Origin: Rhizobium sp. FKL33
Lineage (GTDB): Bacteria; Pseudomonadota; Alphaproteobacteria; Rhizobiales; Rhizobiaceae
Direction of reading: 5' to 3'
DNA length: 64,000 bases
Assembly (NCBI RefSeq): GCF_005222915.1
Contig: NZ_STFX01000054.1
Span: forward strand, 45,166 to 109,165
This document shows positions 1 to 64,000 of the stretch, piece after piece. The translations under genes were made by a program, and so were the position numbers. Within the stretch, counting starts at the first letter, position 1. Each line of letters starts with the position of its first letter. The notes beneath the pieces are model-generated. The model did not search any database. It saw only the letters and a program-made list of their open reading frames with translations, and had not been told where the DNA came from.

Positions 1-901
1 CTGCCGCCGCCGCCTCGAATTTGGCGATGCGCTTGCCGCCGGTGATGTAGTCGGTGACATAGACGGGGATGTCGTGGGCGAGGAAGTCGCGTTTGAGGAT
101 GCGGATCGTGTCTTCGTCGGGGCGGAAGCGGTTGTTTTCGTCTTTGTCGCCGCGGAAATACAGGTCTTCGATGGCGATGCCGCCGATGGATGAATAGTAG
201 TCGGCGATCTCGTCGCGATAGGCTTTGCCTCCGTCCTTCAGCGCGTCGATGATCCAGGCGCCGTTCTGCGGGATGACGAAGAAATCGTCGTTTTTCTCGC
301 GGGCGTGGTCGGTCATGTCCTTGATGAACTCGACCATGCGGTCGGCGGCCTGGGTGTCGTTTTTGGGGTCGCCGGGACGGCGATCGGATTTTTTGACTTC
401 CGAACCCCAGAAGTAATAGGCGTCGACGATATCGAGATAGGCGGCGTCGAAACCGGATTTGACGATTTTGTCGAGATCGCCGCTGCGCTTATCGTTGAAG
501 AGGATGTTCTGCCAGTCCTCGTCCCAATAGCGGACCTTGCGGCTTTCCGGCCAGTCGGGATTGACGGGGCCCAGCCAGTCGGGGGCGTCGGCGGTGAGTT
601 TGCCGGTCGCCTTGCCGGTGGTCGTCCAGTCCTTGTCCCAGTAGTCGCGGAAATCGCTGGCTTCGCCGATGGAGATGTAGGAGGCGACGAGGCGGCGGCC
701 GTCGGGGCCGTCCTGCATGGCGGATACATCCTTGCGGGAAAAGCGGGTGGCGTCGGTTCCGTCGCGGGTGGCGTCGATCACCAGCATGTCATGCGGCTCA
801 TCGGCGAGCGCCGTGACCGACAGCGGCCCGTTGCGGCCCTGGAGCTGGTAGCCCCAATTGTCGACCTCGACCCATCCGTCGCGCGTCTTGTAGCGGGGCA
901 T
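1..901 (-). CDS. TM1410/MJ1477-family putative glycoside hydrolase, C-terminus cut by window edge
   Basis: The frame stays open from the start at 901 to the left edge, so 300 N-terminal residues are visible. Recognisable family segments are ASYISIGEASDFRDYW (about residues 73-88), YLDIVDAYYFWGSE (about 158-171) and a later VIPQNGAW, typical of the TM1410/GH114-like TIM-barrel proteins related to endo-alpha-1,4-polygalactosaminidases. ATG 901 is preceded by AGAAGGAG at good spacing; an in-frame ATG at 907 overlaps that site and is less likely. I see no signal peptide, which is unusual for a family usually thought to act on extracellular polymers. The acidic residues of the YLDIVDAY segment are candidate catalytic or substrate-binding positions. 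Substrate unknown; the family call is by motif recognition. Confidence 0.72.
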   Translation of the reverse strand, partial: MPRYKTRDGWVEVDNWGYQLQGRNGPLSVTALADEPHDMLVIDATRDGTDATRFSRKDVSAMQDGPDGRRLVASYISIGEASDFRDYWDKDWTTTGKATGKLTADAPDWLGPVNPDWPESRKVRYWDEDWQNILFNDKRSGDLDKIVKSGFDAAYLDIVDAYYFWGSEVKKSDRRPGDPKNDTQAADRMVEFIKDMTDHAREKNDDFFVIPQNGAWIIDALKDGGKAYRDEIADYYSSIGGIAIEDLYFRGDKDENNRFRPDEDTIRILKRDFLAHDIPVYVTDYITGGKRIAKFEAAAA

Positions 902-1218
902 CGGCATCTCCTTCTGAAAGCGAAACTATCCGATTCCCGGAGGTTTTCCATCTGTTCCGGCGCGTTTGGCGGCCGGCGGCTGGGCCAGCCGCGCCGCCCT
1001 GTCAACTAAATCTTTCGGAGGCTCGAAACTTTTCCATAGGCTGAACGTTATCTGAACGAAGCATTCAGCGGCGCTTCAAGGCTCATCGGTTCTAATGAAC
1101 GCAGATGAGAGGGAATGTCCGGATCACAGCCGGTGTTCCCCAGGAAACAGCCAAGCGCCGCCTGAAGGGTCATAACCATGACCAAGCGGACACACGGTCT
1201 GACGGAAGGACAAACGAG
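902..1218. other. Intergenic region between divergent genes
   Basis: No coding sequence is supported here. A possible extracytoplasmic stress (EcfG-type, GGAAC-N16/17-CGTT) promoter facing right is GGAAT (from about 1112), 17 bases, then TGTT, with one mismatch in each half. A good ribosome-binding site GGAAGGA lies at the right end in front of the small membrane gene. The promoter reading is weak. Confidence 0.3.
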
Positions 1219-1356
1219 ATGATGTACATGACGCTCACAGTAATGGCAGGCCTGATCACGGTCATGTTCGTGGCGACGGCCGTGTCGTCGATCGTGACCT
1301 CCATCTGCGAGAACGACGCGTCCCGCCGCGCAGCCCTTCGCCGCGCCGCTTTCTGA
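1219..1356 (+). CDS. 45-residue hypothetical membrane peptide
   Basis: A short frame starts at tandem ATGs (1219/1222) about seven bases after GGAAGGA. It encodes one hydrophobic segment (about residues 3-27, MYMTLTVMAGLITVMFVATA then VSSIVTSIC), followed by a basic tail rich in Arg and Ala. That is the form of a single-pass small membrane protein with a cytoplasmic positive end. The frame is open further upstream to 1105 but without a ribosome-binding site, so the short form is preferred. No family is recognised. It stands alone between the divergent glycosidase-like gene and the GT41 gene. A genuine small gene is plausible from the RBS and the hydrophobicity pattern, not proven. Confidence 0.45.
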   Translation: MMYMTLTVMAGLITVMFVATAVSSIVTSICENDASRRAALRRAAF

Positions 1357-1516
1357 AGACCCAACTGACCTCCTCCCCCCCGAGCGCGGGTGCGTTCCCC
1401 TCCCCGCATCACCCGCGCTTTTCTTGACCGGACGGCCATCCCCTGCCCGTCCGGTCATTTTTTTGTCTGCTCGACGGCCCGCAGTGTAGGATCGCGGCCA
1501 CCGAATCGAGCACCGC

Positions 1517-3415
1517 ATGCGTCCAGATCTCATCGCCCTTCTCAACGCCGTCAGAGAGTTGCAGCACGCCGGCGCCCATGCCGAGGTGGTGGCGACGCTG
1601 GCCGACCTGCCCGAAGCCAACCGGGAGCCGGCGCTGATGGGGGCTCTCGCCGCAAGCCTCGCCAAAACCGGCAGGCTGGCGGAGGCGGGCCGGATCTACG
1701 AGCGGATGGCTCATCTGGCGCCCGACAAAGCGGAGCCATTCCGGCTCCTGGCCTGCCAGCTGTTTCTGCAGGCCGGCGCGGGCGAGGATCTGGGCCGCAT
1801 CGCCCCTGAAATCGCAGCTATGCCGGCGCTCGAACCTGGTCTGGCCATGGCGCTGGCTCGCGCCCTGCAGGCCCGGAAGATGCTGACGGCAGCGCCCGCT
1901 CTGCTCGACAGGCTCGATGCGGCGAAGCCCGACCAGGCCTTCTTCAAGGCCAATACGCTCAAGGCGCTCGGCCGACCCGAGGCGGCCCGCGACTGCCTGA
2001 AGACGGCTCTCGCGCACAATCCCGAAGATGTGCTGCTGACCGTGGAACTGATGGCCTCGGCGCGCAGCATGATGGATTTCGAAGCGATGCGGCGTTTCGA
2101 TGCGTTGATGAGCGAGCCGATGACGCCGTTCGCAAAAGCGGTGTTCACCCATCAGGCGGCGCTCGACCGGCTCTACTGGCTCGATGATCCCGACAGGCAA
2201 AGCCTGCCTTCGGCGGATGAATTGCGGCTGCGGCAATCTGCAAAGGCCAGCGGCGAAGCGCCGACGCGCCGGAACATCGGCGCCGAGGGCAAGATCCGCA
2301 TCGGCTATCTCAGCGACGAATTCGGCAACTATATCGTCTTCGACGTGATGGAGCCTGTCTATCTCGCCCATGACCGGGAGCATTTCGAGATCAGGCTGTT
2401 CGGCTATGGCCCGCGGATGGTGGCGGACAAGCGGCTGGGCGAACTTCAGGCAGACTATGTCGATCTCGCCGGGCTCGACGACGGGGCGGCGGCGGCGCGC
2501 ATCGACGCAGAAGGCGTCGACATTCTCGTCGATCTCAAAGGCTTCACCAGCGGCGCCCGGCTCAACATCGCCCGGCTCAGCGGCGCGCCTCTCAAGGCGG
2601 TCTATCTCGGCTATCCCTCGACCGTGCCGGGGGCGGATTTCGATTACGCCATCACCGACCGACTGGTGACGCCGGACAGCGCCAAGCCGCATTATCGCGA
2701 AAAGCTCTGCCGCCTGCCGGAGACGCAGATGCCGAACCGCGGCTTCGACCCCGCCGGCATCCAGCCTGTCCGGCGCGCCGATGCCGGCCTGCCCGAAGAA
2801 AAAGTGATCCTCGGCGCCTTCAACGCGCCCCGGAAAATGACGCCGAGACTGTTCGAACTGTGGATGGAAATTATGCGCGGCGCGCCGGAGGCGGTTCTCT
2901 GGATGCTGTGCCGTAATCGCGAGGCGCAGCGATCGCTGCTCTCCGAGGCGGAACGGCAGGGCGTGGCGGGCGAGCGGATCGTCTTCATCGGCGAGCCCGC
3001 GCCGCATCCCGTCTATCTCGGTCAGATCGCGCTCGCCGATCTCGCGCTCGACACGACGCCTTACAACGGCCACTCGACCAGCGCCGATATTCTGCGAGCA
3101 GGCGCGCCGCTCGTCACCACGCGGGGACAATCCTATCATTCTCGCGTCAGCTGGGCGTTGCTCAGGCTTGCCGGCTGCGAGGAGCTGGCGGCGGAGACGG
3201 AGCGGGATTACGTGCGTCTGGCGCTGGAGCTGATCGGCGACGCCAATAAGCGGGCACATTATCGGTCAAAGCTCGAGGCGGCGCGGCTGACCTCGCCGCT
3301 GTTCGATCCCGCCAGGATGACGCGGCATCTGGAGACCGCCTATCGGATGATGGCCGAGCGGGCGCGGTTGGGGCTGCCGCCCGAGCATCTCGATGTTCCG
3401 GCGCTGCCGCGCTGA
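1517..3415 (+). CDS. GT41 (SPINDLY/OGT-like) glycosyltransferase with N-terminal TPR-like helices
   Basis: The 632-residue protein has an alanine-rich, TPR-like helical N-terminus (about 1-200) and a C-terminal GT41 catalytic region starting near residue 259 (KIRIGYLSDEF). The UDP-binding end is well kept: YLGYPST, GAFNAPRKMTP with the expected lysine, and DTTPYNGHSTSADILRAG near 511-530, matching the H-[ST]-T...D pattern of O-GlcNAc transferases. The N-terminal catalytic motif is altered: the position of the candidate acceptor-side histidine (human OGT His498, in GNHPTSH) reads GNYIVFDV, with Tyr272. The family transfers GlcNAc or related sugars to Ser/Thr of proteins; the acceptor here is unknown. 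It is convergent with the exporter gene, whose stop lies two bases away. Cytoplasmic, with no membrane segment seen. Confidence 0.85.
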   Translation: MRPDLIALLNAVRELQHAGAHAEVVATLADLPEANREPALMGALAASLAKTGRLAEAGRIYERMAHLAPDKAEPFRLLACQLFLQAGAGEDLGRIAPEIAAMPALEPGLAMALARALQARKMLTAAPALLDRLDAAKPDQAFFKANTLKALGRPEAARDCLKTALAHNPEDVLLTVELMASARSMMDFEAMRRFDALMSEPMTPFAKAVFTHQAALDRLYWLDDPDRQSLPSADELRLRQSAKASGEAPTRRNIGAEGKIRIGYLSDEFGNYIVFDVMEPVYLAHDREHFEIRLFGYGPRMVADKRLGELQADYVDLAGLDDGAAAARIDAEGVDILVDLKGFTSGARLNIARLSGAPLKAVYLGYPSTVPGADFDYAITDRLVTPDSAKPHYREKLCRLPETQMPNRGFDPAGIQPVRRADAGLPEEKVILGAFNAPRKMTPRLFELWMEIMRGAPEAVLWMLCRNREAQRSLLSEAERQGVAGERIVFIGEPAPHPVYLGQIALADLALDTTPYNGHSTSADILRAGAPLVTTRGQSYHSRVSWALLRLAGCEELAAETERDYVRLALELIGDANKRAHYRSKLEAARLTSPLFDPARMTRHLETAYRMMAERARLGLPPEHLDVPALPR

Positions 3416-3417
3416 AT

Positions 3418-4026
3418 TTAGCGACCGGCGACAAGACTGATGGCGATCGTCCACATCACCACGCCGATCGCCGCGTCGAGCACGCGCCAGGCCTGCGGAC
3501 GGGCAAAGAGCGGGCGCAACAGCCGCGCGCCATAACCGAGCGAGAAAAAGAAAGCGAAGGAGGCCGACGCCGCGCCGAGACCGAAGACATGTTCGGCCCC
3601 CTCGTAACGGGTGGATATTGGGCCCAACAGCATGACCGTGTCGAGATAGACATGCGGATTGAGCCAGGTGAGCGCGAGGCAGGTGATGAGCGTGGGCCAG
3701 AGCGGGCGCGTCATTCCCTGCTCGGCCAGAAGCGCAGCCCCGCCGCGCCAGGCGGAAAGAAAGCTGCGGGCGCCATACCAGAGGAGAAACAGCGCGCCGC
3801 CGATGCGCATCGCCGGGTCGAGCCAGGGCATCACCGTCGACACCAGCCGGAAACCGCTGACCCCCAGTGTGATCAGCGCGGCGTCGGACACAGCGCAGGC
3901 CAGACAGACGGCGAAGACATGCTCCCGGAGCAGGCCCTGGCGGAGCACGAAAGCGTTTTGCGCGCCGATGGCGACGATCAGGCCGAGGCCTGCGCCGAAG
4001 CCGGTGAAGAAGATGGGAAATGTCAT
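3418..4026 (-). CDS. LysE/ArgO-family basic amino-acid exporter
   Basis: This 202-residue integral membrane protein has the LysE fold pattern: an N-terminal GFGAGLGLIVAIGAQNAFVL segment, a middle TWLNPHVYLDTVMLLG segment, and about six hydrophobic helices. The family exports L-lysine and/or L-arginine from the cytoplasm. It is divergent from an ArgP/LysG-type LysR regulator across a 91-bp AT-rich interval, the classical lysE-lysG arrangement, which supports regulator-dependent induction by intracellular basic amino acids. Length is normal for the family. Choosing between lysE and argO needs phylogeny. Confidence 0.9.
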   Translation of the reverse strand: MTFPIFFTGFGAGLGLIVAIGAQNAFVLRQGLLREHVFAVCLACAVSDAALITLGVSGFRLVSTVMPWLDPAMRIGGALFLLWYGARSFLSAWRGGAALLAEQGMTRPLWPTLITCLALTWLNPHVYLDTVMLLGPISTRYEGAEHVFGLGAASASFAFFFSLGYGARLLRPLFARPQAWRVLDAAIGVVMWTIAISLVAGR

Positions 4027-4117
4027 GCGCGCTCCTCTCGGGTCACGGTTCGCTAGCGCGGATACGGGATTTAGGCTAGTTAAATACTCTAACGTGAATT
4101 AAGCAGAGCTAATCCCA
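4027..4117. promoter_or_regulatory. Divergent lysE/argP-type control region
   Basis: A 91-bp AT-rich interval separates the exporter and its LysR regulator. It contains several T-N11-A-like half-sites (around GCTAGTTAAATACTCTAACG), as expected for a LysR operator overlapping both promoters. Exact -10/-35 boxes cannot be fixed by eye. Confidence 0.5.
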
Positions 4118-5032
4118 ATGATCGACTATGCTTCGCTGCGCGCGGTGGCCGCGGTCGCCGAAACCGGCAGTTTCGAAAAGGCGGCGCGCATTCTGAACGT
4201 CACGCCGTCTGCGGTGTCGCAGCGGGTGAAACAGCTTGAGGACCGGATCGGCGCAGCGCTGATCGCCCGCGGCAATCCCTGCGCGGCGACCGAGAAAGGC
4301 GCCTGGCTCTGCCGGCACATGCAGCATGTCAGCCTGCTCGAGCATGAACTGTTCCGCGAACTCCCAGCGCTGGACGACGGCGACAAGACGGCGGGGCGGG
4401 CCACGGTGGCGGTGGCTGTCAACGCCGACAGTCTCGGCTCCTGGTTCCTGCCGGCGGCGGCGCGGTTTTCCGACCGGACCGGACATTTGCTCAACATCAC
4501 CGTCGACGACCAGGACCACACCGCCGAATGGCTGAAGCGCGGACAGGTGCTGGCCGCCGTCACCAGTCTGGAGAGGCCCGTCTCGGGCTGCCGCGCTTTT
4601 CATCTCGGCGCTTTGCGCTACAGGGCGACGGCGAGCCCGGCTTTCATCGCCCGGCATTTCCCGGGTGGCGTCTCCGCCGAAGCGCTGGCGCAGGCCCCGT
4701 CGTTGACCTTCAACCAGAAAGACCGGCTGCAGGAACACTGGGCGAAGGCCGCCCTCGGCAGCGATGCGGCATTGTCAGGCCACTGGCTGCCCTCGACGCA
4801 GGCCTTTGTCGAGGCCTGCCTCTTGGGACTCGGCTGGGGCATGAACCCGGATCTGCTGGTGCGCGATCATCTCGCCGCCGGACGCCTCGTCGAACTCGTT
4901 CCCGGCGCCCATCTCGACATTCCCCTCACCTGGCAGATCAATCGTCTGGCGGCCGATCAGCTGACGCAACTCACCGCTGCAGTGACGGAGGCCGGAAAGG
5001 CCTGCCTCGAACCTGCCAAAAGGCAAATATAA
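4118..5032 (+). CDS. LysR-family regulator, ArgP/LysG type
   Basis: The 304-residue LysR protein has an N-terminal winged helix-turn-helix (about 1-60; SFEKAARILNVTPSAVSQRV) with the ArgP-like opening MIDYASLRAVAAVAETGSFE, followed by a periplasmic-binding-like effector domain. The effector part includes the ArgP-family feature WLKRGQVLAAVTSLERPVSGC. ArgP/LysG senses lysine and arginine and activates the exporter gene. It is divergent from lysE/argO, which strongly supports that role. The ribosome-binding site is weak. LysR family membership is certain; ArgP type is inferred from sequence and context. Confidence 0.9.
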   Translation: MIDYASLRAVAAVAETGSFEKAARILNVTPSAVSQRVKQLEDRIGAALIARGNPCAATEKGAWLCRHMQHVSLLEHELFRELPALDDGDKTAGRATVAVAVNADSLGSWFLPAAARFSDRTGHLLNITVDDQDHTAEWLKRGQVLAAVTSLERPVSGCRAFHLGALRYRATASPAFIARHFPGGVSAEALAQAPSLTFNQKDRLQEHWAKAALGSDAALSGHWLPSTQAFVEACLLGLGWGMNPDLLVRDHLAAGRLVELVPGAHLDIPLTWQINRLAADQLTQLTAAVTEAGKACLEPAKRQI

Positions 5033-5142
5033 ATAGTATTACTTATACTTAACCCCTCAGAATTAAGGTTAACAAAACCTTCACATTGCGAATTTTCTCT
5101 CTATATAGGATAGCATTCCGCAAGGAATACGGGAGGAAACGG

Positions 5143-5358
5143 ATGTCCAGCCACGCAGCTCAATACAGCGCCACCCTGAAATTCAACGGCGTCGCCGCCG
5201 ACGCCAGCCGGATCGAGGCGCGCATGGTCGAACTCGGCATGGACCGCGAGGCGTTCCACATCTCTCTGGGCTCGGAAGACAGCGCCAGCATCCATTTCTG
5301 GGAGCCGGATCAGGACGAAGCCCAGCGCGTGCTGCAGAAGATTCTGGAGCTGCAGTAA
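5143..5358 (+). CDS. 71-residue hypothetical protein
   Basis: A small acidic protein of 71 residues with alternating strand and helix character: an N-terminal beta-like segment YSATLKFNGV, a helix around SRIEARMVELG and a C-terminal helix QRVLQKILELQ. The ATG at 5143 follows GGGAGG at seven bases; a longer in-frame reading to 5086 has no RBS. Upstream is a plausible promoter, TTCACA, 17 bases, ATATAG (about 5079-5107), and an inverted repeat AAGGTT-N5-AACCTT just before it. No family is recognised; there is no signal peptide or membrane segment. It precedes a LysR gene on the same strand by 73 bp. Confidence 0.6.
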   Translation: MSSHAAQYSATLKFNGVAADASRIEARMVELGMDREAFHISLGSEDSASIHFWEPDQDEAQRVLQKILELQ

Positions 5359-5431
5359 GCTCCGCTCAGATCCCGTCGGAGGGCTTCCGCTAAATTGCGC
5401 CTTCAGGGGCGATGTGCTTTAACCTCGCCCC

Positions 5432-6340
5432 ATGGCTTTCACGCTCAGACAATTGCAGTATTTCATCGCCGTCGCCGAACAGGGCACTGTGTCGGGGGCG
5501 GCGCAGATGTTGTCGATCTCGCAATCCTCGATCACCGAGGCGATCAAGGAACTCGAAAGCGATCTGGGCGTGGCGCTGTTCGAGCGGCATTCGCGCGGGC
5601 TGACGATCACGCATAACGGCCATCAGTTCCTGCGCCATGCGACAAACATTCTCTCGCAGGTGTCGGACGCCCGGCGGGCTTTCTCCGAACAGAAGCAGGA
5701 TGTCTCCGGCGCGCTCAATCTCGGCGTCACCTCGCTGGTGGCGGGCTATGTGCTGTCGGATCTTCTCCGGCGCTACAGGCGCGCCTATCCGGGCGTCGAC
5801 GTCACCGCCATGGAGGACAACGGCTCCTATCTCGAGCATCTCCTGGTCGGCGGCGAGTTGGATATTGCGGTGATGACGATTTCCAACCTGCGCGATCGCA
5901 TGGCGTTGCAGGCGGAGATCATCGAGACCTCGCCCTATCGCCTCTGGCTACCGATGGGACACAAACTCGGCGGCGCCGACATCATTTCGGTGAAGGACAT
6001 CGCCCAGGAACCGCTGATCATGCTGACGGTGGACGAAATCGAGGAAAACACCGGCAAGCTGCTGACGGCGCTGGGCGCCAAGCCGCATGTGGCTTTCCGC
6101 ACGCGATCGGTGGAAGCTGTGCGCAGCCTGGTGGCGACCGGCGCCGGCATTGCGCTTTTGCCGGATCTCGTCTATCGGCCCTGGTCACTGGAAGGCGACA
6201 GGATCGAAAGCCGCGATGTCTCGGGCGCGTTGCCGGTGGTTCAGGTCGGGCTGGTCTGGCGCAGAGGCTCGTCGCTGCCGACCGCCGCGCGGGAATTCCT
6301 GCGGATCGCCGAGACGGCGCGGGCGGTCCGCGAGCGATGA
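5432..6340 (+). CDS. LysR-family transcriptional regulator
   Basis: This 302-residue protein has the LysR helix-turn-helix at residues 1-60 (TVSGAAQMLSISQSSITEAI, then ELESDLGVALFERHSRGL) and a substrate-binding-like effector domain resembling CysB/CynR-type regulators. It is not divergent from any enzyme gene: the 71-residue gene lies upstream in the same direction, and the DUF1127 gene converges with it ten bases downstream. Its target cannot be inferred from context. Length and architecture are normal. Confidence 0.88.
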   Translation: MAFTLRQLQYFIAVAEQGTVSGAAQMLSISQSSITEAIKELESDLGVALFERHSRGLTITHNGHQFLRHATNILSQVSDARRAFSEQKQDVSGALNLGVTSLVAGYVLSDLLRRYRRAYPGVDVTAMEDNGSYLEHLLVGGELDIAVMTISNLRDRMALQAEIIETSPYRLWLPMGHKLGGADIISVKDIAQEPLIMLTVDEIEENTGKLLTALGAKPHVAFRTRSVEAVRSLVATGAGIALLPDLVYRPWSLEGDRIESRDVSGALPVVQVGLVWRRGSSLPTAAREFLRIAETARAVRER

Positions 6341-6350
6341 TCGCCTGGCG

Positions 6351-6581
6351 TCAGAGACCGGGCGCGGTGCCGCGCTGCGGAAAATCGGTCTCTGCCGCGA
6401 AACGCGGATCGACGCCGATATCGGCGAGCAGATGCGCCGGCAGGCGGCGCAATTCCGCCGGCAGTTCCGGCGCGGCTGCGGAAGGCTCGCGGGCCGCAAA
6501 GAAAGCCGCGACATGGTGGAAGGCCTTGCGCCAGTCGAGAGCGACATGGCCGGCATGGTGGGTGGCGAAAGAGGTCGACAT
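6351..6581 (-). CDS. DUF1127-type small protein
   Basis: A 76-residue protein ending in the DUF1127-like block ELRRLPAHLLADIGVDPRF, with an Arg/Ala-rich start. ATG 6581 is used because TGGAG sits seven bases upstream; ATG 6593 and TTG 6596 in the same frame lack a site. DUF1127 proteins are common in alphaproteobacteria, and some members affect RNA turnover or phosphate and carbon homeostasis; the role here is unknown. It is divergent from a GcvA-like LysR regulator across 119 bp that contains an inverted repeat, suggesting control by that regulator. Confidence 0.7.
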   Translation of the reverse strand: MSTSFATHHAGHVALDWRKAFHHVAAFFAAREPSAAAPELPAELRRLPAHLLADIGVDPRFAAETDFPQRGTAPGL

Positions 6582-6589
6582 AACCGGCT

Positions 6590-6621
6590 CCATCAAGTTT
6601 TTCTTTAAGTTGATTTGATGG
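6590..6621. promoter_or_regulatory. Nested inverted repeats, candidate LysR operator
   Basis: CCATCAA (6590-6596) and TTGATGG (6615-6621) form a perfect 7-bp inverted repeat. Nested inside is ATCAA (6592-6596)/TTGAT (6610-6614). They sit between the divergent DUF1127 and LysR genes, where an autoregulatory LysR site is expected. They also fall in the DUF1127 leader and could form an RNA hairpin. Confidence 0.4.
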
Positions 6622-6700
6622 TTTAGTTATGACGCATTGACCTCCATAAGAGAAACGAGTAATTCTCATTATAATTTCAAGCATTTTTTGAAGGTACCGC

Positions 6701-7618
6701 ATGCGAGCAGCACCTGGCGCCCGCGCCCTGAGAACGCTGGTGGCGGCGGGCCATCATCTCAATTTCACCCGCGCGGCCGACGAACTCGGCTTGACGCCGG
6801 CGGCAGTGAGCTACCAGATCAAGGAAATCGAGGACCAGGTCGGCGCGCAGCTCTTCGTGCGCACCAGCCGGTCCATCCGCCTCACCGAAGCCGGCGCCAT
6901 CATGTATGACGCGGCCAAGGAGGCGATCGACGTTCTCGAAAAGGCGGTGTCGCGGGCGCGCAAGAAGGCGCGCGGCGCAGACTATCTGCGCGTCACCGTC
7001 GATCCGCAATTCGCCACCAAATGGCTGATGCGGCGCGTCGACCAGTTCCGCAAGCGGCATCCGGAAATCGAACTTCGTTTCGACGTGTCCTATGAAGTGC
7101 GCGACTTCGATCTCGACGACGTCGATGTCGCCATTCGCTACGGGCCGGGAAAATATCCGGCCCTGGCCGCGCATCGGCTGTTCGACAATGTCATCGTGCC
7201 GGTCTGCAGCCCGCGCCTGCTCGCCTCGGGCAAGCCGCTGCAAAAACCCAGCGATCTGCAAATGCACACGCTTGCCCATATCGAATGGTCGCGGCCGGGC
7301 GTGACCTGGCCGAACTGGCGCATGTGGATGGCCGCCGCGGGCGTCGCCGATTTCGACGACAGCCGCACCATCGTGTTCGGCACCTCGACGGATGCGGTGG
7401 AGGCGGCCATCGCCGGCGAGGCGGTGGCGCTCGCCGATTTCGCCATGGTGGCGGCGGATCTGTCGGAAGGCAAGCTGATCCGGCCATTCGAGCTCAGCAT
7501 CCGCGCGCCGTCGGAATACGCCTATTTCCTCGTCTATCCGCAACAGAACGGCGGCGATGCGCGCATCACCGCGTTCCGCGAATGGCTTATCGAGGAAGCG
7601 CGGCAGATGAAGCTCTGA
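6701..7618 (+). CDS. LysR-family regulator, GcvA-like
   Basis: The 305-residue protein has a GcvA/AmpR-type LysR helix-turn-helix (about 8-68; NFTRAADELGLTPAAVSYQI, then GAQLFVRTSRSIRLTEAG) and the typical effector-domain signature DFDLDDVDVAIRYGPG. GcvA-like regulators control varied loci, and the rhizobial ones are numerous. The divergent partner is the DUF1127 gene, a plausible target. It converges with the SDR gene, whose stop is 15 bases away. Start 6701 has only a weak AAGG upstream. Confidence 0.87.
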   Translation: MRAAPGARALRTLVAAGHHLNFTRAADELGLTPAAVSYQIKEIEDQVGAQLFVRTSRSIRLTEAGAIMYDAAKEAIDVLEKAVSRARKKARGADYLRVTVDPQFATKWLMRRVDQFRKRHPEIELRFDVSYEVRDFDLDDVDVAIRYGPGKYPALAAHRLFDNVIVPVCSPRLLASGKPLQKPSDLQMHTLAHIEWSRPGVTWPNWRMWMAAAGVADFDDSRTIVFGTSTDAVEAAIAGEAVALADFAMVAADLSEGKLIRPFELSIRAPSEYAYFLVYPQQNGGDARITAFREWLIEEARQMKL

Positions 7619-7633
7619 CGCGCCCTGCCCGGT

Positions 7634-8455
7634 TCAGAGCGGCGCAGCCGGATGCGGCGAGCCGTCATAGGCGCCCCAGATCGACTGGTCGAGGCAGATA
7701 ACCGAACCGGTCATCAAGCCTGATTCCGCCGAGCAGAGATAGACGCAGGCGCGCGCCACTTCCTGCGGATCGACCAGACGGCCGAAGGGCTGGCCGGCGG
7801 CGGCCTTTTCCAGCCAGTCGGCGGGCGCGCCGTGGAATTCGCGCTGGATTCGGTCCTCGCCCTCCGACGCCATCCAGCCGATATTGAGGCCATTGACGCG
7901 GATGCGGTTGCGCAGAACGGCATAGGCCGTGTTCTTGGTCAGCGTTTCCAGCGCGCCCTTGGAGGCGCAGTAAGCGGCGAGGAAGGGCTGGCCAGCCATG
8001 GCCGACATGGAGCCGATGTTGACGATCGAGCCTTCGGTGCGTTCACGGCGCATCAGGCCGATCGCCTCCTGCATCAGAAAGAACGGCGCTCGCACATTGA
8101 TGGCGAACATGCGGTCGAACAATTCGGGGCTGGTGTCGAGGATCGTGCCGCGATCGGTGATGGCGGCGGCGTTGACCAGGCAATCGATGCGGCCGAATTC
8201 CTGATCGGCGCGGGCGATCACGGCGCGGGCGTCCTCCACCTTTTCAAGGTCGGCGGGCTGATAGACGGTGCGGACGCCGGTCGCGGTCTCGATGTCGCGC
8301 GCATTGGCTTCGCCTTTGGCCTCGTTGCGGCCGCAGATCACCAGTCCCTCGGCGCCGCGTTCGGCAAAAAGCCGGGCCACGGTGGCTCCCAGTCCCTGCG
8401 TTCCGCCTGTGATGACGGCAATCTTGCCCGCAAGACGGGCGGCGTTCTCGATCAT
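7634..8455 (-). CDS. SDR-family NAD(P)-dependent oxidoreductase
   Basis: This 273-residue classical short-chain dehydrogenase has the cofactor motif GGTQGLG near residue 17, the structural NAAA motif, and the catalytic Ser-Tyr-Lys set ([18 protein letters not shown]). ATG 8455 follows GGAGG. It lies 255 bp downstream of the phytanoyl-CoA dioxygenase-like gene on the same strand, with a strong palindrome between, so the two may be only partly co-transcribed. Substrate unknown; together with the dioxygenase and the LacI regulator it suggests a small catabolic locus. Confidence 0.88.
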
Positions 8456-8500
8456 GGATCCTCCTTCATCACCATGCGGTGATATAGTACAAAACGAAGA

Positions 8501-8524
8501 ACCCTCCCCGGCGCCGGGGAGGGT
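8501..8524. terminator. Perfect GC-rich palindrome between dioxygenase and SDR genes
   Basis: ACCCTCCCCG and CGGGGAGGGT pair around GCGC. CTTTAT follows on the plus strand and TCTTCGTTTT on the minus strand. It is likely a terminator or attenuator after the dioxygenase gene and before the SDR gene. Confidence 0.6.
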
Positions 8525-8624
8525 CTTTATCGCCGACATCAGGCCGCAGGGGAGAAACTACGGCTGGAAGACGTCGGGCGGATGTCCGAAGGCAAACCGA
8601 CGGTAGATCCTGTCGACGGCAAGG

Positions 8625-8652
8625 CTCCTCTTCCTTGCCGTCAAGACTCCGG
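8625..8652. repeat. 10-bp perfect inverted repeat downstream of the dioxygenase gene
   Basis: GACGGCAAGG (8625-8634) and CCTTGCCGTC (8643-8652) flank an 8-base loop. No T-run follows on either strand, so it may be a 3'-end stabilising hairpin rather than an intrinsic terminator. Confidence 0.45.
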
Positions 8653-8710
8653 GGTTGCCTCGGTCCATCGGCCGCGCCGATCGGTCGGCGGCGCGGTCGA
8701 AGCTCAGTGG

Positions 8711-9904
8711 TCAGGTCAGCTTCTTCTCCGACTGCGCGGCGAGCGCTTTGGAGAAGTCATCCGGCGACATGTCGGAGGCGAGCGCCTCGCGGAACAACTG
8801 CGCCTGCGTCTTCGGCGCCAAACCGCCGAGCGGCGGATCGCGGTCGAGATTGGTCGGGAAAGAATAGCCCTCCGCGCAGGAGGCGATGGCGTTGTCGGCT
8901 GCCGCCTGGCTGATGCGGCCACCGGCGAGCATCGCCTTCAGCGCCGGATAGAGCGCTGCCGACATCTTTTCGCGCCCGACCGTTTCCATCGCCCGACCAA
9001 AGGCCGAAGAGACCTGCAGGAGATTAGCGGTGCGGAGAATGTTCTCCGAGCGGTTGGTTCCCGCCGCATGGATGAGCGCCGGATTGAAGAAGACCACATC
9101 GCCCTTTTCCAGCGGCAGTTGGACATGATGGGCGGTGAAGTAATCCTGAAACTCCTGCCGCGCCGAGACGAGATAGCCGAGCGGATAGATCTGGCTATAG
9201 GGCAGGAACAGCGTCGGGCCGCTTTCGAGCGGCATGTCGCAATGGGCGACGGCGCCCTGCAGCGTCAGCACCGGCGAGAGGTGATGTACATGGGCGGGAT
9301 AGCGCTCGATCTCGGCGGCCGACTGGAAGCCGAGATGATAATCGCGGTGGAATTTCTGCGCCGCGCCGCCCGGATTGACCCGATTGACCTGCGCCGTCAT
9401 CTGGTAATGCGGGCCGAGCCAGGCTTCGGAAGCGAGCGCGATGATGGCGTTGCCGTAATACTGCGCGAAATTCTCGGCGTTGGCGAGGCAGTGCTTTTCC
9501 AGCGAATTCCAGATGCGGTCATTGGCGCCGGGCTTGGCGAAATGATCGCCGCCGCCGGTCTTGCTGCGATGCTGCTCCTCGATGATCTCAGCAAAGATCT
9601 GGGTGGCGCGATCGATTGTCCCGAGATCGGTGAAGGCGCGCTTGAAGACGGCGACGCCGGGGCCATGGGCGAAGACTTCGCAGATTTCGGCGAGAACGTC
9701 GCGCCGCCCCTCCTCCGTCGCGCAGGCGTCGGCGATGCGCTGGGCGTCGTAGATCAGCACATTCCTCTCGGCCGCGCTGGCATGCGGGTAGTCAGTGGGA
9801 TCGGTGGTCTGGCTGATCAGCGAGATGAAATCGTCGAGATCGCAATCGGTTTCGCGATACCAGACGCGGTTCGCGCGCATGGCTTTCGGATTGTCGGTCT
9901 TCAT
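8711..9904 (-). CDS. Phytanoyl-CoA dioxygenase (PhyH)-family Fe(II)/2-oxoglutarate oxygenase
   Basis: The 397-residue protein carries the PhyH facial triad: HRD at 186-188 (KFHRDYHLGF), a distal His279 in NPALIHAAGTNRS, and the following Arg that would bind 2-oxoglutarate. ATG 9904 follows GGAGGAG; longer in-frame starts lack a site. The family hydroxylates acyl-CoAs and diverse small molecules, and the N-terminal 100 residues are not a recognised domain. It is divergent from a LacI-type repressor 102 bp away, which probably controls it. Substrate unknown. Confidence 0.85.
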   Translation of the reverse strand: MKTDNPKAMRANRVWYRETDCDLDDFISLISQTTDPTDYPHASAAERNVLIYDAQRIADACATEEGRRDVLAEICEVFAHGPGVAVFKRAFTDLGTIDRATQIFAEIIEEQHRSKTGGGDHFAKPGANDRIWNSLEKHCLANAENFAQYYGNAIIALASEAWLGPHYQMTAQVNRVNPGGAAQKFHRDYHLGFQSAAEIERYPAHVHHLSPVLTLQGAVAHCDMPLESGPTLFLPYSQIYPLGYLVSARQEFQDYFTAHHVQLPLEKGDVVFFNPALIHAAGTNRSENILRTANLLQVSSAFGRAMETVGREKMSAALYPALKAMLAGGRISQAAADNAIASCAEGYSFPTNLDRDPPLGGLAPKTQAQLFREALASDMSPDDFSKALAAQSEKKLT

Positions 9905-9953
9905 GGGCTCCTCCCTGAGCTTGACGAATGTGAGTTCAGTATAGGCGCGGCCC

Positions 9954-9994
9954 GTGCTAGGCACAGGGGCAGGATCCATCAAAAATCCATCAAA
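9954..9994. promoter_or_regulatory. Candidate LacI operator and tandem decamer repeat
   Basis: GTGC-TAG-GCAC (9954-9964) is a short palindrome of LacI-operator type. Just after it, ATCCATCAAA occurs twice 11 bp apart (9974-9983 and 9985-9994). Both lie between the divergent PhyH and LacI genes. Confidence 0.35.
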
Positions 9995-10006
9995 TCGAGG
10001 CGCGCC

Positions 10007-11020
10007 ATGGCGCATGACTTTCTGATCAAGGACATCGCTTTTCAGGCCGGGCTATCGACCGCCACCGTCGACCGGGTCATCAACGGGCGCGGCGGCGTGC
10101 GGCGGCAGACGATGAGCCGGGTTCAGGCGGCGATCGACGAATTGAAGCAGCAGGAACAGGCGCAGGCGCTGACCGGCCGGACCTATGTGTTCGACGTGAT
10201 CATGGAGACGCCGGACCGGTTCTCGACAGCGGTGCGACAGGCTTTCGAGCAGGAGGCGGCGATCTCGCCGCCGGCGGTGTTGCGGGCGCGTTTTCACTTT
10301 TCCGAACGGATCGAGGATGCGGCGCTGGTCAAGCTTTTGGCGCGGGTGCGCAATCGCGGCAGCCATGGCGTGGTGCTGAAGGCGGCGGATACGCCTGCCG
10401 TCAACCAGGCGGTGGCGGATCTTGCCAAGGCGGGCATTCCGGTGGTCACCATCGCCACCGATCTGCCGGGCTCAGAGCGAATCGCCTATGTCGGCGCCGA
10501 CAATCTCGCCGCCGGGGAAACGGCGGCCTATCTGATCGGCTCGACGCTTTCCGAGGGCGCGGTGCTGGTGACCTTGTCCTCCAGCCGGTTCCGCGGCGAG
10601 GAACAGCGGATCGAAGGCTTTCGCGGATTGCTCGCAGCGCGCTGGCCGCAGCTTAGCATCGTCGAGGCGAGCGAAGGCTATGGCCGGGACGCGGCGACGG
10701 GCGAGATCGTGCGCGCCGCCCTGCTCCAGAACGCCGATGTCAACGCCGTCTATTCGATCGGCGGCGGCAACCGGTCGATCCTTGCCGCCTTCGACGCGCT
10801 CGGCAGGACGGTGGAGTGCTTCGTGGCGCATGATCTTGATGAAGACAACCGCCATCTGCTCGCCGAGGAGCGCGTGAATTTCGTGCTGTGGCACGATCTG
10901 CGCCGCGACGCGGGTTCGGTGTTTCGCGCCTTTCTCGACTGGCACAAAAAAATCGGCCCCGATCAGGGGCCGATTCTGTCGAAACTCGATGTTGTGACGC
11001 CGTTCAACGCGCCGGTTTAG
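10007..11020 (+). CDS. LacI-family transcriptional regulator
   Basis: The 337-residue protein has a LacI helix-turn-helix (about 6-30; IKDIAFQAGLSTATVDRVIN) and a periplasmic sugar-binding-like effector domain. ATG 10007 follows GAGG by six bases. It is divergent from the PhyH-type oxygenase, its likely target with the downstream SDR gene. Its 3' end overlaps the stop of the convergent efflux gene (11017-11020), and codons for its C-terminus contain a perfect terminator hairpin reading on the opposite strand. Its ligand is unknown. Confidence 0.88.
   Translation: MAHDFLIKDIAFQAGLSTATVDRVINGRGGVRRQTMSRVQAAIDELKQQEQAQALTGRTYVFDVIMETPDRFSTAVRQAFEQEAAISPPAVLRARFHFSERIEDAALVKLLARVRNRGSHGVVLKAADTPAVNQAVADLAKAGIPVVTIATDLPGSERIAYVGADNLAAGETAAYLIGSTLSEGAVLVTLSSSRFRGEEQRIEGFRGLLAARWPQLSIVEASEGYGRDAATGEIVRAALLQNADVNAVYSIGGGNRSILAAFDALGRTVECFVAHDLDEDNRHLLAEERVNFVLWHDLRRDAGSVFRAFLDWHKKIGPDQGPILSKLDVVTPFNAPV
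10946..10975 (-). terminator. Intrinsic terminator of the efflux gene, embedded in lacI coding sequence
   Basis: AATCGGCCCC (10951-10960) and GGGGCCGATT (10966-10975) pair perfectly around GATCA. Seven A residues at 10946-10952 give a T-run after the stem on the minus strand, so it terminates transcription from the convergent efflux gene while also encoding lacI residues (HKKIGPDQGPI). Confidence 0.8.
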
Positions 11021-12408
11021 TTGGACGCCAGCACCGGCTCGTCGCCGGCCCAGCCGCCGCCGAGCGCCTGGCAGAGCGCGATATAGTTGAGCGCCAGCTG
11101 CTGCGAGCTCTGGGCCAGCTGCAGATCCGCCGAATAGAGCGAACCCTGCGCCGTCAGCACGTCGGAGAATTCGGTGTTGCCGGCGTCGTAGAGCTGCTGG
11201 GCGAGTTCCAGCGCGCGGCGATATTCCTGGACCGCGACAGAGAGACGCGAATAGTGCTCGCGCTCCTTGCGCAGCGCCACAAGCGCATCCTCGACATCCT
11301 TGACCGCCGTCAGAACCGCGCTCTTATAGGCGAGATACTGCACCTTGGCGGTGGACTTGTTGAGGTCGACCGCCGCCTTGAGCGTGCCCTGGTTGAAGAT
11401 CGGGATATTGACGGAGGGGCCGAAGCTCCAGCCGGTCACGGTCGCGCTCTGGGTCTTCGCCGGTCCGATGTTGCCGGACAGGGTGATGGTGGGCAGACGA
11501 TCAGCCTCGGCGACGCCGATATCGGCCAAGGCGTAGTTCAGCTCCTGCTCGGCCTGACGGACATCGGGACGATTGCGCAGGAGATCGGCGGGAACGCCTT
11601 CGTTGAACTTCACCTTCGGACGCTTGATCGCGTTGTATTTGGTGAAGAGGTTGTCGAGCGCCGCCGGCTCCTTGCCGAGCAGGATGGCGATCTGATTGAT
11701 GTATTGCAGGCGCGCCTGCTCGAGCTGCGGAATGTCCGCGGCGGTCAGCGCGGCCTGAGCAGAGGCCTGGGCTTCATCCAGCGCGCTCGCCGAGCCGGCT
11801 TCCAGCTTCGCCTTGGTGATCTGGGTGGTGTTGTTCTGGACAGCCAGAGACTTCTTGGCGATCTCGATCTGCCGGCCAGTGCCTTGGGCGTTCATATAGG
11901 CAGTCGCGATGTCGGCGATCACGGTCAGGCGGGCGTCGTTCAGGCCCTCCTTGGCGGATTCGATATTGGCCTTTTCACGTTGCGACGTCTTGGCCCATCC
12001 AAACGGGTTGAGCGTCCAAGAGCCCGACAGCTGCGCGGAATTGGTGGTGTAGTCTTGCGACGGAGCGCCATGCGGGTTGGTGTGGTTGCGGGTCACGGAT
12101 CCATCCACGCCGCCGCTCGGCAGATATCCGCCGATATTCACCCGAGCGGTGATCCGCGCCTGACGCACCCGCTCACGGGCGGTCTCGACGCTCAGGTTCT
12201 GAGCCAGCGCTTCATCGACCAGACGATTGAGGTTGGAATCGCCGAAATTCGCCCACCAGCTCGTGGTCGGCTGAATGGTTTCGCCCTTTTTCGTCACATT
12301 TTCCTTGTAATGGGGCGTCAAGGCGATGTCGGGCCCAGCAATGAAATTGGTGCTGCAGGACGACATCAGGGCTGCGAAAGCGGCCAGCGCGACAAGATTT
12401 TTCGACAT
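11017..12408 (-). CDS. NodT-family outer-membrane efflux lipoprotein (TolC-like)
   Basis: The 463-residue protein begins with a lipoprotein signal (LMSSC, acylated Cys18) and has two outer-membrane efflux repeats characteristic of the OprM/CusC/NodT family: NLNRLVDEALAQNLSVETAR near the start, RNRPDVRQAEQEL in the middle, and the matching second repeat. It would form the trimeric outer-membrane duct for an RND or ABC pump. No pump or membrane-fusion gene is adjacent, so it is an orphan outer-membrane component. The leader contains a small hairpin, TTCCGC-TCAT-GCGGAA (12468-12483). Confidence 0.9.
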   Translation of the reverse strand: MSKNLVALAAFAALMSSCSTNFIAGPDIALTPHYKENVTKKGETIQPTTSWWANFGDSNLNRLVDEALAQNLSVETARERVRQARITARVNIGGYLPSGGVDGSVTRNHTNPHGAPSQDYTTNSAQLSGSWTLNPFGWAKTSQREKANIESAKEGLNDARLTVIADIATAYMNAQGTGRQIEIAKKSLAVQNNTTQITKAKLEAGSASALDEAQASAQAALTAADIPQLEQARLQYINQIAILLGKEPAALDNLFTKYNAIKRPKVKFNEGVPADLLRNRPDVRQAEQELNYALADIGVAEADRLPTITLSGNIGPAKTQSATVTGWSFGPSVNIPIFNQGTLKAAVDLNKSTAKVQYLAYKSAVLTAVKDVEDALVALRKEREHYSRLSVAVQEYRRALELAQQLYDAGNTEFSDVLTAQGSLYSADLQLAQSSQQLALNYIALCQALGGGWAGDEPVLASN

Positions 12409-12957
12409 GGATCAGACGAACTCCTGATCCCCAGGAATCATTCCCCGAGGCATTGTGAAATGCGATCCTTCCGCTCATGCGGAAAAACGCGAACCTAACT
12501 AGATGCTGGCGAGCCAGCCGGCGTGAACGCCACACCCGTCACATGACGCAATACATGCAGCGCGACTTCCCCCCGCGCCGAGTTCCGGAACCATACTCTT
12601 TTATTCAGCGCGGATGACAGGAATTCAACAAAAATTTAAGATTTGTCCACACGGGCCTGAAGGGGCGCATCCGCGCCACACCCGGTGATTCGGTCGCTTT
12701 TTCACGCGGAAGCTTTCAAGGCCTTTCGCAACTGCGCAGGAAATCCACCGCGTTTACTATTCATGCTTATGAATTTAATCAAAATCGACGCTGACTGACG
12801 CCGATCGAGGACTACGGCGACTTATATGTTTTTTGCGCGGGAATGTTGCCGATTTGTCACGAATTTAGCGGTTCCGAACACGACGGTGGACTGCTCCGCC
12901 GTCGAATCATCGGAAAAACGGGCCGCCGCATCGGCGACCCGCGGTCACTCGGAGATC
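12409..12957. other. Long intergenic region upstream of the efflux gene
   Basis: No supported gene. It contains the leader and promoter of the efflux gene on the minus strand, several AT-rich patches (12600-12640 and 12760-12790), and near the right end a 9-bp stem GACGGTGGA-CTGC-TCCGCCGTC with one wobble pair (around 12879-12905), which may terminate the small gene to its right. A frame open across 12826-13488 has no RBS and unnatural composition. Confidence 0.4.
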
Positions 12958-13146
12958 TCAGGCGGCGGCGAGCGGCTGCATGGATTTAAGCCGCGCCAGC
13001 GCCCCGCGGAGTTCCGACACCGAATTGAAGACGGCGTCGTCGAGATCCATCACATGATATTTGACGGCCATGAACTTGACCTTGCCGTCCTGGTGAAGCG
13101 CGACGCCGACCGGCTGTCCCGCATGTTCGATCACTTGTTTTTCCAT
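12958..13146 (-). CDS. 62-residue hypothetical protein
   Basis: This short protein begins MEKQVIEHAGQPVGVALHQD and ends in Ala-rich LKSMQPLAAA. ATG 13146 follows GGAAGGA by about seven bases. The sequence looks like a small beta-rich domain (GVALHQDGKVKFMAVKYHVM) followed by a helix (SVSELRGALARLKSM), with no membrane segment. No family is recognised with confidence. It is isolated, with long non-coding DNA on both sides, so it is probably monocistronic. Confidence 0.6.
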   Translation of the reverse strand: MEKQVIEHAGQPVGVALHQDGKVKFMAVKYHVMDLDDAVFNSVSELRGALARLKSMQPLAAA

Positions 13147-13953
13147 GGCATTCCTTCCCATTGCGCCTGTGTTGCAGGTCGCTCTGTTGTTCTGCTGAGG
13201 ACTGGCGTCGCTAAAGCGCGGAAAACCCGCGCAAACGACTGTTTCCGGAACAGTCGGCCGTCATGGAGCGGCCCCAAGAAGAAGCGGAACGATCATCGAT
13301 CTTCATTCCCTTGTCTCCCTGTTAACATTGCAAACTTCGCGGCGGTCGGAGCGCCGCGAACGAGGGGAGATATGGTCATGGAAAAGGACTTTTCAATGAC
13401 CCAGATCAAACCTGGGCGCCCGAGCGCTAAATCGCCGAAAGTTCTGCATTTTCGAACAGTTTTTTTACGGCGCCGCGTTGCGAAATAGATGGATTTCACG
13501 TAATTGTGAGCCACGGCTTTCCCATGTCATAAATCGACCGTATTTCAACTGCTTGGAGTTGGAGGAGGACGGCGTGGAAAGGTCGCCTCATGCGCCTCTC
13601 GTCAAGCTCGCGCATATCCCTTGCCGCCGCACCGGCGGTGGCGCCCTGTCGTGTCACGACGCGGCGTCGGTCCGGTGAGAGATGTCGGCAGCCGGATAGT
13701 TGCGCCCACTTGGGAGGATGCGCGTGACGGCAACGGAATGATGGGGAATGCAAGGGGCACATCGGACAATTTGCTTGCCGGACGCTGCGAAGGCAGCCGG
13801 CGGTTTCATGGGATATCCACACCACCTATGGAACCTGCGCCGGCAATGGCGCGTTGTGAACGCAAATTCGACAGACTCTTGCCAGAAACCTACACTATTG
13901 ATCGACAACACCAGATTCGTCCCTAGCAGCTTGCGTCTTACGGGTTCCAGAAC
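13147..13953. other. Long gene-poor region upstream of the EPS locus
   Basis: About 800 bp without a confident gene. It holds a perfect inverted repeat CGACTGTT-TCCGG-AACAGTCG (13236-13256), a GC-rich inverted repeat around 13340-13358, a 38-codon frame described separately, and a 34-codon GTG frame (13574-13678) preceded by GGAGGAGGA but otherwise unconvincing. The leader and promoter of the EPS run must lie at the right end; I cannot place its -10/-35. Confidence 0.4.
13372..13488 (+). CDS. Possible 38-residue basic peptide
   Basis: ATG 13372 is preceded closely by GAGGGGAGA, a strong ribosome-binding site, and opens a frame of 38 codons rich in Lys and Arg (MVMEKDFSMTQIKPGRPSAK at the start, ending FLRRRVAK). 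No family is recognised. The position between two long non-coding stretches and the good RBS are the only support. It may be spurious. Confidence 0.25.
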   Translation: MVMEKDFSMTQIKPGRPSAKSPKVLHFRTVFLRRRVAK

Positions 13954-15231
13954 ATGACGATGAATGCCTCGCCGACCAACTTCTCTCGCGCCGCTTCGGC
14001 GGAGATGACCGATATCCAAGGAAAGAAGGTCCTGATTTACGGGATGAACTTCTCGCCTGAGATCGCGGGCGTCGGCAAATACACGGGCGAAATCGCCGAA
14101 TATCTGAGCGGCCAGAAGGCCGATGTCACCGTTGTGACGACGCCCCCGCATTATCCCGGCTGGGCGGTTCGCGACGGCTACCAGAACGCCTATTCGGTGG
14201 AAAGCCGCAACGGCATGAAGGTGTTTCGCGTGCCGCTCTTCCTCAAGGAGAATATGGGCGGGATCTGGCGCCTGATCGCGCCTCTGTCCTTCGCGCTGAC
14301 ATCGGCGCCGGTGACGCTGTGGCGCATCCTGCGCCATCGCCCGGATATCGTCATCTGCATCGAGCCGACGCTGTTTGCCGCCCCGCTCGCCATTCTCGCC
14401 GCCAAGGCGGTGGGCGCGCGCACCGTGCTGCATTCGCAGGACCTCGAAGTCGACGCCGCCTTTGCCGTGGGCCATCTTAAAGCGAACAAGTGGCTGAAGA
14501 AGGCCGCATTCATGTTCGAGAAGGCCACGCTGAAGGCGTTCGACCGCATCATCACCATTTCTGAACGGATGGCGGGCAAGCTGGTCGAGAAGACCGGCAA
14601 TCCGGAACAGGTCGTGATCGTCCGTAACTGGGTCGACCTCGAACATATCTATCCGCTCGGTCGCACCTCGGCCTATCGCCAGGAACTCGGCTATGCCGAC
14701 GACGATTTCATCGTGCTCTATTCCGGCAATATCGGCGCCAAGCAGGGCCTCGATACGCTGCTGGAATCGGCCCGCAAGCTCGAAGACAGCCATCGCAAGA
14801 TCAAGTTCGTGGTGGCGGGCGAAGGCCCGGCGAAGAAGTCGCTGATGGCGAAATATGGCAGCCTGAGCAATGTGCAGTTTCTGCCGTTCCAGCCCTATGA
14901 GCGCTTCAACGAATTCATGAACCTCGCCAGCCTGCATGCGCTGCCGCAGGAGCGCGGCGCAGCCGACCTCGTGCTGCCGTCCAAGCTCGGCGGCATGCTG
15001 GCCTCCGGCGCGCCTGTGGTGGTGACCGCCGACATGGGCACGGAGCTCGCCAACTTCCTCGGCGACAGCGCGCTGATCACCCCGCCCGGCGATGTCGAGG
15101 CGCTGACCCGCGCCATTCAGAACGCGTCCAAGGGCGACCGCGAAGATTACAAGGATCGTCGCGCCGATCTGTCCCGCAAACTGTCCAAGCAGGACGGCTG
15201 CATCCTGTTCATCAACGCCGTCACGGGCTGA
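13954..15231 (+). CDS. WcaI-type family 4 glycosyltransferase
   Basis: The 425-residue GT-B glycosyltransferase has the WcaI opening KVLIYGMNFSPEIAGVGKYT (about 25-44), TTPPHYPGW, HSQDLEVDAA, and the donor-site region VLYSGNIGAKQGLDTLLESA with a late LPSKLGGMLASGAPVV. WcaI-type enzymes add a sugar to a lipid-linked repeat-unit precursor on the cytoplasmic face. It is the first gene of a six-gene run ending at 20878; the flippase starts five bases after its stop. The RBS is weak and an ATG at 13960 is possible. Confidence 0.87.
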   Translation: MTMNASPTNFSRAASAEMTDIQGKKVLIYGMNFSPEIAGVGKYTGEIAEYLSGQKADVTVVTTPPHYPGWAVRDGYQNAYSVESRNGMKVFRVPLFLKENMGGIWRLIAPLSFALTSAPVTLWRILRHRPDIVICIEPTLFAAPLAILAAKAVGARTVLHSQDLEVDAAFAVGHLKANKWLKKAAFMFEKATLKAFDRIITISERMAGKLVEKTGNPEQVVIVRNWVDLEHIYPLGRTSAYRQELGYADDDFIVLYSGNIGAKQGLDTLLESARKLEDSHRKIKFVVAGEGPAKKSLMAKYGSLSNVQFLPFQPYERFNEFMNLASLHALPQERGAADLVLPSKLGGMLASGAPVVVTADMGTELANFLGDSALITPPGDVEALTRAIQNASKGDREDYKDRRADLSRKLSKQDGCILFINAVTG

Positions 15232-15236
15232 GCCCG

Positions 15237-16508
15237 ATGCCGCAATCCGGTTCGACCGAGCAAGGCGCCTTTCGGCGCCTTCTCAATTTGGGCCTGTTGA
15301 TCGGCGGCTTCGGCGCCGGCCAAGGCTCCATCTTTCTCGCCCAGTCCTATCTCGTCGCCACGGGCCGCACCGAGCTTCTGGCGATGTTCGGCACGCATTT
15401 CTCTTTCGCCATGCTCGGCATCATCGCCGTCGAGGCGGGATCGCTGACGATTCTCGCGGCGCAGATCGCAAGGCTGCTGCATTCGGGCGGCGAAAGGCGC
15501 GACCTCTGGCGGCTCTACTGGGAAACGACAGCCTTCCGCGTCACCATGGCGGCGCTGCTGATCCTCGGCTCGCTGCTGACGGTCGCCTGGCTGCCCCTGC
15601 CCGATTTTTCACGCGCTTATGTGGTCTCGATCCTACCGGCCTTCGCGGTCTGGGCCTTCAACGGCGCCGGCTTTCTCGACGGGTTGCAGAAGAGCGGCGT
15701 GAGCGGCGTCACCGGCGCGATCGCCTATGTCGCATCCGCCGCAGCGCTGGCGCTGTCGCTCGATCTCGATCCTGAGACGGCGGGCTATGTCACGGGCGGC
15801 GCGCTGAGCTTCGGCTATGCCGTCACCGTGCTGACCCAATTCATCGCGCTCTCGGCCTTCGGCTGGCGTCCCGCCTGGGCGCGACCGAGCGCCGGCGGCA
15901 TCCGCAAGGCCTTCATCGAGGAAAGCTCGATGCTGATGGGCCTCCTGCCCGGCCAGCTTTATTTCCGCGCCCAACTGGCGATCTCCTCGCTGTTTCTTGG
16001 CGCGACGGCGACGGCCATGCTGGTCTACGCCAAGCAGATCGTCGGCGCGGCGAGCCAGGTGGCGGCCTTCGCACGCCGCATCGAATTCCCCCGCATGGTG
16101 CAGGCGCTGGAGCGCAATCCCTCGCTCGGCGTGGGATCGCTGATGATGATGCAGAAGGGCTCCTTCGCCATCGCCGGCGTGCTGTTCGCCGGCGTGGTGG
16201 CGACGAGTTTCGTCGTTCGGGCGCTGGGCTCGGGCTTCAGCGTCGAGGCCTGGACCTTCCTCGCGCTGTTTTCGGTGACGATCCTCAGCGAATCCGTCGG
16301 ACAAGGGCTGGTGCAATGCCTGTTCGCCCGCGGACGCATTCATGGCGCCGGTCTGGCGCGGCTGACGGCGGTGGTCGCGGCAACGCTCTTCGGGTATGTT
16401 ATGGCGCGCAGCCTCGGACCGCAGGTCTTCATCCTGTCCGATCTGCTGTCGCATACGCTGGTGATATCGCTGACATTCATCTGGCTTAAGAGGAGCGCTC
16501 GGTCCTGA
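15237..16508 (+). CDS. Polysaccharide repeat-unit flippase (Wzx-like, MOP superfamily)
   Basis: This 423-residue polytopic membrane protein has about 10-12 hydrophobic helices in the pattern of polysaccharide transporters. It lies between a glycosyltransferase and a putative polymerase, so it would flip undecaprenyl-linked repeat units to the periplasm. Its TGA overlaps the ATG of the polymerase gene by one base (16508), showing translational coupling. Sequence identity to any named Wzx cannot be judged by eye. The role is inferred from topology and context. Confidence 0.78.
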   Translation: MPQSGSTEQGAFRRLLNLGLLIGGFGAGQGSIFLAQSYLVATGRTELLAMFGTHFSFAMLGIIAVEAGSLTILAAQIARLLHSGGERRDLWRLYWETTAFRVTMAALLILGSLLTVAWLPLPDFSRAYVVSILPAFAVWAFNGAGFLDGLQKSGVSGVTGAIAYVASAAALALSLDLDPETAGYVTGGALSFGYAVTVLTQFIALSAFGWRPAWARPSAGGIRKAFIEESSMLMGLLPGQLYFRAQLAISSLFLGATATAMLVYAKQIVGAASQVAAFARRIEFPRMVQALERNPSLGVGSLMMMQKGSFAIAGVLFAGVVATSFVVRALGSGFSVEAWTFLALFSVTILSESVGQGLVQCLFARGRIHGAGLARLTAVVAATLFGYVMARSLGPQVFILSDLLSHTLVISLTFIWLKRSARS

Positions 16509-17860
16509 TGACGGCGGAGACACCCCCGGAAACACCGATGGGCGGAGGTGTGGCGGCGCGGCTTTCGCGGATGGAGCCGTTTACGCTTTTTCTCTCCGGC
16601 TTCATCCTGCTCTATGGGGCGGTGTCGCTGCTGCTCGAACATGGGGCTGGGATCATCGGCTTCGCCAAGGCGCCCTACCTCAACGCCGCCTCCTATCTCT
16701 ATGCGCTCGGCTTCGTGGGTGCGGGGCTTGTGCTCAACAAGGTGACGATCCGCTTCTTCCTGCCGCATCCCTATGCGATCCTGTTTCTGCTCACCGGTTT
16801 CATCGCCGCCGTCACCGGCATACTGAACGGCAACGCCCAGCAATATATCGTCGCCTGGAGCCTCTATTTCGTCACTGCTGTTCTGGTGTTCCAGTTCTTC
16901 CGCAATCCGCGGACGGAAAGCCTGGCCGATACGGTGGTGAAACTTCTCTATTCGCCGCCCTTCCTGGCGATTGCGCTGGTCTTCGCCTTTCTCTCGGTGT
17001 TCAACAAGGACAATCACTACCAGTATATGCTGTTCGAGGTGATCGCCCTTTACGGCATGCTGATCCGGCCGAGGCTCGTCGACAAGGCGTTCGGCGCCGT
17101 CATCTATCTCTTGATCCATCTCGGCTCGAATGACGGTTTCGTGCAAGTTGAGATCAACCGCGCCTCGATCCTGGCGGTGGGCTCGATCGGCGTGCTCTAC
17201 CTCCTGTCGCGCCGGCACCTGGTGGTGCTGTTCTTCCTGATCTTCGCTGCGCTGGGGACCATCGGCTATGCGCTGTCGCTCGACGACGAGACGGTCGAGA
17301 CGCTGCCGCGCAACATCAAGGAAGCCATCATGCTGATGAAGGGAGACGACGTTTACAACCACGTCTCCTCCTATCAGCGGGTCTATGAAGGCCAGAAGGT
17401 GATGGAGGATTATCGCGACGCCACAGATACCGAATGGCTGTTCGGCATGGGGCTCGGCCGCACCGTGGACATGACCGGCGCCGCCGACAAGACGCCCGGG
17501 CAACATGCGCTGCTCGGCGCGACGGAAGTGCACAATATCCACTTCCTGCATTACGCCATCTTCCACAAATTCGGCTTTGCGGGGCTAGCGCTGGTGGGCG
17601 GCCTGATCCTCACGGTGTTCTCGATGTTCTTCGCCGACCTGTTCCGCGGACGGCTCGACGACATCTCCCTGTTCTTCTATTTCTATCTCATCTACACCAT
17701 CGTCTTTGCTTTTCCGGCGTCGAACTTCCTGATCGCCAATCCGCTCTGGCCGGCCTTTTTCGGAATGCTGACGCTGATGCGGCTGAGACGCCGGCAGAAT
17801 GCCGCAGCTTTTGACACAGCCGGCCCGGTCTGGCAGGAAAAGCCGATGGAACCGACTTAA
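16508..17860 (+). CDS. Putative polysaccharide polymerase (Wzy-like membrane protein)
   Basis: The 450-residue protein has about 10-12 predicted transmembrane segments and one long hydrophilic stretch (about 270-350) carrying SSYQRVYEGQKVMEDYRDAT and a His-containing segment HNIHFLHYAIFHKFG. That is the usual form of O-antigen/EPS polymerases, with a large periplasmic loop. It overlaps the flippase stop by one base. Wzy proteins are poorly conserved, so the call rests on topology and on its place between flippase and modification genes. Confidence 0.72.
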   Translation: MTAETPPETPMGGGVAARLSRMEPFTLFLSGFILLYGAVSLLLEHGAGIIGFAKAPYLNAASYLYALGFVGAGLVLNKVTIRFFLPHPYAILFLLTGFIAAVTGILNGNAQQYIVAWSLYFVTAVLVFQFFRNPRTESLADTVVKLLYSPPFLAIALVFAFLSVFNKDNHYQYMLFEVIALYGMLIRPRLVDKAFGAVIYLLIHLGSNDGFVQVEINRASILAVGSIGVLYLLSRRHLVVLFFLIFAALGTIGYALSLDDETVETLPRNIKEAIMLMKGDDVYNHVSSYQRVYEGQKVMEDYRDATDTEWLFGMGLGRTVDMTGAADKTPGQHALLGATEVHNIHFLHYAIFHKFGFAGLALVGGLILTVFSMFFADLFRGRLDDISLFFYFYLIYTIVFAFPASNFLIANPLWPAFFGMLTLMRLRRRQNAAAFDTAGPVWQEKPMEPT

Positions 17861-17919
17861 TCTCACCGCATTCTGGTCGTTTGACGCCGCCCTGCCCTCG
17901 TTTCGGAGACACACAAGAG

Positions 17920-19161
17920 ATGAAGTTCATGATCGTCAACGCGTTCGGGCGTTCGAACCGCGGCGACTCCGTCCTGCTCGACGAATGCATTCACGAAATC
18001 CGCGCGCGTTATCCGGATGCGAAAATCGCCGGCGCGGTGTTCGAAGGCATTGCCGACGCGGCGGCCGTTCATCCGAAAGTGGCCTGGTCCGAACGCATCG
18101 GCAATACCGGCGGCGGCGGCGTGGTCAATCGCCTGAAATCGATCATATTCCTGCTCGCGGCCTGGCTGTCGCCCTATCTGCCCTTTCTCGGTCTCGAAAA
18201 GCTGCTGCCGCCGGCCCAGCGCGAGACGCTCGCCGCGATCCGCGACGCCGATGTGGTGATCTCGGCGCCGGGCGGCTATATCCACGACACCAATTTCGCC
18301 TATTTCATCGCGCTTCTGCATGTGCATCTCGGCACGCTCTATGGGAAAACGGTCATTCTCGCGCCGCAGAGCGTGGGGCCGATCGAGCGGCCGGTGTCGC
18401 GCGCGGTCGCCCGCCATGTGCTGGGCAAGGTGCCGTTCCTCTGCGCGCGGGAAAGCTATTCCTACGACTTCCTCGCCCATGAACTGAAGCTGCCGGAAAA
18501 GCAGATCTTCCGCACCGGCGACAGCGCCTTCTGGAACGATCGCGTCGAGGACGACGCTGAGCTGGTGGACGGCATCTATCGCCAGATCGGCGTCGATCCG
18601 ACTAAGCCGATCTTCGGCATGACGGTGGTCAACTGGTCCTTCCCGAAATCGAAGGAACCGCGCGCCGATTACGAGCGCTACACCGACGCCGTGGCGCGGG
18701 CCGCCGACCATATGAGCGAGACGCATGGCCTGACGCCGGTGATCTTCAACCAGGTGTCCGAAGATCTGCCGACGGCCTATGACGTGCAGAAGAAAGCGAG
18801 ACATCCCGTGGTGATCGACGCGGTCAGCCGCGAGCCGGACATCCTGCGCGCGCTGATCCGCCGCTCCAGCGTGTTTCTCGGCACGCGTTTCCATTCCTGC
18901 ATCTTCGCGATGATGGCGGGCCGGCCGACCTTCGCCATCGCATATCTGCCGAAGACCGAATATATCATGAACGACCTCAAGCTCAGCCACCGGCATACGC
19001 CGATCGACAAGATCGACTACGCCTATCTGATCGAGCGGGTGTCGAAGGATTACGCCGATCTCGCTGCATCCGAGGCCGAGATCCAGAACGCCGTGAAGGT
19101 CTACCAGACCAATTTCACCCGGCTGCAGGACATACTCGCCAAGATCGGGAGCCGCGCATGA
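17920..19161 (+). CDS. Polysaccharide pyruvyltransferase family protein
   Basis: The 413-residue protein matches the pyruvyltransferase pattern: an N-terminal MIVNAFGRSNRGDSVLLDE, SAPGGYIHD in the first half, and the late VFLGTRFHSCIFAMMAGRPT. These enzymes move pyruvate from phosphoenolpyruvate to a sugar of the repeat unit, giving acidic ketals on the polymer. ATG 17920 has GGAGA upstream; TTG 17881 in frame is less likely. Its stop overlaps the next gene as ATGA (19158-19161). The segment IGNTGGGGVVNRLKS is glycine-rich. Confidence 0.85.
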   Translation: MKFMIVNAFGRSNRGDSVLLDECIHEIRARYPDAKIAGAVFEGIADAAAVHPKVAWSERIGNTGGGGVVNRLKSIIFLLAAWLSPYLPFLGLEKLLPPAQRETLAAIRDADVVISAPGGYIHDTNFAYFIALLHVHLGTLYGKTVILAPQSVGPIERPVSRAVARHVLGKVPFLCARESYSYDFLAHELKLPEKQIFRTGDSAFWNDRVEDDAELVDGIYRQIGVDPTKPIFGMTVVNWSFPKSKEPRADYERYTDAVARAADHMSETHGLTPVIFNQVSEDLPTAYDVQKKARHPVVIDAVSREPDILRALIRRSSVFLGTRFHSCIFAMMAGRPTFAIAYLPKTEYIMNDLKLSHRHTPIDKIDYAYLIERVSKDYADLAASEAEIQNAVKVYQTNFTRLQDILAKIGSRA

Positions 19162-20321
19162 TCAAGCGGCTGGCGCTGACTCTGCCTACGGTGTCTCCGC
19201 TCGGCGGCGGCGTCTCGGAAGCGGTGCGGCTGCATCTGTCGGCGCTCGCGCCGGCGGGTTTCGAGAAGATCAGCGTGCATGCCGTGGACGCCTCGACCGA
19301 AAAGGTCGATCCCGAGCAATGGCGGGCGGCGGAGCTGCATCTGCATCGGTTCTTCGGACCGAAGAGCTACAGTTTCGCGCCGGGCGCCCTTCTGTCGCTG
19401 CTCAAGGCCGATCCGGATCTCGTGCACGTGCATGGCGTCTGGCAGTTTCAAGCCGCGGCCGCCTATGCCTGGTCGATGCTGACAGGGCGTCCCTATGTTG
19501 TGAGCCCGCATGGCATGCTGGAGCCGTGGATCCGGGCGCGTTCGCCTGAGCTCAAGGGCGCGGTGTCGAAACTCTACCAGAACCGGTTCCTGCGCAAGGC
19601 TGCCGGTTTTCATCTGCTGACCGACAAGGAAGGCGGCGATGTCGCGGAATTCGTCACGGGCCAGCCGAGCCGCATCATCCGCAATTTCGCCCAGGCTTTC
19701 GCAAGCGACGGCCAGCCGCCCTCCTGGATGAAGCCCGAGTATGAGGGCCGCAAGGTCTATCTGTTTCTCGGCCGCATCCACGAGAAGAAGGGCTGCATGG
19801 AGCTGATGCAGGCCTGGGAGAAGCTGTCGCTCGACGACCCCGATTTCGCCCGGTCTTCGCTCCTGGTGTTCTGCGGCTGGAACGACGGCATCGAGGGTTT
19901 CGAGCGGCGCGCCGACGACCTCAACCGTCGCTTCGGCAATGTGCTGTTCGCCGGCCCGCAATATGGGCCGGACAAGGCGCGCTCCATGGCGTCGGCCCGC
20001 TATTTCCTGCTGCCGTCGAAGAGCGAGGGTCTGCCGATGGCGGTGCTCGAAGCCTGGGCGGCGGGCGTGCCCGCCATCCTGACGCCGGAATGCAATCTCG
20101 CCATCGGCTTCGAGCGCGGCGCGGCCTTCCGCACCGGCTTTGCGCCGGAGACGATCTATCCCGCCCTCAAGGCTGCGCATTCCCTGTCGGATGCGGAGTG
20201 GGATCAGGCGTCGGCGCGCTCGAAGACGCTGGCTGCTGAGGAATTTTCCGAGGAAAGCGTGCGCAACGGGTTGCTCGATCTCTATCAAGCGGCGGTCGAC
20301 TGGAAGAGGAAGAAACGATGA
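19158..20321 (+). CDS. Family 4 glycosyltransferase
   Basis: This 387-residue GT-B enzyme has an N-terminal acceptor-side loop SPLGGGVSEAV, VHGVWQF and VSPHGMLEPW, typical of EPS GT4 enzymes, and the donor-site block FLGRIHEKKGCMELMQAW followed by SKSEGLPMAVLEAWAAGVP containing the E-x7-E motif. It starts inside the ATGA overlap with the pyruvyltransferase gene and ends in an ATGA overlap with the acetyltransferase gene. It adds one sugar of the repeat unit; donor and linkage cannot be told. Confidence 0.88.
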   Translation: MIKRLALTLPTVSPLGGGVSEAVRLHLSALAPAGFEKISVHAVDASTEKVDPEQWRAAELHLHRFFGPKSYSFAPGALLSLLKADPDLVHVHGVWQFQAAAAYAWSMLTGRPYVVSPHGMLEPWIRARSPELKGAVSKLYQNRFLRKAAGFHLLTDKEGGDVAEFVTGQPSRIIRNFAQAFASDGQPPSWMKPEYEGRKVYLFLGRIHEKKGCMELMQAWEKLSLDDPDFARSSLLVFCGWNDGIEGFERRADDLNRRFGNVLFAGPQYGPDKARSMASARYFLLPSKSEGLPMAVLEAWAAGVPAILTPECNLAIGFERGAAFRTGFAPETIYPALKAAHSLSDAEWDQASARSKTLAAEEFSEESVRNGLLDLYQAAVDWKRKKR

Positions 20322-20878
20322 GCGTTCTCGACGCCAAAGCCGCCAATCCGCGCGAGGGCGGACCGAGCTTTTCGCTGAAACATCGGTTGTTCCGCGCCGC
20401 CTGGAACCTCACCTGGGCGCTGGCCGGCAGCTGGACGCCGGTGCCGCTTTACGGCTGGCGGCGCTTTCTGCTCAACGCCTTCGGCGCGAAACTGTCGCCC
20501 AAGGCGCGGGTCTATCCCAAGACGACGATCTGGTATCCGCCCAATCTGACCATGGACGACCATGCGCTCGTCGGCCCGGGGGTGATTCTCTACAATATGG
20601 GACAGATGAAAATCGGCTCCTACGCAATCATCTCGCAGCGCGCCCATCTCTGCGGCGGCACGCATGATCCCGATGATCCGCATTTCCAGATCCAGCCCAA
20701 GCCGGTGACCATTGAGCCCAAGGCCTGGGTGGCGGCGGAGGCGTTCGTCGGACCGGGCGTCACCGTCGGCGAAGGGGCTATTCTCGGCGCGCGCGGCGTT
20801 GCGGCGAAGAATCTCGAGCCCTGGGGGATCTATGCGGGCAACCCGGCGAAGAAGATCCGCGAGCGGAAGAGGTTTTGA
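20318..20878 (+). CDS. WcaF-type hexapeptide acetyltransferase
   Basis: The 186-residue left-handed beta-helix acyltransferase shows hexapeptide-type repeats (ALVGPGVILYNMGQMKIG; AFVGPGVTVGEGAILGARGV), the LCGGTHDPDDPHFQ segment typical of WcaF-type colanic acid acetyltransferases, and the end YAGNPAKKIRERKRF. It would O-acetylate a sugar of the repeat unit from acetyl-CoA. It starts in an ATGA overlap (20318-20321) and is the last gene of the EPS run; a large double palindrome follows. Confidence 0.88.
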   Translation: MSVLDAKAANPREGGPSFSLKHRLFRAAWNLTWALAGSWTPVPLYGWRRFLLNAFGAKLSPKARVYPKTTIWYPPNLTMDDHALVGPGVILYNMGQMKIGSYAIISQRAHLCGGTHDPDDPHFQIQPKPVTIEPKAWVAAEAFVGPGVTVGEGAILGARGVAAKNLEPWGIYAGNPAKKIRERKRF

Positions 20879-20932
20879 GCCTCGGCTCGATCTAGAAATT
20901 CGGCTTTTTGCTTAAGTAAGCGGCGTGCACAG

Positions 20933-21059
20933 CCCCTCATCCGGCTGCCGCCACCTTCTCCCCGCGCTTGCGGGGAGAAGGGCGATGGAGCGCTGACGTT
21001 GCCACATCATCCTTCTCCCCGTTTTTACGGGGAGAAGGTGGCGGCAGCCGGATGAGGGG
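20933..21059. repeat. RIME-like 127-bp double-palindrome intergenic element
   Basis: An outer 21-bp inverted repeat (20933-20953 against 21039-21059; starts CCCCTCATCCGGCTGCCGCC) encloses two perfect 12-bp hairpins: CCTTCTCCCCGC-GCTT-GCGGGGAGAAGG (20954-20981) and CCTTCTCCCCGT-TTTT-ACGGGGAGAAGG (21011-21038). The layout fits the Rhizobium-specific intergenic mosaic element (RIME) of two large palindromes. It lies between convergent EPS genes and probably also ends transcription. Confidence 0.85.
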
Positions 21060-21079
21060 CGGAGCACGCCCTTCGATCC

Positions 21080-22726
21080 TCACCCAATCCGATGCTGATA
21101 GGCGCCGCGGGCCGAGCTCGACACATAGCGCGACAATTTTCCGAGGCGGGTCTTCGACAGCGCGACGCCGAGCAATTTCCCCCTGATTTCAGGCTCGCCC
21201 GCCAGCACCGATGTGATCAGTTCGGCCGGCGCGCCGCCCCATTCGGCGACGAGCACGAAACCGTCGACGACAGGCGCGATGGCCGAAGCGTCGGAAGTGG
21301 CGGCGATGGCCGGGAGATCGATGATGACGACGTCATGCTCGCCCGCCTGCCTGGCGAGGAATTCCCGAAATTTATCGCCGGTCCAGAGCGCGGCGGGATC
21401 GGCCTTGCGGCCCTCGCCCACCGGCAGCAGCGTCAGATTGCTCTTCCTGTCGAAGAGTGCGGCCTGATCGAGCGGCGCATCCACCATGACAGCGTCGACG
21501 ATGCCGCCGGCAGGGCGACCAACCAGCCAGTTGGTGAGGTCGGGATCGCGCAGATGGCCATCGACCAGCAGCACACGGCGACCCTGGTTGGCCAATTGCG
21601 CGGCGAGATTGACAGCGACCACGGTCTTGCCCTCGCCCGGAAGCACCGAGGTGACGCCGATGACCCGAGCCTTGTCCACCGGCGACGGCAGAGCCGCGAC
21701 GCCAGCGGCGCGCAGCGTCTCGGCAAAGCGGTTATAGGGCTGATCCACAGCGCGGCGGGCGCCGACGGGCAGGCTGAATTGAGAAACGGTGGTGGAGCCG
21801 GTGAGACGGCGCTCCCTGGGAACCACAGGCATATAGCCGAAGAAGCGGGCGCCGAGGCTGCGGGCGAGCGTATCGCCGTCGCGCAGGCCGCGGTCGCGCA
21901 TTTCCCGCCAGGCGGCGAACAGGCAGCCGAACGCGGCTCCCAGGATGGCGCCCACCGCCAGCAGGAAGCCCTTTCGCGGCGCAATCGGCGCGGCAGGCGT
22001 CCGGGCGTCGGAAATAATCACCGCGTCCAGGCCGGGCAAAGCGCGGGAGATCGTCACGTTTTGCAGTTTGTCGATCAAGGCGGCGCCGGCAGGGCCGCTC
22101 GTCGTGGCGAGTTCGGCCTCGATGGCGGAGCGAATCCGCGCATTGGCGGCGTCGGACGATTCGGCCAATGTTTCGCGGAACGCTTCAGCGAAAGCCTGCG
22201 CCATGATGCTGGCTACATCGGGATTGCCGTGGGAGAAGCCGATCGAGGCGACATAGGTGCGTCCCTGCCGGGTGACGCTGACGCCGGACCGCAGCGCGCT
22301 TTCGACCCGCTCGGCGGACGGGGCGCCGACACGCGCGGAGCGCTTTTCAAAGCCGGCCAGCGCCTTTTCGAGAGGTGACTGTTCGGCGCCGTTCAGAAGC
22401 GCGATTCGATCTTCATCTTTCAGGCCTGCGGCGACCTTGCGGATCACCAGCGTGGACTTCGCGAGCTCCATCTGGCTGAGGAACTGGCCCTCTTCCTCCG
22501 GCGTGGTGGTGACCGAGCCTTCTCGAAGCGGATCGACGGCGAAGCCGGAGCGGACCATGACGGTCGCGGCGGCGCTGTAACGCGGCGGCTGGCTGGCGGC
22601 GTAGAGGCCGCCGGCGGCGAGGCCGAGCAGCGTGAACACAGCCAATCCCTTCCAGCGCCGGCGAAAGATGCCGGCAAGCTGTTCGAGAACGTGAATATCG
22701 GAGGAGGAAGCCGCGCTGTTGGCCAA
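21080..22726 (-). CDS. Wzz/tyrosine-autokinase fusion (ExoP/CpsD-like), short form
   Basis: The 548-residue protein has an N-terminal Wzz region with two membrane helices (about 27-45 and 250-270) and a cytoplasmic BY-kinase ATPase: Walker A LPGEGKTVVAVNLA, A' VLLVDGHLRDP, and Walker B VVIIDLPAIA. Such proteins set EPS chain length and couple polymerisation to export. It is much shorter than ExoP-type proteins (about 750 residues) because the periplasmic coiled-coil part is brief, and the C-terminus (YVSSSARGAYQHRIG) has only two spaced tyrosines rather than a cluster. The only possible start is TTG 22726, since an in-frame TAG lies four codons upstream. Confidence 0.85.
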   Translation of the reverse strand: MANSAASSSDIHVLEQLAGIFRRRWKGLAVFTLLGLAAGGLYAASQPPRYSAAATVMVRSGFAVDPLREGSVTTTPEEEGQFLSQMELAKSTLVIRKVAAGLKDEDRIALLNGAEQSPLEKALAGFEKRSARVGAPSAERVESALRSGVSVTRQGRTYVASIGFSHGNPDVASIMAQAFAEAFRETLAESSDAANARIRSAIEAELATTSGPAGAALIDKLQNVTISRALPGLDAVIISDARTPAAPIAPRKGFLLAVGAILGAAFGCLFAAWREMRDRGLRDGDTLARSLGARFFGYMPVVPRERRLTGSTTVSQFSLPVGARRAVDQPYNRFAETLRAAGVAALPSPVDKARVIGVTSVLPGEGKTVVAVNLAAQLANQGRRVLLVDGHLRDPDLTNWLVGRPAGGIVDAVMVDAPLDQAALFDRKSNLTLLPVGEGRKADPAALWTGDKFREFLARQAGEHDVVIIDLPAIAATSDASAIAPVVDGFVLVAEWGGAPAELITSVLAGEPEIRGKLLGVALSKTRLGKLSRYVSSSARGAYQHRIG

Positions 22727-22735
22727 GAAAGCACC

Positions 22736-22786
22736 CTATATCGCCAAGGAAAGGCGGCCCCGTGAAGGAGCCGCCAAGGCGATATA
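22736..22786 (-). promoter_or_regulatory. Structured leader of the Wzz/kinase gene
   Basis: CTATATCGCC (22736-22745) pairs with GGCGATATAG (22777-22786), and an inner GGCGG/CCGCC pair sits around a 12-14-base loop. On the minus strand the hairpin ends just before AGGG and the TTG start, so it could control translation of the kinase. There is no T-run. Confidence 0.5.
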
Positions 22787-22840
22787 GAATGCGCTTGTGT
22801 CGCAATCAAGGTAAGCGCGGCGCCATGGTGAACGTCGGCG

Positions 22841-23740
22841 TCAGGCGGTGCGCAGGCGCTTCTGTTCGACGGCGATATTGGCCATGGAGGCGATGAGAAT
22901 CATCGCCGCGCCGAGCCAGAGATAGCCCTCGGGCGCATAGCCGAACACGATCCAGCCGGCCGCGACATTGAGCGGCAGCTTGAGATCGTCGAAAGGCTGG
23001 ACGTAAGCGGCGTCGGCGCTTTCATAGGCCTTGGCGAGCCAGTATTGCGCAAGCGCCATCACGAGGCCCGAGAGAGCGACCCAACCCAAGATCTCGCCAG
23101 TCGGCCACTGAAAGCCGGCCGCGACAGAGAAAGCGGCGTTGACCGGCGTGAGCAGCAGCAGCAACCAGACAGTGACCGTCGCCGAACTCTCCTCCGGCAG
23201 CAGGCTCTTGGTGAGAAGCGACGCGCCGCCCCAGAGCGCGGCCGCCAGCACCGGCAGCAACGAATAGAGCGAGAAGGCGTCCGACCAGGGGCTGAGGATG
23301 ACCATAGCGCCGGCGAAGCCCAACGTGATCGCGCCCCAGCGCTCCGCGGTCACCTTTTCGTCGAGAAAGAGCGCCGCCCCTGATGTGACGAAAAACGGCG
23401 AGGTCATCACCAGCGCAATCGCCTGCCAGATCGGCACGCCATTGGCCAGCCCCATGACCCAGGCCTGAACGCCGAGCACCGATAGCGCCACGCGCGCCAG
23501 ATGCGTCAGCGGCCGCCGCGTCGCCAGCGCGCGAACGCCCGCCTTCACCACGACCGGCAGCGAAAACAACAGCGCAAAGCCATATTGCCAGAAGGCGTCG
23601 GCGGTGGGGGGAAGGCCGAGATTCATGGTGACATGCTGCGTTACCACATTCACCAGCGTGAAGCCGAGGCCCGCCAGCACCATGAAGGCCGCGCCCCGGA
23701 AGGCGGGCGATGATATTCCATTCAAACCAGACTGATTCAT
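22841..23740 (-). CDS. ribN: EamA/DMT-family transporter under an FMN riboswitch, RibN-like riboflavin importer
   Basis: This 299-residue protein has ten hydrophobic helices in two EamA repeats (GAAFMVLAGLGFTLVNVV in the first; PVLAAALWGGASLLTKSLL in the second). A typical FMN riboswitch lies in its 5' leader (23841-23983) on the same strand. In rhizobia and other alphaproteobacteria, EamA transporters under this riboswitch are RibN riboflavin importers. The name is therefore inferred from family plus riboswitch. ATG 23740 has GGGATAGGA upstream. No riboflavin synthesis gene is adjacent. Confidence 0.88.
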   Translation of the reverse strand: MNQSGLNGISSPAFRGAAFMVLAGLGFTLVNVVTQHVTMNLGLPPTADAFWQYGFALLFSLPVVVKAGVRALATRRPLTHLARVALSVLGVQAWVMGLANGVPIWQAIALVMTSPFFVTSGAALFLDEKVTAERWGAITLGFAGAMVILSPWSDAFSLYSLLPVLAAALWGGASLLTKSLLPEESSATVTVWLLLLLTPVNAAFSVAAGFQWPTGEILGWVALSGLVMALAQYWLAKAYESADAAYVQPFDDLKLPLNVAAGWIVFGYAPEGYLWLGAAMILIASMANIAVEQKRLRTA

Positions 23741-23840
23741 GTTCCTATCCCATCGGGGTCAACACAAATCAGGGCGCACGAGGATGCGCAATTTCACCAC
23801 GGACGCGCGCAGGCGCATTCCGGGCAGCCATTGTCAAACC

Positions 23841-23983
23841 CGCTCTCTTTCATCCGGACTGTGACCGTCGGCTCTGGAATTGCGCCAGATCTGCTGACGC
23901 CTCCTGCTTTCGACAGGAGGCCGCTCGCGGGCTTGGATTTCTCCTTTACCGCCGGTGGGGAATTTCGCCCCGCCCTGAGAACG
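23841..23983 (-). promoter_or_regulatory. FMN riboswitch (RFN element)
   Basis: Read on the minus strand, it contains all RFN landmarks: GGGCGAAATTCCCCACCGGC then GGTAAA, AGCCCGCGAGC, a variable stem GCCTCCTG-TCGAAAG-CAGGAGGC, GGCGCAATTCCAGAGCCGAC, and AGTCCGGATGAAAGAGA. The closing stem is CGTTCTC/GAGAGCG (one G-U pair). About 100 bases with GCGC-type hairpins separate it from ribN. No T-run follows, so control is probably at ribosome access rather than by termination. Confidence 0.95.
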
Positions 23984-24071
23984 TCGCCGGTCACCCGGCC
24001 GATAAAATCTAGTCGATGCAGCCGATGACAGCAACACCAATCTCGCAACTGCGAAAGGATTGCATCACCCA

Positions 24072-24105
24072 CAAAAAACAAAACCCGGCCATGTGAAGGG
24101 CCGGG
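24072..24105 (-). terminator. hupB intrinsic terminator
   Basis: GGCCGGG (24099-24105) pairs with CCCGGCC (24084-24090) around an 8-base loop. The A-rich stretch at 24072-24083 reads as TTTTGTTTTTT after the stem on the minus strand. Confidence 0.85.
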
Positions 24106-24132
24106 CCTTGCGCCAAATCTAGGCGGGAGCGA

Positions 24133-24408
24133 TCAGCTGTTGACCGCGTCCTTCAGGCCCTTGCCTGCCGTGAACTTCGGCACGTTGCGCGCCGGAATGT
24201 CCACTTTTTCGCCGGTCGAAACATTGCGGCCGACGGACGCTTCGCGGCGGCTAACGGAGAAGTTGCCGAAACCCACGAGGCGAATCTCGCCGCCCTTCTT
24301 GAGCTCGTCCTGCACGGTGTCGAACACCGCATCCACAGCGGTCGCTGCATCGGCCTTGCTGAGGCCAGAGCGTTCGGCGACAGCCGCCACGAGTTCACTC
24401 TTGTTCAT
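24133..24408 (-). CDS. hupB: HU-family DNA-binding protein
   Basis: The 91-residue protein is a full-length HU: it opens MNKSELVAAVAERSGLSKAD, has the core GFGNFSVSRREASVGRNVST, and the DNA-arm segment ARNVPKFTAGKGLKDAVN. It bends and compacts DNA as a dimer. It lies directly downstream of lon on the same strand, as in other alphaproteobacteria, but has its own candidate promoter (24459-24486) and terminator. The usual downstream tRNA-Val of many rhizobia is absent; the ribN riboswitch follows instead. Confidence 0.95.
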   Translation of the reverse strand: MNKSELVAAVAERSGLSKADAATAVDAVFDTVQDELKKGGEIRLVGFGNFSVSRREASVGRNVSTGEKVDIPARNVPKFTAGKGLKDAVNS

Positions 24409-24458
24409 GTTTCCACCCCTTTCATAGTTGGTTTGAAACGATTCGTAATGTGATGGGC

Positions 24459-24486
24459 AGAATAGACATCGGCTGCCCGACGGCAA
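24459..24486 (-). promoter_or_regulatory. Candidate hupB promoter
   Basis: On the minus strand, TTGCCG (24481-24486), 16 bases, TATTCT (24459-24464). The predicted start of transcription is about 45 bases before the hupB ATG. Confidence 0.4.
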
Positions 24487-24544
24487 CTCTGTTATACGAA
24501 AAACCCGGCAAATCCAGCCTGTTCAACGCTTTTTCCATAATGAA

Positions 24545-24568
24545 ATGGCCGGTCTTTCGACCGGCCAT
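24545..24568 (-). terminator. Probable lon terminator
   Basis: ATGGCCGGTC (24545-24554) and GACCGGCCAT (24559-24568) pair perfectly around TTTC, between the lon stop and the hupB promoter. The T-run on the minus strand is weak (TTTCATT). Confidence 0.6.
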
Positions 24569-24602
24569 CGTATTTTTCGAGCCAATTGGGCAACGAGCGC
24601 CC

Positions 24603-27020
24603 TCAGTGAGCGATCGACACCGAGGCGTCGCCCTCCGCGTCGGGCTTGGCCGGCGCGCTTTCGAAGGATTCGTCCCACTCGATCGGAACCGGCTGACGCA
24701 CAAGAGCATGCTCCAGCACTTCGCCCATTCTGGAAACCGGAATGATCTCCATATTGTTCTTCACGTTGTCCGGTATGTCCGCCAGATCCTTGGCGTTGTC
24801 AGCCGGAATGAGCACCTTCTTGATGCCGCCCCGCAAGGCCGCGAGCAGCTTTTCCTTGAGGCCGCCGATCGGAGACACCCGGCCGCGCAGGGTGATTTCC
24901 CCGGTCATCGCCACGTCGTGACGCACCGGAATGCCGGTCATCACCGAGACGATGGCCGTCACCATGCCGATGCCGGCCGACGGACCGTCCTTCGGCGTCG
25001 CGCCATCCGGCACGTGGACGTGGATGTCGCGCTTTTCGAACAAAGGCGGCTTGATGCCGAAATCGATGGCGCGCGAGCGGACGTAGGACGCCGCAGCGGA
25101 AATCGATTCCTTCATCACGTCCTTGAGGTTGCCGGTGACCGTCATGCGGCCCTTGCCCGGCATCATCAGACCTTCGATCATCAGCAACTCGCCGCCGACT
25201 TCCGTCCAGGCGAGACCGTTGACGACGCCCACCTGGTCTTCCTTGTCGGCTTCGTCGTGGCGGAACCGCGGCACGCCGAGATAGTCGGATAGATTGTCCA
25301 CGGTGACGGCGACCGACAGCACCTTGCTGCGCAGGATCTCGGTGACCGCCTTGCGGGCAAGCTTGTTGAGCTCGCGTTCCAAGTTACGAACACCGGCTTC
25401 CCGCGTGTAGGAGCGGATGACTTCGAGCAGCGCCTCGTCGGTGATCGAGAGCTCCTTGGGCTGCACGGCATGGTCGCGCATGGCCTTGGAGATCAGGTGC
25501 CGCTTGGCGATTTCGAGCTTTTCGTCCTCGGTGTAGCCGGCGATGCGGATGATCTCCATGCGGTCCATCAAGGGCGCAGGGATGTTCAGCGTGTTCGCCG
25601 TGGTGATGAACATCACGTTGGACAGGTCGTATTCCACTTCCAGGTAGTGATCCATGAAGGTGGAGTTCTGTTCCGGATCGAGCACCTCGAGCAGAGCGGA
25701 TGACGGATCGCCGCGGAAGTCCATGCCCATCTTGTCGATTTCATCGAGCAGGAAGAGCGGATTGGCCTTCTTCGCCTTCTTCATCGACTGCACGACCTTG
25801 CCGGGCATGGAGCCGATATAGGTGCGGCGGTGACCACGGATCTCGGCTTCGTCGCGCACGCCGCCCAGCGCCATGCGGACATATTCGCGTCCGGTGGCCT
25901 TGGCGATCGAACGCGCCAGCGAGGTCTTGCCGACGCCCGGGGGGCCGACGAGGCACAAGATCGGGCCACGAATCTTGGTCGAACGCGCCTGCACGGCGAG
26001 ATATTCGACGATGCGCTCCTTGACCTTGTCGAGGCCGAAGTGATCGGTGTCGAGGATCTTCTCGGCGTTGAGCAGATCGGTCTTGACGCGTGAGAACTTG
26101 CCCCAGGGCAGGCCGAGCAGCCAGTCGAGATAGTTGCGCACGACGGTGGCTTCCGCCGACATCGGGCTCATCTGCTTGAGCTTGCGGAATTCGGCGTCGG
26201 CCTTTTCGCGGGCTTCCTTCGACAGCTTGGTCTTGGCGATCCGGCTTTCGATTTCGGCCATTTCATCACGGCCGTCCTCGTCGCCCAGTTCCTTCTGGAT
26301 CGCCTTCATCTGCTCGTTGAGGTAATATTCGCGCTGGGTCTTCTCCATCTGGCGCTTGACGCGCGAGCGAATGCGCTTCTCGACCTGCAGGACGGAGATC
26401 TCGCCTTCCATGAAGCCGAGCGCCTTTTCGAGACGTTCCTTCACGCTGACGGTTTCCAGCATGCCCTGCTTGTCGGTCAGCTTGATCGACAGATGCGAGG
26501 CGACCGTGTCGGCAAGCTTCGAATAATCGTCGATCTGACCGGCGGCGTTGACCACTTCCGGCGAGATCTTCTTGTTGAGCTTGACGTAGTTTTCGAATTC
26601 CGAAACGACGGAGCGGGACAGGGCCTCGATCTCGACGGCGTCTTCCGTGGGCTCGACCAGCACGCTGGCCTGGGCCTCGTAGAATTCCTCGCGATCGGTG
26701 TAGCTGTCGATCTTGGCGCGGCCGCGGCCTTCCACCAGAACCTTGACGGTGCCGTCGGGCAGCTTCAACAGTTGCAGGACATTGGCCGCGGTGCCGACTT
26801 CGAAGATCGCGGCCGGCGACGGATCGTCATCGGTGGCGTTCTTCTGCGTGACCAGCAGGATCTGGCGATCAGTGCCGATCACCTCCTCCAGCGCGCGGAT
26901 GGACTTCTCGCGGCCGACGAACAGCGGCACGATCATATGCGGAAAAACCACGATGTCGCGCAACGGCAGGACGGGATAGTTCTGCTGGCCTTCTTCCGTC
27001 GGGAATGTTTTTTTGGTCAT
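24603..27020 (-). CDS. lon: ATP-dependent Lon protease
   Basis: The 805-residue protein has normal LonA length and order: N-terminal substrate domain ([20 protein letters not shown]), coiled helical region, AAA+ module with Walker [10 protein letters not shown] and Walker [12 protein letters not shown], sensor region, and the Ser-Lys protease domain with [12 protein letters not shown] (Ser681) and a following GLKEKLLAA lysine. It degrades unfolded and regulatory proteins in the cytoplasm, including many antitoxins. It is downstream of clpX in the clpP-clpX-lon-hupB order with its own 349-bp leader region. Confidence 0.98.
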
Positions 27021-27369
27021 TTGTTTCCCTTTCAGTCCAGACCCTTACGGCCTGCGGAGAGTGGTCCGCGCCGTCGGCCTGTTCGGGATAGAGGTGGAGA
27101 TCCTAAGCATGCAATTCAAGGCTGGGACGATCGCCGAAAATGCCTGCCGTCAAAAATCCGTCATATCCCGCGAACATTCAATCCGACCCGGATGGTCCGA
27201 AGCTTACGCAGCTTGCGCGTATTGGCATCGCCGGAATCTTAACCCTGTTTTGCGCCGATCCAGTCGCCAAGGCAACGCGTTTTTCGTCATCCTCTGCCAA
27301 AACTGCGCCCCAGACGCAAAAAGCCCGGCCGGAGCCGGGCTTCTCAAAACGATAGAACCGTCAGACGAC
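27021..27369. other. clpX-lon intergenic region
   Basis: Holds the clpX terminator at its right end and the lon leader. On the minus strand, CTTGAA (27115-27120), 15 bases, CTCCACCT (27092-27099) resembles a sigma-32 heat-shock promoter (CTTGAA...CCCCATNT) about 65 bases before lon, with mismatches in the -10. No gene is supported. Confidence 0.35.
27316..27342 (-). terminator. clpX intrinsic terminator
   Basis: AAGCCCGGC (27321-27329) and GCCGGGCTT (27334-27342) pair around CGGA. On the minus strand the stem is followed by T residues. Confidence 0.8.
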
Positions 27370-28647
27370 TCAGGCGGAGGCCGGAGCCTTCTCGTCGCGA
27401 CGATCCGCGTAGATGTAGAGCGGACGGGCGCTGCCCTTGGCCACCTCCTCCGAAATCACCACTTCCTGCACGCCTTCCATGGCCGGCAGTTCGAACATGG
27501 TGTCGAGCAGGATCTTTTCCATGATCGAGCGGAGACCGCGGGCGCCGGTCTTGCGGATGATCGCCTTGCGGGCGATTTCGCGCAGCGCCGCTTCGTGGAA
27601 GGTCAGTTCCACGTCTTCCATCTCGAACAGGCGCTGATACTGCTTCACCAGCGCGTTCTTGGGTTCGCTGAGGATCTGGATCAGCGCGTCTTCATCGAGG
27701 TCTTCCAGCGTCGCCACGACGGGCAGACGGCCGATGAATTCCGGGATGAGGCCGAATCTGACCAGATCTTCCGGCTCGAGATCGCGCAGCACATGGCCGA
27801 CGCGGCGATCATCGGGGGCCGCGACCTTGGCCGCAAAGCCGATCGAGGTCTTTTCCGAACGGGCCGAGATGACCTTTTCGAGGCCGGCGAAAGCGCCGCC
27901 GCAGATGAACAGGATGTTGGTCGTGTCCACCTGCAGGAATTCCTGCTGCGGATGCTTGCGGCCGCCCTGCGGCGGAACCGACGCGACGGTGCCTTCCATG
28001 ATCTTCAGCAGAGCCTGCTGGACGCCCTCGCCCGACACGTCGCGGGTGATCGAGGGGTTGTCGGACTTGCGGCTGATCTTGTCGACTTCGTCGATATAGA
28101 CGATGCCGCGCTGGGCGCGCTCGACATTGTAGTCGGCGGCCTGGAGCAGCTTCAGGATGATGTTCTCGACGTCTTCGCCGACATAGCCCGCTTCCGTGAG
28201 CGTGGTCGCGTCAGCCATGGTGAAGGGCACGTCGATAATGCGGGCCAGCGTCTGGGCGAGGTAGGTCTTGCCGCAGCCGGTCGGGCCGACGAGCAGGATG
28301 TTGGACTTCGCCAGTTCGATGTCCTGATTCTTGGATGCATGCGCCAATCGCTTGTAATGATTGTGCACAGCGACAGCGAGAATGCGCTTGGCCGTCTTCT
28401 GGCCGATGACATATTCGTCGAGGACCTTCATGATGTCCTGCGGGGTCGGCACGCCTTCCCGCGACTTGACCATGGAGGATTTGTTTTCCTCGCGGATGAT
28501 GTCCATGCAGAGTTCGACGCACTCGTCGCAGATGAACACGGTTGGACCCGCGATCAGCTTGCGCACCTCATGCTGGCTCTTGCCGCAGAAAGAACAATAA
28601 AGCGTGTTCTTCGAGTCGCCACTGTTGCTTCCGCTGACTTTGCTCAT
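27370..28647 (-). CDS. clpX: ATP-dependent Clp protease ATP-binding subunit ClpX
   Basis: The 425-residue protein has the ClpX zinc-binding domain (Cys18, Cys21, Cys40, Cys43), Walker [13 protein letters not shown], Walker [12 protein letters not shown], and the IGF-loop segment [11 protein letters not shown] used to dock on ClpP. ATG 28647 is chosen: AGGAAG lies six bases upstream and MSKVSG is the usual start; GTG 28653 in frame lacks this. It unfolds tagged proteins for ClpP. It lies 332 bp downstream of clpP with the same orientation, separated by tandem hairpins. Confidence 0.98.
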
Positions 28648-28979
28648 TTTCACTTCCTTCCAGCACGCCGCGACCAGAAAGGAACGCGGGGTCGATCATA
28701 CACCCCGGCATGAAGCGGCGTTTCCGCTGTTACACGAGGCCTGAGGGACAGATGGTTCGGCGCAACGCAGCACATTCGCACGATAACAGCAACATGTCCC
28801 CATTGCTCAATGGGAAGCCTATGTCACAATTCTTCAACATAGGCTTAATGCTATTCCTAAACGCCCGAGGCTTCCACGCAAATTGCTATCGGACACAATC
28901 TTGTCAAGAACAGGGCTTGTCAAGCGAAGAGCGGGGCAACCCGCCCTTCTATCCCGTGCGTTCGGCGCGGCGTCAAGCC
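28648..28979. other. clpP-clpX intergenic region with tandem hairpins
   Basis: No gene. It holds two abutting inverted repeats: CCCATTG-CT-CAATGGG (28799-28814) and AAGCCTATGT-N12-ACATAGGCTT (28815-28846). Near clpP a short hairpin GCGGG-GCAA-CCCGC (28931-28944) is followed on the minus strand by a T/C-rich stretch and may weakly terminate clpP. A separate clpX promoter is likely in this interval but I cannot place it. Confidence 0.5.
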
Positions 28980-29612
28980 TCAGGCCTCCTCGCCGCCCTC
29001 GCGCTCGGCGCGGGTGGTGATGACGTCGTCGACCAGGCCCCAGTCCTTGGCCTCTTCCGCCGTCATGAAGTTGTCGCGGTCGAGAGCGCGCTCGACTTCC
29101 TCATAGGTGCGGCCGGTATGCTTTTCATAGATCTCGTTCAGGCGACGCTTCATCTTGAGGATGTCGCGAGCGTGACGTTCGATGTCGACGGCCTGCCCCT
29201 GGAAACCGCCCGAAGGCTGGTGGACCATGATGCGGGCGTTCGGCGTGGCGAAACGCAGGCCCTTGGAGCCGGCGGTCAGAAGCAGCGAGCCCATCGAGGC
29301 GGCCTGGCCGACGCAGAGCGTGGAGACCGGCGGGCGGATGAACTGCATCGTATCATAGATCGCCATGCCGGCGGTGACATAACCGCCGGGCGAATTGATG
29401 TAGAGCGAGATTTCCTTCTTCGGGTTCTCCGATTCCAGGAACAGGAGCTGCGCGCAGGCCAGCGCCGCCATCGTGTCGTCCACCGGGCCGATCAGAAAGA
29501 TGATCCGCTCACGAAGCAGCCGCGAGAAGATATCCCAGCCGCGTTCGCCGCGATTGGTCTGCTCGATCACCTGGGGAATAATCGCCATGGTGGTTTCAAT
29601 CGGATCTCTCAT
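28980..29612 (-). CDS. clpP: ATP-dependent Clp protease proteolytic subunit
   Basis: The 210-residue serine peptidase carries the ClpP triad: Ser106 in GQAASMGS, His131 in MVHQPSGG, and Asp180. It forms the tetradecameric barrel served by ClpX and ClpA. ATG 29612 is preferred over ATG 29618 because AAGG lies six bases before it and would touch the upstream ATG. A sigma-32-like promoter lies about 70 bases upstream. Length and sequence are normal for the main alphaproteobacterial ClpP. Confidence 0.98.
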
Positions 29613-29682
29613 GTCCATCCTTCACATAAACTCCCCGGAGATCGGTTATTTTCTCGGGAATCAACCTTTTCTCTGTTCCCAT

Positions 29683-29712
29683 ACATAGAGTGTCCGTCCC
29701 CCGGACTTCAAG
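29683..29712 (-). promoter_or_regulatory. Candidate heat-shock (sigma-32) promoter of clpP
   Basis: On the minus strand, CTTGAA (29707-29712), 17 bases, TCTATGT (29683-29689). This matches the alphaproteobacterial RpoH pattern (CTTG...CYTATNT) with one -10 mismatch and slightly long spacing. The start would lie about 64 bases before clpP. Confidence 0.5.
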
Positions 29713-29831
29713 CCATGCGCGGAAATTGCGCTATCCCTCGCCGATTCGCTCTTAAAGGCAGATTACGCCGGGGCATGGCTGCACCGGAATTGGGCGTCAG
29801 GGTGAACAATGTGTGAAGCGGCGCGCCAAAA

Positions 29832-30218
29832 TCAGACGCGGAGATTTTGAACCGGATAGTCGGCTATAGCGTGATCGGCGGTCATAACAATCAGATCCTC
29901 GCAAAGGGCCTGGGCGACCAGCAGACGATCGAAGGGATCGCGGTGGATGAGCGGCAGATCCAGGACGCGGACGGCATGGGCGCCGGTGACGGGGAGTTCA
30001 TGGTAGCCCTCGGCAATCAACGCCACTCTCAGCCTGCTCGGGTCCACATTGAAATCAGCTTTCTTCAAAGATTGCTTGATCGCCACTTCCAGAATTGAAA
30101 TCGCGCTGAACCAGATAGTGTTGTCGGGGCTTTCCAAAATTCCCGTGATCTCTTCTGACAGTCGAGAGGACTGCATCGACATCCAAATCAAAACATTGGT
30201 GTCAACGAGGTAGTTCAT
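29832..30218 (-). CDS. VapC-family PIN-domain toxin
   Basis: The 128-residue PIN-domain protein has the acidic active-site set: Asp6 (YLVDTNVLIW), Glu44 (ISILEVAIK), Asp94/Asp97 (HRDPFDRLLVAQA) and Asp115. VapC-type toxins are Mg-dependent RNases that cleave tRNA or rRNA. Its start lies inside the antitoxin gene, with 17 bp of overlap (30202-30218), giving tight translational coupling. The catalytic set looks complete, so it is probably active. Confidence 0.88.
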   Translation of the reverse strand: MNYLVDTNVLIWMSMQSSRLSEEITGILESPDNTIWFSAISILEVAIKQSLKKADFNVDPSRLRVALIAEGYHELPVTGAHAVRVLDLPLIHRDPFDRLLVAQALCEDLIVMTADHAIADYPVQNLRV

Positions 30219-30456
30219 CGCGCCCCTCGAAAAGGGCGATGATTTCTTCCTGGCACATCGTATCGAAATCGTCGGGAACGCTCATCTGGCCATCGAGAAA
30301 GCCGATCCGGCGCGGTCGGCGAGCAATTTTCTGCGCCGGCTCGAAACGCACAACGGGCTTGCCAGCCTTTTCGACGATAATAGTCTCTCCGCCCTCGGCG
30401 GCTGACATCAAGTCGCTGAAGTTTTCTTCCGCTTCCTGCAGGCTGACATGACGCAT
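30202..30456 (-). CDS. Phd/YefM-family antitoxin of the VapC pair
   Basis: This 84-residue protein starts with a Phd/YefM fold (MRHVSLQEAEENFSDLMSAA, then TIIVEKAGKPVVRFEP), which binds DNA, followed by a C-terminal tail (IGFLDGQMSVPDDFDTM and an acidic end) that would mask the PIN toxin. ATG 30456 follows GGGAGA. A good promoter lies 27 bases upstream. It is likely degraded by Lon or Clp proteases under stress. It is divergent from the P450 gene. Confidence 0.88.
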   Translation of the reverse strand: MRHVSLQEAEENFSDLMSAAEGGETIIVEKAGKPVVRFEPAQKIARRPRRIGFLDGQMSVPDDFDTMCQEEIIALFEGRDELPR

Positions 30457-30478
30457 GGCCGTTCTCCCGCTCAACGGG

Positions 30479-30511
30479 CCTGAATATAAGACAGGAGCGG
30501 CGCCATTGCAA
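30479..30511 (-). promoter_or_regulatory. Promoter of the Phd-VapC operon
   Basis: On the minus strand, TTGCAA (30506-30511), 17 bases, TATATT (30483-30488). A short inverted repeat CCTG (30479-30482)/CAGG (30492-30495) brackets the -10 box and is a candidate site for autorepression. Confidence 0.6.
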
Positions 30512-30562
30512 TTTTCACAGGCCCCGCCATAAAGTCCCGCGGAGTTCACACGAGTATCCCGC

Positions 30563-31810
30563 ATGTCCCATTTCCCCGCCTATTTCAAATTCGACGCCAG
30601 CAATCGCCGCGTGTCGCTCGACGCCCGCAATCCCGATTTTTACCGCAATCCGAACATCGCCTATGCGGCCATGCACGCGGCCTCCCCCACTTTCTGGTGG
30701 GAGGAGGAAAAGCAGTGGTATTTCACCGGCTACGACACCGTGAACGCGTTTTTGCGGGACCGCCGGTTCGGGCGGCAGATCACCCATGTGATGAGCCGTG
30801 AAGAACTCGGCTGGGCTGAGCCGCGCGCCGATCTCGCCGATTTCGACAGGGCCGAGTCCAAGTCGCTGTTGTCGCTCGAAGCGCCCGAGCACACGCGGTT
30901 GCGAACGCTGGTGAACCGCGCCTTCGTTTCGCGGCAGATCGAAAAGCTCAGGCCCGAGATCACCTCGCTCTGTCACGAATTGATCGATGGTTTCGCGCCC
31001 GATCGCGGTACGGAACTGTTGTCCTCCTTCGCCGAAGTCATCCCCGTCACCATCATCGCCGCCATGATGGGCGTGCCGATGGACATGCGCCGGCAGTTGC
31101 TCGACTGGAGCCATGACTATGTGCGGATGTATATGTTCGGCCGCACCGCGGAGGACGAGGCGCTCGCCAACAAGGCCGCCCGCGACTTCGCCGACTATGT
31201 GAAGACGCTCGCCAAGGAGAAGCGCGCCAATCCGCAGGACGATCTGCTGACGCTGATGCTGTCGCCGGCCCGCGACGGGCAGTTCCTGACCGAGGACGAA
31301 CTCGTCTCGACCGCGATCGTGCTGCTCAACGCCGGCCATGAAGCGACCGTCCACCAGATCGGCAATGCGGTGAACATCATTCTCGCCTCGGAACATGATC
31401 CCAAGGCGCTGTTCGCCGACGCAAAATCAACCGAACTCACAGTTGAGGAAAGCTTCCGCATTTCCGCCCCCGTTCACATCTTCAAGCGCTGGGCGCTCGA
31501 GGATGTCGAGGTCGACGGCGTGCAGTTGCGAAAGGGCGACGAGATCGGCCTGATCCTCGCGGCCGCCAATCTCGATCCGGGGAAATTCTCAGATCCCCTC
31601 GCCTTCAAACCCGATCGCAACGAGGGCCTCAGCCTCTCCTTCGGTGCCGGCATCCACTTCTGCATCGGCGCGCCGCTCGCGCGGCTGGAGATGAACATCG
31701 CCCTGCCGATCCTGTTCGAGCGGCTTCCGAAAATGCGGATCGCCGAGGTGCCGGTGGTGAAGGACGTCTATCACTTCCATGGGCTGGAGCGGCTGGATCT
31801 GGAGTGGTGA
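30563..31810 (+). CDS. Cytochrome P450
   Basis: The 415-residue bacterial class I type P450 has the haem-ligand loop SFGAGIHFCIGAPLARLE (Cys367), the I-helix LLNAGHEATVH (acid-alcohol pair altered to Glu-Ala-Thr), and the K-helix ExxR (EESFR). It needs a ferredoxin and reductase; no redox partner is adjacent, although a 2Fe-2S ferredoxin gene lies 13 kb away. The upstream neighbour is the divergent toxin-antitoxin pair; it converges with the YafY-type regulator two bases downstream. Substrate unknown. Confidence 0.92.
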   Translation: MSHFPAYFKFDASNRRVSLDARNPDFYRNPNIAYAAMHAASPTFWWEEEKQWYFTGYDTVNAFLRDRRFGRQITHVMSREELGWAEPRADLADFDRAESKSLLSLEAPEHTRLRTLVNRAFVSRQIEKLRPEITSLCHELIDGFAPDRGTELLSSFAEVIPVTIIAAMMGVPMDMRRQLLDWSHDYVRMYMFGRTAEDEALANKAARDFADYVKTLAKEKRANPQDDLLTLMLSPARDGQFLTEDELVSTAIVLLNAGHEATVHQIGNAVNIILASEHDPKALFADAKSTELTVEESFRISAPVHIFKRWALEDVEVDGVQLRKGDEIGLILAAANLDPGKFSDPLAFKPDRNEGLSLSFGAGIHFCIGAPLARLEMNIALPILFERLPKMRIAEVPVVKDVYHFHGLERLDLEW

Positions 31811-31812
31811 AA

Positions 31813-32775
31813 TTAGGGATAGTATCCTAAAAGGATCTCCAAGGTCCGGCGCATGGCGAGCCGCAGTTCCGGCGGATCGATGATTTCCAAGTCCGGACCA
31901 AGTTTCAGCATTTCGGATATGGCCATACGCTCCTGCGCCACGGGAAGGCGCGCGACGCGCCAGCCGCGTTCGTCAGGCTCACCGATGAGTTCGAGTTTTG
32001 CCCGAACAAATGCTGGCGCTATGTGCTCGAGTTCTTTGATCCCCCCAGGGGACAGGCGAACAGTCGCCCAGTTCTGATAAAGCTCATGCTCCAGTCGGCG
32101 TGTATTCGCCTTCCAATAGTCGGCGAGGTCAAAATCTGTGGGCCAGTCGAAGTGCTCATTGGTCACGATCAGGTCTAGCACGCGGGAAATCCTGTAGGTG
32201 CGGACGGAGGTTTCGACGCGGGCGACCAGATACCAGGCTCCGCCCTTCATTACGATGCCGAGTGGGTCGGCGTCCCGGCTCTTCTCAGCCTTCCATGAGC
32301 GATAGCGCATGCAAATGCGCTTGGAGTTCCAAACTGCATCGGCTACCGCCTGAAGATGGATGGGCTGTTCGCCTTCAGCGAGCCAAGCGGGCGCATCGAG
32401 ATGGAACTTGGACTGAATGCGTCTTGCGCTTTCGCGAAGATCCTCCGGCAGCGCCGCCGTCAGTTTTTTCTGCGCGCCGGCCATCAGCGAACCCAGACCA
32501 AGATCCGCGGCGGCGCCGGGAATTCCTGTGAAGAACATGGCTTCCACTTCGGCTGGTGTCAGGCCGTTGAGACGGACACGATATCCGTCGAGAAGCCGAT
32601 AACCGCCCTCTGAGCCACGCTCGCTGTACACGGGAACGCCGGACAGCGACAGGGCGTCGACATCGCGATAGATCGTTCGCACTGACACTTGATTTTCCGC
32701 CGCCAGCGCCTCGGCGGTCACAAGCCCTTTTGCCTGGAGGGTGGTCAGAATGTTGATCAGCCGGCTTGCCCGCAT
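31813..32775 (-). CDS. YafY/WYL-domain transcriptional regulator
   Basis: This 320-residue protein has an N-terminal HTH_11-type helix-turn-helix (RASRLINILTTLQAKGLVTA; VSVRTIYRDVDALS) and a central WYL domain (GGAWYLVARVETSVRTYRIS), then a C-terminal winged extension. ATG 32775 follows GGAGGAG at nine bases; the longer frame to 32811 has no site. Such regulators often repress an adjacent divergent enzyme gene, here the glutathione transferase 117 bp away. The ligand of the WYL domain is unknown. Confidence 0.9.
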   Translation of the reverse strand: MRASRLINILTTLQAKGLVTAEALAAENQVSVRTIYRDVDALSLSGVPVYSERGSEGGYRLLDGYRVRLNGLTPAEVEAMFFTGIPGAAADLGLGSLMAGAQKKLTAALPEDLRESARRIQSKFHLDAPAWLAEGEQPIHLQAVADAVWNSKRICMRYRSWKAEKSRDADPLGIVMKGGAWYLVARVETSVRTYRISRVLDLIVTNEHFDWPTDFDLADYWKANTRRLEHELYQNWATVRLSPGGIKELEHIAPAFVRAKLELIGEPDERGWRVARLPVAQERMAISEMLKLGPDLEIIDPPELRLAMRRTLEILLGYYP

Positions 32776-32892
32776 AAGAAAAATCTCCTCCCCCCAGTTT
32801 GGTGAAAACAACCTGACACGATCTGACAGGTATGGCGCAGCATTCTCTCTTCATCGCCAAAAACGCGATGCATTCTTCAAGGGAGATTTCCG

Positions 32893-33552
32893 ATGATCAA
32901 TAACCTGCCGATCACCCTCTTTTATTCGCCCCAGACCCGCGCCACCGGCGCGCGGGCGCTGCTGGAAGAATTGAAGGTTCCATACCATCTTCATGTGCTC
33001 AACATGAAGGTCGGAGAACAGCGCCAACCGACCTATCTTGCCGTCAATCCTCTCGGCAAGGTGCCTGCGGTTCGAGTCGGCAATGCGCTGGTCACCGAAC
33101 AAGGCGCTGTCTACCTTTATCTGGCCGACATGTTTCCCGAAGCCGGGCTCGCGCCCGGGCTCGCTGATCCCGACCGAGGCGCCTATCTCCGCTGGCTATT
33201 TATCTATGGAAATTGTTTTGAACCGGCGGTGATCGATCGTTATCTGCGGCGCGAGCCAGCCTCCCTGAACGACACCCCATATGCCAGCTACCCTTCCCTG
33301 ATCGACATGCTCGAAGAGGCGTTGAAAGCCGGGCCATATCTCCTCGGCGATCGCTTCACGGCAGCGGACCTTCTTTGGGGAGGCGCACTGCGTTGGACGA
33401 CGATGTTCGGTCTCGTGGAAGCCCGCCCTGCCTTCCAAGCTTATATAGGCCGGATCAATGATCGGGCGAGCATCCAGAAGGTTTTGGCCGAGGACGCCAG
33501 AATGTTGACCGAGCACGAAGCGGCAGCGGCGTTGCTGAACGCTGCCGGTTAA
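32893..33552 (+). CDS. Glutathione S-transferase family protein
   Basis: The 219-residue protein has a thioredoxin-like N-terminal domain (ITLFYSPQTRATGARALLEE; NPLGKVPAVRVGNALVTEQGA, including the cis-Pro and Glu/Gln-Ser-like glutathione-binding turn) and an all-helical C-terminal domain with LLGDRFTAADLL. It conjugates or isomerises small electrophiles with glutathione. It is divergent from the YafY-type regulator and converges with the cupin gene, overlapping it by four bases (33549-33552). Confidence 0.9.
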   Translation: MINNLPITLFYSPQTRATGARALLEELKVPYHLHVLNMKVGEQRQPTYLAVNPLGKVPAVRVGNALVTEQGAVYLYLADMFPEAGLAPGLADPDRGAYLRWLFIYGNCFEPAVIDRYLRREPASLNDTPYASYPSLIDMLEEALKAGPYLLGDRFTAADLLWGGALRWTTMFGLVEARPAFQAYIGRINDRASIQKVLAEDARMLTEHEAAAALLNAAG

Positions 33553-33896
33553 AGCCGGATCACATAATCCTTCGTCGTCGTCTCGACCACCTCCCACGTC
33601 CCGACAAAGCCGGGCCGCAGGATGAGGCGGTCGCCGGCGCGGAGATGCGCGGGCTCGCCGCCGTCCTCAGTAACGATCGAATAGCCTTCGAGGATATGGA
33701 AATACTCCCATTCCTCATAGACGATCTTCCATTTGCCGGGCGTCGCGCGCCACACGCCGGCATAGAGACCGCCCTCGGACTCTTCGATGTTCCAGGTGGT
33801 GAAAACCGGATCACCTGCAATCAGCCGGTCCGGCGCGGGCGCGCCGGTTTCCGGAGTGATCGACGAGAGATCGAAGCCGAGGGCGTGGTTCGTCAT
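33549..33896 (-). CDS. Cupin-domain protein (DUF861/cupin_3 type)
   Basis: The 115-residue single-domain cupin shows a conserved core TTWNIEESEGGLYAGVWRAT, EEWEYFHILEGYSIV and LRAGDRLILRPGFVGTWEVV, typical of the (S)-ureidoglycine-aminohydrolase-like cupin_3 family. The usual metal histidine set is incomplete (one His in FHILEG), so activity is uncertain. Its start overlaps the metY stop as ATGA (33893-33896), so it is translationally coupled to the sulfhydrylase; the functional link is not known. Confidence 0.85.
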   Translation of the reverse strand: MTNHALGFDLSSITPETGAPAPDRLIAGDPVFTTWNIEESEGGLYAGVWRATPGKWKIVYEEWEYFHILEGYSIVTEDGGEPAHLRAGDRLILRPGFVGTWEVVETTTKDYVIRL

Positions 33897-35176
33897 GCTT
33901 TTTCGAGAGCCTGTTCGAGATCGGCGATGATGTCGGAAGCGTCTTCGATACCGACCGACAGGCGGACGACATCAGGGCCGGCGCCGGCGGCGATCTGCTG
34001 CTCGGGGGTGAGCTGGCGATGCGTGGTCGAGGCCGGGTGGATGACGAGCGAACGCGTGTCGCCGATATTGGCGAGATGCGAGAACAGCTTCAGGCTTTCG
34101 ACCAGTGTCTTGCCGGACTCGTAGCCGCCCTTGAGACCGAAGGTGAAGACGGCGCCGGCGCCCTTGGGCGAATACTTCTTCTGCAGCGCATTGTTCGGAT
34201 CATCCTCGAGACCGGCATAGCTGACCCAGCCGACCTTCGGATGCGACTTCAGCCATTTGGCGACGGCAAGCGCGTTTTCGCAATGGCGCTGCATGCGCAG
34301 CGGCAGCGTCTCGATGCCGGTGATCAGCAGGAAGGCGTTCATCGGCGCGATGGTCGGGCCGAAATCGCGCAGGCCCAGCACGCGGGCGGCGATGGCGAAG
34401 GCGATGTTGCCGAAGGTCTGGTGCAGGATCACGCCGGCATATTCCGGGCGCGGCTCCGACAGCAGCGGGTATTTGCCGGACGCGGACCAGTCGAAGGTGC
34501 CGCCGTCGACGATGATGCCGCCCATCGAATTGCCGTGGCCGCCCATGAATTTGGTCAGCGAATGCACGACGATGTCGGCGCCGTGCTCGATCGGACGCAC
34601 GAGATAGGGCGAGGCCATGGTGTTGTCGACGATCAGCGGCAGGCCATGCTTGTGAGCGACCTCGGCGATCGCTGCGATATCCACGAAGGCGCCGCCGGGA
34701 TTGGCGAGGCTTTCGATGAACACGGCCTTGGTGTTTTCATCGATCAGCGCTTCCATAGCCGAGGGATCGGACATGTCGGACCAACGCACATGCCAGTCGA
34801 AACTCTTGAAGGCGTGGCCGAACTGGTTGATCGAACCGCCATAGAGACGCTTGGCGGCGATGAAATTGTCGCCCGGGCGCATAATGGTGTGGAAGATCAG
34901 GAGCTGGGCGGCATGACCCGAGGCGACGGCCAGCGCGGCGGTGCCGCCTTCGAGCGCGGCGACGCGCTCTTCGAGCACGGCCTGGGTCGGATTCATGATG
35001 CGGGTGTAGATATTGCCGAACTGCTGCAGGCCGAACAGTGCGGCGGCGTGATCGGCATTGTCGAAGACGAAGCTCGTCGTCTGATAGATCGGCGTGATGC
35101 GCGCCTTGGTGGTCGGATCGGGTTGCGCGCCGGCGTGAACGGCGAGCGTGGAAAAGCCCGGATTGTCTTTGCTCAT
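33893..35176 (-). CDS. metY: O-acetylhomoserine sulfhydrylase
   Basis: This 427-residue Cys/Met-metabolism PLP enzyme matches MetY in length and sequence: TPIYQTTSFVFDNADHAAAL near the start, VDNTMASPYLVRPIEHGADI, and the PLP-lysine block HSLTKFMGGHGNSMGG. It condenses O-acetyl-L-homoserine with sulfide to homocysteine in methionine synthesis. It is first gene of a two-gene operon with the cupin. The leader holds two hairpins and an AAAGGGAGG region that could be an SAM-related element. Confidence 0.93.
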   Translation of the reverse strand: MSKDNPGFSTLAVHAGAQPDPTTKARITPIYQTTSFVFDNADHAAALFGLQQFGNIYTRIMNPTQAVLEERVAALEGGTAALAVASGHAAQLLIFHTIMRPGDNFIAAKRLYGGSINQFGHAFKSFDWHVRWSDMSDPSAMEALIDENTKAVFIESLANPGGAFVDIAAIAEVAHKHGLPLIVDNTMASPYLVRPIEHGADIVVHSLTKFMGGHGNSMGGIIVDGGTFDWSASGKYPLLSEPRPEYAGVILHQTFGNIAFAIAARVLGLRDFGPTIAPMNAFLLITGIETLPLRMQRHCENALAVAKWLKSHPKVGWVSYAGLEDDPNNALQKKYSPKGAGAVFTFGLKGGYESGKTLVESLKLFSHLANIGDTRSLVIHPASTTHRQLTPEQQIAAGAGPDVVRLSVGIEDASDIIADLEQALEKA

Positions 35177-35248
35177 GAAGTCCTCCCTTTGTCAGCGTAT
35201 CCTCAGGACGGCTTATCCTGAAGACGCCGAGATGAAATTACGTCGGCG
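35177..35248 (-). promoter_or_regulatory. Structured metY leader, unassigned
   Basis: On the minus strand a hairpin CGCCGA-N12-TCGGCG (35225-35248) is followed by TCAGGA-N7-TCCTGA (35203-35221) and then GCTGACAAAGGGAGG with the SD. The last stretch is reminiscent of the 3' part of SAM-II riboswitches, common before met genes in alphaproteobacteria, but the SAM-II 5' AUUU core is not clear. Identity unresolved. Confidence 0.35.
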
Positions 35249-35418
35249 ACTATAACGGCTCGACTGAGAAGCGCGCGCAAAATTCACACGCGAAAATTGG
35301 AAAGCCTGAAAAATTCATTTTGCCGGACACGGTTATTTCGCGCACACCGTTCCCCCTGTGCCTCCACACAAAAGCAACGGCCCCTCGCCTTGCGCGCGCG
35401 ATCCCGCCGCCGAACAAC

Positions 35419-35440
35419 AAAAAAGCCGCTCCCAGGCGGC
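35419..35440 (-). terminator. dksA intrinsic terminator
   Basis: GCCGC (35425-35429) and GCGGC (35436-35440) pair around TCCCAG. On the minus strand the stem is followed by six T residues (35419-35424). Confidence 0.8.
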
Positions 35441-35447
35441 CTCATGA

Positions 35448-35867
35448 TCATTCGTCGCGGTAGACTTTTTCGCGGCGCTCGTGGCGTTCCTGCGCTTCGA
35501 TCGACAGAGTGGCGATCGGCCGGGCGTCGAGACGCTTGAGGCTGATCGGCTCGCCGGTTTCCTCGCAATAGCCGTAGGTGCCGTCGTCGATGCGCTGCAG
35601 GGCGGCATCGATCTTGGAGATCAGCTTGCGCTGCCGGTCGCGGGCTCGAAGCTCGATGGCGCGGTCGGTTTCCGAAGACGCCCGATCGGCGAGATCGGGA
35701 TGGTTGGCGCTTTCCTCGGCGAGATGGTCGAGCGTCTCGCGCGCTTCGCGCAGGATTTCGTTTTTCCAGGCGACCAGTTTGGTACGGAAATATGCTCGCT
35801 GCCTCGGGTTCATAAATTCTTCGTTTTCCGAGGGAACATAGTTCGTAAGATCGATACTCTCACTCAA
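35448..35867 (-). CDS. dksA: RNA polymerase-binding transcription factor DksA
   Basis: The 139-residue protein has the DksA coiled coil (about 24-110; LVAWKNEILREARETLDHLA; DLADRASSETDRAIELRARD with the tip acidic residues) and the C-terminal globular end YGYCEETGEPISLKRLDARP. Only one of the four zinc-ligand cysteines is present, as in many alphaproteobacterial DksA proteins, so it should be zinc-independent. TTG 35867 is chosen because AGGAG lies seven bases upstream; the upstream extension has no site. With ppGpp it modulates stable RNA and amino-acid promoters. Confidence 0.95.
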   Translation of the reverse strand: MSESIDLTNYVPSENEEFMNPRQRAYFRTKLVAWKNEILREARETLDHLAEESANHPDLADRASSETDRAIELRARDRQRKLISKIDAALQRIDDGTYGYCEETGEPISLKRLDARPIATLSIEAQERHERREKVYRDE

Positions 35868-36173
35868 CGCGATTCTCCTGAAGAACAACCCGTACAAGGC
35901 GGCTCTATAGCTCCGCAGCCTTTCTGATTCAAGCAGAAAGCGCGAGTTTAACGGATTTTAAATCTGTCATATTCGCGTGCTAAGTGGTTAATTTACGTGC
36001 ACGAATTGCCTTTCTATTGATCAGGGCGGCAAATCCGGATCGCGTTTGGCCGCGTCTTCGGCCGCACAAATCACCGGGCCGTGACACATTGTCTCCAATT
36101 GGGACAGGATTGACCTTTCCCGGTACGGCTGGTTTAACCGGCGATCATGCCGTTGGGAGCCGGATTGGACGAG
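35868..36173. other. Intergenic region between divergent dksA and sixA-like genes
   Basis: About 300 bp, AT-rich near 35935-36010, with the dksA leader on the left. It includes TTTAAATC and GGTTAATTTACGTG tracts but no promoter I can fix with confidence. No gene. Confidence 0.35.
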
Positions 36174-36677
36174 ATGACGTCACCCAAGAGTCAGTATTTT
36201 CGTCTTTTTCTGCTGCGCCACGCCAATGCCGCCTGGCCGGAGCCGGGCGGTCGCGACTTCGACCGGGCGCTGGATCGCAAGGGACAGGCCGACATCCGCG
36301 ACGTCGCCGTCCGCGCCTATGCGGCTGGTTATCAGCCCGACAGGCTCATCGCCTCGCCTGCGCGCCGGTGCAGGGAAACGGCGCAGGCGATTCTCGACGT
36401 GTTCGGCTCCTTGACGGCCAACTACGACCAAACGCTCTATGACCAGGGACCAGAGGCCTATTGCCGGCTGATCGAAGGTCACGCTCAGGAGCCGAGCGTG
36501 ATGATCGTCGGGCACAATCCGATGATCGAGGCGCTGGCCGCGCAAATCCTGACGGAACAGCCGGGCGAACTGGCCTTCGGCTATCCCACCGCCGGACTGC
36601 TGGTTGTCGATTTCCAACGCCCGTTGCGCCTGTCACAGGGAGCAGGCGTGATCGTGGACATGATCGCGCCGCTTTGA
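36174..36677 (+). CDS. SixA-like histidine phosphatase
   Basis: The 167-residue protein is a small histidine-phosphatase-family enzyme: RHG-type motif LLRHANAAWP near the start, IASPARRCRETAQAIL, and the second catalytic His in VMIVGHNPMIEALA. SixA dephosphorylates histidine phosphotransfer or PTS proteins; many homologues have unknown substrates. ATG 36174 has GGACGAG just upstream; ATG 36147 in frame is possible. It is the first gene of a run with the YcjX and YcjF homologues. Confidence 0.86.
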   Translation: MTSPKSQYFRLFLLRHANAAWPEPGGRDFDRALDRKGQADIRDVAVRAYAAGYQPDRLIASPARRCRETAQAILDVFGSLTANYDQTLYDQGPEAYCRLIEGHAQEPSVMIVGHNPMIEALAAQILTEQPGELAFGYPTAGLLVVDFQRPLRLSQGAGVIVDMIAPL

Positions 36678-36731
36678 TCTCCGAGGCCGGCGACCTATAT
36701 TGGTTCTACAGCAACGCATGCGGAAATCGCC

Positions 36732-38204
36732 TTGTCCCCTTCCCCCACCTCGTTCACCGATGAAGCCTGGATCGCGCTCGAAAATCTCGGCGACAAAGCG
36801 TCGAGCCTGTTCAACCCCTCCATTCGGTTGGGCGTGACCGGGCTCTCACGCGCCGGCAAGACCGTGTTCATCACCGCGCTGATCCACAACCTTCTGAATG
36901 GCGGGCGGTTGCCGCTGTTCGAAGCGCAGCGGTCCGGCCGGATCAAATCGGTCGCACTGGAGGAGCAACCCGACGACGCCGTGCCGCGCTTTCAATATGA
37001 GGATCACGTCAAGGCGCTGGTCGGGAGACGGATCTGGCCCGATTCAACGCGGGCGATCTCGGAACTGCGCATCACGCTGCATTACCAGAGCGCATCCGGC
37101 TGGGGGCGGCTCCTGTCGCCCGGCAAGCTGTCGATCGATATCGTCGATTATCCGGGCGAATGGCTGATGGATCTGCCGCTCTTGACGCAGGATTTCGCCG
37201 CATTTTCGGAGCAGGCGCAGAAACTGGCGCGCCAGCCGCGCCGGGCCGGTTTCGCCCGCGACTGGCTCGCCCGCGCCGAACAGACTGCGCCGGATGCGCC
37301 GGCCGACGAAATGACGGCTCGGGACCTGGCGCAGGATTTCACTGCCTATCTGCGGGCCTGCAAGGATGATGAGCAGGCTTTCTCGTCGCTCGCGCCGGGG
37401 CGGTTCCTGATGCCCGGCGATCTCGACGGCTCGCCGGCGCTGACCTTTGCGCCGCTCGTCAGGCTGCAGCCGGGCAAGCCGCCGAAAGGCAGTCTGCAGG
37501 CGATGATGGAGCGACGTTTCGAAGCCTATAAGGCGCATGTGGTGAAGCCGTTCTTTCGCGAGCATTTCACCCGGCTCGACCGCCAGATCGTACTGGTGGA
37601 CGCGCTGCAGGCGATCAATGGCGGATCCGAGGCGATCGAAGATCTCGAAACCGCGCTCGGCGACGTGCTGGCGTCTTTCCGTCCGGGCGCCAATTCCTTT
37701 CTCGGCTCGCTGCTGACGCGGAAGATCGACAAGGTGCTGATCGCCGCCACCAAGGCCGATCATCTGCATCACGAAAGCCATGATCGGCTGGAGGCCATTA
37801 CCCGCCGCATGGTCGAACGCGCGGTCAAACGCATCGGCCGAACCGGCGCGGGCATCGACGTGATTGCGCTCGCTTCGGTGCGCTCCACCCGCGAGGCGAC
37901 CGTGTCACGCGATGGCGACACGCTGCCGGTGATCGTCGGCACGCCGATCGCGGGCGAGAAGATCGCCGGCGAAAAATTCGACGGCGAGAGGAAGACGGCG
38001 GTGTTTCCGGGCGACCTGCCAGCCAATCCCGACGTCTACTTCGATCGCGACGGCGATGCGGCCGGACAGGCGCCGCCGCAGGTCAATGTCGTCAGATTCC
38101 GGCCGCCGGAGATCGACGAGACCGGCGGCGGCATCAAACTCTCCCTGCCGCATATCAGGCTCGACCGCGCCTTGCAGTTTCTCATCGGAGACCGGCTGAC
38201 ATGA
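36732..38204 (+). CDS. YcjX-family GTPase-like protein
   Basis: This 490-residue DUF463 protein has the YcjX P-loop GVTGLSRAGKTVFITALIHN near residue 34, the switch-like DIVDYPGEWLMDLPLL, and the late VLIAATKADHLHHESHDRL resembling a TKxD base-specificity motif. YcjX accompanies YcjF in many proteobacteria and is tied to the phage-shock regulon in E. coli; its function is unknown. The start is TTG 36732 (GGA eight bases upstream). Its stop overlaps the YcjF gene as ATGA (38201-38204). A small internal repeat, AGEKIAGEKF, is seen late. Confidence 0.9.
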   Translation: MSPSPTSFTDEAWIALENLGDKASSLFNPSIRLGVTGLSRAGKTVFITALIHNLLNGGRLPLFEAQRSGRIKSVALEEQPDDAVPRFQYEDHVKALVGRRIWPDSTRAISELRITLHYQSASGWGRLLSPGKLSIDIVDYPGEWLMDLPLLTQDFAAFSEQAQKLARQPRRAGFARDWLARAEQTAPDAPADEMTARDLAQDFTAYLRACKDDEQAFSSLAPGRFLMPGDLDGSPALTFAPLVRLQPGKPPKGSLQAMMERRFEAYKAHVVKPFFREHFTRLDRQIVLVDALQAINGGSEAIEDLETALGDVLASFRPGANSFLGSLLTRKIDKVLIAATKADHLHHESHDRLEAITRRMVERAVKRIGRTGAGIDVIALASVRSTREATVSRDGDTLPVIVGTPIAGEKIAGEKFDGERKTAVFPGDLPANPDVYFDRDGDAAGQAPPQVNVVRFRPPEIDETGGGIKLSLPHIRLDRALQFLIGDRLT

Positions 38205-39232
38205 CAGACGACACCCGCCGCCGCTCTCCCCAGGCCTTTTCCATCGGCGATCCGCCGCAATCCGCGCCGAAGCCGGCGCGGGCGCCGGCCGCCTTCGACG
38301 CCGATGTGACGCTGACATCGGGGGAGGAGGATCCGTTTCTGGCCGAACAGATGGCCGATCCGCCCGTGGCCGCGCCGCGCCGCAAGGGTTTTCCATTGTT
38401 CTCGATACTGACGGGCGCGCTCGGCCTGTTGTTCTCCGCCGCCTTCACCCTCTGGCTCGACGGCCTGATCCGCGATCTCTACGCCCGCGCCGACTGGCTC
38501 GGCTACGCCGCCTTGACGCTGACGGGCGTCGCCGTGCTGGCGGCGCTCGGCATGGTCGGCCGCGAAATCTGGGCCTTGCGCCGCCTGGCCTCCGTGCAGG
38601 ACCTGAAGCGCGAGGCGGAGATCGCGCTCAGCGACCGGAAGCCCGCCCATGCCCGCGCGGTGGTGGCGAAGCTGGTTGCCTTGTCCGCATCGATCCCGGA
38701 GACGGAAGCCGGCCGCAAGGCGTTGGCGGCGACGGAAAAGGACGTCATCGACCCGGAAGGCCTGATCAGGCTCGCGGAGCTTGAACTCCTCTCTCCCGCC
38801 GATCGCCGTGCGAGACGGCTGATTCTCGATGCGAGCAAACGCGTGTCGATCGTCACCGCCGTCAGTCCGCGCGCCATCGTCGATCTCGGCTACGTCCTGT
38901 TCGAATCGGCCCGACTGGTGCGGACGGTGGCGGAGACCTATGGCACCCGCCCGGGACGTCTCGGCATGCTCCGGCTGTTCGGCGACGTGATCGCCCATCT
39001 CGCCGTCACCGGATCGATCGCCGTCGGCGACGGCATCGCCCAGCAGGTGCTCGGCCATGGCGTCGCCTCGAAGATTTCGGCGCGGCTCGGCGAAGGCGTT
39101 ATCAACGGGTTGATGACGGCGCGAATCGGCATCGCCGCCATGGATCTCCTGCGTCCCCTGCCGTTCCGCGCTCAGAGGCGGCCCGGCGTCAGTGATTTCG
39201 TGGGGGATCTCACCGGATATTCCGGTGGATAA
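38201..39232 (+). CDS. YcjF-family (DUF697/TIGR01620) membrane protein
   Basis: This 343-residue protein has a disordered, proline-rich N-terminus (1-60), two membrane helices (about 66-84 and 104-122), a charged helical segment, then a hydrophobic DUF697-like C-terminal region (RLGMLRLFGDVIAHLAVTGS; GLMTARIGIAAMDLLRPLPF). YcjF is the regular partner of YcjX, and the ATGA overlap with that gene supports joint function at the inner membrane. Confidence 0.9.
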   Translation: MTDDTRRRSPQAFSIGDPPQSAPKPARAPAAFDADVTLTSGEEDPFLAEQMADPPVAAPRRKGFPLFSILTGALGLLFSAAFTLWLDGLIRDLYARADWLGYAALTLTGVAVLAALGMVGREIWALRRLASVQDLKREAEIALSDRKPAHARAVVAKLVALSASIPETEAGRKALAATEKDVIDPEGLIRLAELELLSPADRRARRLILDASKRVSIVTAVSPRAIVDLGYVLFESARLVRTVAETYGTRPGRLGMLRLFGDVIAHLAVTGSIAVGDGIAQQVLGHGVASKISARLGEGVINGLMTARIGIAAMDLLRPLPFRAQRRPGVSDFVGDLTGYSGG

Positions 39233-39430
39233 CCGGCAGGCGGCCACCGTCCGTTGCAGCAAGGCAACAGCGGGAGCCGCCATTCCCCTTCCCGGACTCG
39301 ACCGACGCGCGAAACGCTTTTCATCCGGCGCGAACGGCGGCTAAATGGCGATAACGAAACTCTCCATTAACCATTCTCGGCCAAGACTGCGGAGATTGTT
39401 CCAGTAGCGGCTGACCCGGAAGGAAGCTCA

Positions 39431-39976
39431 ATGTTTTCGCGCGTGACCTCATTCATCCTTGGCTTTGCGAGCCTCGTCGCCTTCGGGCCGGCGATGGTTG
39501 CGCCGGCGGAAGCCGGCAGCCGCGACAAGGTGTTTTTCGAAGGCGTCGCCGGCGAGTGGAGCGGCCCGGGCGAAATCGTCGCCGGCAAATACAAGGGCAC
39601 CAAGTTCAACTGCACGCTGACCGGCGTCACCGAGGGCAAGTCCACCGGCATGACGCTCGACGGCTATTGCCGCGTCGGCTTCTTCAAGCAGCCGATGAAG
39701 GCGACCATCATGGCCGAAGGCCGCAGCTACAAGGGCAAGTTCCTGGATGGCGCGGCCGGCAAGGGCCTCGACATCGTCTCGGGCAATGTCACCGGCCAGA
39801 AGATGGTGGTCGGCATCACCCGCGCCCGCCTCAACGGCGCGATGATCGCCCGCCTGCAGGGCAAGAATTCCATGACCGTCACTATTTCCGTGAAGGTCGA
39901 CGAAACGATGATCCCGGTGATCGGCATGTCGCTGAACCGCCAGACGGACGAAATCGCGGTCGGCTCGGTCGAGTGA
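39431..39976 (+). CDS. Secreted hypothetical protein
   Basis: The 181-residue protein has a Sec signal peptide (FILGFASLVAFGPAMVAPAEA, cleavage after AEA at residue 28). The mature part is glycine-rich and beta-like (GEWSGPGEIVAGKYKGTKFN; GMTLDGYCRVGFFKQPMKAT; VGITRARLNGAMIARLQG), probably a periplasmic beta-barrel or lipocalin-like fold. ATG 39431 follows GGAAGGA. No named family is recognised. It stands alone, with a terminator after it. Confidence 0.82.
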   Translation: MFSRVTSFILGFASLVAFGPAMVAPAEAGSRDKVFFEGVAGEWSGPGEIVAGKYKGTKFNCTLTGVTEGKSTGMTLDGYCRVGFFKQPMKATIMAEGRSYKGKFLDGAAGKGLDIVSGNVTGQKMVVGITRARLNGAMIARLQGKNSMTVTISVKVDETMIPVIGMSLNRQTDEIAVGSVE

Positions 39977-40023
39977 GACTTCGCGGCCTGTCGGTCTGAT
40001 TGGCCAACATAAGAGTGAAGAAT

Positions 40024-40049
40024 GGGAAGCCGCCGCGCTTCCCTTTTTT
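40024..40049 (+). terminator. Intrinsic terminator after the secreted-protein gene
   Basis: GGGAAGC (40024-40030) pairs with GCTTCCC (40037-40043) around CGCCGC, followed by six T residues. Confidence 0.85.
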
Positions 40050-40056
40050 ATTGGGC

Positions 40057-40482
40057 TCAACGTTTTGAGCGCGCCAGGCGATGCTCGGCAACCACCTTGG
40101 CAAGCTGCTTGCGGATCTCGTTGAAGAAGGTCTCTGGGATCATTCCGTAGTCGATTCGATCCGGGTCATCGGGGCGGGGTCGGACATTCGGACCGGGCCA
40201 TTCGAATTCGTTGACTTCCGATACGCGCACCCAGTTTCGTTCCCGATCAAGACCAATGGCTGCGCAAATCTCGGCCGGAATTTCGAGCGAGTTCTTCTCG
40301 TCACCGGGCTCGGGATATGCGTGCGTGATAGGGACGACCAGAGTTCGCCCAGACGCCTTGACATAAAGAACGATGGCGCATGGCCTATCCTTGCCGCTGG
40401 TGGCGAAGCCTCTTTGATGGTCGCTGTCCCACAGATAATCGAAACGGATCACCAGACCGGGAACGGGATCCGGATAGTTCAC
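40057..40482 (-). CDS. PemK/MazF-like growth inhibitor of a toxin-antitoxin pair
   Basis: The 141-residue protein begins VPGLVIRFDYLWDSDHQRGF and has RPCAIVLYVKA, TLVVPITHAYP and an EWPGPNVRP segment, the pattern of a PemK/MazF-like SH3-type barrel seen in alphaproteobacterial toxin genes. It starts at GTG 40482, overlapping the antitoxin stop by four bases. MazF-type toxins are mRNA endoribonucleases; the family link here is remote, so activity is inferred from fold pattern and its antitoxin partner. Confidence 0.75.
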   Translation of the reverse strand: MNYPDPVPGLVIRFDYLWDSDHQRGFATSGKDRPCAIVLYVKASGRTLVVPITHAYPEPGDEKNSLEIPAEICAAIGLDRERNWVRVSEVNEFEWPGPNVRPRPDDPDRIDYGMIPETFFNEIRKQLAKVVAEHRLARSKR

Positions 40483-40733
40483 TCGGACGCCTTGCCATAT
40501 TCGGCGTTCATAATGGCGGACAGCGTCTCGTCATCCATGTCCCGCGCGTGAATAACCCGACGCTCCTGCTTCTTGAGCCGCTCGTAGTTTTCAAGTTCTT
40601 TCAAGCTGATATACGCGCCGATCGGGCGGCCATGGGACGTGACTTCGACGCCGCCGGACACCATTGCTTCATCGCGATATTTGCCGAATTCCTTGGCGAA
40701 GGTGGTGGCTGACACCTGGGTCGGATATCCCAT
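40479..40733 (-). CDS. Phd/YefM-type antitoxin
   Basis: This 84-residue protein has a Phd/YefM N-terminal DNA-binding fold (VSATTFAKEFGKYRDEAMVS; GVEVTSHGRPIGAYISLKEL) and an acidic C-terminal tail that would neutralise the toxin. ATG 40733 follows AGGAG. Its promoter carries a perfect 15-bp palindrome between -35 and -10, as expected for autorepression. It lies 87 bp downstream of folK on the same strand but has its own promoter. Confidence 0.85.
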   Translation of the reverse strand: MGYPTQVSATTFAKEFGKYRDEAMVSGGVEVTSHGRPIGAYISLKELENYERLKKQERRVIHARDMDDETLSAIMNAEYGKASE

Positions 40734-40754
40734 GATCTGCTCCTGTTTCGGGCA

Positions 40755-40782
40755 AATTTACGGAAATTCCGTATTTTGTCAA
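40755..40782 (-). promoter_or_regulatory. Promoter with palindromic operator of the Phd/PemK-like pair
   Basis: On the minus strand, TTGACA (40777-40782), 16 bases, TAAATT (40755-40760). The perfect palindrome TACGGAA-A-TTCCGTA (40759-40773) fills the spacer and touches the -10, so a bound antitoxin would block RNA polymerase. This is the clearest operator in the window. Confidence 0.75.
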
Positions 40783-40820
40783 TGTAGGGCTGACGGCATG
40801 ACTTGAATGCCGCCAAGAAG

Positions 40821-41336
40821 TCACACCCGACGCCACCAACCCCGATCTGCGTCCGCCACCTCGATGCCGGCGGCGTCGACATCGGCGAGCCAGGCGGAAA
40901 TCGGACGCTCGGCGACGACGAGATCCGGCGCGAGATCGGCAAGCGGCAGGAGCACGAAAGCGCGCTCCGTCATGCGCGGATGCGGCAGAGTGAGTTCTTC
41001 GCTCGCCAGCGCGACATCGCCATAAGCGAGTACGTCGAGATCGATGGTGCGCGGGCCCCAGCGTTCGATGCGGATGCGCTTCATCGACCGCTCGATCTCC
41101 AGACAGAGACGCAGAAGCGACAGGGGATCGAGCGTGGTCGAAATCTCCGCCGCGCTGTTGAAGAACCAGTCCTGATCGGTCTTGCCCCAAGGCGGGGTTC
41201 GATAGAGCCGGGAGACGGCGGTGACGCGACAGTCCTGCCGCGCCTCGACCTGCTGCAACGCCGCGGCCATATTGGCGACGGGGTCGCCGAGATTGCCGCC
41301 GAGCCCGAGATAGGCGACGGTTTCAGCGTTCGGCAT
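40821..41336 (-). CDS. folK: 2-amino-4-hydroxy-6-hydroxymethyldihydropteridine pyrophosphokinase
   Basis: The 171-residue protein has the HPPK motifs: AYLGLGGNLGDP at the N-terminus, SRLYRTPPWGKTDQDWFFN, and the metal-binding RWGPRTIDLDVLAYGD. It transfers pyrophosphate from ATP to the pterin in folate synthesis. ATG 41336 lies 14 bases inside the folB gene, so the two are coupled. It is the last gene of folP-folB-folK, read in pathway-neighbour order. Confidence 0.96.
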   Translation of the reverse strand: MPNAETVAYLGLGGNLGDPVANMAAALQQVEARQDCRVTAVSRLYRTPPWGKTDQDWFFNSAAEISTTLDPLSLLRLCLEIERSMKRIRIERWGPRTIDLDVLAYGDVALASEELTLPHPRMTERAFVLLPLADLAPDLVVAERPISAWLADVDAAGIEVADADRGWWRRV

Positions 41337-41697
41337 GATGCTCGACGGACACCTGGACATAGTCGAGAACGCCGGTGATCGGCGCATTCGGCTTGCGCAG
41401 CGTGATCTTGGCGCGGACGATCTGCGGAAACTGCTGGGCGAGCGCGCGGGCGATCTCCGTGGCCAGGGCCTCGATGAGATAATAACGGCGGCCGGTCACG
41501 ATCTTCTCGATCAGTTTGAAGGCGACGCCGTAATCGACCGTCGTTTCGAGCGAGTCATGTTCGAGCGGACCGGCGGGCATGACCTCCAGTTCGGCGTCGA
41601 CGAAGAAGCGCTGGCCCAGCACTTCCTCTTCGTCCATGACGCCGTGACGCGCGAAGAAGGCGCAGTTGGCGAGAGTGATCGTGTAAGTGCCAGTCAT
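41323..41697 (-). CDS. folB: Dihydroneopterin aldolase
   Basis: The 124-residue protein matches FolB: FFARHGVMDEEEVLGQRFFV with the catalytic segment, DSLETTVDYGVAFKLIEKIV, and a C-terminal RKPNAPITGVLDYVQVSVE. It cleaves dihydroneopterin to the hydroxymethylpterin used by FolK. Its start overlaps the folP stop as ATGA (41694-41697) and its end overlaps folK by 14 bases, showing one operon. Confidence 0.96.
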   Translation of the reverse strand: MTGTYTITLANCAFFARHGVMDEEEVLGQRFFVDAELEVMPAGPLEHDSLETTVDYGVAFKLIEKIVTGRRYYLIEALATEIARALAQQFPQIVRAKITLRKPNAPITGVLDYVQVSVEHHAER

Positions 41698-42566
41698 GCA
41701 AGTGTTCCTCGCCCATCCGTTTCGCGGGCCTTGAGCATAGCATCGGCGACGCGCAAGGCGTCGCGGTTGAATGCGACATTATGGACGCGGAAAATGGCCG
41801 CGCCCGCATTTCTGAGAAGCGCGCTCGTCGCCGCGGTGGCTACGTCGCGCTCGGCCGGATCGCGACCCGTCAACGCGCCGAGAAACCGTTTACGCGACGT
41901 TCCCGCGAGAAGCGGATAGCCGAGTGCGATCAACTCGTCAAACCGGGCCATCAGCGCCAGATTGTCCGAAGGCGTCTCCTTGTTGAAACCGAAACCGGGA
42001 TCGAGCACGATCCGTTCCCGGGCAAGCCCCGCCTCTTCGGCGATGCGAAGCGTCGCCGCGAAGAAATGCCGCTGGTCCTCGACCGGATCGGCAAGCTTGT
42101 CGCGTCCCCTGCCCGTATGCATGGCGATGACGCCCGCTCCGGTGTCCACCGCCGTTGCGGCCATGGCGGGATCCTTCTGCAAGCCCTCGATATCGTTGAT
42201 GATATGGGCGCCGGCGCGGATCGCCAGCCGCGCGGTGTCAGCGCGATAAGTGTCGACCGACAGGATCAGGCCGGATTTGCGCGCCAGTTGCTCGATCACC
42301 GGCAGAATGCGGGCCTGCTCTTCCTCGGCCGATACGGGCGCAGCGCCGGGACGGGTGGATTCGCCGCCGATATCGATGATCCGGGCGCCGTCTTCCGCGG
42401 CCTGAAGCGCATTTGCGACCGCGCTCTCGACCGCCAGATTGCGCCCGCCATCGGAGAAGGAATCGGGCGTGACATTGATCACCGCCATGATCACCGCCTC
42501 AGGACCCAGCGTCAGGCTGCGTCCATGCGCGAGTTTCCAGTCGAAGGGCGCGAAGGGCGAGGTCAT
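41694..42566 (-). CDS. folP: Dihydropteroate synthase
   Basis: The 290-residue TIM-barrel enzyme has the FolP signatures MAVINVTPDSFSDGG, RIIDIGGESTRPGA, INDIEGLQKD, RIVLDPGFGFNKE, and the late AGTSRKRFLGALTG. It joins p-aminobenzoate to the pterin pyrophosphate, the step blocked by sulfonamides. ATG 42566 follows GGAG; the longer frame to 42683 is not used. It is first in the folP-folB-folK operon and divergent from the DUF922 gene across 116 bp. Confidence 0.97.
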   Translation of the reverse strand: MTSPFAPFDWKLAHGRSLTLGPEAVIMAVINVTPDSFSDGGRNLAVESAVANALQAAEDGARIIDIGGESTRPGAAPVSAEEEQARILPVIEQLARKSGLILSVDTYRADTARLAIRAGAHIINDIEGLQKDPAMAATAVDTGAGVIAMHTGRGRDKLADPVEDQRHFFAATLRIAEEAGLARERIVLDPGFGFNKETPSDNLALMARFDELIALGYPLLAGTSRKRFLGALTGRDPAERDVATAATSALLRNAGAAIFRVHNVAFNRDALRVADAMLKARETDGRGTLA

Positions 42567-42682
42567 CAGAGATCTCCGCTCGGGATGTGATGGGCTGCTG
42601 ATTGCATATTGCGCGGCGGCAGACAATGACTGAAAATGGTCGCCGGCGTCGAGGACGCGCAGGGGATGCGAGGAGTGAACCA

Positions 42683-43288
42683 ATGAACAGAATGGCCCGT
42701 CTCGCTGTCGCCGTCGCCATTCTCGCTATCGCTCCCGTCGCCCATTCGGAAATGATCGCGCGCAAGACCGTCACCTATTTCAGCATCGGCGGGAAAACCG
42801 CAGCCGATCTCGACCGGGAAATGGCCGAACATGGCCCGCTTCTGAATACCGGGCGGCGGCATCCGGGCGCGACGCGCGTGACATTTGCCGGAAAGGCCTC
42901 CTATGTGGCCGAAGAAGGCCGCTGCAGCATCGGCGAGGCGCGCATCGTTTTGACGACCAAGATGATGCTGCCGCGATGGAAAAACCGGTCCAAGGCCGAC
43001 GCGCGGATGGCTCTGCTGTGGGACACGCTGTCGGCGGACATCAAGCGGCATGAGGAGCGGCATGCGGAGATCGCCCGCAACCATGCCCGCGCGCTGGAAA
43101 AGACGCTGCGGTCGCTGAGGCCTGAAAAGAATTGCGAGGCGCTGAAGGATAAAGTCGCATTGGCGACGGCGAAGGCGCTGGAAGACCATGATGCGGATCA
43201 GAAGCGATTCGATCGAATCGAGGCCGTCAATTTCAGCGCTCGCATGACGCGACTGCTGCGTTACCGGGCAACGGGCCGCGCGGAATAG
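42683..43288 (+). CDS. DUF922 secreted putative zinc protease
   Basis: The 201-residue protein has a signal peptide (cleavage after AHS, about residue 22) and a mature domain of the DUF922 type, with KTVTYFSIGGKTAADLDREM, a conserved Cys, WDTLSADIKRHEERHAEIAR carrying the HExxH-like HEERHAE motif, and a second Cys. DUF922 proteins are suggested zinc-dependent proteases of the periplasm; the substrate is unknown. ATG 42683 follows AGGAG. The motif reads HEERH, which keeps the two His and Glu of a zincin. Confidence 0.85.
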   Translation: MNRMARLAVAVAILAIAPVAHSEMIARKTVTYFSIGGKTAADLDREMAEHGPLLNTGRRHPGATRVTFAGKASYVAEEGRCSIGEARIVLTTKMMLPRWKNRSKADARMALLWDTLSADIKRHEERHAEIARNHARALEKTLRSLRPEKNCEALKDKVALATAKALEDHDADQKRFDRIEAVNFSARMTRLLRYRATGRAE

Positions 43289-43427
43289 CAAAAATCCGCC
43301 AGTTCTCCAGGATTTTCGGCAAAGCGTGCTCGAATGCCTCAACAGACTTGCGCGGAGCTTGCGCCTTTCCTGTTAATTAGCTCGCTATTTGTTCCAATTG
43401 AACTTGATGCCTCGCTAAAATAGGGTC
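43289..43427 (+). other. Region upstream of the candidate sRNA
   Basis: No gene. Its right end carries a -10-like TAAAAT (43416-43421) and an AT-rich tract with an imperfect -35; the predicted sRNA would start about 43428. Confidence 0.4.
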
Positions 43428-43594
43428 TCAATTACCGGACGAGGTTGAGGCGGTTGCGGCGTAGAGCAGCCTTCTTCGGTGTCATGCGGTTTCCCTGACG
43501 CATTGGAGTGGCAACAGGTGTCTCCTCCCTCGCCTGTTTGACGATGCGTCTTACTTGCCTCGCTCGTCTTGACTGCCGAGCGAGGCTTTTTTTT
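43428..43594 (+). ncRNA. Candidate trans-acting sRNA with anti-Shine-Dalgarno loop
   Basis: An orphan intergenic transcript of about 165 nt is predicted between a -10-like TAAAAT (43416-43421) and a strong terminator. A long central hairpin has outer stem GACGCAT (43497-43503)/ATGCGTC (43544-43550), inner stem AACAGG (43513-43518)/CCTGTT (43533-43538), and a 14-base apical loop TGTCTCCTCCCTCG that displays CUCCUCCC. This is the anti-Shine-Dalgarno motif used by alphaproteobacterial sRNA families such as alpha-r14 and AbcR/alpha-r15 to block ribosome binding on mRNAs. Start point inferred; exact family not assigned. Confidence 0.75.
43557..43594 (+). terminator. Intrinsic terminator of the candidate sRNA
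   Basis: GCCTCGCTCG (43557-43566) and CGAGCGAGGC (43577-43586) pair perfectly around a 10-base loop, followed by eight T residues. No upstream coding sequence on this strand ends nearby; the nearest is the DUF922 gene 268 bp away. Confidence 0.93.
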
Positions 43595-43611
43595 GTCGGC
43601 TATCGAAACCG

Positions 43612-43980
<369 letters not shown>

Positions 43981-44020
43981 TCAGAAATGCGTCAACAACA
44001 GGCGTTTGGCCCTGTGACGA

Positions 44021-44389
44021 TCAACGCGACAGCTTGAGAATGAAATTCTCGGCTTCGATGACGGCGGCGCTGAGCATTGCGAGGGCTGCGGCGTCATTGG
44101 CGTCGTTTTCGACCTTTTCGGCGACGGAGGAGACGCTGAAGGCGCCGATAGCGAGCGCCGCCCCCTTCAGCCGATGGGCGATTGCGGCGCGGTTGTCATT
44201 GGCCGCGACGGCGAGTTCCGCCATGCAGTTGCGGGCCTGACGCGCAAAAATGTTGAGAACTTCGAGTTCGAGGTTCTTGTCGCCCGAGGTCTGTCGCGCA
44301 AGATGGACGAGATCGATGGGGCGGGCCCGCGACGGCGCGACGGATGCGTAGTTATCGGGCGCTTCGAAGGCGATGGATGCGGCTGCCAT
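44021..44389 (-). CDS. Single-domain histidine phosphotransfer (Hpt) protein
   Basis: This 122-residue all-helical protein contains the Hpt phosphorylation motif AIAHRLKGAALAIGA, with phospho-acceptor His72 and the conserved downstream Lys and Gly. There is no kinase or receiver domain. Such proteins pass phosphate between a hybrid kinase and a response regulator. ATG 44389 follows AGGGA. It is divergent from the giant polar-growth gene across 435 bp; no kinase or regulator is adjacent, so the partners are elsewhere. Confidence 0.85.
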   Translation of the reverse strand: MAAASIAFEAPDNYASVAPSRARPIDLVHLARQTSGDKNLELEVLNIFARQARNCMAELAVAANDNRAAIAHRLKGAALAIGAFSVSSVAEKVENDANDAAALAMLSAAVIEAENFILKLSR

Positions 44390-44824
44390 GTTCTTTTCCC
44401 TGTTCTTGTTTGTTTGTGACACATGCGAGTTTTCTTATGACTGAGAGTGTCGCAGCAACGGACGCAAGAACGCTTAATTGAGGCGTTTTCAGGGAAGGCA
44501 TTTTGCAAAGATGGTTAACGAAGCCTAAACAGGCCTAATCACTTGGCTTTTCCGGCGAACGCGGCCAAATTGTCGTTAATATCCCCTCAACCTTGCGCCG
44601 AGCTTTCCCACAAGTGATTGTATCAAAACGGCTTCTGTGCCACTACGTAACGTGGGTAATAAGGTCGTGTTTAACCAGCGGCCGCGAAAGTAACGTTCCA
44701 GCGGGACGCATCCATCGCCCCCTGTGGCGTGACATGCGACTATTGCCGGATCGAATGCAGGGCCTCGACGTTTCGTTCTCGTTCAGAGCGACAGCGACGA
44801 GGTAGGAAAACGAGGCAGTTCGGA
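44390..44824. other. Control region between hpt and the giant polar-growth gene
   Basis: No gene. It contains TTAA (44515-44518), seven bases, TAAA (44526-44529), close to the CtrA site TTAA-N7-TTAA, and several further TTAA tracts (44474, 44575). Promoters of both divergent genes should lie here. The long gap fits regulated, possibly cell-cycle-linked, transcription. Confidence 0.4.
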
Positions 44825-47800
44825 ATGACGATTAAGAACGAAAACGACGCCGTGTCGGAAAACGCCTATCGGGCGTTGGAAGAGGCCCTGGCGATCGACT
44901 TTCAGGACGACCATTCCGGAACGCAGCCCCAGCAGCGGGAGAACCGTGTGTCCGACGTCGCAAATCAGCCCGGAAAAAACCCGCAGCAACGCACTGCTGA
45001 CAATGCCCGTTCACTCGGCCCGGAGCCCGGCCCGCGCGCCCCGTCGCACCGCCCCGCCAACGATCCCCTGCCGACCGCTGCAGCCGCCCTCACCCGCGGC
45101 TTCGACGCGCCGCGCTCGAAATCGCCGATGCGGATTGCCGCCGCGATCTCCGCGCTCTGGGTGCTTCTCGGTCTCGTCGCCGCCCATTTCCTCTATGCGC
45201 CGGAGATCTGGCAGATCTCGTCGCTGCGCGATCTCGGCGCCATTCCGGGCGCGCTGCCGACGTTGATCGGCATCCTTTTCCCGGTCATGATCTTCTTCGC
45301 TTTCGCCTCGATGATCGCCCGGGCGCAGGAACTCAAGAACGCCGCCCGCTCGATGGCGGAAGTAGCGTTGCGCCTTGCAGAACCAGAAAGCATCGCCGCC
45401 GAGCGCATCATGACCGTCGGTCAGGCCGTGCGCCGCGAAGTCTCGGCCATGAACGAAGGCATCGAGCGCACCATCGCCCGCGCCTCCGAACTCGAAACGC
45501 TCGTTCATTCGGAAGTGAATGCTCTGGAGCGCAGCTATAGCGACAACGAATTGCGCGTGCGCAGCCTGGTGCAGGAGCTCGGCAGCGAGCGCGAGGCGAT
45601 CATCGGCCATGCCGAACGCGTGCGCTCCTCGATCACCGGCGCGCAGGATCTGCTGCGCGACGAACTCGCCAGCGCCAGTCTGACCATCGCCAAGAACATC
45701 GCCACCTCGGGCGAAGCCGTCGCCCAGATGATCGACACGCAAGCCGCGATCATCATGCAGAAGAGCGGCAATGTCGCCAACACGATCGGCTCGGTCCTCT
45801 CCAAGAAGACGGAAGAGCTGGTCGGCGCGCTCGAAACCTCGGGCCTTGCTCTGACCGAGGAATTCGACACCCGCATCGAAACGCTCGGCGTGACGATCAA
45901 CGAGCGCGGCAACAAGCTGCTGTCCGAATTCGAGACACGCGCCTCGATGGTGGACGCTACCACCGAAAAGCTGAACGCGGCGCTTGCTGACCGCACGCGC
46001 CAGCTCAACGAGACGCTGATCGCCCGCACCCGGCAGATCAACGAAACGCTGACCAACAGTGGCGGCGTGATCAGCAATTCGCTGGAATCGATGCTGAAAT
46101 CGCTGAACGCGACGCTCGACCAGAAGAACCAGAGCTTCCGCCAGGCGCTGAAGAGCACCACGGACGACGCGATCATGGATCTCGACGTCCGCACCGCCTT
46201 CCTCGACGAGCGGCTCAAGTCCTCGGTCGACCAGGTGTCGTCCGCCTTCGACGGCCGGCTGGGCGAATTCGCGGAAGCCTTCGACAAGCGCGCCGGCTCG
46301 CTGGACGCCAAGCTCAACGAGAGCCTCACCCGCATCAACAAGGCGCTCGGCCAGGGCCAGGACGCGCTGGGCAGCACGCTGGAATCCTCGCTGGAGCGGA
46401 TCGCCCAGTCCTTCATGGGTCAGGCGGTCGCCATCGAAACCGCGCTCGGGGCCGGGCAGGAAGTCATCGAAACGGCGCTCGACGCCAAGGTCGGCGACAT
46501 CACCAAGGTGATCGGCCGCGCCAATCAGGAACTCGACAGCGGCTTCGGCGCGCGCGCCGATGCGCTGGCCCAGAAGATCGCCGAACGCACGCAGGCGATC
46601 GAAACCGCCATCACCACCGGCCATGAGCGTATGTCGAGCCTGCTCGACGACCGCTCTTCGGGCATTGCCGCCGCTTTCGACGAGACCAATCGCAAGCTCG
46701 ACCAGACATTGTCCGGCGGCGAGCAGCGGCTGGGCGCGCTGTTGTCGGAGCGTTCCGGCGCGCTGATATCGGCTTTCGACAAGACGGAAAAAACACTTGC
46801 CGGCACGATCGGCGACGGCGAGCGCCGCCTGTCCGATCTCATCGACGGCCGCGGCTCCAGCCTCGAACGGTCGCTGGCCGACAGCGCCGCCCGAATCGAA
46901 ACCGCTGTCGCCACCGGCGGCGAACGGCTCGAGAAATCACTGGCGGAAGGCGGCGCGCGCATCGAGAACGCCATCGGCACGACGCCGGAAACGCTCGCCC
47001 GCATGCTCGACGAAAAGGGCCAGGCGATCGAGAAGGCGCTCACCGACAATCAGCAGCGCCTCGACACCGCCATGGCGCGCGGCTCGGAACTGATCACCGG
47101 CGCGTCCGAAGACGCCCGTTCGCGGCTGGCCAAAACGCTCGGCGAAAACGCCATCACCATCGCCGCCGTCTATGGCGAGCATCAGAAGCGGATCGACGAG
47201 ACGCTGCGCGAACGCGCCGGCGAGATCGAAAAGACCCTCGGCGACGGCGCGAGCCGCATCGCCGGCGCCTCGCAGGACACCGCCCGCTTTGTGCAGGGCG
47301 CGATCGAGCAGGGCGTGCGCGACATTTCCGAAGCGCTGGAAAATGGCGGCGCCGATCTCGGCATCCAGCTCGCCACCACGCATGACCTGATCCGCCAAAC
47401 GCTGGAGGATCGCTCCAACGCCATCACCATCGCGCTCGAGGAAGGCCGCAAGCAACTCGACGACACCATCAACGAGCAGGCCACCGGCATCGGCGCCAGC
47501 ATCGCCATGGGCGCGAGCATGCTGGAAATGTCCTTCGAAGACGGCGAGAGCAGGCTGCGCAATGTCGTCGAGCAATCGACCCAGAAACTGACATCCGCCG
47601 TGGACGGCGCAACGGATTCGCTGACGTCCTCGGTCGAACAGACCACCGGCCAGCTCAAGGACGCCCTATCCCGCAGCGCCACCGACTTCGAAACCAGCGC
47701 CGGCAGCTTCTCCGAAAAGATCGCCGAGCGCGAACGCAGCCTGCGCCAGGTGCTCGATGCGACCGCCGACGCGCTCGACAGCCGCATGCAGGCGAGCGCC

Positions 47801-50800
47801 ACGGCGCTGAACGCCAATGCGCGCAAGGTCGAGGAAACGCTCGCCATGCGCGAGGCGAGCCTGGCGACAGCCATCGAAAACCTCGCCCAATCGCTCGACG
47901 AGCGGCTGATCGCGACCGTGGGCGGCCTCAACGCCGATGTCGAGCGCAGCCACGAGGCGCTCCGCCAGACGCTCGGCCAGAGCGGCCTGACGCTGGAAGA
48001 AACCGCCGAACGGCTGATCGCCCAGATCTCGGCCCATCGCGATGCGCTGCGCGACACCGTCGACGCATCCTCGCGCTCGATCGACGAACGGCTCGAATCC
48101 GGCGCCGCCAACATGCTGTCCAACATCATGATGCTGGACATGAAGCTCGAGGAGCGCGAAAGCGCGCTGCGCGAGGCCGTGGCCGCTGCGAGCAATCGCT
48201 TCGAAACCGAACTCGGCCAGCGCCAGGAAAACCTCGTTCAGGCCCTTGACGCCACCGCGCGCGCCATCGGCGAACGGCTGGATCTCGGTTCCGCCGATCT
48301 ACTCTCCAATATTATGTCGGTCGACATGACGCTCGAAGCCCGCGAGGCGTCACTTCGGGAAACGATCGAAGCCTCGACCGCGCGGCTGGATGGCGATCTC
48401 GCGCGCCGCCAGGAAACCCTCGCCCAGACGCTCGACGCCTCGGCGCGCGCCATCGGAGAGCGGCTGGAGACGGGATCCGCCGATCTTCTCTCCAACATCA
48501 TGTCGGTCGACATGACGCTCGAAGCCCGCGAGGCGTCGATCCGGGAAGCGATCGAAGCCTCGACCGCGCGGCTGGATGACGATCTCGCCCGCCGCCAGGA
48601 AACCCTCGCCCAGACGCTCGACGCCACCACCCGCGCGATCGGCGAACGGCTGGATACCGGAGCGGCAGCGATTTCAGCCTCGGTAGACAAGTTTGACGCC
48701 CGACTCGGCGAACGGGAAATCGCGCTCAGCCAGACGATCTCCACGACGGTCGATCGCCTGGGCAGCGACCTCGCCCAGCGCCAGGAAAGCCTGACACAGT
48801 CACTCGAGGCGACATCGCGCGCCATTGGCGAAAAACTCGATGCCGGCGCGACGGACCTGCTCTCCAACATCATGTCGCTCGACATGACGCTCGAGGCCCG
48901 CGAACAATCGATGCGCGAAGCGATCGAAGCATCCACGAGCCGGCTCGACGGCGAATTGTCGTTGCGCCAGGAACTTTTCGTACATGCGCTGGAATCGTCT
49001 GGCGCCACTCTGGATCAGCGCTTCCAGCGTGGCTCCGAAACAATTCTGAACAATATAGAACGGCTTGAAGCCGGCCTGGCCGAACGCCAGGACAGCATGA
49101 TCCGCGCCGTGGAAGGCGTGGCGCAGTCGCTGGACGACCAGTTCCTCTCGGCGCTTTCCAACCTGAACGCCGGCGTCGAACTCAGCCATGGCGCGATCCG
49201 CGACACGCTGAACGACAGCACGTTGTCGCTCAACCAGATGGCGGAGCGGCTTTCGGCCCAGATCTCCGCCCACCGCCAGGCGCTGCAGGAAACCATCGAA
49301 GCCTCGACGGTGTCGATCGACGAGCGGCTTGAAAGCGGCGCTGCCTCCATGCTGTCCAACATCATGATGCTGGACATGAAGCTCGAAGAGCGCGAAGAGG
49401 CGCTTAAACAGGCGCTCGCCGCAGCGTCGGAAAATCTCGACCAGTCCATGAGCCGCTCCGCCCAGACGCTCACAGAGCGTTTCGGCGAAAAGGCGGCGGA
49501 AATTGTGACAGTGGCCGAAACCTTCAGCCAGCGTATCGACGGGGCGCTGGAGACGGTGTCGAACCGGTTCGACGAAACCGGCGGCCGTATCCTCACCAGC
49601 TTCGATCGACTGGAAACCGGCATCCGCGACGATGCGGGCCGTTTCGCCCAGACGATCGACGAAGCCGGCGTCAAGCTGGGTTCGCTGATCGAAACGCAGA
49701 TCCAGTCCTTCGATCGCGTCACCGAAACCGGCGCCAGCCGCATTTCTGAAACTCTGGAAAGCCATACGGCGCATCTCGACGAACGTCTGCAGACCATGGA
49801 TCGCGCGCTGACGATCGGCCTCGAGAACGTCTCGCGCACGATCGACGGCAAGGCGTCCGGCCTCGCCTCGACCCTGCGCTCGGCCGTCATCGACGCCGCG
49901 CAATCGATGGACGACGAAGCGCAGCGGGCGATCGACCAGATCTCCGGCAAGACCTTCGAATATGCCGACGAGATGGCGGCCCGCAGCGCCGGCTTCTCCA
50001 GCCGGCTCACCGAGGAGGCGGAAGCCTTCGCCAGCACCGTGCAGTCCAATGCCGACCAGTTCGCGACCCGGCTCACCGGCGATGCGCAGCTCATCAGCGC
50101 GCGGCTGTCCAGCGAAGCGGACCGTTTCTCCGACCGGATGTCGTCCGAAGCAGACGCCTATGCCGGCCGTTTGGCGTCCGGCGCCGACGCCTTCACCGGC
50201 AAGCTGGTCAGCGAGACCGAGAGCTTCGCAAGCAAGCTGACGCAGGATGCGGAAGCCTTCACCGGCCGCATCGCCGGCGAGGCCGAAACCTTCACCGGCA
50301 AGCTCGCCGAACAGACCGACGCCCTGACCAGCAACTTCGCCCGCAACGCCAACCAGTTCGCAGAACAGGTGGGCGCGGCCCAGCAGAAGGTGATGAACGA
50401 CGGCGCGGCGATCAGCCAGAGCCTGACCTCGGCCGAAAAGGCGCTGGCGGCCCGTAACGAGGCGATCCGCACCACGCTGGACGACCGCACCCGCGAACTC
50501 AACTCCATGCTGGCGGCGCGCTCGGCCGAACTCAACCGCCTGATCGAGGAAAAGGCGCGGCCGGCGGCCGAGAGCCTGCAGAGCCTGGGACAGACGGCCG
50601 CCGAAGACATCCGCAGCGCCGCCGAACAGGGCGCGGCCCTGCTGCGCGGCGAGAACGCCGCCCTGGTCAACGCCATCTCCAGCCGCACGCTGGAGGCGAC
50701 CCGCGCGCTCGGCGACAGCGAACAATCGCTGCGCGCCACCGCGCTCGGCTTGATCGACGCGCTCGGCCAGAGCAATGCCGGCCTCAAGCAGCTGGTGGCG

Positions 50801-52681
50801 GAGGCGACAGCCAATCTCGGCGCGATCGACGAAACGCTCAACAGCACCGCAGGCCGCTTCTCCGACAGCGCCGCGCGCGCTTCGGACTCGGTCAATGCAG
50901 CGGCTCGTCTGCTCGAAGGCAATGCGGAGCGTCTCTCCTCGGTCTCCAACGACACGCTCGGCCAGATCGGCCAGCTCGTCGGCCGCTTCGACGATCACTC
51001 CAAGGTGCTCGGCCAGGCGTCGACGCTCCTCGGCGCCGCGCAATCGAACCTCGTCTCGACGCTTGCCGAACGCGAGGAGGCGCTGCAGGCCCTGGCCGTC
51101 GGCCTCGTTCGCCGCTCGGAAGACATCGAAAACACCATGCGCTCGGTGTCCGGCCTGGTGGAAGCAGCCTTCGACCGGGCGGAAAACCGCGCCGGCCAGG
51201 TGACCAACACGGTCCGCACCGGCATCCAGACATCGTTCGCCGATATCGGCAAGGTGCTGGGCGAAGCCGAACAGCGGGCCGAGCAGATGGCCAATGCGCT
51301 GCGCGGCAATGTCGGGGCCGCGGCTCAGGATGCGGGCCGCGCCGTCGAAAGCGCGCTGGGCAAGGCCAGCGAACAGGCCGACCAGGTGGCCGGACGGCTT
51401 CGCGGCGCTGTGTCGGGTTCGCTCGCCGATGTCGACCGCATGCTCGGCGAAACGGGCGCGCGCTCGACGGCAACCGCCGAAGACATGCGCCAGGCGCTAC
51501 AGGCGGCGATCGAGGATTCGATCAACCGCTTCGCCGGCGCAACCGACGAGATCCGCCGCACCGCCGGCGAAATCCGCCGCGAACTCACCGACACCCGCGC
51601 GGAACTGAAGCGCGGCGCCTTCGACCTGCCGGAAGAAGCGAAAGAAAACGCCGCCCAGATGCGCCGCGCCGTGGCCGAGCAGGTCCGCGCGCTGCAGGAA
51701 CTGACCGGCATCATCGGCGTGTCCGCCTCGCATTTCGAAGCGCCGCGTCCGGTCCGACAGGAGGCTGCGCCCCGCGTCGAGCAGCAGCCGGTCTACGCCG
51801 CGCCGCGGGTGGAAGCCCAGCCGGTCGCCTATCAGGCTCCTCGTGTCGAGGCGCAGCCGGCGGCCTATCAGACTCCCCGCGCGCCGGCCCCTGCGCCCGT
51901 CGCTGTCGAGGCCGCCCGTCCCGAGCCGCAGCGGGTGACCGCGCAGCAACCGCAACAGCGGGCGCCCGAGGCGCGGCCGCCGGTCGCCCCGCAGGCGTCC
52001 CGGCCGCAGCCTGCAGCCGAACCGCGCCGCGCTGAGACCCAGCCGGCTGCGGAACGTCCGTCGATCCCGCTCACCTCGGCTCCGCGCCAGGACAGAAGCG
52101 CGGCCGCCCCGGCCCGCGAACCGCTCGGTCTGCGCGGCAGCCTCGGCGTCGATCCGCTGAACCGGCCGTCTTCGCCGCGCGACGCGCGTCCCGCCCCGGC
52201 GCAACCAACGGCGCGCCGCGAAGAAGGCCAGGGCTGGATCAGCGACCTGCTCCGCAACGCGTCCCGCGACGAAGCGGAGGCCGACGCGCGCGCGGCTGCC
52301 CCGGCCGCCACCCGCGTGGAAAACCGCAATCCCCGCCAGGTGGTGGAATCGCTGAATTCGCTCTCGGTCGACATCGCCCGCGCCATCGATCACGAGGCGT
52401 CGGTGGATCTCTGGCGGCGCTATCATCGCGGCGAGCGCGACGTCTTCACCCGCCGTCTCTACACGCTCAAGGGCCAGCAGACCTTCGACGAGATCCAGCG
52501 CAAATACGACCGCGAGCCGGAATTCCGCTCCGCCGTCGACCGCTATATCGGCGACTTCGAAAAGCTCTTGAACGATGTGGCCCGCAACGACCGCGACAAG
52601 ACGCTGACGCAGAGCTACCTCACCTCCGACACCGGCAAGGTCTACACCATGCTGGCGCATGCGGCGGGCCGGTTTTCGTAA
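44825..52681 (+). CDS. Giant coiled-coil membrane protein, growth-pole-ring (GPR/RgsE) homologue
   Basis: At 2,618 residues this is the largest gene. The N-terminus has a conserved short motif NAYRALEEALAIDFQDD, a disordered stretch to about 100, two membrane helices (about 103-124 and 143-164), then some 2,100 residues of nearly continuous apolipoprotein-like helical repeats, a Pro/Gln/Ala-rich linker (about 2301-2490) and a conserved C-terminal domain (VDLWRRYHRGERDVFTRRLY). This order matches the Agrobacterium GROWTH POLE RING protein and Sinorhizobium RgsE, which form a ring at the growing pole and are needed for polar elongation. It includes near-identical 62-residue repeats and twelve 11-residue repeats (1721-1852). 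ATG 44825 is used; the upstream frame has no RBS. Confidence 0.87.
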   Translation: MTIKNENDAVSENAYRALEEALAIDFQDDHSGTQPQQRENRVSDVANQPGKNPQQRTADNARSLGPEPGPRAPSHRPANDPLPTAAAALTRGFDAPRSKSPMRIAAAISALWVLLGLVAAHFLYAPEIWQISSLRDLGAIPGALPTLIGILFPVMIFFAFASMIARAQELKNAARSMAEVALRLAEPESIAAERIMTVGQAVRREVSAMNEGIERTIARASELETLVHSEVNALERSYSDNELRVRSLVQELGSEREAIIGHAERVRSSITGAQDLLRDELASASLTIAKNIATSGEAVAQMIDTQAAIIMQKSGNVANTIGSVLSKKTEELVGALETSGLALTEEFDTRIETLGVTINERGNKLLSEFETRASMVDATTEKLNAALADRTRQLNETLIARTRQINETLTNSGGVISNSLESMLKSLNATLDQKNQSFRQALKSTTDDAIMDLDVRTAFLDERLKSSVDQVSSAFDGRLGEFAEAFDKRAGSLDAKLNESLTRINKALGQGQDALGSTLESSLERIAQSFMGQAVAIETALGAGQEVIETALDAKVGDITKVIGRANQELDSGFGARADALAQKIAERTQAIETAITTGHERMSSLLDDRSSGIAAAFDETNRKLDQTLSGGEQRLGALLSERSGALISAFDKTEKTLAGTIGDGERRLSDLIDGRGSSLERSLADSAARIETAVATGGERLEKSLAEGGARIENAIGTTPETLARMLDEKGQAIEKALTDNQQRLDTAMARGSELITGASEDARSRLAKTLGENAITIAAVYGEHQKRIDETLRERAGEIEKTLGDGASRIAGASQDTARFVQGAIEQGVRDISEALENGGADLGIQLATTHDLIRQTLEDRSNAITIALEEGRKQLDDTINEQATGIGASIAMGASMLEMSFEDGESRLRNVVEQSTQKLTSAVDGATDSLTSSVEQTTGQLKDALSRSATDFETSAGSFSEKIAERERSLRQVLDATADALDSRMQASATALNANARKVEETLAMREASLATAIENLAQSLDERLIATVGGLNADVERSHEALRQTLGQSGLTLEETAERLIAQISAHRDALRDTVDASSRSIDERLESGAANMLSNIMMLDMKLEERESALREAVAAASNRFETELGQRQENLVQALDATARAIGERLDLGSADLLSNIMSVDMTLEAREASLRETIEASTARLDGDLARRQETLAQTLDASARAIGERLETGSADLLSNIMSVDMTLEAREASIREAIEASTARLDDDLARRQETLAQTLDATTRAIGERLDTGAAAISASVDKFDARLGEREIALSQTISTTVDRLGSDLAQRQESLTQSLEATSRAIGEKLDAGATDLLSNIMSLDMTLEAREQSMREAIEASTSRLDGELSLRQELFVHALESSGATLDQRFQRGSETILNNIERLEAGLAERQDSMIRAVEGVAQSLDDQFLSALSNLNAGVELSHGAIRDTLNDSTLSLNQMAERLSAQISAHRQALQETIEASTVSIDERLESGAASMLSNIMMLDMKLEEREEALKQALAAASENLDQSMSRSAQTLTERFGEKAAEIVTVAETFSQRIDGALETVSNRFDETGGRILTSFDRLETGIRDDAGRFAQTIDEAGVKLGSLIETQIQSFDRVTETGASRISETLESHTAHLDERLQTMDRALTIGLENVSRTIDGKASGLASTLRSAVIDAAQSMDDEAQRAIDQISGKTFEYADEMAARSAGFSSRLTEEAEAFASTVQSNADQFATRLTGDAQLISARLSSEADRFSDRMSSEADAYAGRLASGADAFTGKLVSETESFASKLTQDAEAFTGRIAGEAETFTGKLAEQTDALTSNFARNANQFAEQVGAAQQKVMNDGAAISQSLTSAEKALAARNEAIRTTLDDRTRELNSMLAARSAELNRLIEEKARPAAESLQSLGQTAAEDIRSAAEQGAALLRGENAALVNAISSRTLEATRALGDSEQSLRATALGLIDALGQSNAGLKQLVAEATANLGAIDETLNSTAGRFSDSAARASDSVNAAARLLEGNAERLSSVSNDTLGQIGQLVGRFDDHSKVLGQASTLLGAAQSNLVSTLAEREEALQALAVGLVRRSEDIENTMRSVSGLVEAAFDRAENRAGQVTNTVRTGIQTSFADIGKVLGEAEQRAEQMANALRGNVGAAAQDAGRAVESALGKASEQADQVAGRLRGAVSGSLADVDRMLGETGARSTATAEDMRQALQAAIEDSINRFAGATDEIRRTAGEIRRELTDTRAELKRGAFDLPEEAKENAAQMRRAVAEQVRALQELTGIIGVSASHFEAPRPVRQEAAPRVEQQPVYAAPRVEAQPVAYQAPRVEAQPAAYQTPRAPAPAPVAVEAARPEPQRVTAQQPQQRAPEARPPVAPQASRPQPAAEPRRAETQPAAERPSIPLTSAPRQDRSAAAPAREPLGLRGSLGVDPLNRPSSPRDARPAPAQPTARREEGQGWISDLLRNASRDEAEADARAAAPAATRVENRNPRQVVESLNSLSVDIARAIDHEASVDLWRRYHRGERDVFTRRLYTLKGQQTFDEIQRKYDREPEFRSAVDRYIGDFEKLLNDVARNDRDKTLTQSYLTSDTGKVYTMLAHAAGRFS
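48269..48826 (+). repeat. Tandem 186-bp repeats within the giant coiled-coil gene
   Basis: Units begin at 48269, 48455 and 48641 (GGCGAACGGCTGG or a variant) exactly 186 bp apart. The first two are nearly identical over their whole length (62 residues, LLSNIMSVDMTLEAREAS), and the third diverges in its second half. A more distant copy (SIDERLESGAA-NMLSNIMML) occurs at about 48080 and again 1,236 bp later at 49316. Confidence 0.85.
49985..50380 (+). repeat. Twelve tandem 11-residue (33-bp) repeats
   Basis: Residues 1721-1852 break into twelve 11-residue units, such as ADRFSDRMSSE, ADAYAGRLASG, ADAFTGKLVSE, AEAFTGRIAGE and AETFTGKLAEQ, with aromatic or Leu at position 4 and Leu/Ile/Val at position 8. 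This hendecad period gives a straight or right-handed coiled coil, different from the flanking heptad-like helices. Confidence 0.85.
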
Positions 52682-52706
52682 GAGAAAGCCTGCATGATGA
52701 GATTGA

Positions 52707-52735
52707 AGGCCGTCCGGGAGATCGGGCGGCCTTTT
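52707..52735 (+). terminator. Terminator of the giant coiled-coil gene
   Basis: AGGCCGTCCG (52707-52716) pairs with CGGGCGGCCT (52723-52732), one G-T wobble, around GGAGAT, followed by a short T-run. Confidence 0.75.
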
Positions 52736-52747
52736 CCATTGCGGAGG

Positions 52748-53434
52748 TTATTCGTCGGCCGGCTGGTCGGCGGTCAGGAAGTGATCGCTCCACTGCGCTT
52801 TCGGGATATCGTCGCCCAGCGCGAAAACGAAATCGGACGGAGCCTCGGCCGCGGTTCCGATCGCGCAGCGATAGCGGAGCCGACGCCAGTCACGGCCGGC
52901 TCTCACCGCCGCGCCGTCAGCGATGATTTCATCAGCACGAATAGCGAGATCCTGGAAGGCATAGGGCGCAACCATGTCGGCGGAAACATGGCTGGCCCGA
53001 CGCAACTGCTCCATTGCTTCGAGGTTGCACAGTTGAATCCGCCTTTCGTCCGCCGCCAGCGTCCGAAGAGCTTCGCGGGCCTGGGCGTTACGGGGATCGG
53101 CGAGCGCCGCCGAAGCGAACAAGTCCTGCGCTCTTCGGAAAGCGTTGGAGAGGTTCTGCCTCGGGTGTGGCGGCTCAGCCGTCGGGAGAGGTTTAGCGGG
53201 CGGATCGTCTGATTGCGCGGCCTGCGGAGCCTTTTCCACTGCGGTGGCCTCGTCTACGATAATCGCCGGTTTTGCTGCAGCCTCGACCAATGACACCACG
53301 ATTTCCATAGGAGGCGCCGGCGGCTGGGGCCGATTGAGGTTCAGAAACAAGAGTGCTCCCGCCGCTGCGTGACCGCAGACGGACAGAAGCAGACTGACCT
53401 TCCAGCGATCAGGCGAGACGTTCGCGATGGTCAT
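52748..53434 (-). CDS. DUF930-type membrane-anchored protein
   Basis: The 228-residue protein has one N-terminal membrane helix (WKVSLLLSVCGHAAAGALLF), a proline-rich spacer and a C-terminal DUF930-like domain (ADERRIQLCNLEAMEQLRRA; DEIIADGAAVRAGRDWRRLR; a second Cys in YRCAIG). DUF930 proteins are alphaproteobacterial and of unknown role. ATG 53434 places the helix close to the start; no clear ribosome-binding site is seen, and longer frames to 53572 are less likely. It converges with the giant gene. Confidence 0.75.
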   Translation of the reverse strand: MTIANVSPDRWKVSLLLSVCGHAAAGALLFLNLNRPQPPAPPMEIVVSLVEAAAKPAIIVDEATAVEKAPQAAQSDDPPAKPLPTAEPPHPRQNLSNAFRRAQDLFASAALADPRNAQAREALRTLAADERRIQLCNLEAMEQLRRASHVSADMVAPYAFQDLAIRADEIIADGAAVRAGRDWRRLRYRCAIGTAAEAPSDFVFALGDDIPKAQWSDHFLTADQPADE

Positions 53435-53692
53435 CGGAAAAGACGCAGGTCGGGTCGTTTCCCTACCGCGACCGTCGGTTCCATCATCGCCCCCTCCGCA
53501 TTGCTCGGCCATGAGGGGACATTGCAACGAGATTCGGGCTGGAATTGTGATGGATACCCGCTTCTGGCGCAAAAGCGTCGGTTCGTCACCGCGCTCGTCG
53601 AAACCATTCCTGCTTCTGGAGCGCCCTCAACGTCTCCATGCCGAATTTGGCTGCATCAGCGACGCATCGCACGGGCCACTTAGTTTTCGTCA

Positions 53693-54100
53693 TCAAGCTC
53701 GCTTCAATTCCTCGACCACCTCGGGATAACGATCCAGAACCCGGAACAGATTTACGATCGCCGCCGTCGGATAGACCTTTCCGGTTTCGTATCGTGAAAA
53801 GGCATTGTGCCCGCCGCCTGTGAGCTCCGACGCTTCGATCTGGCTGAGCCTAAGCTTCTTGCGGATCCGGCGGAGTTCTTGTCCGACCGCGCGGCGCGCT
53901 TCCAGCACCAAGGTGTCCCCTGCCTCGGCATATCGCTCTGCGCTTTCGGGGTCGAACTCGATATCGCCGCAGAGGCTGCAACGATATCCGGACAATCCGT
54001 CCACATCGCGCTTGAGATCTCTAAAGTCCACCGAATGCGTTTCGCCTTCAAAACGAGACATTTCAGCGTCGGCGTGACCACAAAGGCAGTTTTTCGCCAT
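53693..54100 (-). CDS. mqsA: MqsA-type antitoxin
   Basis: The 135-residue protein has an N-terminal zinc-binding domain (Cys5, Cys7, Cys41, Cys44; CLC in place of the usual CxxC first pair) and a C-terminal HTH_XRE domain (LRLSQIEASELTGGGHNAFS; RYETGKVYPTAA) as in E. coli MqsA. It binds the MqsR toxin and represses its own operon. It follows mqsR by two bases. The toxin-first order is that of the typical mqsRA operon. Confidence 0.9.
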   Translation of the reverse strand: MAKNCLCGHADAEMSRFEGETHSVDFRDLKRDVDGLSGYRCSLCGDIEFDPESAERYAEAGDTLVLEARRAVGQELRRIRKKLRLSQIEASELTGGGHNAFSRYETGKVYPTAAIVNLFRVLDRYPEVVEELKRA

Positions 54101-54102
54101 GG

Positions 54103-54405
54103 CTAGAGCTCCTTGAACTGAATGACTGGCGGACCGTCTTCGCGTCGTGTCACTTTAATGTAGACCACGCCCCAAATAGTTTTCGCGTGATAGACGTCCT
54201 GCCAAACCCTGCTGTCAGCATTGGTGGTCATGGATTTGTACAGGTGTTTGTTTGACAGGCTGCATACGACGTCAATCATCTCCGCCGAGGTAAAGCCCAT
54301 TCTTCGTCCGCCATCCAGCGCCGCCTTGGTGAAGGCGGCCGCTCTCAGCTTTCGGACATCGGCAACAATCGCCAAGAGGTCGTAATGAGCCTTTTTCTTC
54401 TCCAC
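54103..54405 (-). CDS. mqsR: MqsR-type mRNA interferase toxin
   Basis: The 100-residue protein matches MqsR in length and pattern: HYDLLAIVADVRKLRAAAFT, MGFTSAEMIDVVCSLSNKHLYKSM, and VWQDVYHAKTIWGVVYIKV with the late GPPVIQFKEL. MqsR cleaves mRNA at GCU-type sites. The start is GTG 54405; AAGGG lies eleven bases upstream. It is the first gene of the mqsR-mqsA pair, with a palindromic operator just before it. Confidence 0.9.
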   Translation of the reverse strand: MEKKKAHYDLLAIVADVRKLRAAAFTKAALDGGRRMGFTSAEMIDVVCSLSNKHLYKSMTTNADSRVWQDVYHAKTIWGVVYIKVTRREDGPPVIQFKEL

Positions 54406-54415
54406 GGGACAAATT

Positions 54416-54428
54416 ACCCTTTAAGGGT
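54416..54428 (-). promoter_or_regulatory. Candidate MqsA operator
   Basis: ACCCTT-T-AAGGGT is a perfect palindrome 11 bases before the mqsR start. It resembles the AACCT...AGGTT-type palindrome bound by E. coli MqsA. Upstream, TTGAAA with 17-base spacing to a weak -10 may be the promoter. Confidence 0.55.
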
Positions 54429-54596
54429 TAATTTTCAAGTGTTCAGCTTTCAAAATTGCGCTCGCAGTCAATATGGAAGGCATCGACAGATGATGCCGTC
54501 AAAAAATGCCTGTTTCCAACTCAGCCTCTTCGGCTTTCACGACATCGTACCAGCAGAGGGAGTGTGAATGTGGTCCAGTGGTCCCAGCCCCCGCCG

Positions 54597-55217
54597 TCAC
54601 ATCGCCTTCAGCGTCCAGCCCACAAGGTCCACCGTCACTTTGCCGAAGGCGGCGTCGAGTCCCTTGATGAAGGCCTCGTTGCCGGAGCCGCTCAGCGGCG
54701 CGCTGGCGGTGAAGACGCGGCTGGCGCGCACCTCGCCGGTGCGGTCGTTGAGAAGCTTGGCGGAGATCTCCACCTGGGCGCGGCTGCCGCCATAGGCCTG
54801 GACTTCGAAGGAGCGGATTTCGGTAATGACCTGATAGTCGATGGCGAGGCCCTGGCCCGGCGTGCCCACACCGCCCAGGCGGCCGGTGTTTTCGAAGGCC
54901 TGGACGAGGCGGGCCTGCACGAGTTTGGGCAGGCGGTCGCTCCAGCGCGATTTGTCCAGATACTGGATTTCGGACTGGCTGACGCGGATCACCACCTGTT
55001 CGGAATCGAGCGCCTTGACCGCGGTCGGCTCCGGAATGAGGATCTGGCGCTTGGTGAGCTTCGGTCCTTCGACGCCGCGCACCGCCGTCAGCGAAAACGT
55101 GTCGTCCGGCGCGCCGCCCAGGCAGCCGCCCAGGGCCAGCAGGCATGCGCCCATGAAAGATGCCCTCGCCAGTCGGATCACGCTACGCTCCCTTGTCCTG
55201 TTCATCCCATGCGCCAT
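54597..55217 (-). CDS. ABC-type transport auxiliary lipoprotein of the Mla-like system
   Basis: The 206-residue lipoprotein (lipobox LGGC, in CLLALGGCLGG) has a domain of the ABC-transport auxiliary type (DUF330/PqiC-like: ILIPEPTAVKALDSEQVVIR; KSRWSDRLPKLVQARLVQAF; SKLLNDRTG-type beta region). ATG 55217 overlaps the MCE gene's TGA as TGATG; ATG 55205 is an alternative. It should link the MCE protein to the outer membrane in lipid transport. Confidence 0.85.
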   Translation of the reverse strand: MAHGMNRTRERSVIRLARASFMGACLLALGGCLGGAPDDTFSLTAVRGVEGPKLTKRQILIPEPTAVKALDSEQVVIRVSQSEIQYLDKSRWSDRLPKLVQARLVQAFENTGRLGGVGTPGQGLAIDYQVITEIRSFEVQAYGGSRAQVEISAKLLNDRTGEVRASRVFTASAPLSGSGNEAFIKGLDAAFGKVTVDLVGWTLKAM

Positions 55218-56587
55218 CAATGCCGGACCCTGCCCTTATATGTCTTGACCTCGTCGCCGCCGAACAGCAGCCGCTGCGGATCCTGGTCGAGCCGGTTGAT
55301 CGCCGAATCCAGCGACTGCACGGTGCGGCGGGTGTCGGAGATCAGCGCGTCGATATTCTTGAGGCCGGAGCCCGAGAAACGGGCGAGATTGTCGGCGATC
55401 GGACCGATGCGAGAATTCAGATTGTCGGCCACCTGCTTGAAGGATTTCAGCGTTTCCCGGGCATCGGCAAACAGCGACGAGGAGTCGCCCGTGCCGAGGA
55501 AGCTGTCCGCCTTGGCGAGGATGCCGTCGACGCGGGTCGAGGCCTTGTTCAGCTTGTCCGACATTTCCGAGATGTTCTTGATGGTCTTGTCGATGTCCGG
55601 ACGGCGGTTTTCGATGTCGGAGGCGACGCCGCGGAAGGTCTGGATCGCCTGGCGCGCGTCGGCCACGGCGGCCCTGATATCTGCGACCGAACTCTTGACG
55701 TCGGCGGGATCGACCGCGGCCATCAGCTGATCGACCTTGTCCAGCGTCTTGGCCGCCTTTTCGCCGACAACGCGATAGGCTTCGGCGGTCTTGTTGAAGG
55801 TGTCGACGGCCTGCCCCACACCGCCCGACGCGTCGGCCAAATCCTTGCTGACCTTTTCGGCATTGGCGAGAATGGCGTCGATCTTCTTGGCGTCCACCGC
55901 CTTCACCAGGCTGTCGACGGAGGCGAGGGTCGAATCCAGCCGGCCGGAGAGACCCTTGATCGTGCCGGAGAGCGAGGTCACCGCTTGCAGGAATTCATCG
56001 ATGCCCTGGGAATTGTTCTTGAGCGCCTGCGAGAAGACCTCGACATTGGAGATCGTGCTGGTCAACGGCTTGCGATTGTCGTTCACGAAACCCTGCAGCT
56101 GGATCAGCGTCGTCTCGGTTCGGTTCATGATCTCGGAGGCGGTGGCGACGATATTGGTGACGCCGGATTGCTCCGCCAGCAGGGTCGGCACCTCGCCCGC
56201 CTTCAGCGCCTTATCGATCAGACGCTCCTGCTGCGTGTTTCCGCCCGACAGTTCGATATAGGCGGCGCCGGTCAGGCCCTGGATTTCAAGCACGGCGCGG
56301 GTGGTGGGATAGATCGGCGCGTCAGCCCGCACTTCGGTGACGGCCAGCGAAAAGCGCGGGTCCTTGCGGTCGAAGTCGAGCGCGCGGACCGTGCCGACCG
56401 GAATGCCGTTGAAGCGGACGGCGGAGCCGACGCTCAGGCCGTTGGCGGAGCCGGGGATGCGCACCACCAGCCGCTCCATCTTGCCCTCGCGCCCATAGGC
56501 GGACATCCAGTAGACAAAGCCGAAGGCAAGCAGCAGCACCACCAGGGTGAACAAGCCGACGATTGCGTAATTTGCTTTCGTTTCCAT
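55217..56587 (-). CDS. MlaD-family MCE-domain protein
   Basis: This 456-residue protein has one N-terminal membrane helix (ANYAIVGLFTLVVLLLAFGF), an MCE domain (SANGLSVGSAVRFNGIPVGT; LEIQGLTGAAYIELSGGN) and a long helical tail of coiled-coil character (about 150-440). MCE proteins bind lipids and form hexameric channels or tunnels from the inner membrane into the periplasm. It lies between the ATPase and the auxiliary lipoprotein genes in one operon. Its tail is much longer than that of E. coli MlaD (about 183 residues). Confidence 0.92.
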   Translation of the reverse strand: METKANYAIVGLFTLVVLLLAFGFVYWMSAYGREGKMERLVVRIPGSANGLSVGSAVRFNGIPVGTVRALDFDRKDPRFSLAVTEVRADAPIYPTTRAVLEIQGLTGAAYIELSGGNTQQERLIDKALKAGEVPTLLAEQSGVTNIVATASEIMNRTETTLIQLQGFVNDNRKPLTSTISNVEVFSQALKNNSQGIDEFLQAVTSLSGTIKGLSGRLDSTLASVDSLVKAVDAKKIDAILANAEKVSKDLADASGGVGQAVDTFNKTAEAYRVVGEKAAKTLDKVDQLMAAVDPADVKSSVADIRAAVADARQAIQTFRGVASDIENRRPDIDKTIKNISEMSDKLNKASTRVDGILAKADSFLGTGDSSSLFADARETLKSFKQVADNLNSRIGPIADNLARFSGSGLKNIDALISDTRRTVQSLDSAINRLDQDPQRLLFGGDEVKTYKGRVRH

Positions 56588-56641
56588 GCCTCAAGCCGTT
56601 TCACTCATAAAAGGGTTCACTGAAATCCCTTTGGATTGACG

Positions 56642-57451
56642 TTAGGTGACCAGTCCCGGAATAGTGCGCGCGCGTTTGCCGCGGAAGTAAGACTGGACCC
56701 ATGCATCCTTGCAATCGAGCATGTCCTGGATCGTCCCTTCCACCATTACACGTTTATTGCCGAGCACAGCAATCCGATCGCAGACAGAAAACAGGCTGTC
56801 GAGGTCATGGGTCACCATGTAGACCGTCAGCCCCAGCGTATCGCGCAATTTGGCGATCAGCTGGTCGAATTCCGCAGCGCCGATCGGATCGAGGCCGGAT
56901 GTCGGCTCGTCGAGAAACACCAGCGCCGGATCGAGCGCGAGCGCCCGGGCGAGCGCCGCGCGCTTGATCATGCCGCCAGACAGTTCGGATGGATATTTGT
57001 CCCCCGCCTCAGGAGCCAGCCCCACCAATTCGATCTTCAAACGCGCCAGCTCGTCCATCAGTTGCTTTGGCAGGTCGAGATATTCCCGCATCGGAAACTG
57101 GATGTTCTCCTTGACGGTCAGGGCGGAGAACAGCGCCCCATGCTGGAACAGCACGCCCAGGCGCATGTCGAGCTCGAAACGCTCCTTGTCCGGCATCTTG
57201 CTGTAATCGGCGCCCAGCAGGCGGATCTCGCCGGCTCGACGCGGAATAAGCCGCAGGATGGTGCGCATCAGCACGGATTTGCCGGTGCCAGACGCGCCGA
57301 CGAAACCGAGGATTTCGCCGCGATAGACGTCGAGATCGAGTTGATCGAGCACGAGATGATCGCCAAAGCCCACGGTGACGCCGCGCGCCGACAGGATGAC
57401 GTCCTTTTCACCCTTGGCCGCCCCAGTCTGATGGTTCGTCACACTTTCCAT
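56642..57451 (-). CDS. Mla-type ABC transporter ATP-binding protein
   Basis: The 269-residue ATPase has Walker A GASGTGKSVLMR, Q-loop in GVLFQHGALFS, signature LSGGMIKRAALARALAL, Walker B LVFLDEPTSGLDP and the switch His in MVTHDLDS. LSGGM and the GLDP turn are typical of MlaF. ATG 57451 follows GAGG. It lies eight bases after the permease stop and powers phospholipid transport with the MlaE-like permease. Confidence 0.93.
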   Translation of the reverse strand: MESVTNHQTGAAKGEKDVILSARGVTVGFGDHLVLDQLDLDVYRGEILGFVGASGTGKSVLMRTILRLIPRRAGEIRLLGADYSKMPDKERFELDMRLGVLFQHGALFSALTVKENIQFPMREYLDLPKQLMDELARLKIELVGLAPEAGDKYPSELSGGMIKRAALARALALDPALVFLDEPTSGLDPIGAAEFDQLIAKLRDTLGLTVYMVTHDLDSLFSVCDRIAVLGNKRVMVEGTIQDMLDCKDAWVQSYFRGKRARTIPGLVT

Positions 57452-57458
57452 GCCCGCC

Positions 57459-58601
57459 TCAAAAATCGATCGCTGCATAGAACATGGCGAAAAGACCATC
57501 CACCAGGATCACCACGAAGATGGCCTTGACCACCGAGGCTGTCACATGCTTGCCCAGAGACTCCGCGCTGCCGCCGACCTTCAGTCCCTCGATCGACGCC
57601 ACGATGCCGATGATCAGGGCCATGAACGGCGCCTTCAGCATGCCGGAAACAATGGTGGAGATATCGATCGCGCCCTGCAGTCGGGCCAGGAAGACCTCAT
57701 AGGTCACCCCCGAATAGACATTGGCCACCAGCGCCGCGCCGATCAGCGCCGCGAAATTGGAGATCACCGTCAGAAGCGGCAGCGCGACGATCAGCGCCAG
57801 AAGGCGGGGAAACACCAGCACGCCGACCGGATTGAGGCCCATGACCTGGAGCGCGTCGATTTCCTCGCGCATTTTCATCGAGCCGATTTCGGCCGTGATC
57901 GCGCTGCCGGAGCGGCCTGCGACCATGATCGCGGTCAGCAGCACGCCGATCTCGCGCAATTGCAGAATGCCGACCAGATCGACGACGAAGACTTCGGCGC
58001 CGAAGTAACGCAGCTGGAATGCGCCCTGCTGCGCGATGATCGCGCCGATCAGGAAGGACATCAGCGCGATGATCGGCGTGGCGTTGACGCCCATCTGTTC
58101 GAGCTGTGTGAAGACCGCCGCCGGCGACAGACCGCTGCCGCGGCCCAGCTTGAGCTGCGCGCCGCGCACCGCCGCGCCGATGATCGACATCGCCTGCAGG
58201 AAATCCTCGACGAAGCTCATCACCAGTCTGCCGAGCGGTTCGAACAGCCGATCGAACAGCGGTTTACGCGGCGAAGCGTCGAAACTCGGTTCCGGCAGTT
58301 GCGGCGGAAGGGCGGCGATCAGTTCCGCGATATCCTGCCCTGCGCCGTCGAGCTCGACAGCAATATTTCGGGCTTCGAAGGCGGACATGGCGCGCCGGAT
58401 AATCCACGCGCCGCCGGTGTCCATCTGGCTGACCTCGGCGAGATCGAGCGACACGCGGCTGGCGTTTCTCTCGGCGGCGCTGCGAAGCTCGGCTTCGACG
58501 GGCGCGATGGTGCTGTTCAGCCACGCGCCCTTCAGGCGCAGGATAAGCGCGCCGGCGCTGTCTTCAGCACTCAGGACAGCCGCGTCCGCCGCATGCTGCA
58601 T
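57459..58601 (-). CDS. MlaE-family permease with N-terminal STAS domain
   Basis: The 380-residue protein has an N-terminal STAS domain (about 5-95; SLDLAEVSQMDTGGAWII) fused to a five-to-six-helix MlaE permease (FLIGAIIAQQGAFQLRYFGA; GRSGSAITAEIGSMKMREEI; DALQVMGLNPVGVLVFPRLL). In E. coli the STAS partner MlaB is separate; this fused form is common in alphaproteobacteria. ATG 58601 has AAGGA at seven bases; ATG 58631 with AAGG is also possible. It heads the operon: permease, ATPase, MCE, lipoprotein. Confidence 0.93.
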   Translation of the reverse strand: MQHAADAAVLSAEDSAGALILRLKGAWLNSTIAPVEAELRSAAERNASRVSLDLAEVSQMDTGGAWIIRRAMSAFEARNIAVELDGAGQDIAELIAALPPQLPEPSFDASPRKPLFDRLFEPLGRLVMSFVEDFLQAMSIIGAAVRGAQLKLGRGSGLSPAAVFTQLEQMGVNATPIIALMSFLIGAIIAQQGAFQLRYFGAEVFVVDLVGILQLREIGVLLTAIMVAGRSGSAITAEIGSMKMREEIDALQVMGLNPVGVLVFPRLLALIVALPLLTVISNFAALIGAALVANVYSGVTYEVFLARLQGAIDISTIVSGMLKAPFMALIIGIVASIEGLKVGGSAESLGKHVTASVVKAIFVVILVDGLFAMFYAAIDF

Positions 58602-58754
58602 AGGGTCATCCTTCAATAGGACGGCCCTCATGGCCGCCTTGCACTAAAAACTCGTCGCGACCCAAGCGAGTCACGTAAGGGGACTATTGACAATAGTTTA
58701 ATCACAGGAGCAAGGCGCTGTTTTGATCAGCATGACGCGATTGAGGATTCTATC

Positions 58755-59738
58755 ATGACGCGTGCCCTGGAAATCACATTTGAACGCTATCCCATCGCCG
58801 GCGAGTTCCGCATTTCGCGCGGCGCCAAGACCGAGGCCGAGGTGATCGTCTGCGCGATCCGCGACGGCGCAGCGGTCGGACGCGGCGAATGCGTGCCCTA
58901 TCGCCGCTATGGCGAGACGATGGAGAGCGTCGAAGCCGAAATCGCGGCAATCGGGGACGCGGTCGCGCGCGGGCTCGATCGCGAGCATCTCCTCGGCAAG
59001 ATGCGACCCGGGGCGGCGCGCAATGCGGTGGATTGCGCGCTCTGGGATCTCGAAGCCAAGCTCGGGCTGGGCCGGGTCGCGGACCGGATCGGCGTCACCG
59101 CGCCCGCGCCTCTGGTGACGGCCTACACATTGTCTCTGGGAGACGCCGACGCGATGGGGCGGCAGGCTTCGCAGTACGCCCATCGCAGGCTTCTGAAGAT
59201 CAAGCTCGGGGCCGAGGGCGACGAGGCGCGCATCCGCGCCGTCCGCGCCGGCGCGCCCCATAGCGCGCTGATCCTCGACGCCAATGAAGGCTGGAGCGAG
59301 GAGACGCTTGCCGGGCTGCTGGCGGTGTCCGCCGAATGCAAGGTGAGCCTGATCGAACAGCCCCTGCCCGCCGGTCGCGATCAGTTGCTGGCGACGATCG
59401 ATCGGCCCGTTCCGATCTGCGCCGATGAGAGCGTGCATGCGACCGCCGATCTCGCCGGTCTCCGAGACCGCTATGACGCGGTCAACATCAAGCTCGACAA
59501 GACAGGCGGGCTGACCGAGGCTCTGTCGATGAAGCGCGAGGCGGAACGGCTGGGCTTCAAGATCATGGTCGGCTGCATGGTGGGCTCGTCGCTGGCCATG
59601 GCGCCGGCGACGCTTCTAGCGCAAGGCGCAGATTACGTCGATCTCGACGGTCCCTTGCTGCTCGCGCGCGATTGCGAGCCGGGACTGGTCTATGAGGGTT
59701 CGACGGTGACGCCGCCTGCGCCTGCGCTCTGGGGCTGA
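58755..59738 (+). CDS. Enolase-superfamily dipeptide epimerase or N-acyl amino-acid racemase
   Basis: This 327-residue enzyme has the full muconate-lactonising subgroup set: KxK catalytic lysines (Lys148, Lys150 in LLKIKLG), metal ligands Asp175, Glu201 and Asp224 (ILDANEGW; LIEQPLP; CADESVH), and the second-face lysine in NIKLDKTGG. The nearest known functions are L-Ala-D/L-Glu epimerase (murein peptide recycling) and the DgcA-type N-acetyl-D-glutamate racemase. No dgcN partner is adjacent. It overlaps the 3' end of the convergent MFS gene by 49 bp. Confidence 0.88.
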   Translation: MTRALEITFERYPIAGEFRISRGAKTEAEVIVCAIRDGAAVGRGECVPYRRYGETMESVEAEIAAIGDAVARGLDREHLLGKMRPGAARNAVDCALWDLEAKLGLGRVADRIGVTAPAPLVTAYTLSLGDADAMGRQASQYAHRRLLKIKLGAEGDEARIRAVRAGAPHSALILDANEGWSEETLAGLLAVSAECKVSLIEQPLPAGRDQLLATIDRPVPICADESVHATADLAGLRDRYDAVNIKLDKTGGLTEALSMKREAERLGFKIMVGCMVGSSLAMAPATLLAQGADYVDLDGPLLLARDCEPGLVYEGSTVTPPAPALWG

Positions 59739-60916
59739 AGGAACCGCGCCCAGAGCACCATGACGAAACCGAGGCCGGCGGCCACAGACATGGCGTAGAA
59801 GCCGTGTACGCCGAAGGCATTGTAGAGATAGCCCGACACCCAGGTGCCCAGCGCCATGAACAGCGCGATCATGGTGGTGTAATAGCCCTGCGCCGAGGCC
59901 TCGCGGCTTTCATCGACATTGGCGATCAGGAAACGCTGGATGCCGATATGGGCGGTGGCGAAGGTGAAGGCGTGGGCGCATTGCAGGCCGAGATGCCCCC
60001 AGAAGCCGAGCTCCATCGGAAAGATGATCCAGCGCAGCACGGCGACGCCGCAGCCGAACAGAATGAGCCCCCAGAGCGAAATGCGCGACAGGAAGCGCGC
60101 CGACAGCCAGAACATCAGGATTTCGGCCACGACGCCCGCCGCCCAGAACAGGCTGATCGCCTCGCCCGAATAGCCCTGCTTGGCCCAATAGATCGAGGCG
60201 AAGGTGAAGAGCATTGCATGGCTGCCCTGAGACAGCGCCGCGCCGCCGACCACGAGAATGAAATAGGGCTTCAGGAATGGCGACGGCCCGGCCATCGGCG
60301 CCGCGTCGCCCGCAGCGCTCGCGCGAAAACCGGCGCGGCCGAGCCGCGGCGCCGTCAGCGCCATCACGATGGTGAGGACGAAAAAGACGGCCATGGCCGG
60401 CGCCACCATGCCGCCACCGGCAATGGCGAACAGCCAGCCGCCAATCAGATTGGTGAGAATGAAGGCGGCCGAGCCCCAAAGCCGGATCACGCCGTAATCG
60501 AACCCCCAGCGGCGCACCCCCGTCACCAGGATGGCCTCGGCCACCGGCACATAGGGCGCGTAAGCGATGCCCTGCAGGCCGTAGATGATCAGCACCGCCC
60601 AAAAGGATTGGCTGAAACAGAGCGCCAGCGCCGTGATCAACGATACGACCGACGACCAGACAAGGACATGAACGCGGTCGGGCGCGCGATCCGCTGCCCA
60701 GGATCCCAGCGGCGTTCCAATCATTCTGAGCAGATGCGGCATGGCGAGGATGATGCCGATTTCGGCGTCGCTCATGCCGAGATAATCTAGGAAGACAGGG
60801 AAATAGGGCAGACCGATGCCGTTGACCATCAGCGGGGCGCAGAACAACAGCGCGACGCGCAATCCGAACAGGCGCGGCGCGCCGGCGCGTTGGCTGGCGG
60901 AAAGGGACTGATGCAT
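59690..60916 (-). CDS. MFS transporter (phenylpropionate/HcaT-like)
   Basis: The 408-residue protein has about 12 helices and MFS_1-like motifs: NGIGLPYFPVFLDYLGMSDA, TPLGSWAADRAPDR (loop 2-3), LLGDRFTAADLL-like features absent, and a second-half GSHAMLFTFASIYWAKQGYS then SREASAQGYYTTMIALFM. The pattern resembles HcaT-type 3-phenylpropionate permeases, often of unknown substrate. ATG 60916 follows AGGA. Its 3' end overlaps the convergent epimerase gene by 49 bp, so simultaneous high expression would give antisense overlap. Substrate unknown. Confidence 0.87.
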   Translation of the reverse strand: MHQSLSASQRAGAPRLFGLRVALLFCAPLMVNGIGLPYFPVFLDYLGMSDAEIGIILAMPHLLRMIGTPLGSWAADRAPDRVHVLVWSSVVSLITALALCFSQSFWAVLIIYGLQGIAYAPYVPVAEAILVTGVRRWGFDYGVIRLWGSAAFILTNLIGGWLFAIAGGGMVAPAMAVFFVLTIVMALTAPRLGRAGFRASAAGDAAPMAGPSPFLKPYFILVVGGAALSQGSHAMLFTFASIYWAKQGYSGEAISLFWAAGVVAEILMFWLSARFLSRISLWGLILFGCGVAVLRWIIFPMELGFWGHLGLQCAHAFTFATAHIGIQRFLIANVDESREASAQGYYTTMIALFMALGTWVSGYLYNAFGVHGFYAMSVAAGLGFVMVLWARFLQPQSAGAGGVTVEPS

Positions 60917-61381
60917 GCTGGTATTCCTGTCGCCGGCCATCGGGGATGACGGCCTCCTCCGGCGCCCCGACGAAACAAGGAACGGGCCGGGACATTCATC
61001 GGCTATCACTCGCGCAGCTGCTTCGCCATGGCAAATTGAGGCGCCCGGTCAATTCGTCATACTGATTGCAAAGCCGCAACACTCCGCATTATTTACGGCT
61101 TTGACCGGCTAATTTGCGATGACCGTCTTACCGATAGTTGATATCGTGACTTCAGGATGAAAGGTGATTTTTGATGCGATTTGTAGGATTTTATAACCAG
61201 AATCGCGATTCAACATCACATTCATTCGAATATTTCGGATTTTTCTGGACTTTCGGCTCAAATTCGTCACGATTCAGGCCGATTTCGGAAAAATCCGCAC
61301 ATGCGGAGAATGACTTCATTTTCTACTCATGGTAGCCGTCGACCATGAATTAGCCGATTCAGAGGCGGCAGGGGGAGTGAC
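60917..61381. other. AT-rich control region upstream of the dehydrogenase gene
   Basis: No gene in 465 bp. It contains GAATCGCGATTC (61200-61211), a perfect palindrome made of two GANTC (CcrM methylase) sites, further GATTC sites near 61271 and 61356, ATTCGAAT (61224-61231), and a 10-bp inverted repeat CGGATTTTTC (61236-61245)/GAAAAATCCG (61288-61297) with a 42-base spacer. The right end has a strong ribosome-binding site GGGGGAG. Confidence 0.5.
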
Positions 61382-62644
61382 ATGTCCAGCATCTATACCG
61401 GTCCGGTGTTCGAAATGGCTAGCAACCAGTTTCGCAGCGTGGCGGATTACCTCGAAATTCCCGAAGGCCGCCGGGACCGCCTGCTTTATCCCAAGCGCGC
61501 CATCACCATTTCCTGCCCGATCCATCTGGACAATGGCGAGGTCGCGGTGTTTCAGGGCTATCGCGTCCAGCATCATCTGACGCTCGGGCCCACCAAGGGC
61601 GGCACGCGTTTCGCCCCCAGCGTCGACATCGGCGAGGTCTCGGCGCTGGCGATCTGGATGAGCTGGAAATGCGCGCTGGCCGGCCTGCCCTATGGCGGCG
61701 CCAAGGGCGGCGTCACCGTCGACGCCTATTCGCTGTCCAAGCGCGAGCTCGAGGGCCTGTCTCGGCGCTACATGCAGGAAATGATCCCCTTCGTCGGCCC
61801 GCATATCGACGTCATGGCGCCGGATATGGGCACGAACGAGCAGGTCATGGCCTGGTTCATGGACACCTATTCCATGTATCAGGGCAAGACGGTCAACGAG
61901 ATCGTCACCGGCAAGCCCGTCTCCTCCGGCGGCACCGAAGGCCGGCGTGAAGCCACCGGCCTCGGCGTCGCCCATCTGATCGGCCGATCGATGGAGCGGC
62001 TGAAGATGACGCCGTCCGAGACGACCGCGATCATCCAGGGCTTCGGCAATGTCGGCTCCTATGCGGCGATCGAACTTGCGCGCCAGGGCGTGAAGATCAT
62101 CGGCGTCTCCGACCACACCGCCTGCTATCTCGACCGCAAGGGCCTCGACGTCGACGCGCTGATCGCGCATACCGCGCAGCACGGATCGCTGAAGGGCTAT
62201 TCGAGCGAAGCCCTGTTCGATCCGAACCAGTTGCTCGTCCAGCCCTGCGACATTCTCGTGCCGGCGGCGATCGAACGGGTGATCGACGCAGACGTCGCGG
62301 CCAAGCTGAAGTGCCGCATTCTCGCCGAGGCCGCCAACGGCCCGACGACGCCGGAAGCCGACGCCGTGCTCGACCAGCGTCGCGACGAAATCTTCGTCAT
62401 ACCGGACATTCTGTGCAATTCCGGCGGCGTCATCGTCAGCTATTTCGAATGGGTGCAGGATCTGCAGCAGCTGTTCTGGAAGCGGCACGAAGTCCTCGAC
62501 CGCCTGCGCGGCCTGCTCGACGACGCCTTCCAGCGGGTCATCGCGCGCGTGGAGAAGGACAGCATCTCCCATCGCGTCGCGGCCATGGCGATCGGCGTCG
62601 ACAAGGTCGCTCAGGCCAAGGAGACTCGCGGCCTGTTCCCCTGA
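61382..62644 (+). CDS. Glu/Leu/Phe/Val dehydrogenase
   Basis: This 420-residue NAD(P)-dependent amino-acid dehydrogenase has the substrate-side GPTKGGTRFAPSVD, catalytic Lys108 in PYGGAKGGV, and the Rossmann motif IIQGFGNVGSYAAIE. It interconverts glutamate (or a branched-chain amino acid) with the 2-oxo acid and ammonium. The length and the GGTEGRREATGLG block fit hexameric GDH rather than short leucine dehydrogenases, but specificity cannot be settled by eye. ATG 61382 follows GGGGGAG. It converges with the metallophosphoesterase gene and shares a terminator. Confidence 0.93.
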   Translation: MSSIYTGPVFEMASNQFRSVADYLEIPEGRRDRLLYPKRAITISCPIHLDNGEVAVFQGYRVQHHLTLGPTKGGTRFAPSVDIGEVSALAIWMSWKCALAGLPYGGAKGGVTVDAYSLSKRELEGLSRRYMQEMIPFVGPHIDVMAPDMGTNEQVMAWFMDTYSMYQGKTVNEIVTGKPVSSGGTEGRREATGLGVAHLIGRSMERLKMTPSETTAIIQGFGNVGSYAAIELARQGVKIIGVSDHTACYLDRKGLDVDALIAHTAQHGSLKGYSSEALFDPNQLLVQPCDILVPAAIERVIDADVAAKLKCRILAEAANGPTTPEADAVLDQRRDEIFVIPDILCNSGGVIVSYFEWVQDLQQLFWKRHEVLDRLRGLLDDAFQRVIARVEKDSISHRVAAMAIGVDKVAQAKETRGLFP

Positions 62645-62668
62645 GAAACAACGCCATTTCACGCGAAA

Positions 62669-62700
62669 GGCCGCGACGGTTCGCCCGTCGCGGCCTTTTT
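62669..62700. terminator. Bidirectional terminator
   Basis: GGCCGCGACGG (62669-62679) and CCGTCGCGGCC (62685-62695) pair perfectly around TTCGC, with T residues after the stem on the plus strand and AAAGG (TTT on the other strand) before it. It serves the convergent dehydrogenase and metallophosphoesterase genes. Confidence 0.85.
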
Positions 62701-62717
62701 CATTCGGGGTCAGTCGA

Positions 62718-63572
62718 TCAGAAAGCCGCCCGCGCTGCGACTTCCATCTTGGGCTTGGGCGCGGTCAGGAGCTTGATCGGCACGAGCGGGCTAGCCTCGG
62801 AATTCGGCTTCTCCACCTTGTTCCAGCGCACCAGCTCCATCGTGCCGTCGTAATTCTCGATGATGGCGGTGCAGCTTTCGACCCAGTCGCCGGTGTTGAT
62901 GTATTTGACGCCGCCGATATCCTCGATCACCGCGTGGTGGATATGGCCGCAGATGACGCCGTCGACCTGGTGGCGGCGGGCCTCCTCGGCGACGACATTC
63001 TGGAATTCGCCGATGAAATTGACGGCGCGCTTGACCTGAAGCTTCGCCCAGGCGGAAAACGACCAGTAAGGCAGGCCGAGGCGACGGCGGACCTTGGCGA
63101 TCAGCACATTGAGCGCGATCGCCATGTCATAGGCCCAGTCGCCGAGATGGGCGATGAACTTGGCGTTGCGCACCACCACGTCGAATTCGTCGCCATGCAG
63201 CACGAGATAGCGCTTGCCGTCGGCGGCCTCGTGAATGATGCTCTTCTCGACCTCGATGCCGCCGAAATGGATGCCGGGATAATCGCGCATGAAGGCGTCG
63301 TGATTGCCGGGGATATAGATGATGCGGGCGCCCTTGCGCGCCTTGCGCAGCAGCTTCTGGACCACGTCGTTACAATTCTGCGGCCAATGCCAGTTGCGCT
63401 TCAGCCGCCAGCCGTCGACGATGTCGCCGACCAGCACGATGGTCTGGGCTTCGTGAACGCGGAGGAAATCGAGCAGGAAATCCGCTTTCGCCGCCTTGGA
63501 GCCGAGATGGATGTCGGAGAGAAACAGGGTGCGCACGCGGCGGGTATTGAGAGTATCTGTATCTTGGGACAT
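62718..63572 (-). CDS. LpxH-like metallophosphoesterase (putative UDP-2,3-diacylglucosamine diphosphatase)
   Basis: The 284-residue protein has the calcineurin-type motifs of LpxH: DIHLG (Asp20, His22), VGDIVDGW (Asp50), IPGNHDAF (Asn90, His91), LHGDEFDVVV and CGHIHHA. LpxH-type enzymes hydrolyse UDP-2,3-diacylglucosamine to lipid X in lipid A synthesis. Many rhizobia also have LpxI for this step, so this protein may act on another substrate. ATG 63572 starts the frame; the terminator at its 3' end is shared with the dehydrogenase gene. Confidence 0.85.
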   Translation of the reverse strand: MSQDTDTLNTRRVRTLFLSDIHLGSKAAKADFLLDFLRVHEAQTIVLVGDIVDGWRLKRNWHWPQNCNDVVQKLLRKARKGARIIYIPGNHDAFMRDYPGIHFGGIEVEKSIIHEAADGKRYLVLHGDEFDVVVRNAKFIAHLGDWAYDMAIALNVLIAKVRRRLGLPYWSFSAWAKLQVKRAVNFIGEFQNVVAEEARRHQVDGVICGHIHHAVIEDIGGVKYINTGDWVESCTAIIENYDGTMELVRWNKVEKPNSEASPLVPIKLLTAPKPKMEVAARAAF

Positions 63573-63713
63573 GACATCGCCTCACGATTTTTCCGTGCCT
63601 CTCGAAAAGCAGAGTCCTGTTTCACCATTATGACAGGAGGGCCGGCAGCCGGATCGTTAAGCCCGCATTCATGTTTTTCGGCGAATGATCGCGGGTCTGG
63701 GACATGAAATCCA

Positions 63714-64000
63714 CAAACAAGGTGCGTCGCGCGGTCATGACATCACGCCTGATCCTGACTGTCGTGCTGGCGAGCCTCGCCCTGCCCGGCGCGGCGTTCG
63801 CCTCGGATATCTGCGATCGGCTGAGCTTCGATCTCGCCACGCTTTCGGGACGCCAGAACCCGGTCGCCGAGAGCCTCAAATACGCCCGCGCCATCAATGA
63901 CCAGAAAACGTCGCTGCGCGCGCTCGCGGTCGCGCTCCGGGAGAAAGGCTGTTCCTCCGGCAGCATCCTGACCGTGGGCGGCGAAACGGACGCAGCCTGT
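63714..64000 (+). CDS. Exported DUF2865-like protein, cut by window edge
   Basis: The frame is open from ATG 63714 to the right edge, giving 95 residues. It has a signal peptide (SRLILTVVLASLALPGAAFA, cleavage near residue 33) and a mature start with paired cysteines (ICDRL; EKGCSSGSIL) and KYARAINDQ. The Cys pattern with SLKYARAIN resembles DUF2865 proteins of alphaproteobacteria, of unknown role. An in-frame ATG at 63747 is also possible as the start. The C-terminus lies outside the window. Confidence 0.6.

Follow-up and report, generated by a model that had tools for sequence, protein, structure and literature searches.

How a bacterium builds a rod from one tip without MreB is an open question, for which a leading scaffold candidate is GPR, described as forming a ring in Agrobacterium tumefaciens (PMC8262873). 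The Sinorhizobium meliloti protein RgsE is described as having a polar position and a role in shape, although it is not strictly essential (PMC7327166). The 64,000-nucleotide stretch of Rhizobium sp. FKL33 DNA analyzed here (hereafter the window) carries a long open reading frame that an earlier note had assigned to this family and had considered larger than the known members, raising the question of whether the protein belongs there and how far its size sets it apart. It is a protein of known kind, an ordinary local version of a giant polar-growth organizer, and is long without being record-long.

Gene Identity and Local Synteny

The gene and its upstream neighbors in the window are as follows; those marked syntenic have counterparts in S. 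meliloti.

38201..39232, forward strand: YcjF/TIGR01620 gene, syntenic
39431, forward strand: hypothetical gene, matched in S. meliloti by position only
40821..42683, reverse strand: folK, folB, and folP, syntenic
42602..43288, forward strand: DUF922 gene, syntenic
43612..43932, reverse strand: 2Fe-2S (Fer2) gene, syntenic
44021..44422, reverse strand: single-domain Hpt gene (PF01627), divergent from gpr
44825..52681, forward strand: gpr/rgsE ortholog, 2,618 aa (open reading frame, PF01442, two-way search, synteny)

Between the ATG at 44825 and its terminal stop the frame is uninterrupted. An alternative GTG start at 44729 would give 2,650 residues; an ATG lies no more than one residue from the start predicted at 44825 in 73 of 77 complete relatives. 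A scan of 44300-44900 for promoters and terminators found none. Searched against the S. meliloti Ak57 record (one 3.7-Mb replicon), the window protein matched a single gene, in seven pieces, and in the reverse direction this gene matched gpr alone in the FKL33 genome, in six pieces. The Ak57 gene encodes exactly 2,089 residues, the same as published RgsE, which is reported to be a homolog of Agrobacterium GPR with 42% identity (PMC7327166). Gene order and strands also agree between FKL33 and Ak57 from YcjF through the hypothetical gene, folK/folB/folP, DUF922, 2Fe-2S, and Hpt to gpr, the Ak57 annotation of this stretch including an additional small hypothetical gene. With searches in both directions matching each other's gene alone and the upstream order shared, the family assignment made in the earlier note stands: the 2,618-residue protein is an ortholog of Sinorhizobium RgsE (SMc00190) and hence of Agrobacterium GPR (Atu1348), the latter link being taken via RgsE and PMC7327166. 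RgsE and the FKL33 protein have in common synteny, ends, apolipoprotein-type helix, and linker, but RgsE is shorter by 529 residues; when the protein of another S. meliloti strain (L095) is aligned, its shortfall falls mostly in the variable part of the rod described below. GPR, likened here by published description, has the same architecture at 2,115 residues (PMC8262873). The nearest named relative among the best 80 loci is Rhizobium sp. SG_E_25_P2 (L032), with 90% identity over 2,591 aligned residues, and of 297 Rhizobiales genomes, 284 had the C-terminal domain.

Two other identities were rejected. ZorA (NF033914) scored 42.8 bits for the FKL33 protein and 69.8 for RgsE against a curated cut-off of 190, and for the label 'kinesin', under which the S. 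meliloti gene was deposited (CP090106.1, L173:6094-12363), the Pfam matches at E 0.001 include no motor domain. Although labelled pSymB, the CP090106.1 record has folate and cytochrome bc1 genes and seems to be chromosomal.

Downstream of gpr, FKL33 and Ak57 differ. Shortly beyond the gene in the window lies an MqsR toxin/MqsA antitoxin pair (53693-54405, reverse strand; PF15723, PF15731), followed by MlaD and MlaE lipid-transport genes (55217-58631, reverse strand); MlaD and MlaE are absent from the 12 kb downstream of Ak57 rgsE, where cytochrome bc1 genes follow.

Domain Layout

The protein can be divided into the following segments, all on the forward strand.

45122..45328: N-terminal transmembrane hairpin, about residues 100-168 (hydropathy, AlphaFold)
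45332..46324: fixed proximal rod, about residues 170-500 (few gap events, predicted single helix)
46325..50794: variable hendecad rod, about residues 500-1990 (gaps, periodicity, anchor distances)
47825..48169, approximate limits: first copy of a block that recurs 412 residues further on
48011..48850: 62-residue (186-bp) tandem repeats within the variable rod
49061..49405, approximate limits: second copy of the block
50822..51724: nearly fixed distal rod, about residues 2000-2300
51725..52339: Pro/Gln-rich linker, about residues 2300-2500, whose length varies but not by 11s
52337..52678: conserved C-terminal helical domain (profile, AlphaFold)

The outline given in the earlier note agrees with this anatomy. 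Its two N-terminal membrane helices correspond to hydrophobic stretches at about residues 100-128 and 137-168, and an AlphaFold model of residues 78-570, of moderate confidence (mean pLDDT 70.5, pTM 0.26), predicts a helix at 101-124, a turn, and then a single helix over about 143-569. The apolipoprotein-like helix that it described is matched by PF01442 above the profile's cut-off (E 4e-65, 219.5 bits versus 90) over 11 stretches. Composition and alignments likewise uphold the Pro/Gln-rich linker and the conserved C-terminus, the last 150 residues being predicted as a helical domain (mean pLDDT 72.3, pTM 0.65). Compared with solved structures, the C-terminal domain gave nothing useful by sequence (best E 0.23) and no match by fold at E 0.001 (best E 0.18).

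Protein Size and the Seat of Length Variation

Relatives for comparison were drawn from a contig scan, of which the best 80 loci (Rhizobium, Sinorhizobium, Shinella, and relatives) were taken; in 77 of these the 5' end of the gene is intact, with four lengths approximate. The 77 proteins span 1,685-2,959 residues with a median of 2,188, and two exceed the FKL33 protein (L035, 2,877 aa; L101, 2,959 aa), while that of L032 has 2,616. Among the order's matches listed, the open frames have a median of 1,979 residues (149 rows, contig-end fragments included), and 10 of the 149 exceed the FKL33 frame measured from stop to stop (2,668). The claim that the protein is larger than the known ones therefore holds against published GPR (2,115 aa; PMC8262873) and RgsE (2,089 aa; PMC7327166) but fails against the family: because relatives and order frames include longer ones, it lies in the upper tail and not beyond, and exceptional size is ruled out.

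Most of the length variation is in the central rod, which is flanked by two nearly fixed rod segments. In 77 alignments to the FKL33 protein, gap events numbered 184 in residues 1-100, 3 in residues 100-499, 1,598 in residues 500-1999, 34 in residues 2000-2299, 614 in the linker, and 4 in the last 119 residues. The position at which the core ends correlates with total length at 0.996 in 78 proteins, a part-whole correlation, and linker length correlates with it at 0.739. The suggestion that expansion occurred mostly in the repeat region is borne out by this tracking of total length by the core end, and the duplication of a block 412 residues apart fits it. The block begins near residue 1001 and recurs 412 residues on; the 62-residue tandem repeat overlaps its first copy and then continues past the end of that copy. 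The proteins of Rhizobium setariae (L034) and of a further relative (L036) have one copy each, and in alignment each is shorter by 412 residues at the duplicated block, a shortfall that the spacing of the repeated block fits. Five more distant relatives have zero copies at 50% identity.

The length of the rod in this family appears to change in 11-residue steps. In 146 close pairs, which overlap so that events are non-independent, 371 of 511 core gaps were exact multiples of 11, compared with 9 of 623 in the linker. Since aligners may favor 11-residue gaps in repeats, the distance between two anchors was also measured without gaps: 77 proteins gave 54 distinct values of 1,186-2,297 residues, and these cluster modulo 11 (p ~1.8e-14, related sequences being treated as independent), while the same distances taken modulo 7, 9, 10, 12, 13, and 18 were consistent with uniform. 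Calculated arithmetically at 0.15 nm per helical residue, they would correspond to ~178-345 nm of extended single helix.

Nature of the Rod

Hydrophobic residues recur every 3.65 residues in the FKL33 protein, close to 11/3. In a fitted register, two positions per 11 are strongly hydrophobic (86 and 88%) and the others range from 5 to 18%. Because the register is fitted to the data, the shuffled control matters: the single one run gave 22 and 52% at those two positions, 52% being its highest value. Only two prolines occur between residues 188 and 2268. On these grounds, the two strong hydrophobic positions and the near-lack of proline, a hendecad coiled coil would describe the rod better than a lipid-binding apolipoprotein.

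In exchangeable apolipoproteins the hydrophobic faces are broad, and proline punctuates the 22-mers of which they are built. A published hypothesis treats the helical core as a string of apolipoprotein domains whose task at the growth pole is lipid binding or sorting, drawing on apolipoprotein A-IV similarity and modelling (PMC8262873). The PF01442 matches to 11 stretches of the FKL33 protein favor it, as do a PF01442 match in S. meliloti RgsE, with ApoLp-III just under its cut-off, and periodicity lags of 11 and 22 residues. A profile match of this kind may, however, reflect periodicity alone, and the hydrophobic stripe seems narrow at 2 of 11 positions, as judged within the FKL33 sequence itself. 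Core aromatics amount to 2.2% with a net charge of -116, and proline-punctuated 22-mers are at odds with two prolines across residues 188-2268; we consider the lipid-binding core unlikely. A different kind of doubt concerns the 11-residue steps, which might stem from slippage or unequal crossing-over in DNA repeats and not from selection for helix phase. Tandem repeats of 33 and 186 bp do occur in the gene, but where core gaps depart from multiples of 11, most have a remainder of 3, 4, or 7, roughly keeping the helix phase, and 485 of 511 core gaps belong to classes 0, 3, 4, and 7; an origin in slippage is somewhat less likely than not. No paper joining the hendecad coiled coil with apolipoprotein was found in the open-licence literature.

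Section 12 of PMC8262873 states 600 nm for 1,700 helical residues, which amounts to ~0.35 nm per residue; an alpha-helix at 0.15 nm would reach ~255 nm.

The Hpt Neighbor and Relatives Outside Rhizobiales

A divergent Hpt-like open reading frame lies within about 2 kb upstream of gpr in all 77 complete named loci and, among 20 further families of the order, in 14. The phospho-accepting histidine is kept in 69 of 80 aligned Hpt rows and the strict motif in 54 of 80; with these missing in part, a phosphorelay role may have been lost in some lineages. The linkage of Hpt and gpr is not proof of joint function.

Distant homologs of RgsE in other orders have already been reported (PMC7327166). With a C-terminal profile, 142 of 385 genomes of the class were matched, 137 of them outside the order and five being FKL33's own or other genomes of the same order. 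Open frames outside the order are shorter (median 1,027 residues in 141 rows, contig-end fragments included), and among 21 analyzed in full the helix period was 3.56-3.62, compared with 3.65 in the FKL33 protein. In the plasmid collection, the homolog of Sphingomonas parapaucimobilis is the only named one from outside the order. In a hand-chosen, non-random sample of genomes with the C-terminal domain, MreB was present at E 1e-40 in 24 of 25 from outside the order and in 0 of 20 from within it. A true MreB was not found in the FKL33 genome (assembly 98.2% complete), where actin-fold matches were weak, the best being 62 bits in a 700-aa frame versus best values of 475-510 bits in MreB-bearing genomes; a loose actin-fold threshold also gives matches in control genomes that vanish at E 1e-40. 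The earlier note had counted the same ends in bacteria that do not grow at the pole as evidence against its reading. This is in part what was found: 137 genomes outside the order have the C-terminal domain, and those sampled mostly carry MreB (24 of 25), which is the one clue here to how they grow. As the ends occur outside the order, mostly alongside MreB, sharing them does not imply polar growth: they mark an older family, and are no marker of polar growth itself.

It is fairly probable that these ends belong to a general alphaproteobacterial family of pole landmarks, probably including Caulobacter crescentus TipN, and that polar growth is secondary, in the MreB-less Rhizobiales. The breadth of the C-terminal domain and the MreB carried by most of the genomes outside the order argue for such a family, as do the at least two hydrophobic peaks, by our own threshold, in 17 of the 21 outside-order proteins (one in the other 4). 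A published statement of similarity between GPR and TipN (PMC8546619) points the same way; TipN is elsewhere called analogous (PMC13170164) and, likened by description, has 882 residues, about one-third of the length. The Hpt neighbor is divided evidence: a divergent one is present at 5 of 20 loci from families outside the order (a sixth, weak match within a large frame was uncounted), and the Sphingomonas homolog adjoins a gene annotated as Hpt, for which Pfam gave no match, but no Hpt-like frame lies within ~2 kb upstream at the remaining 15.

Proposed Working and Implications

Very probably, FKL33 GPR/RgsE is a membrane-anchored hendecad rod that scaffolds polar growth without MreB. Orthology, synteny, anatomy, modular 11-residue length variation, and the failure to find MreB are the parts of this model derived from FKL33 itself; the polar position, ring, and scaffold role would follow by analogy with published GPR/RgsE work, and a coiled-coil rather than lipid-binding rod is suggested by residue pattern. 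The transmembrane hairpin would anchor GPR in the inner membrane, and a hendecad helix of ~2,100 residues, nearly devoid of proline, would form a long cytoplasmic rod with a fixed proximal, an expandable middle, and a nearly fixed distal segment. A flexible linker would lead from it to the conserved helical domain, a probable site of partner binding, and several copies of GPR may assemble where the pole grows and serve there as a scaffold for the synthesis of envelope and wall.

A bolder and rather improbable extension is that GPR is the form, made longer in Rhizobiales, of an old alphaproteobacterial scaffold of the pole that kept a divergent Hpt partner gene, and that the polar ring owes its geometry to a hendecad coiled-coil rod evolving in 11-residue quanta. 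If rod length did set ring geometry, the natural length variants of ~1,690-2,960 residues would serve as a ready-made series of molecular spacers. The points to carry forward are the modular 11-residue-step variation in length and the Hpt linkage; a conserved Hpt neighbor might connect the scaffold with a phosphorelay. The comparison itself separates fixed from expandable rod segments and supplies a natural length series, together with a phase rule for designing deletions, namely to take out multiples of 11 residues.
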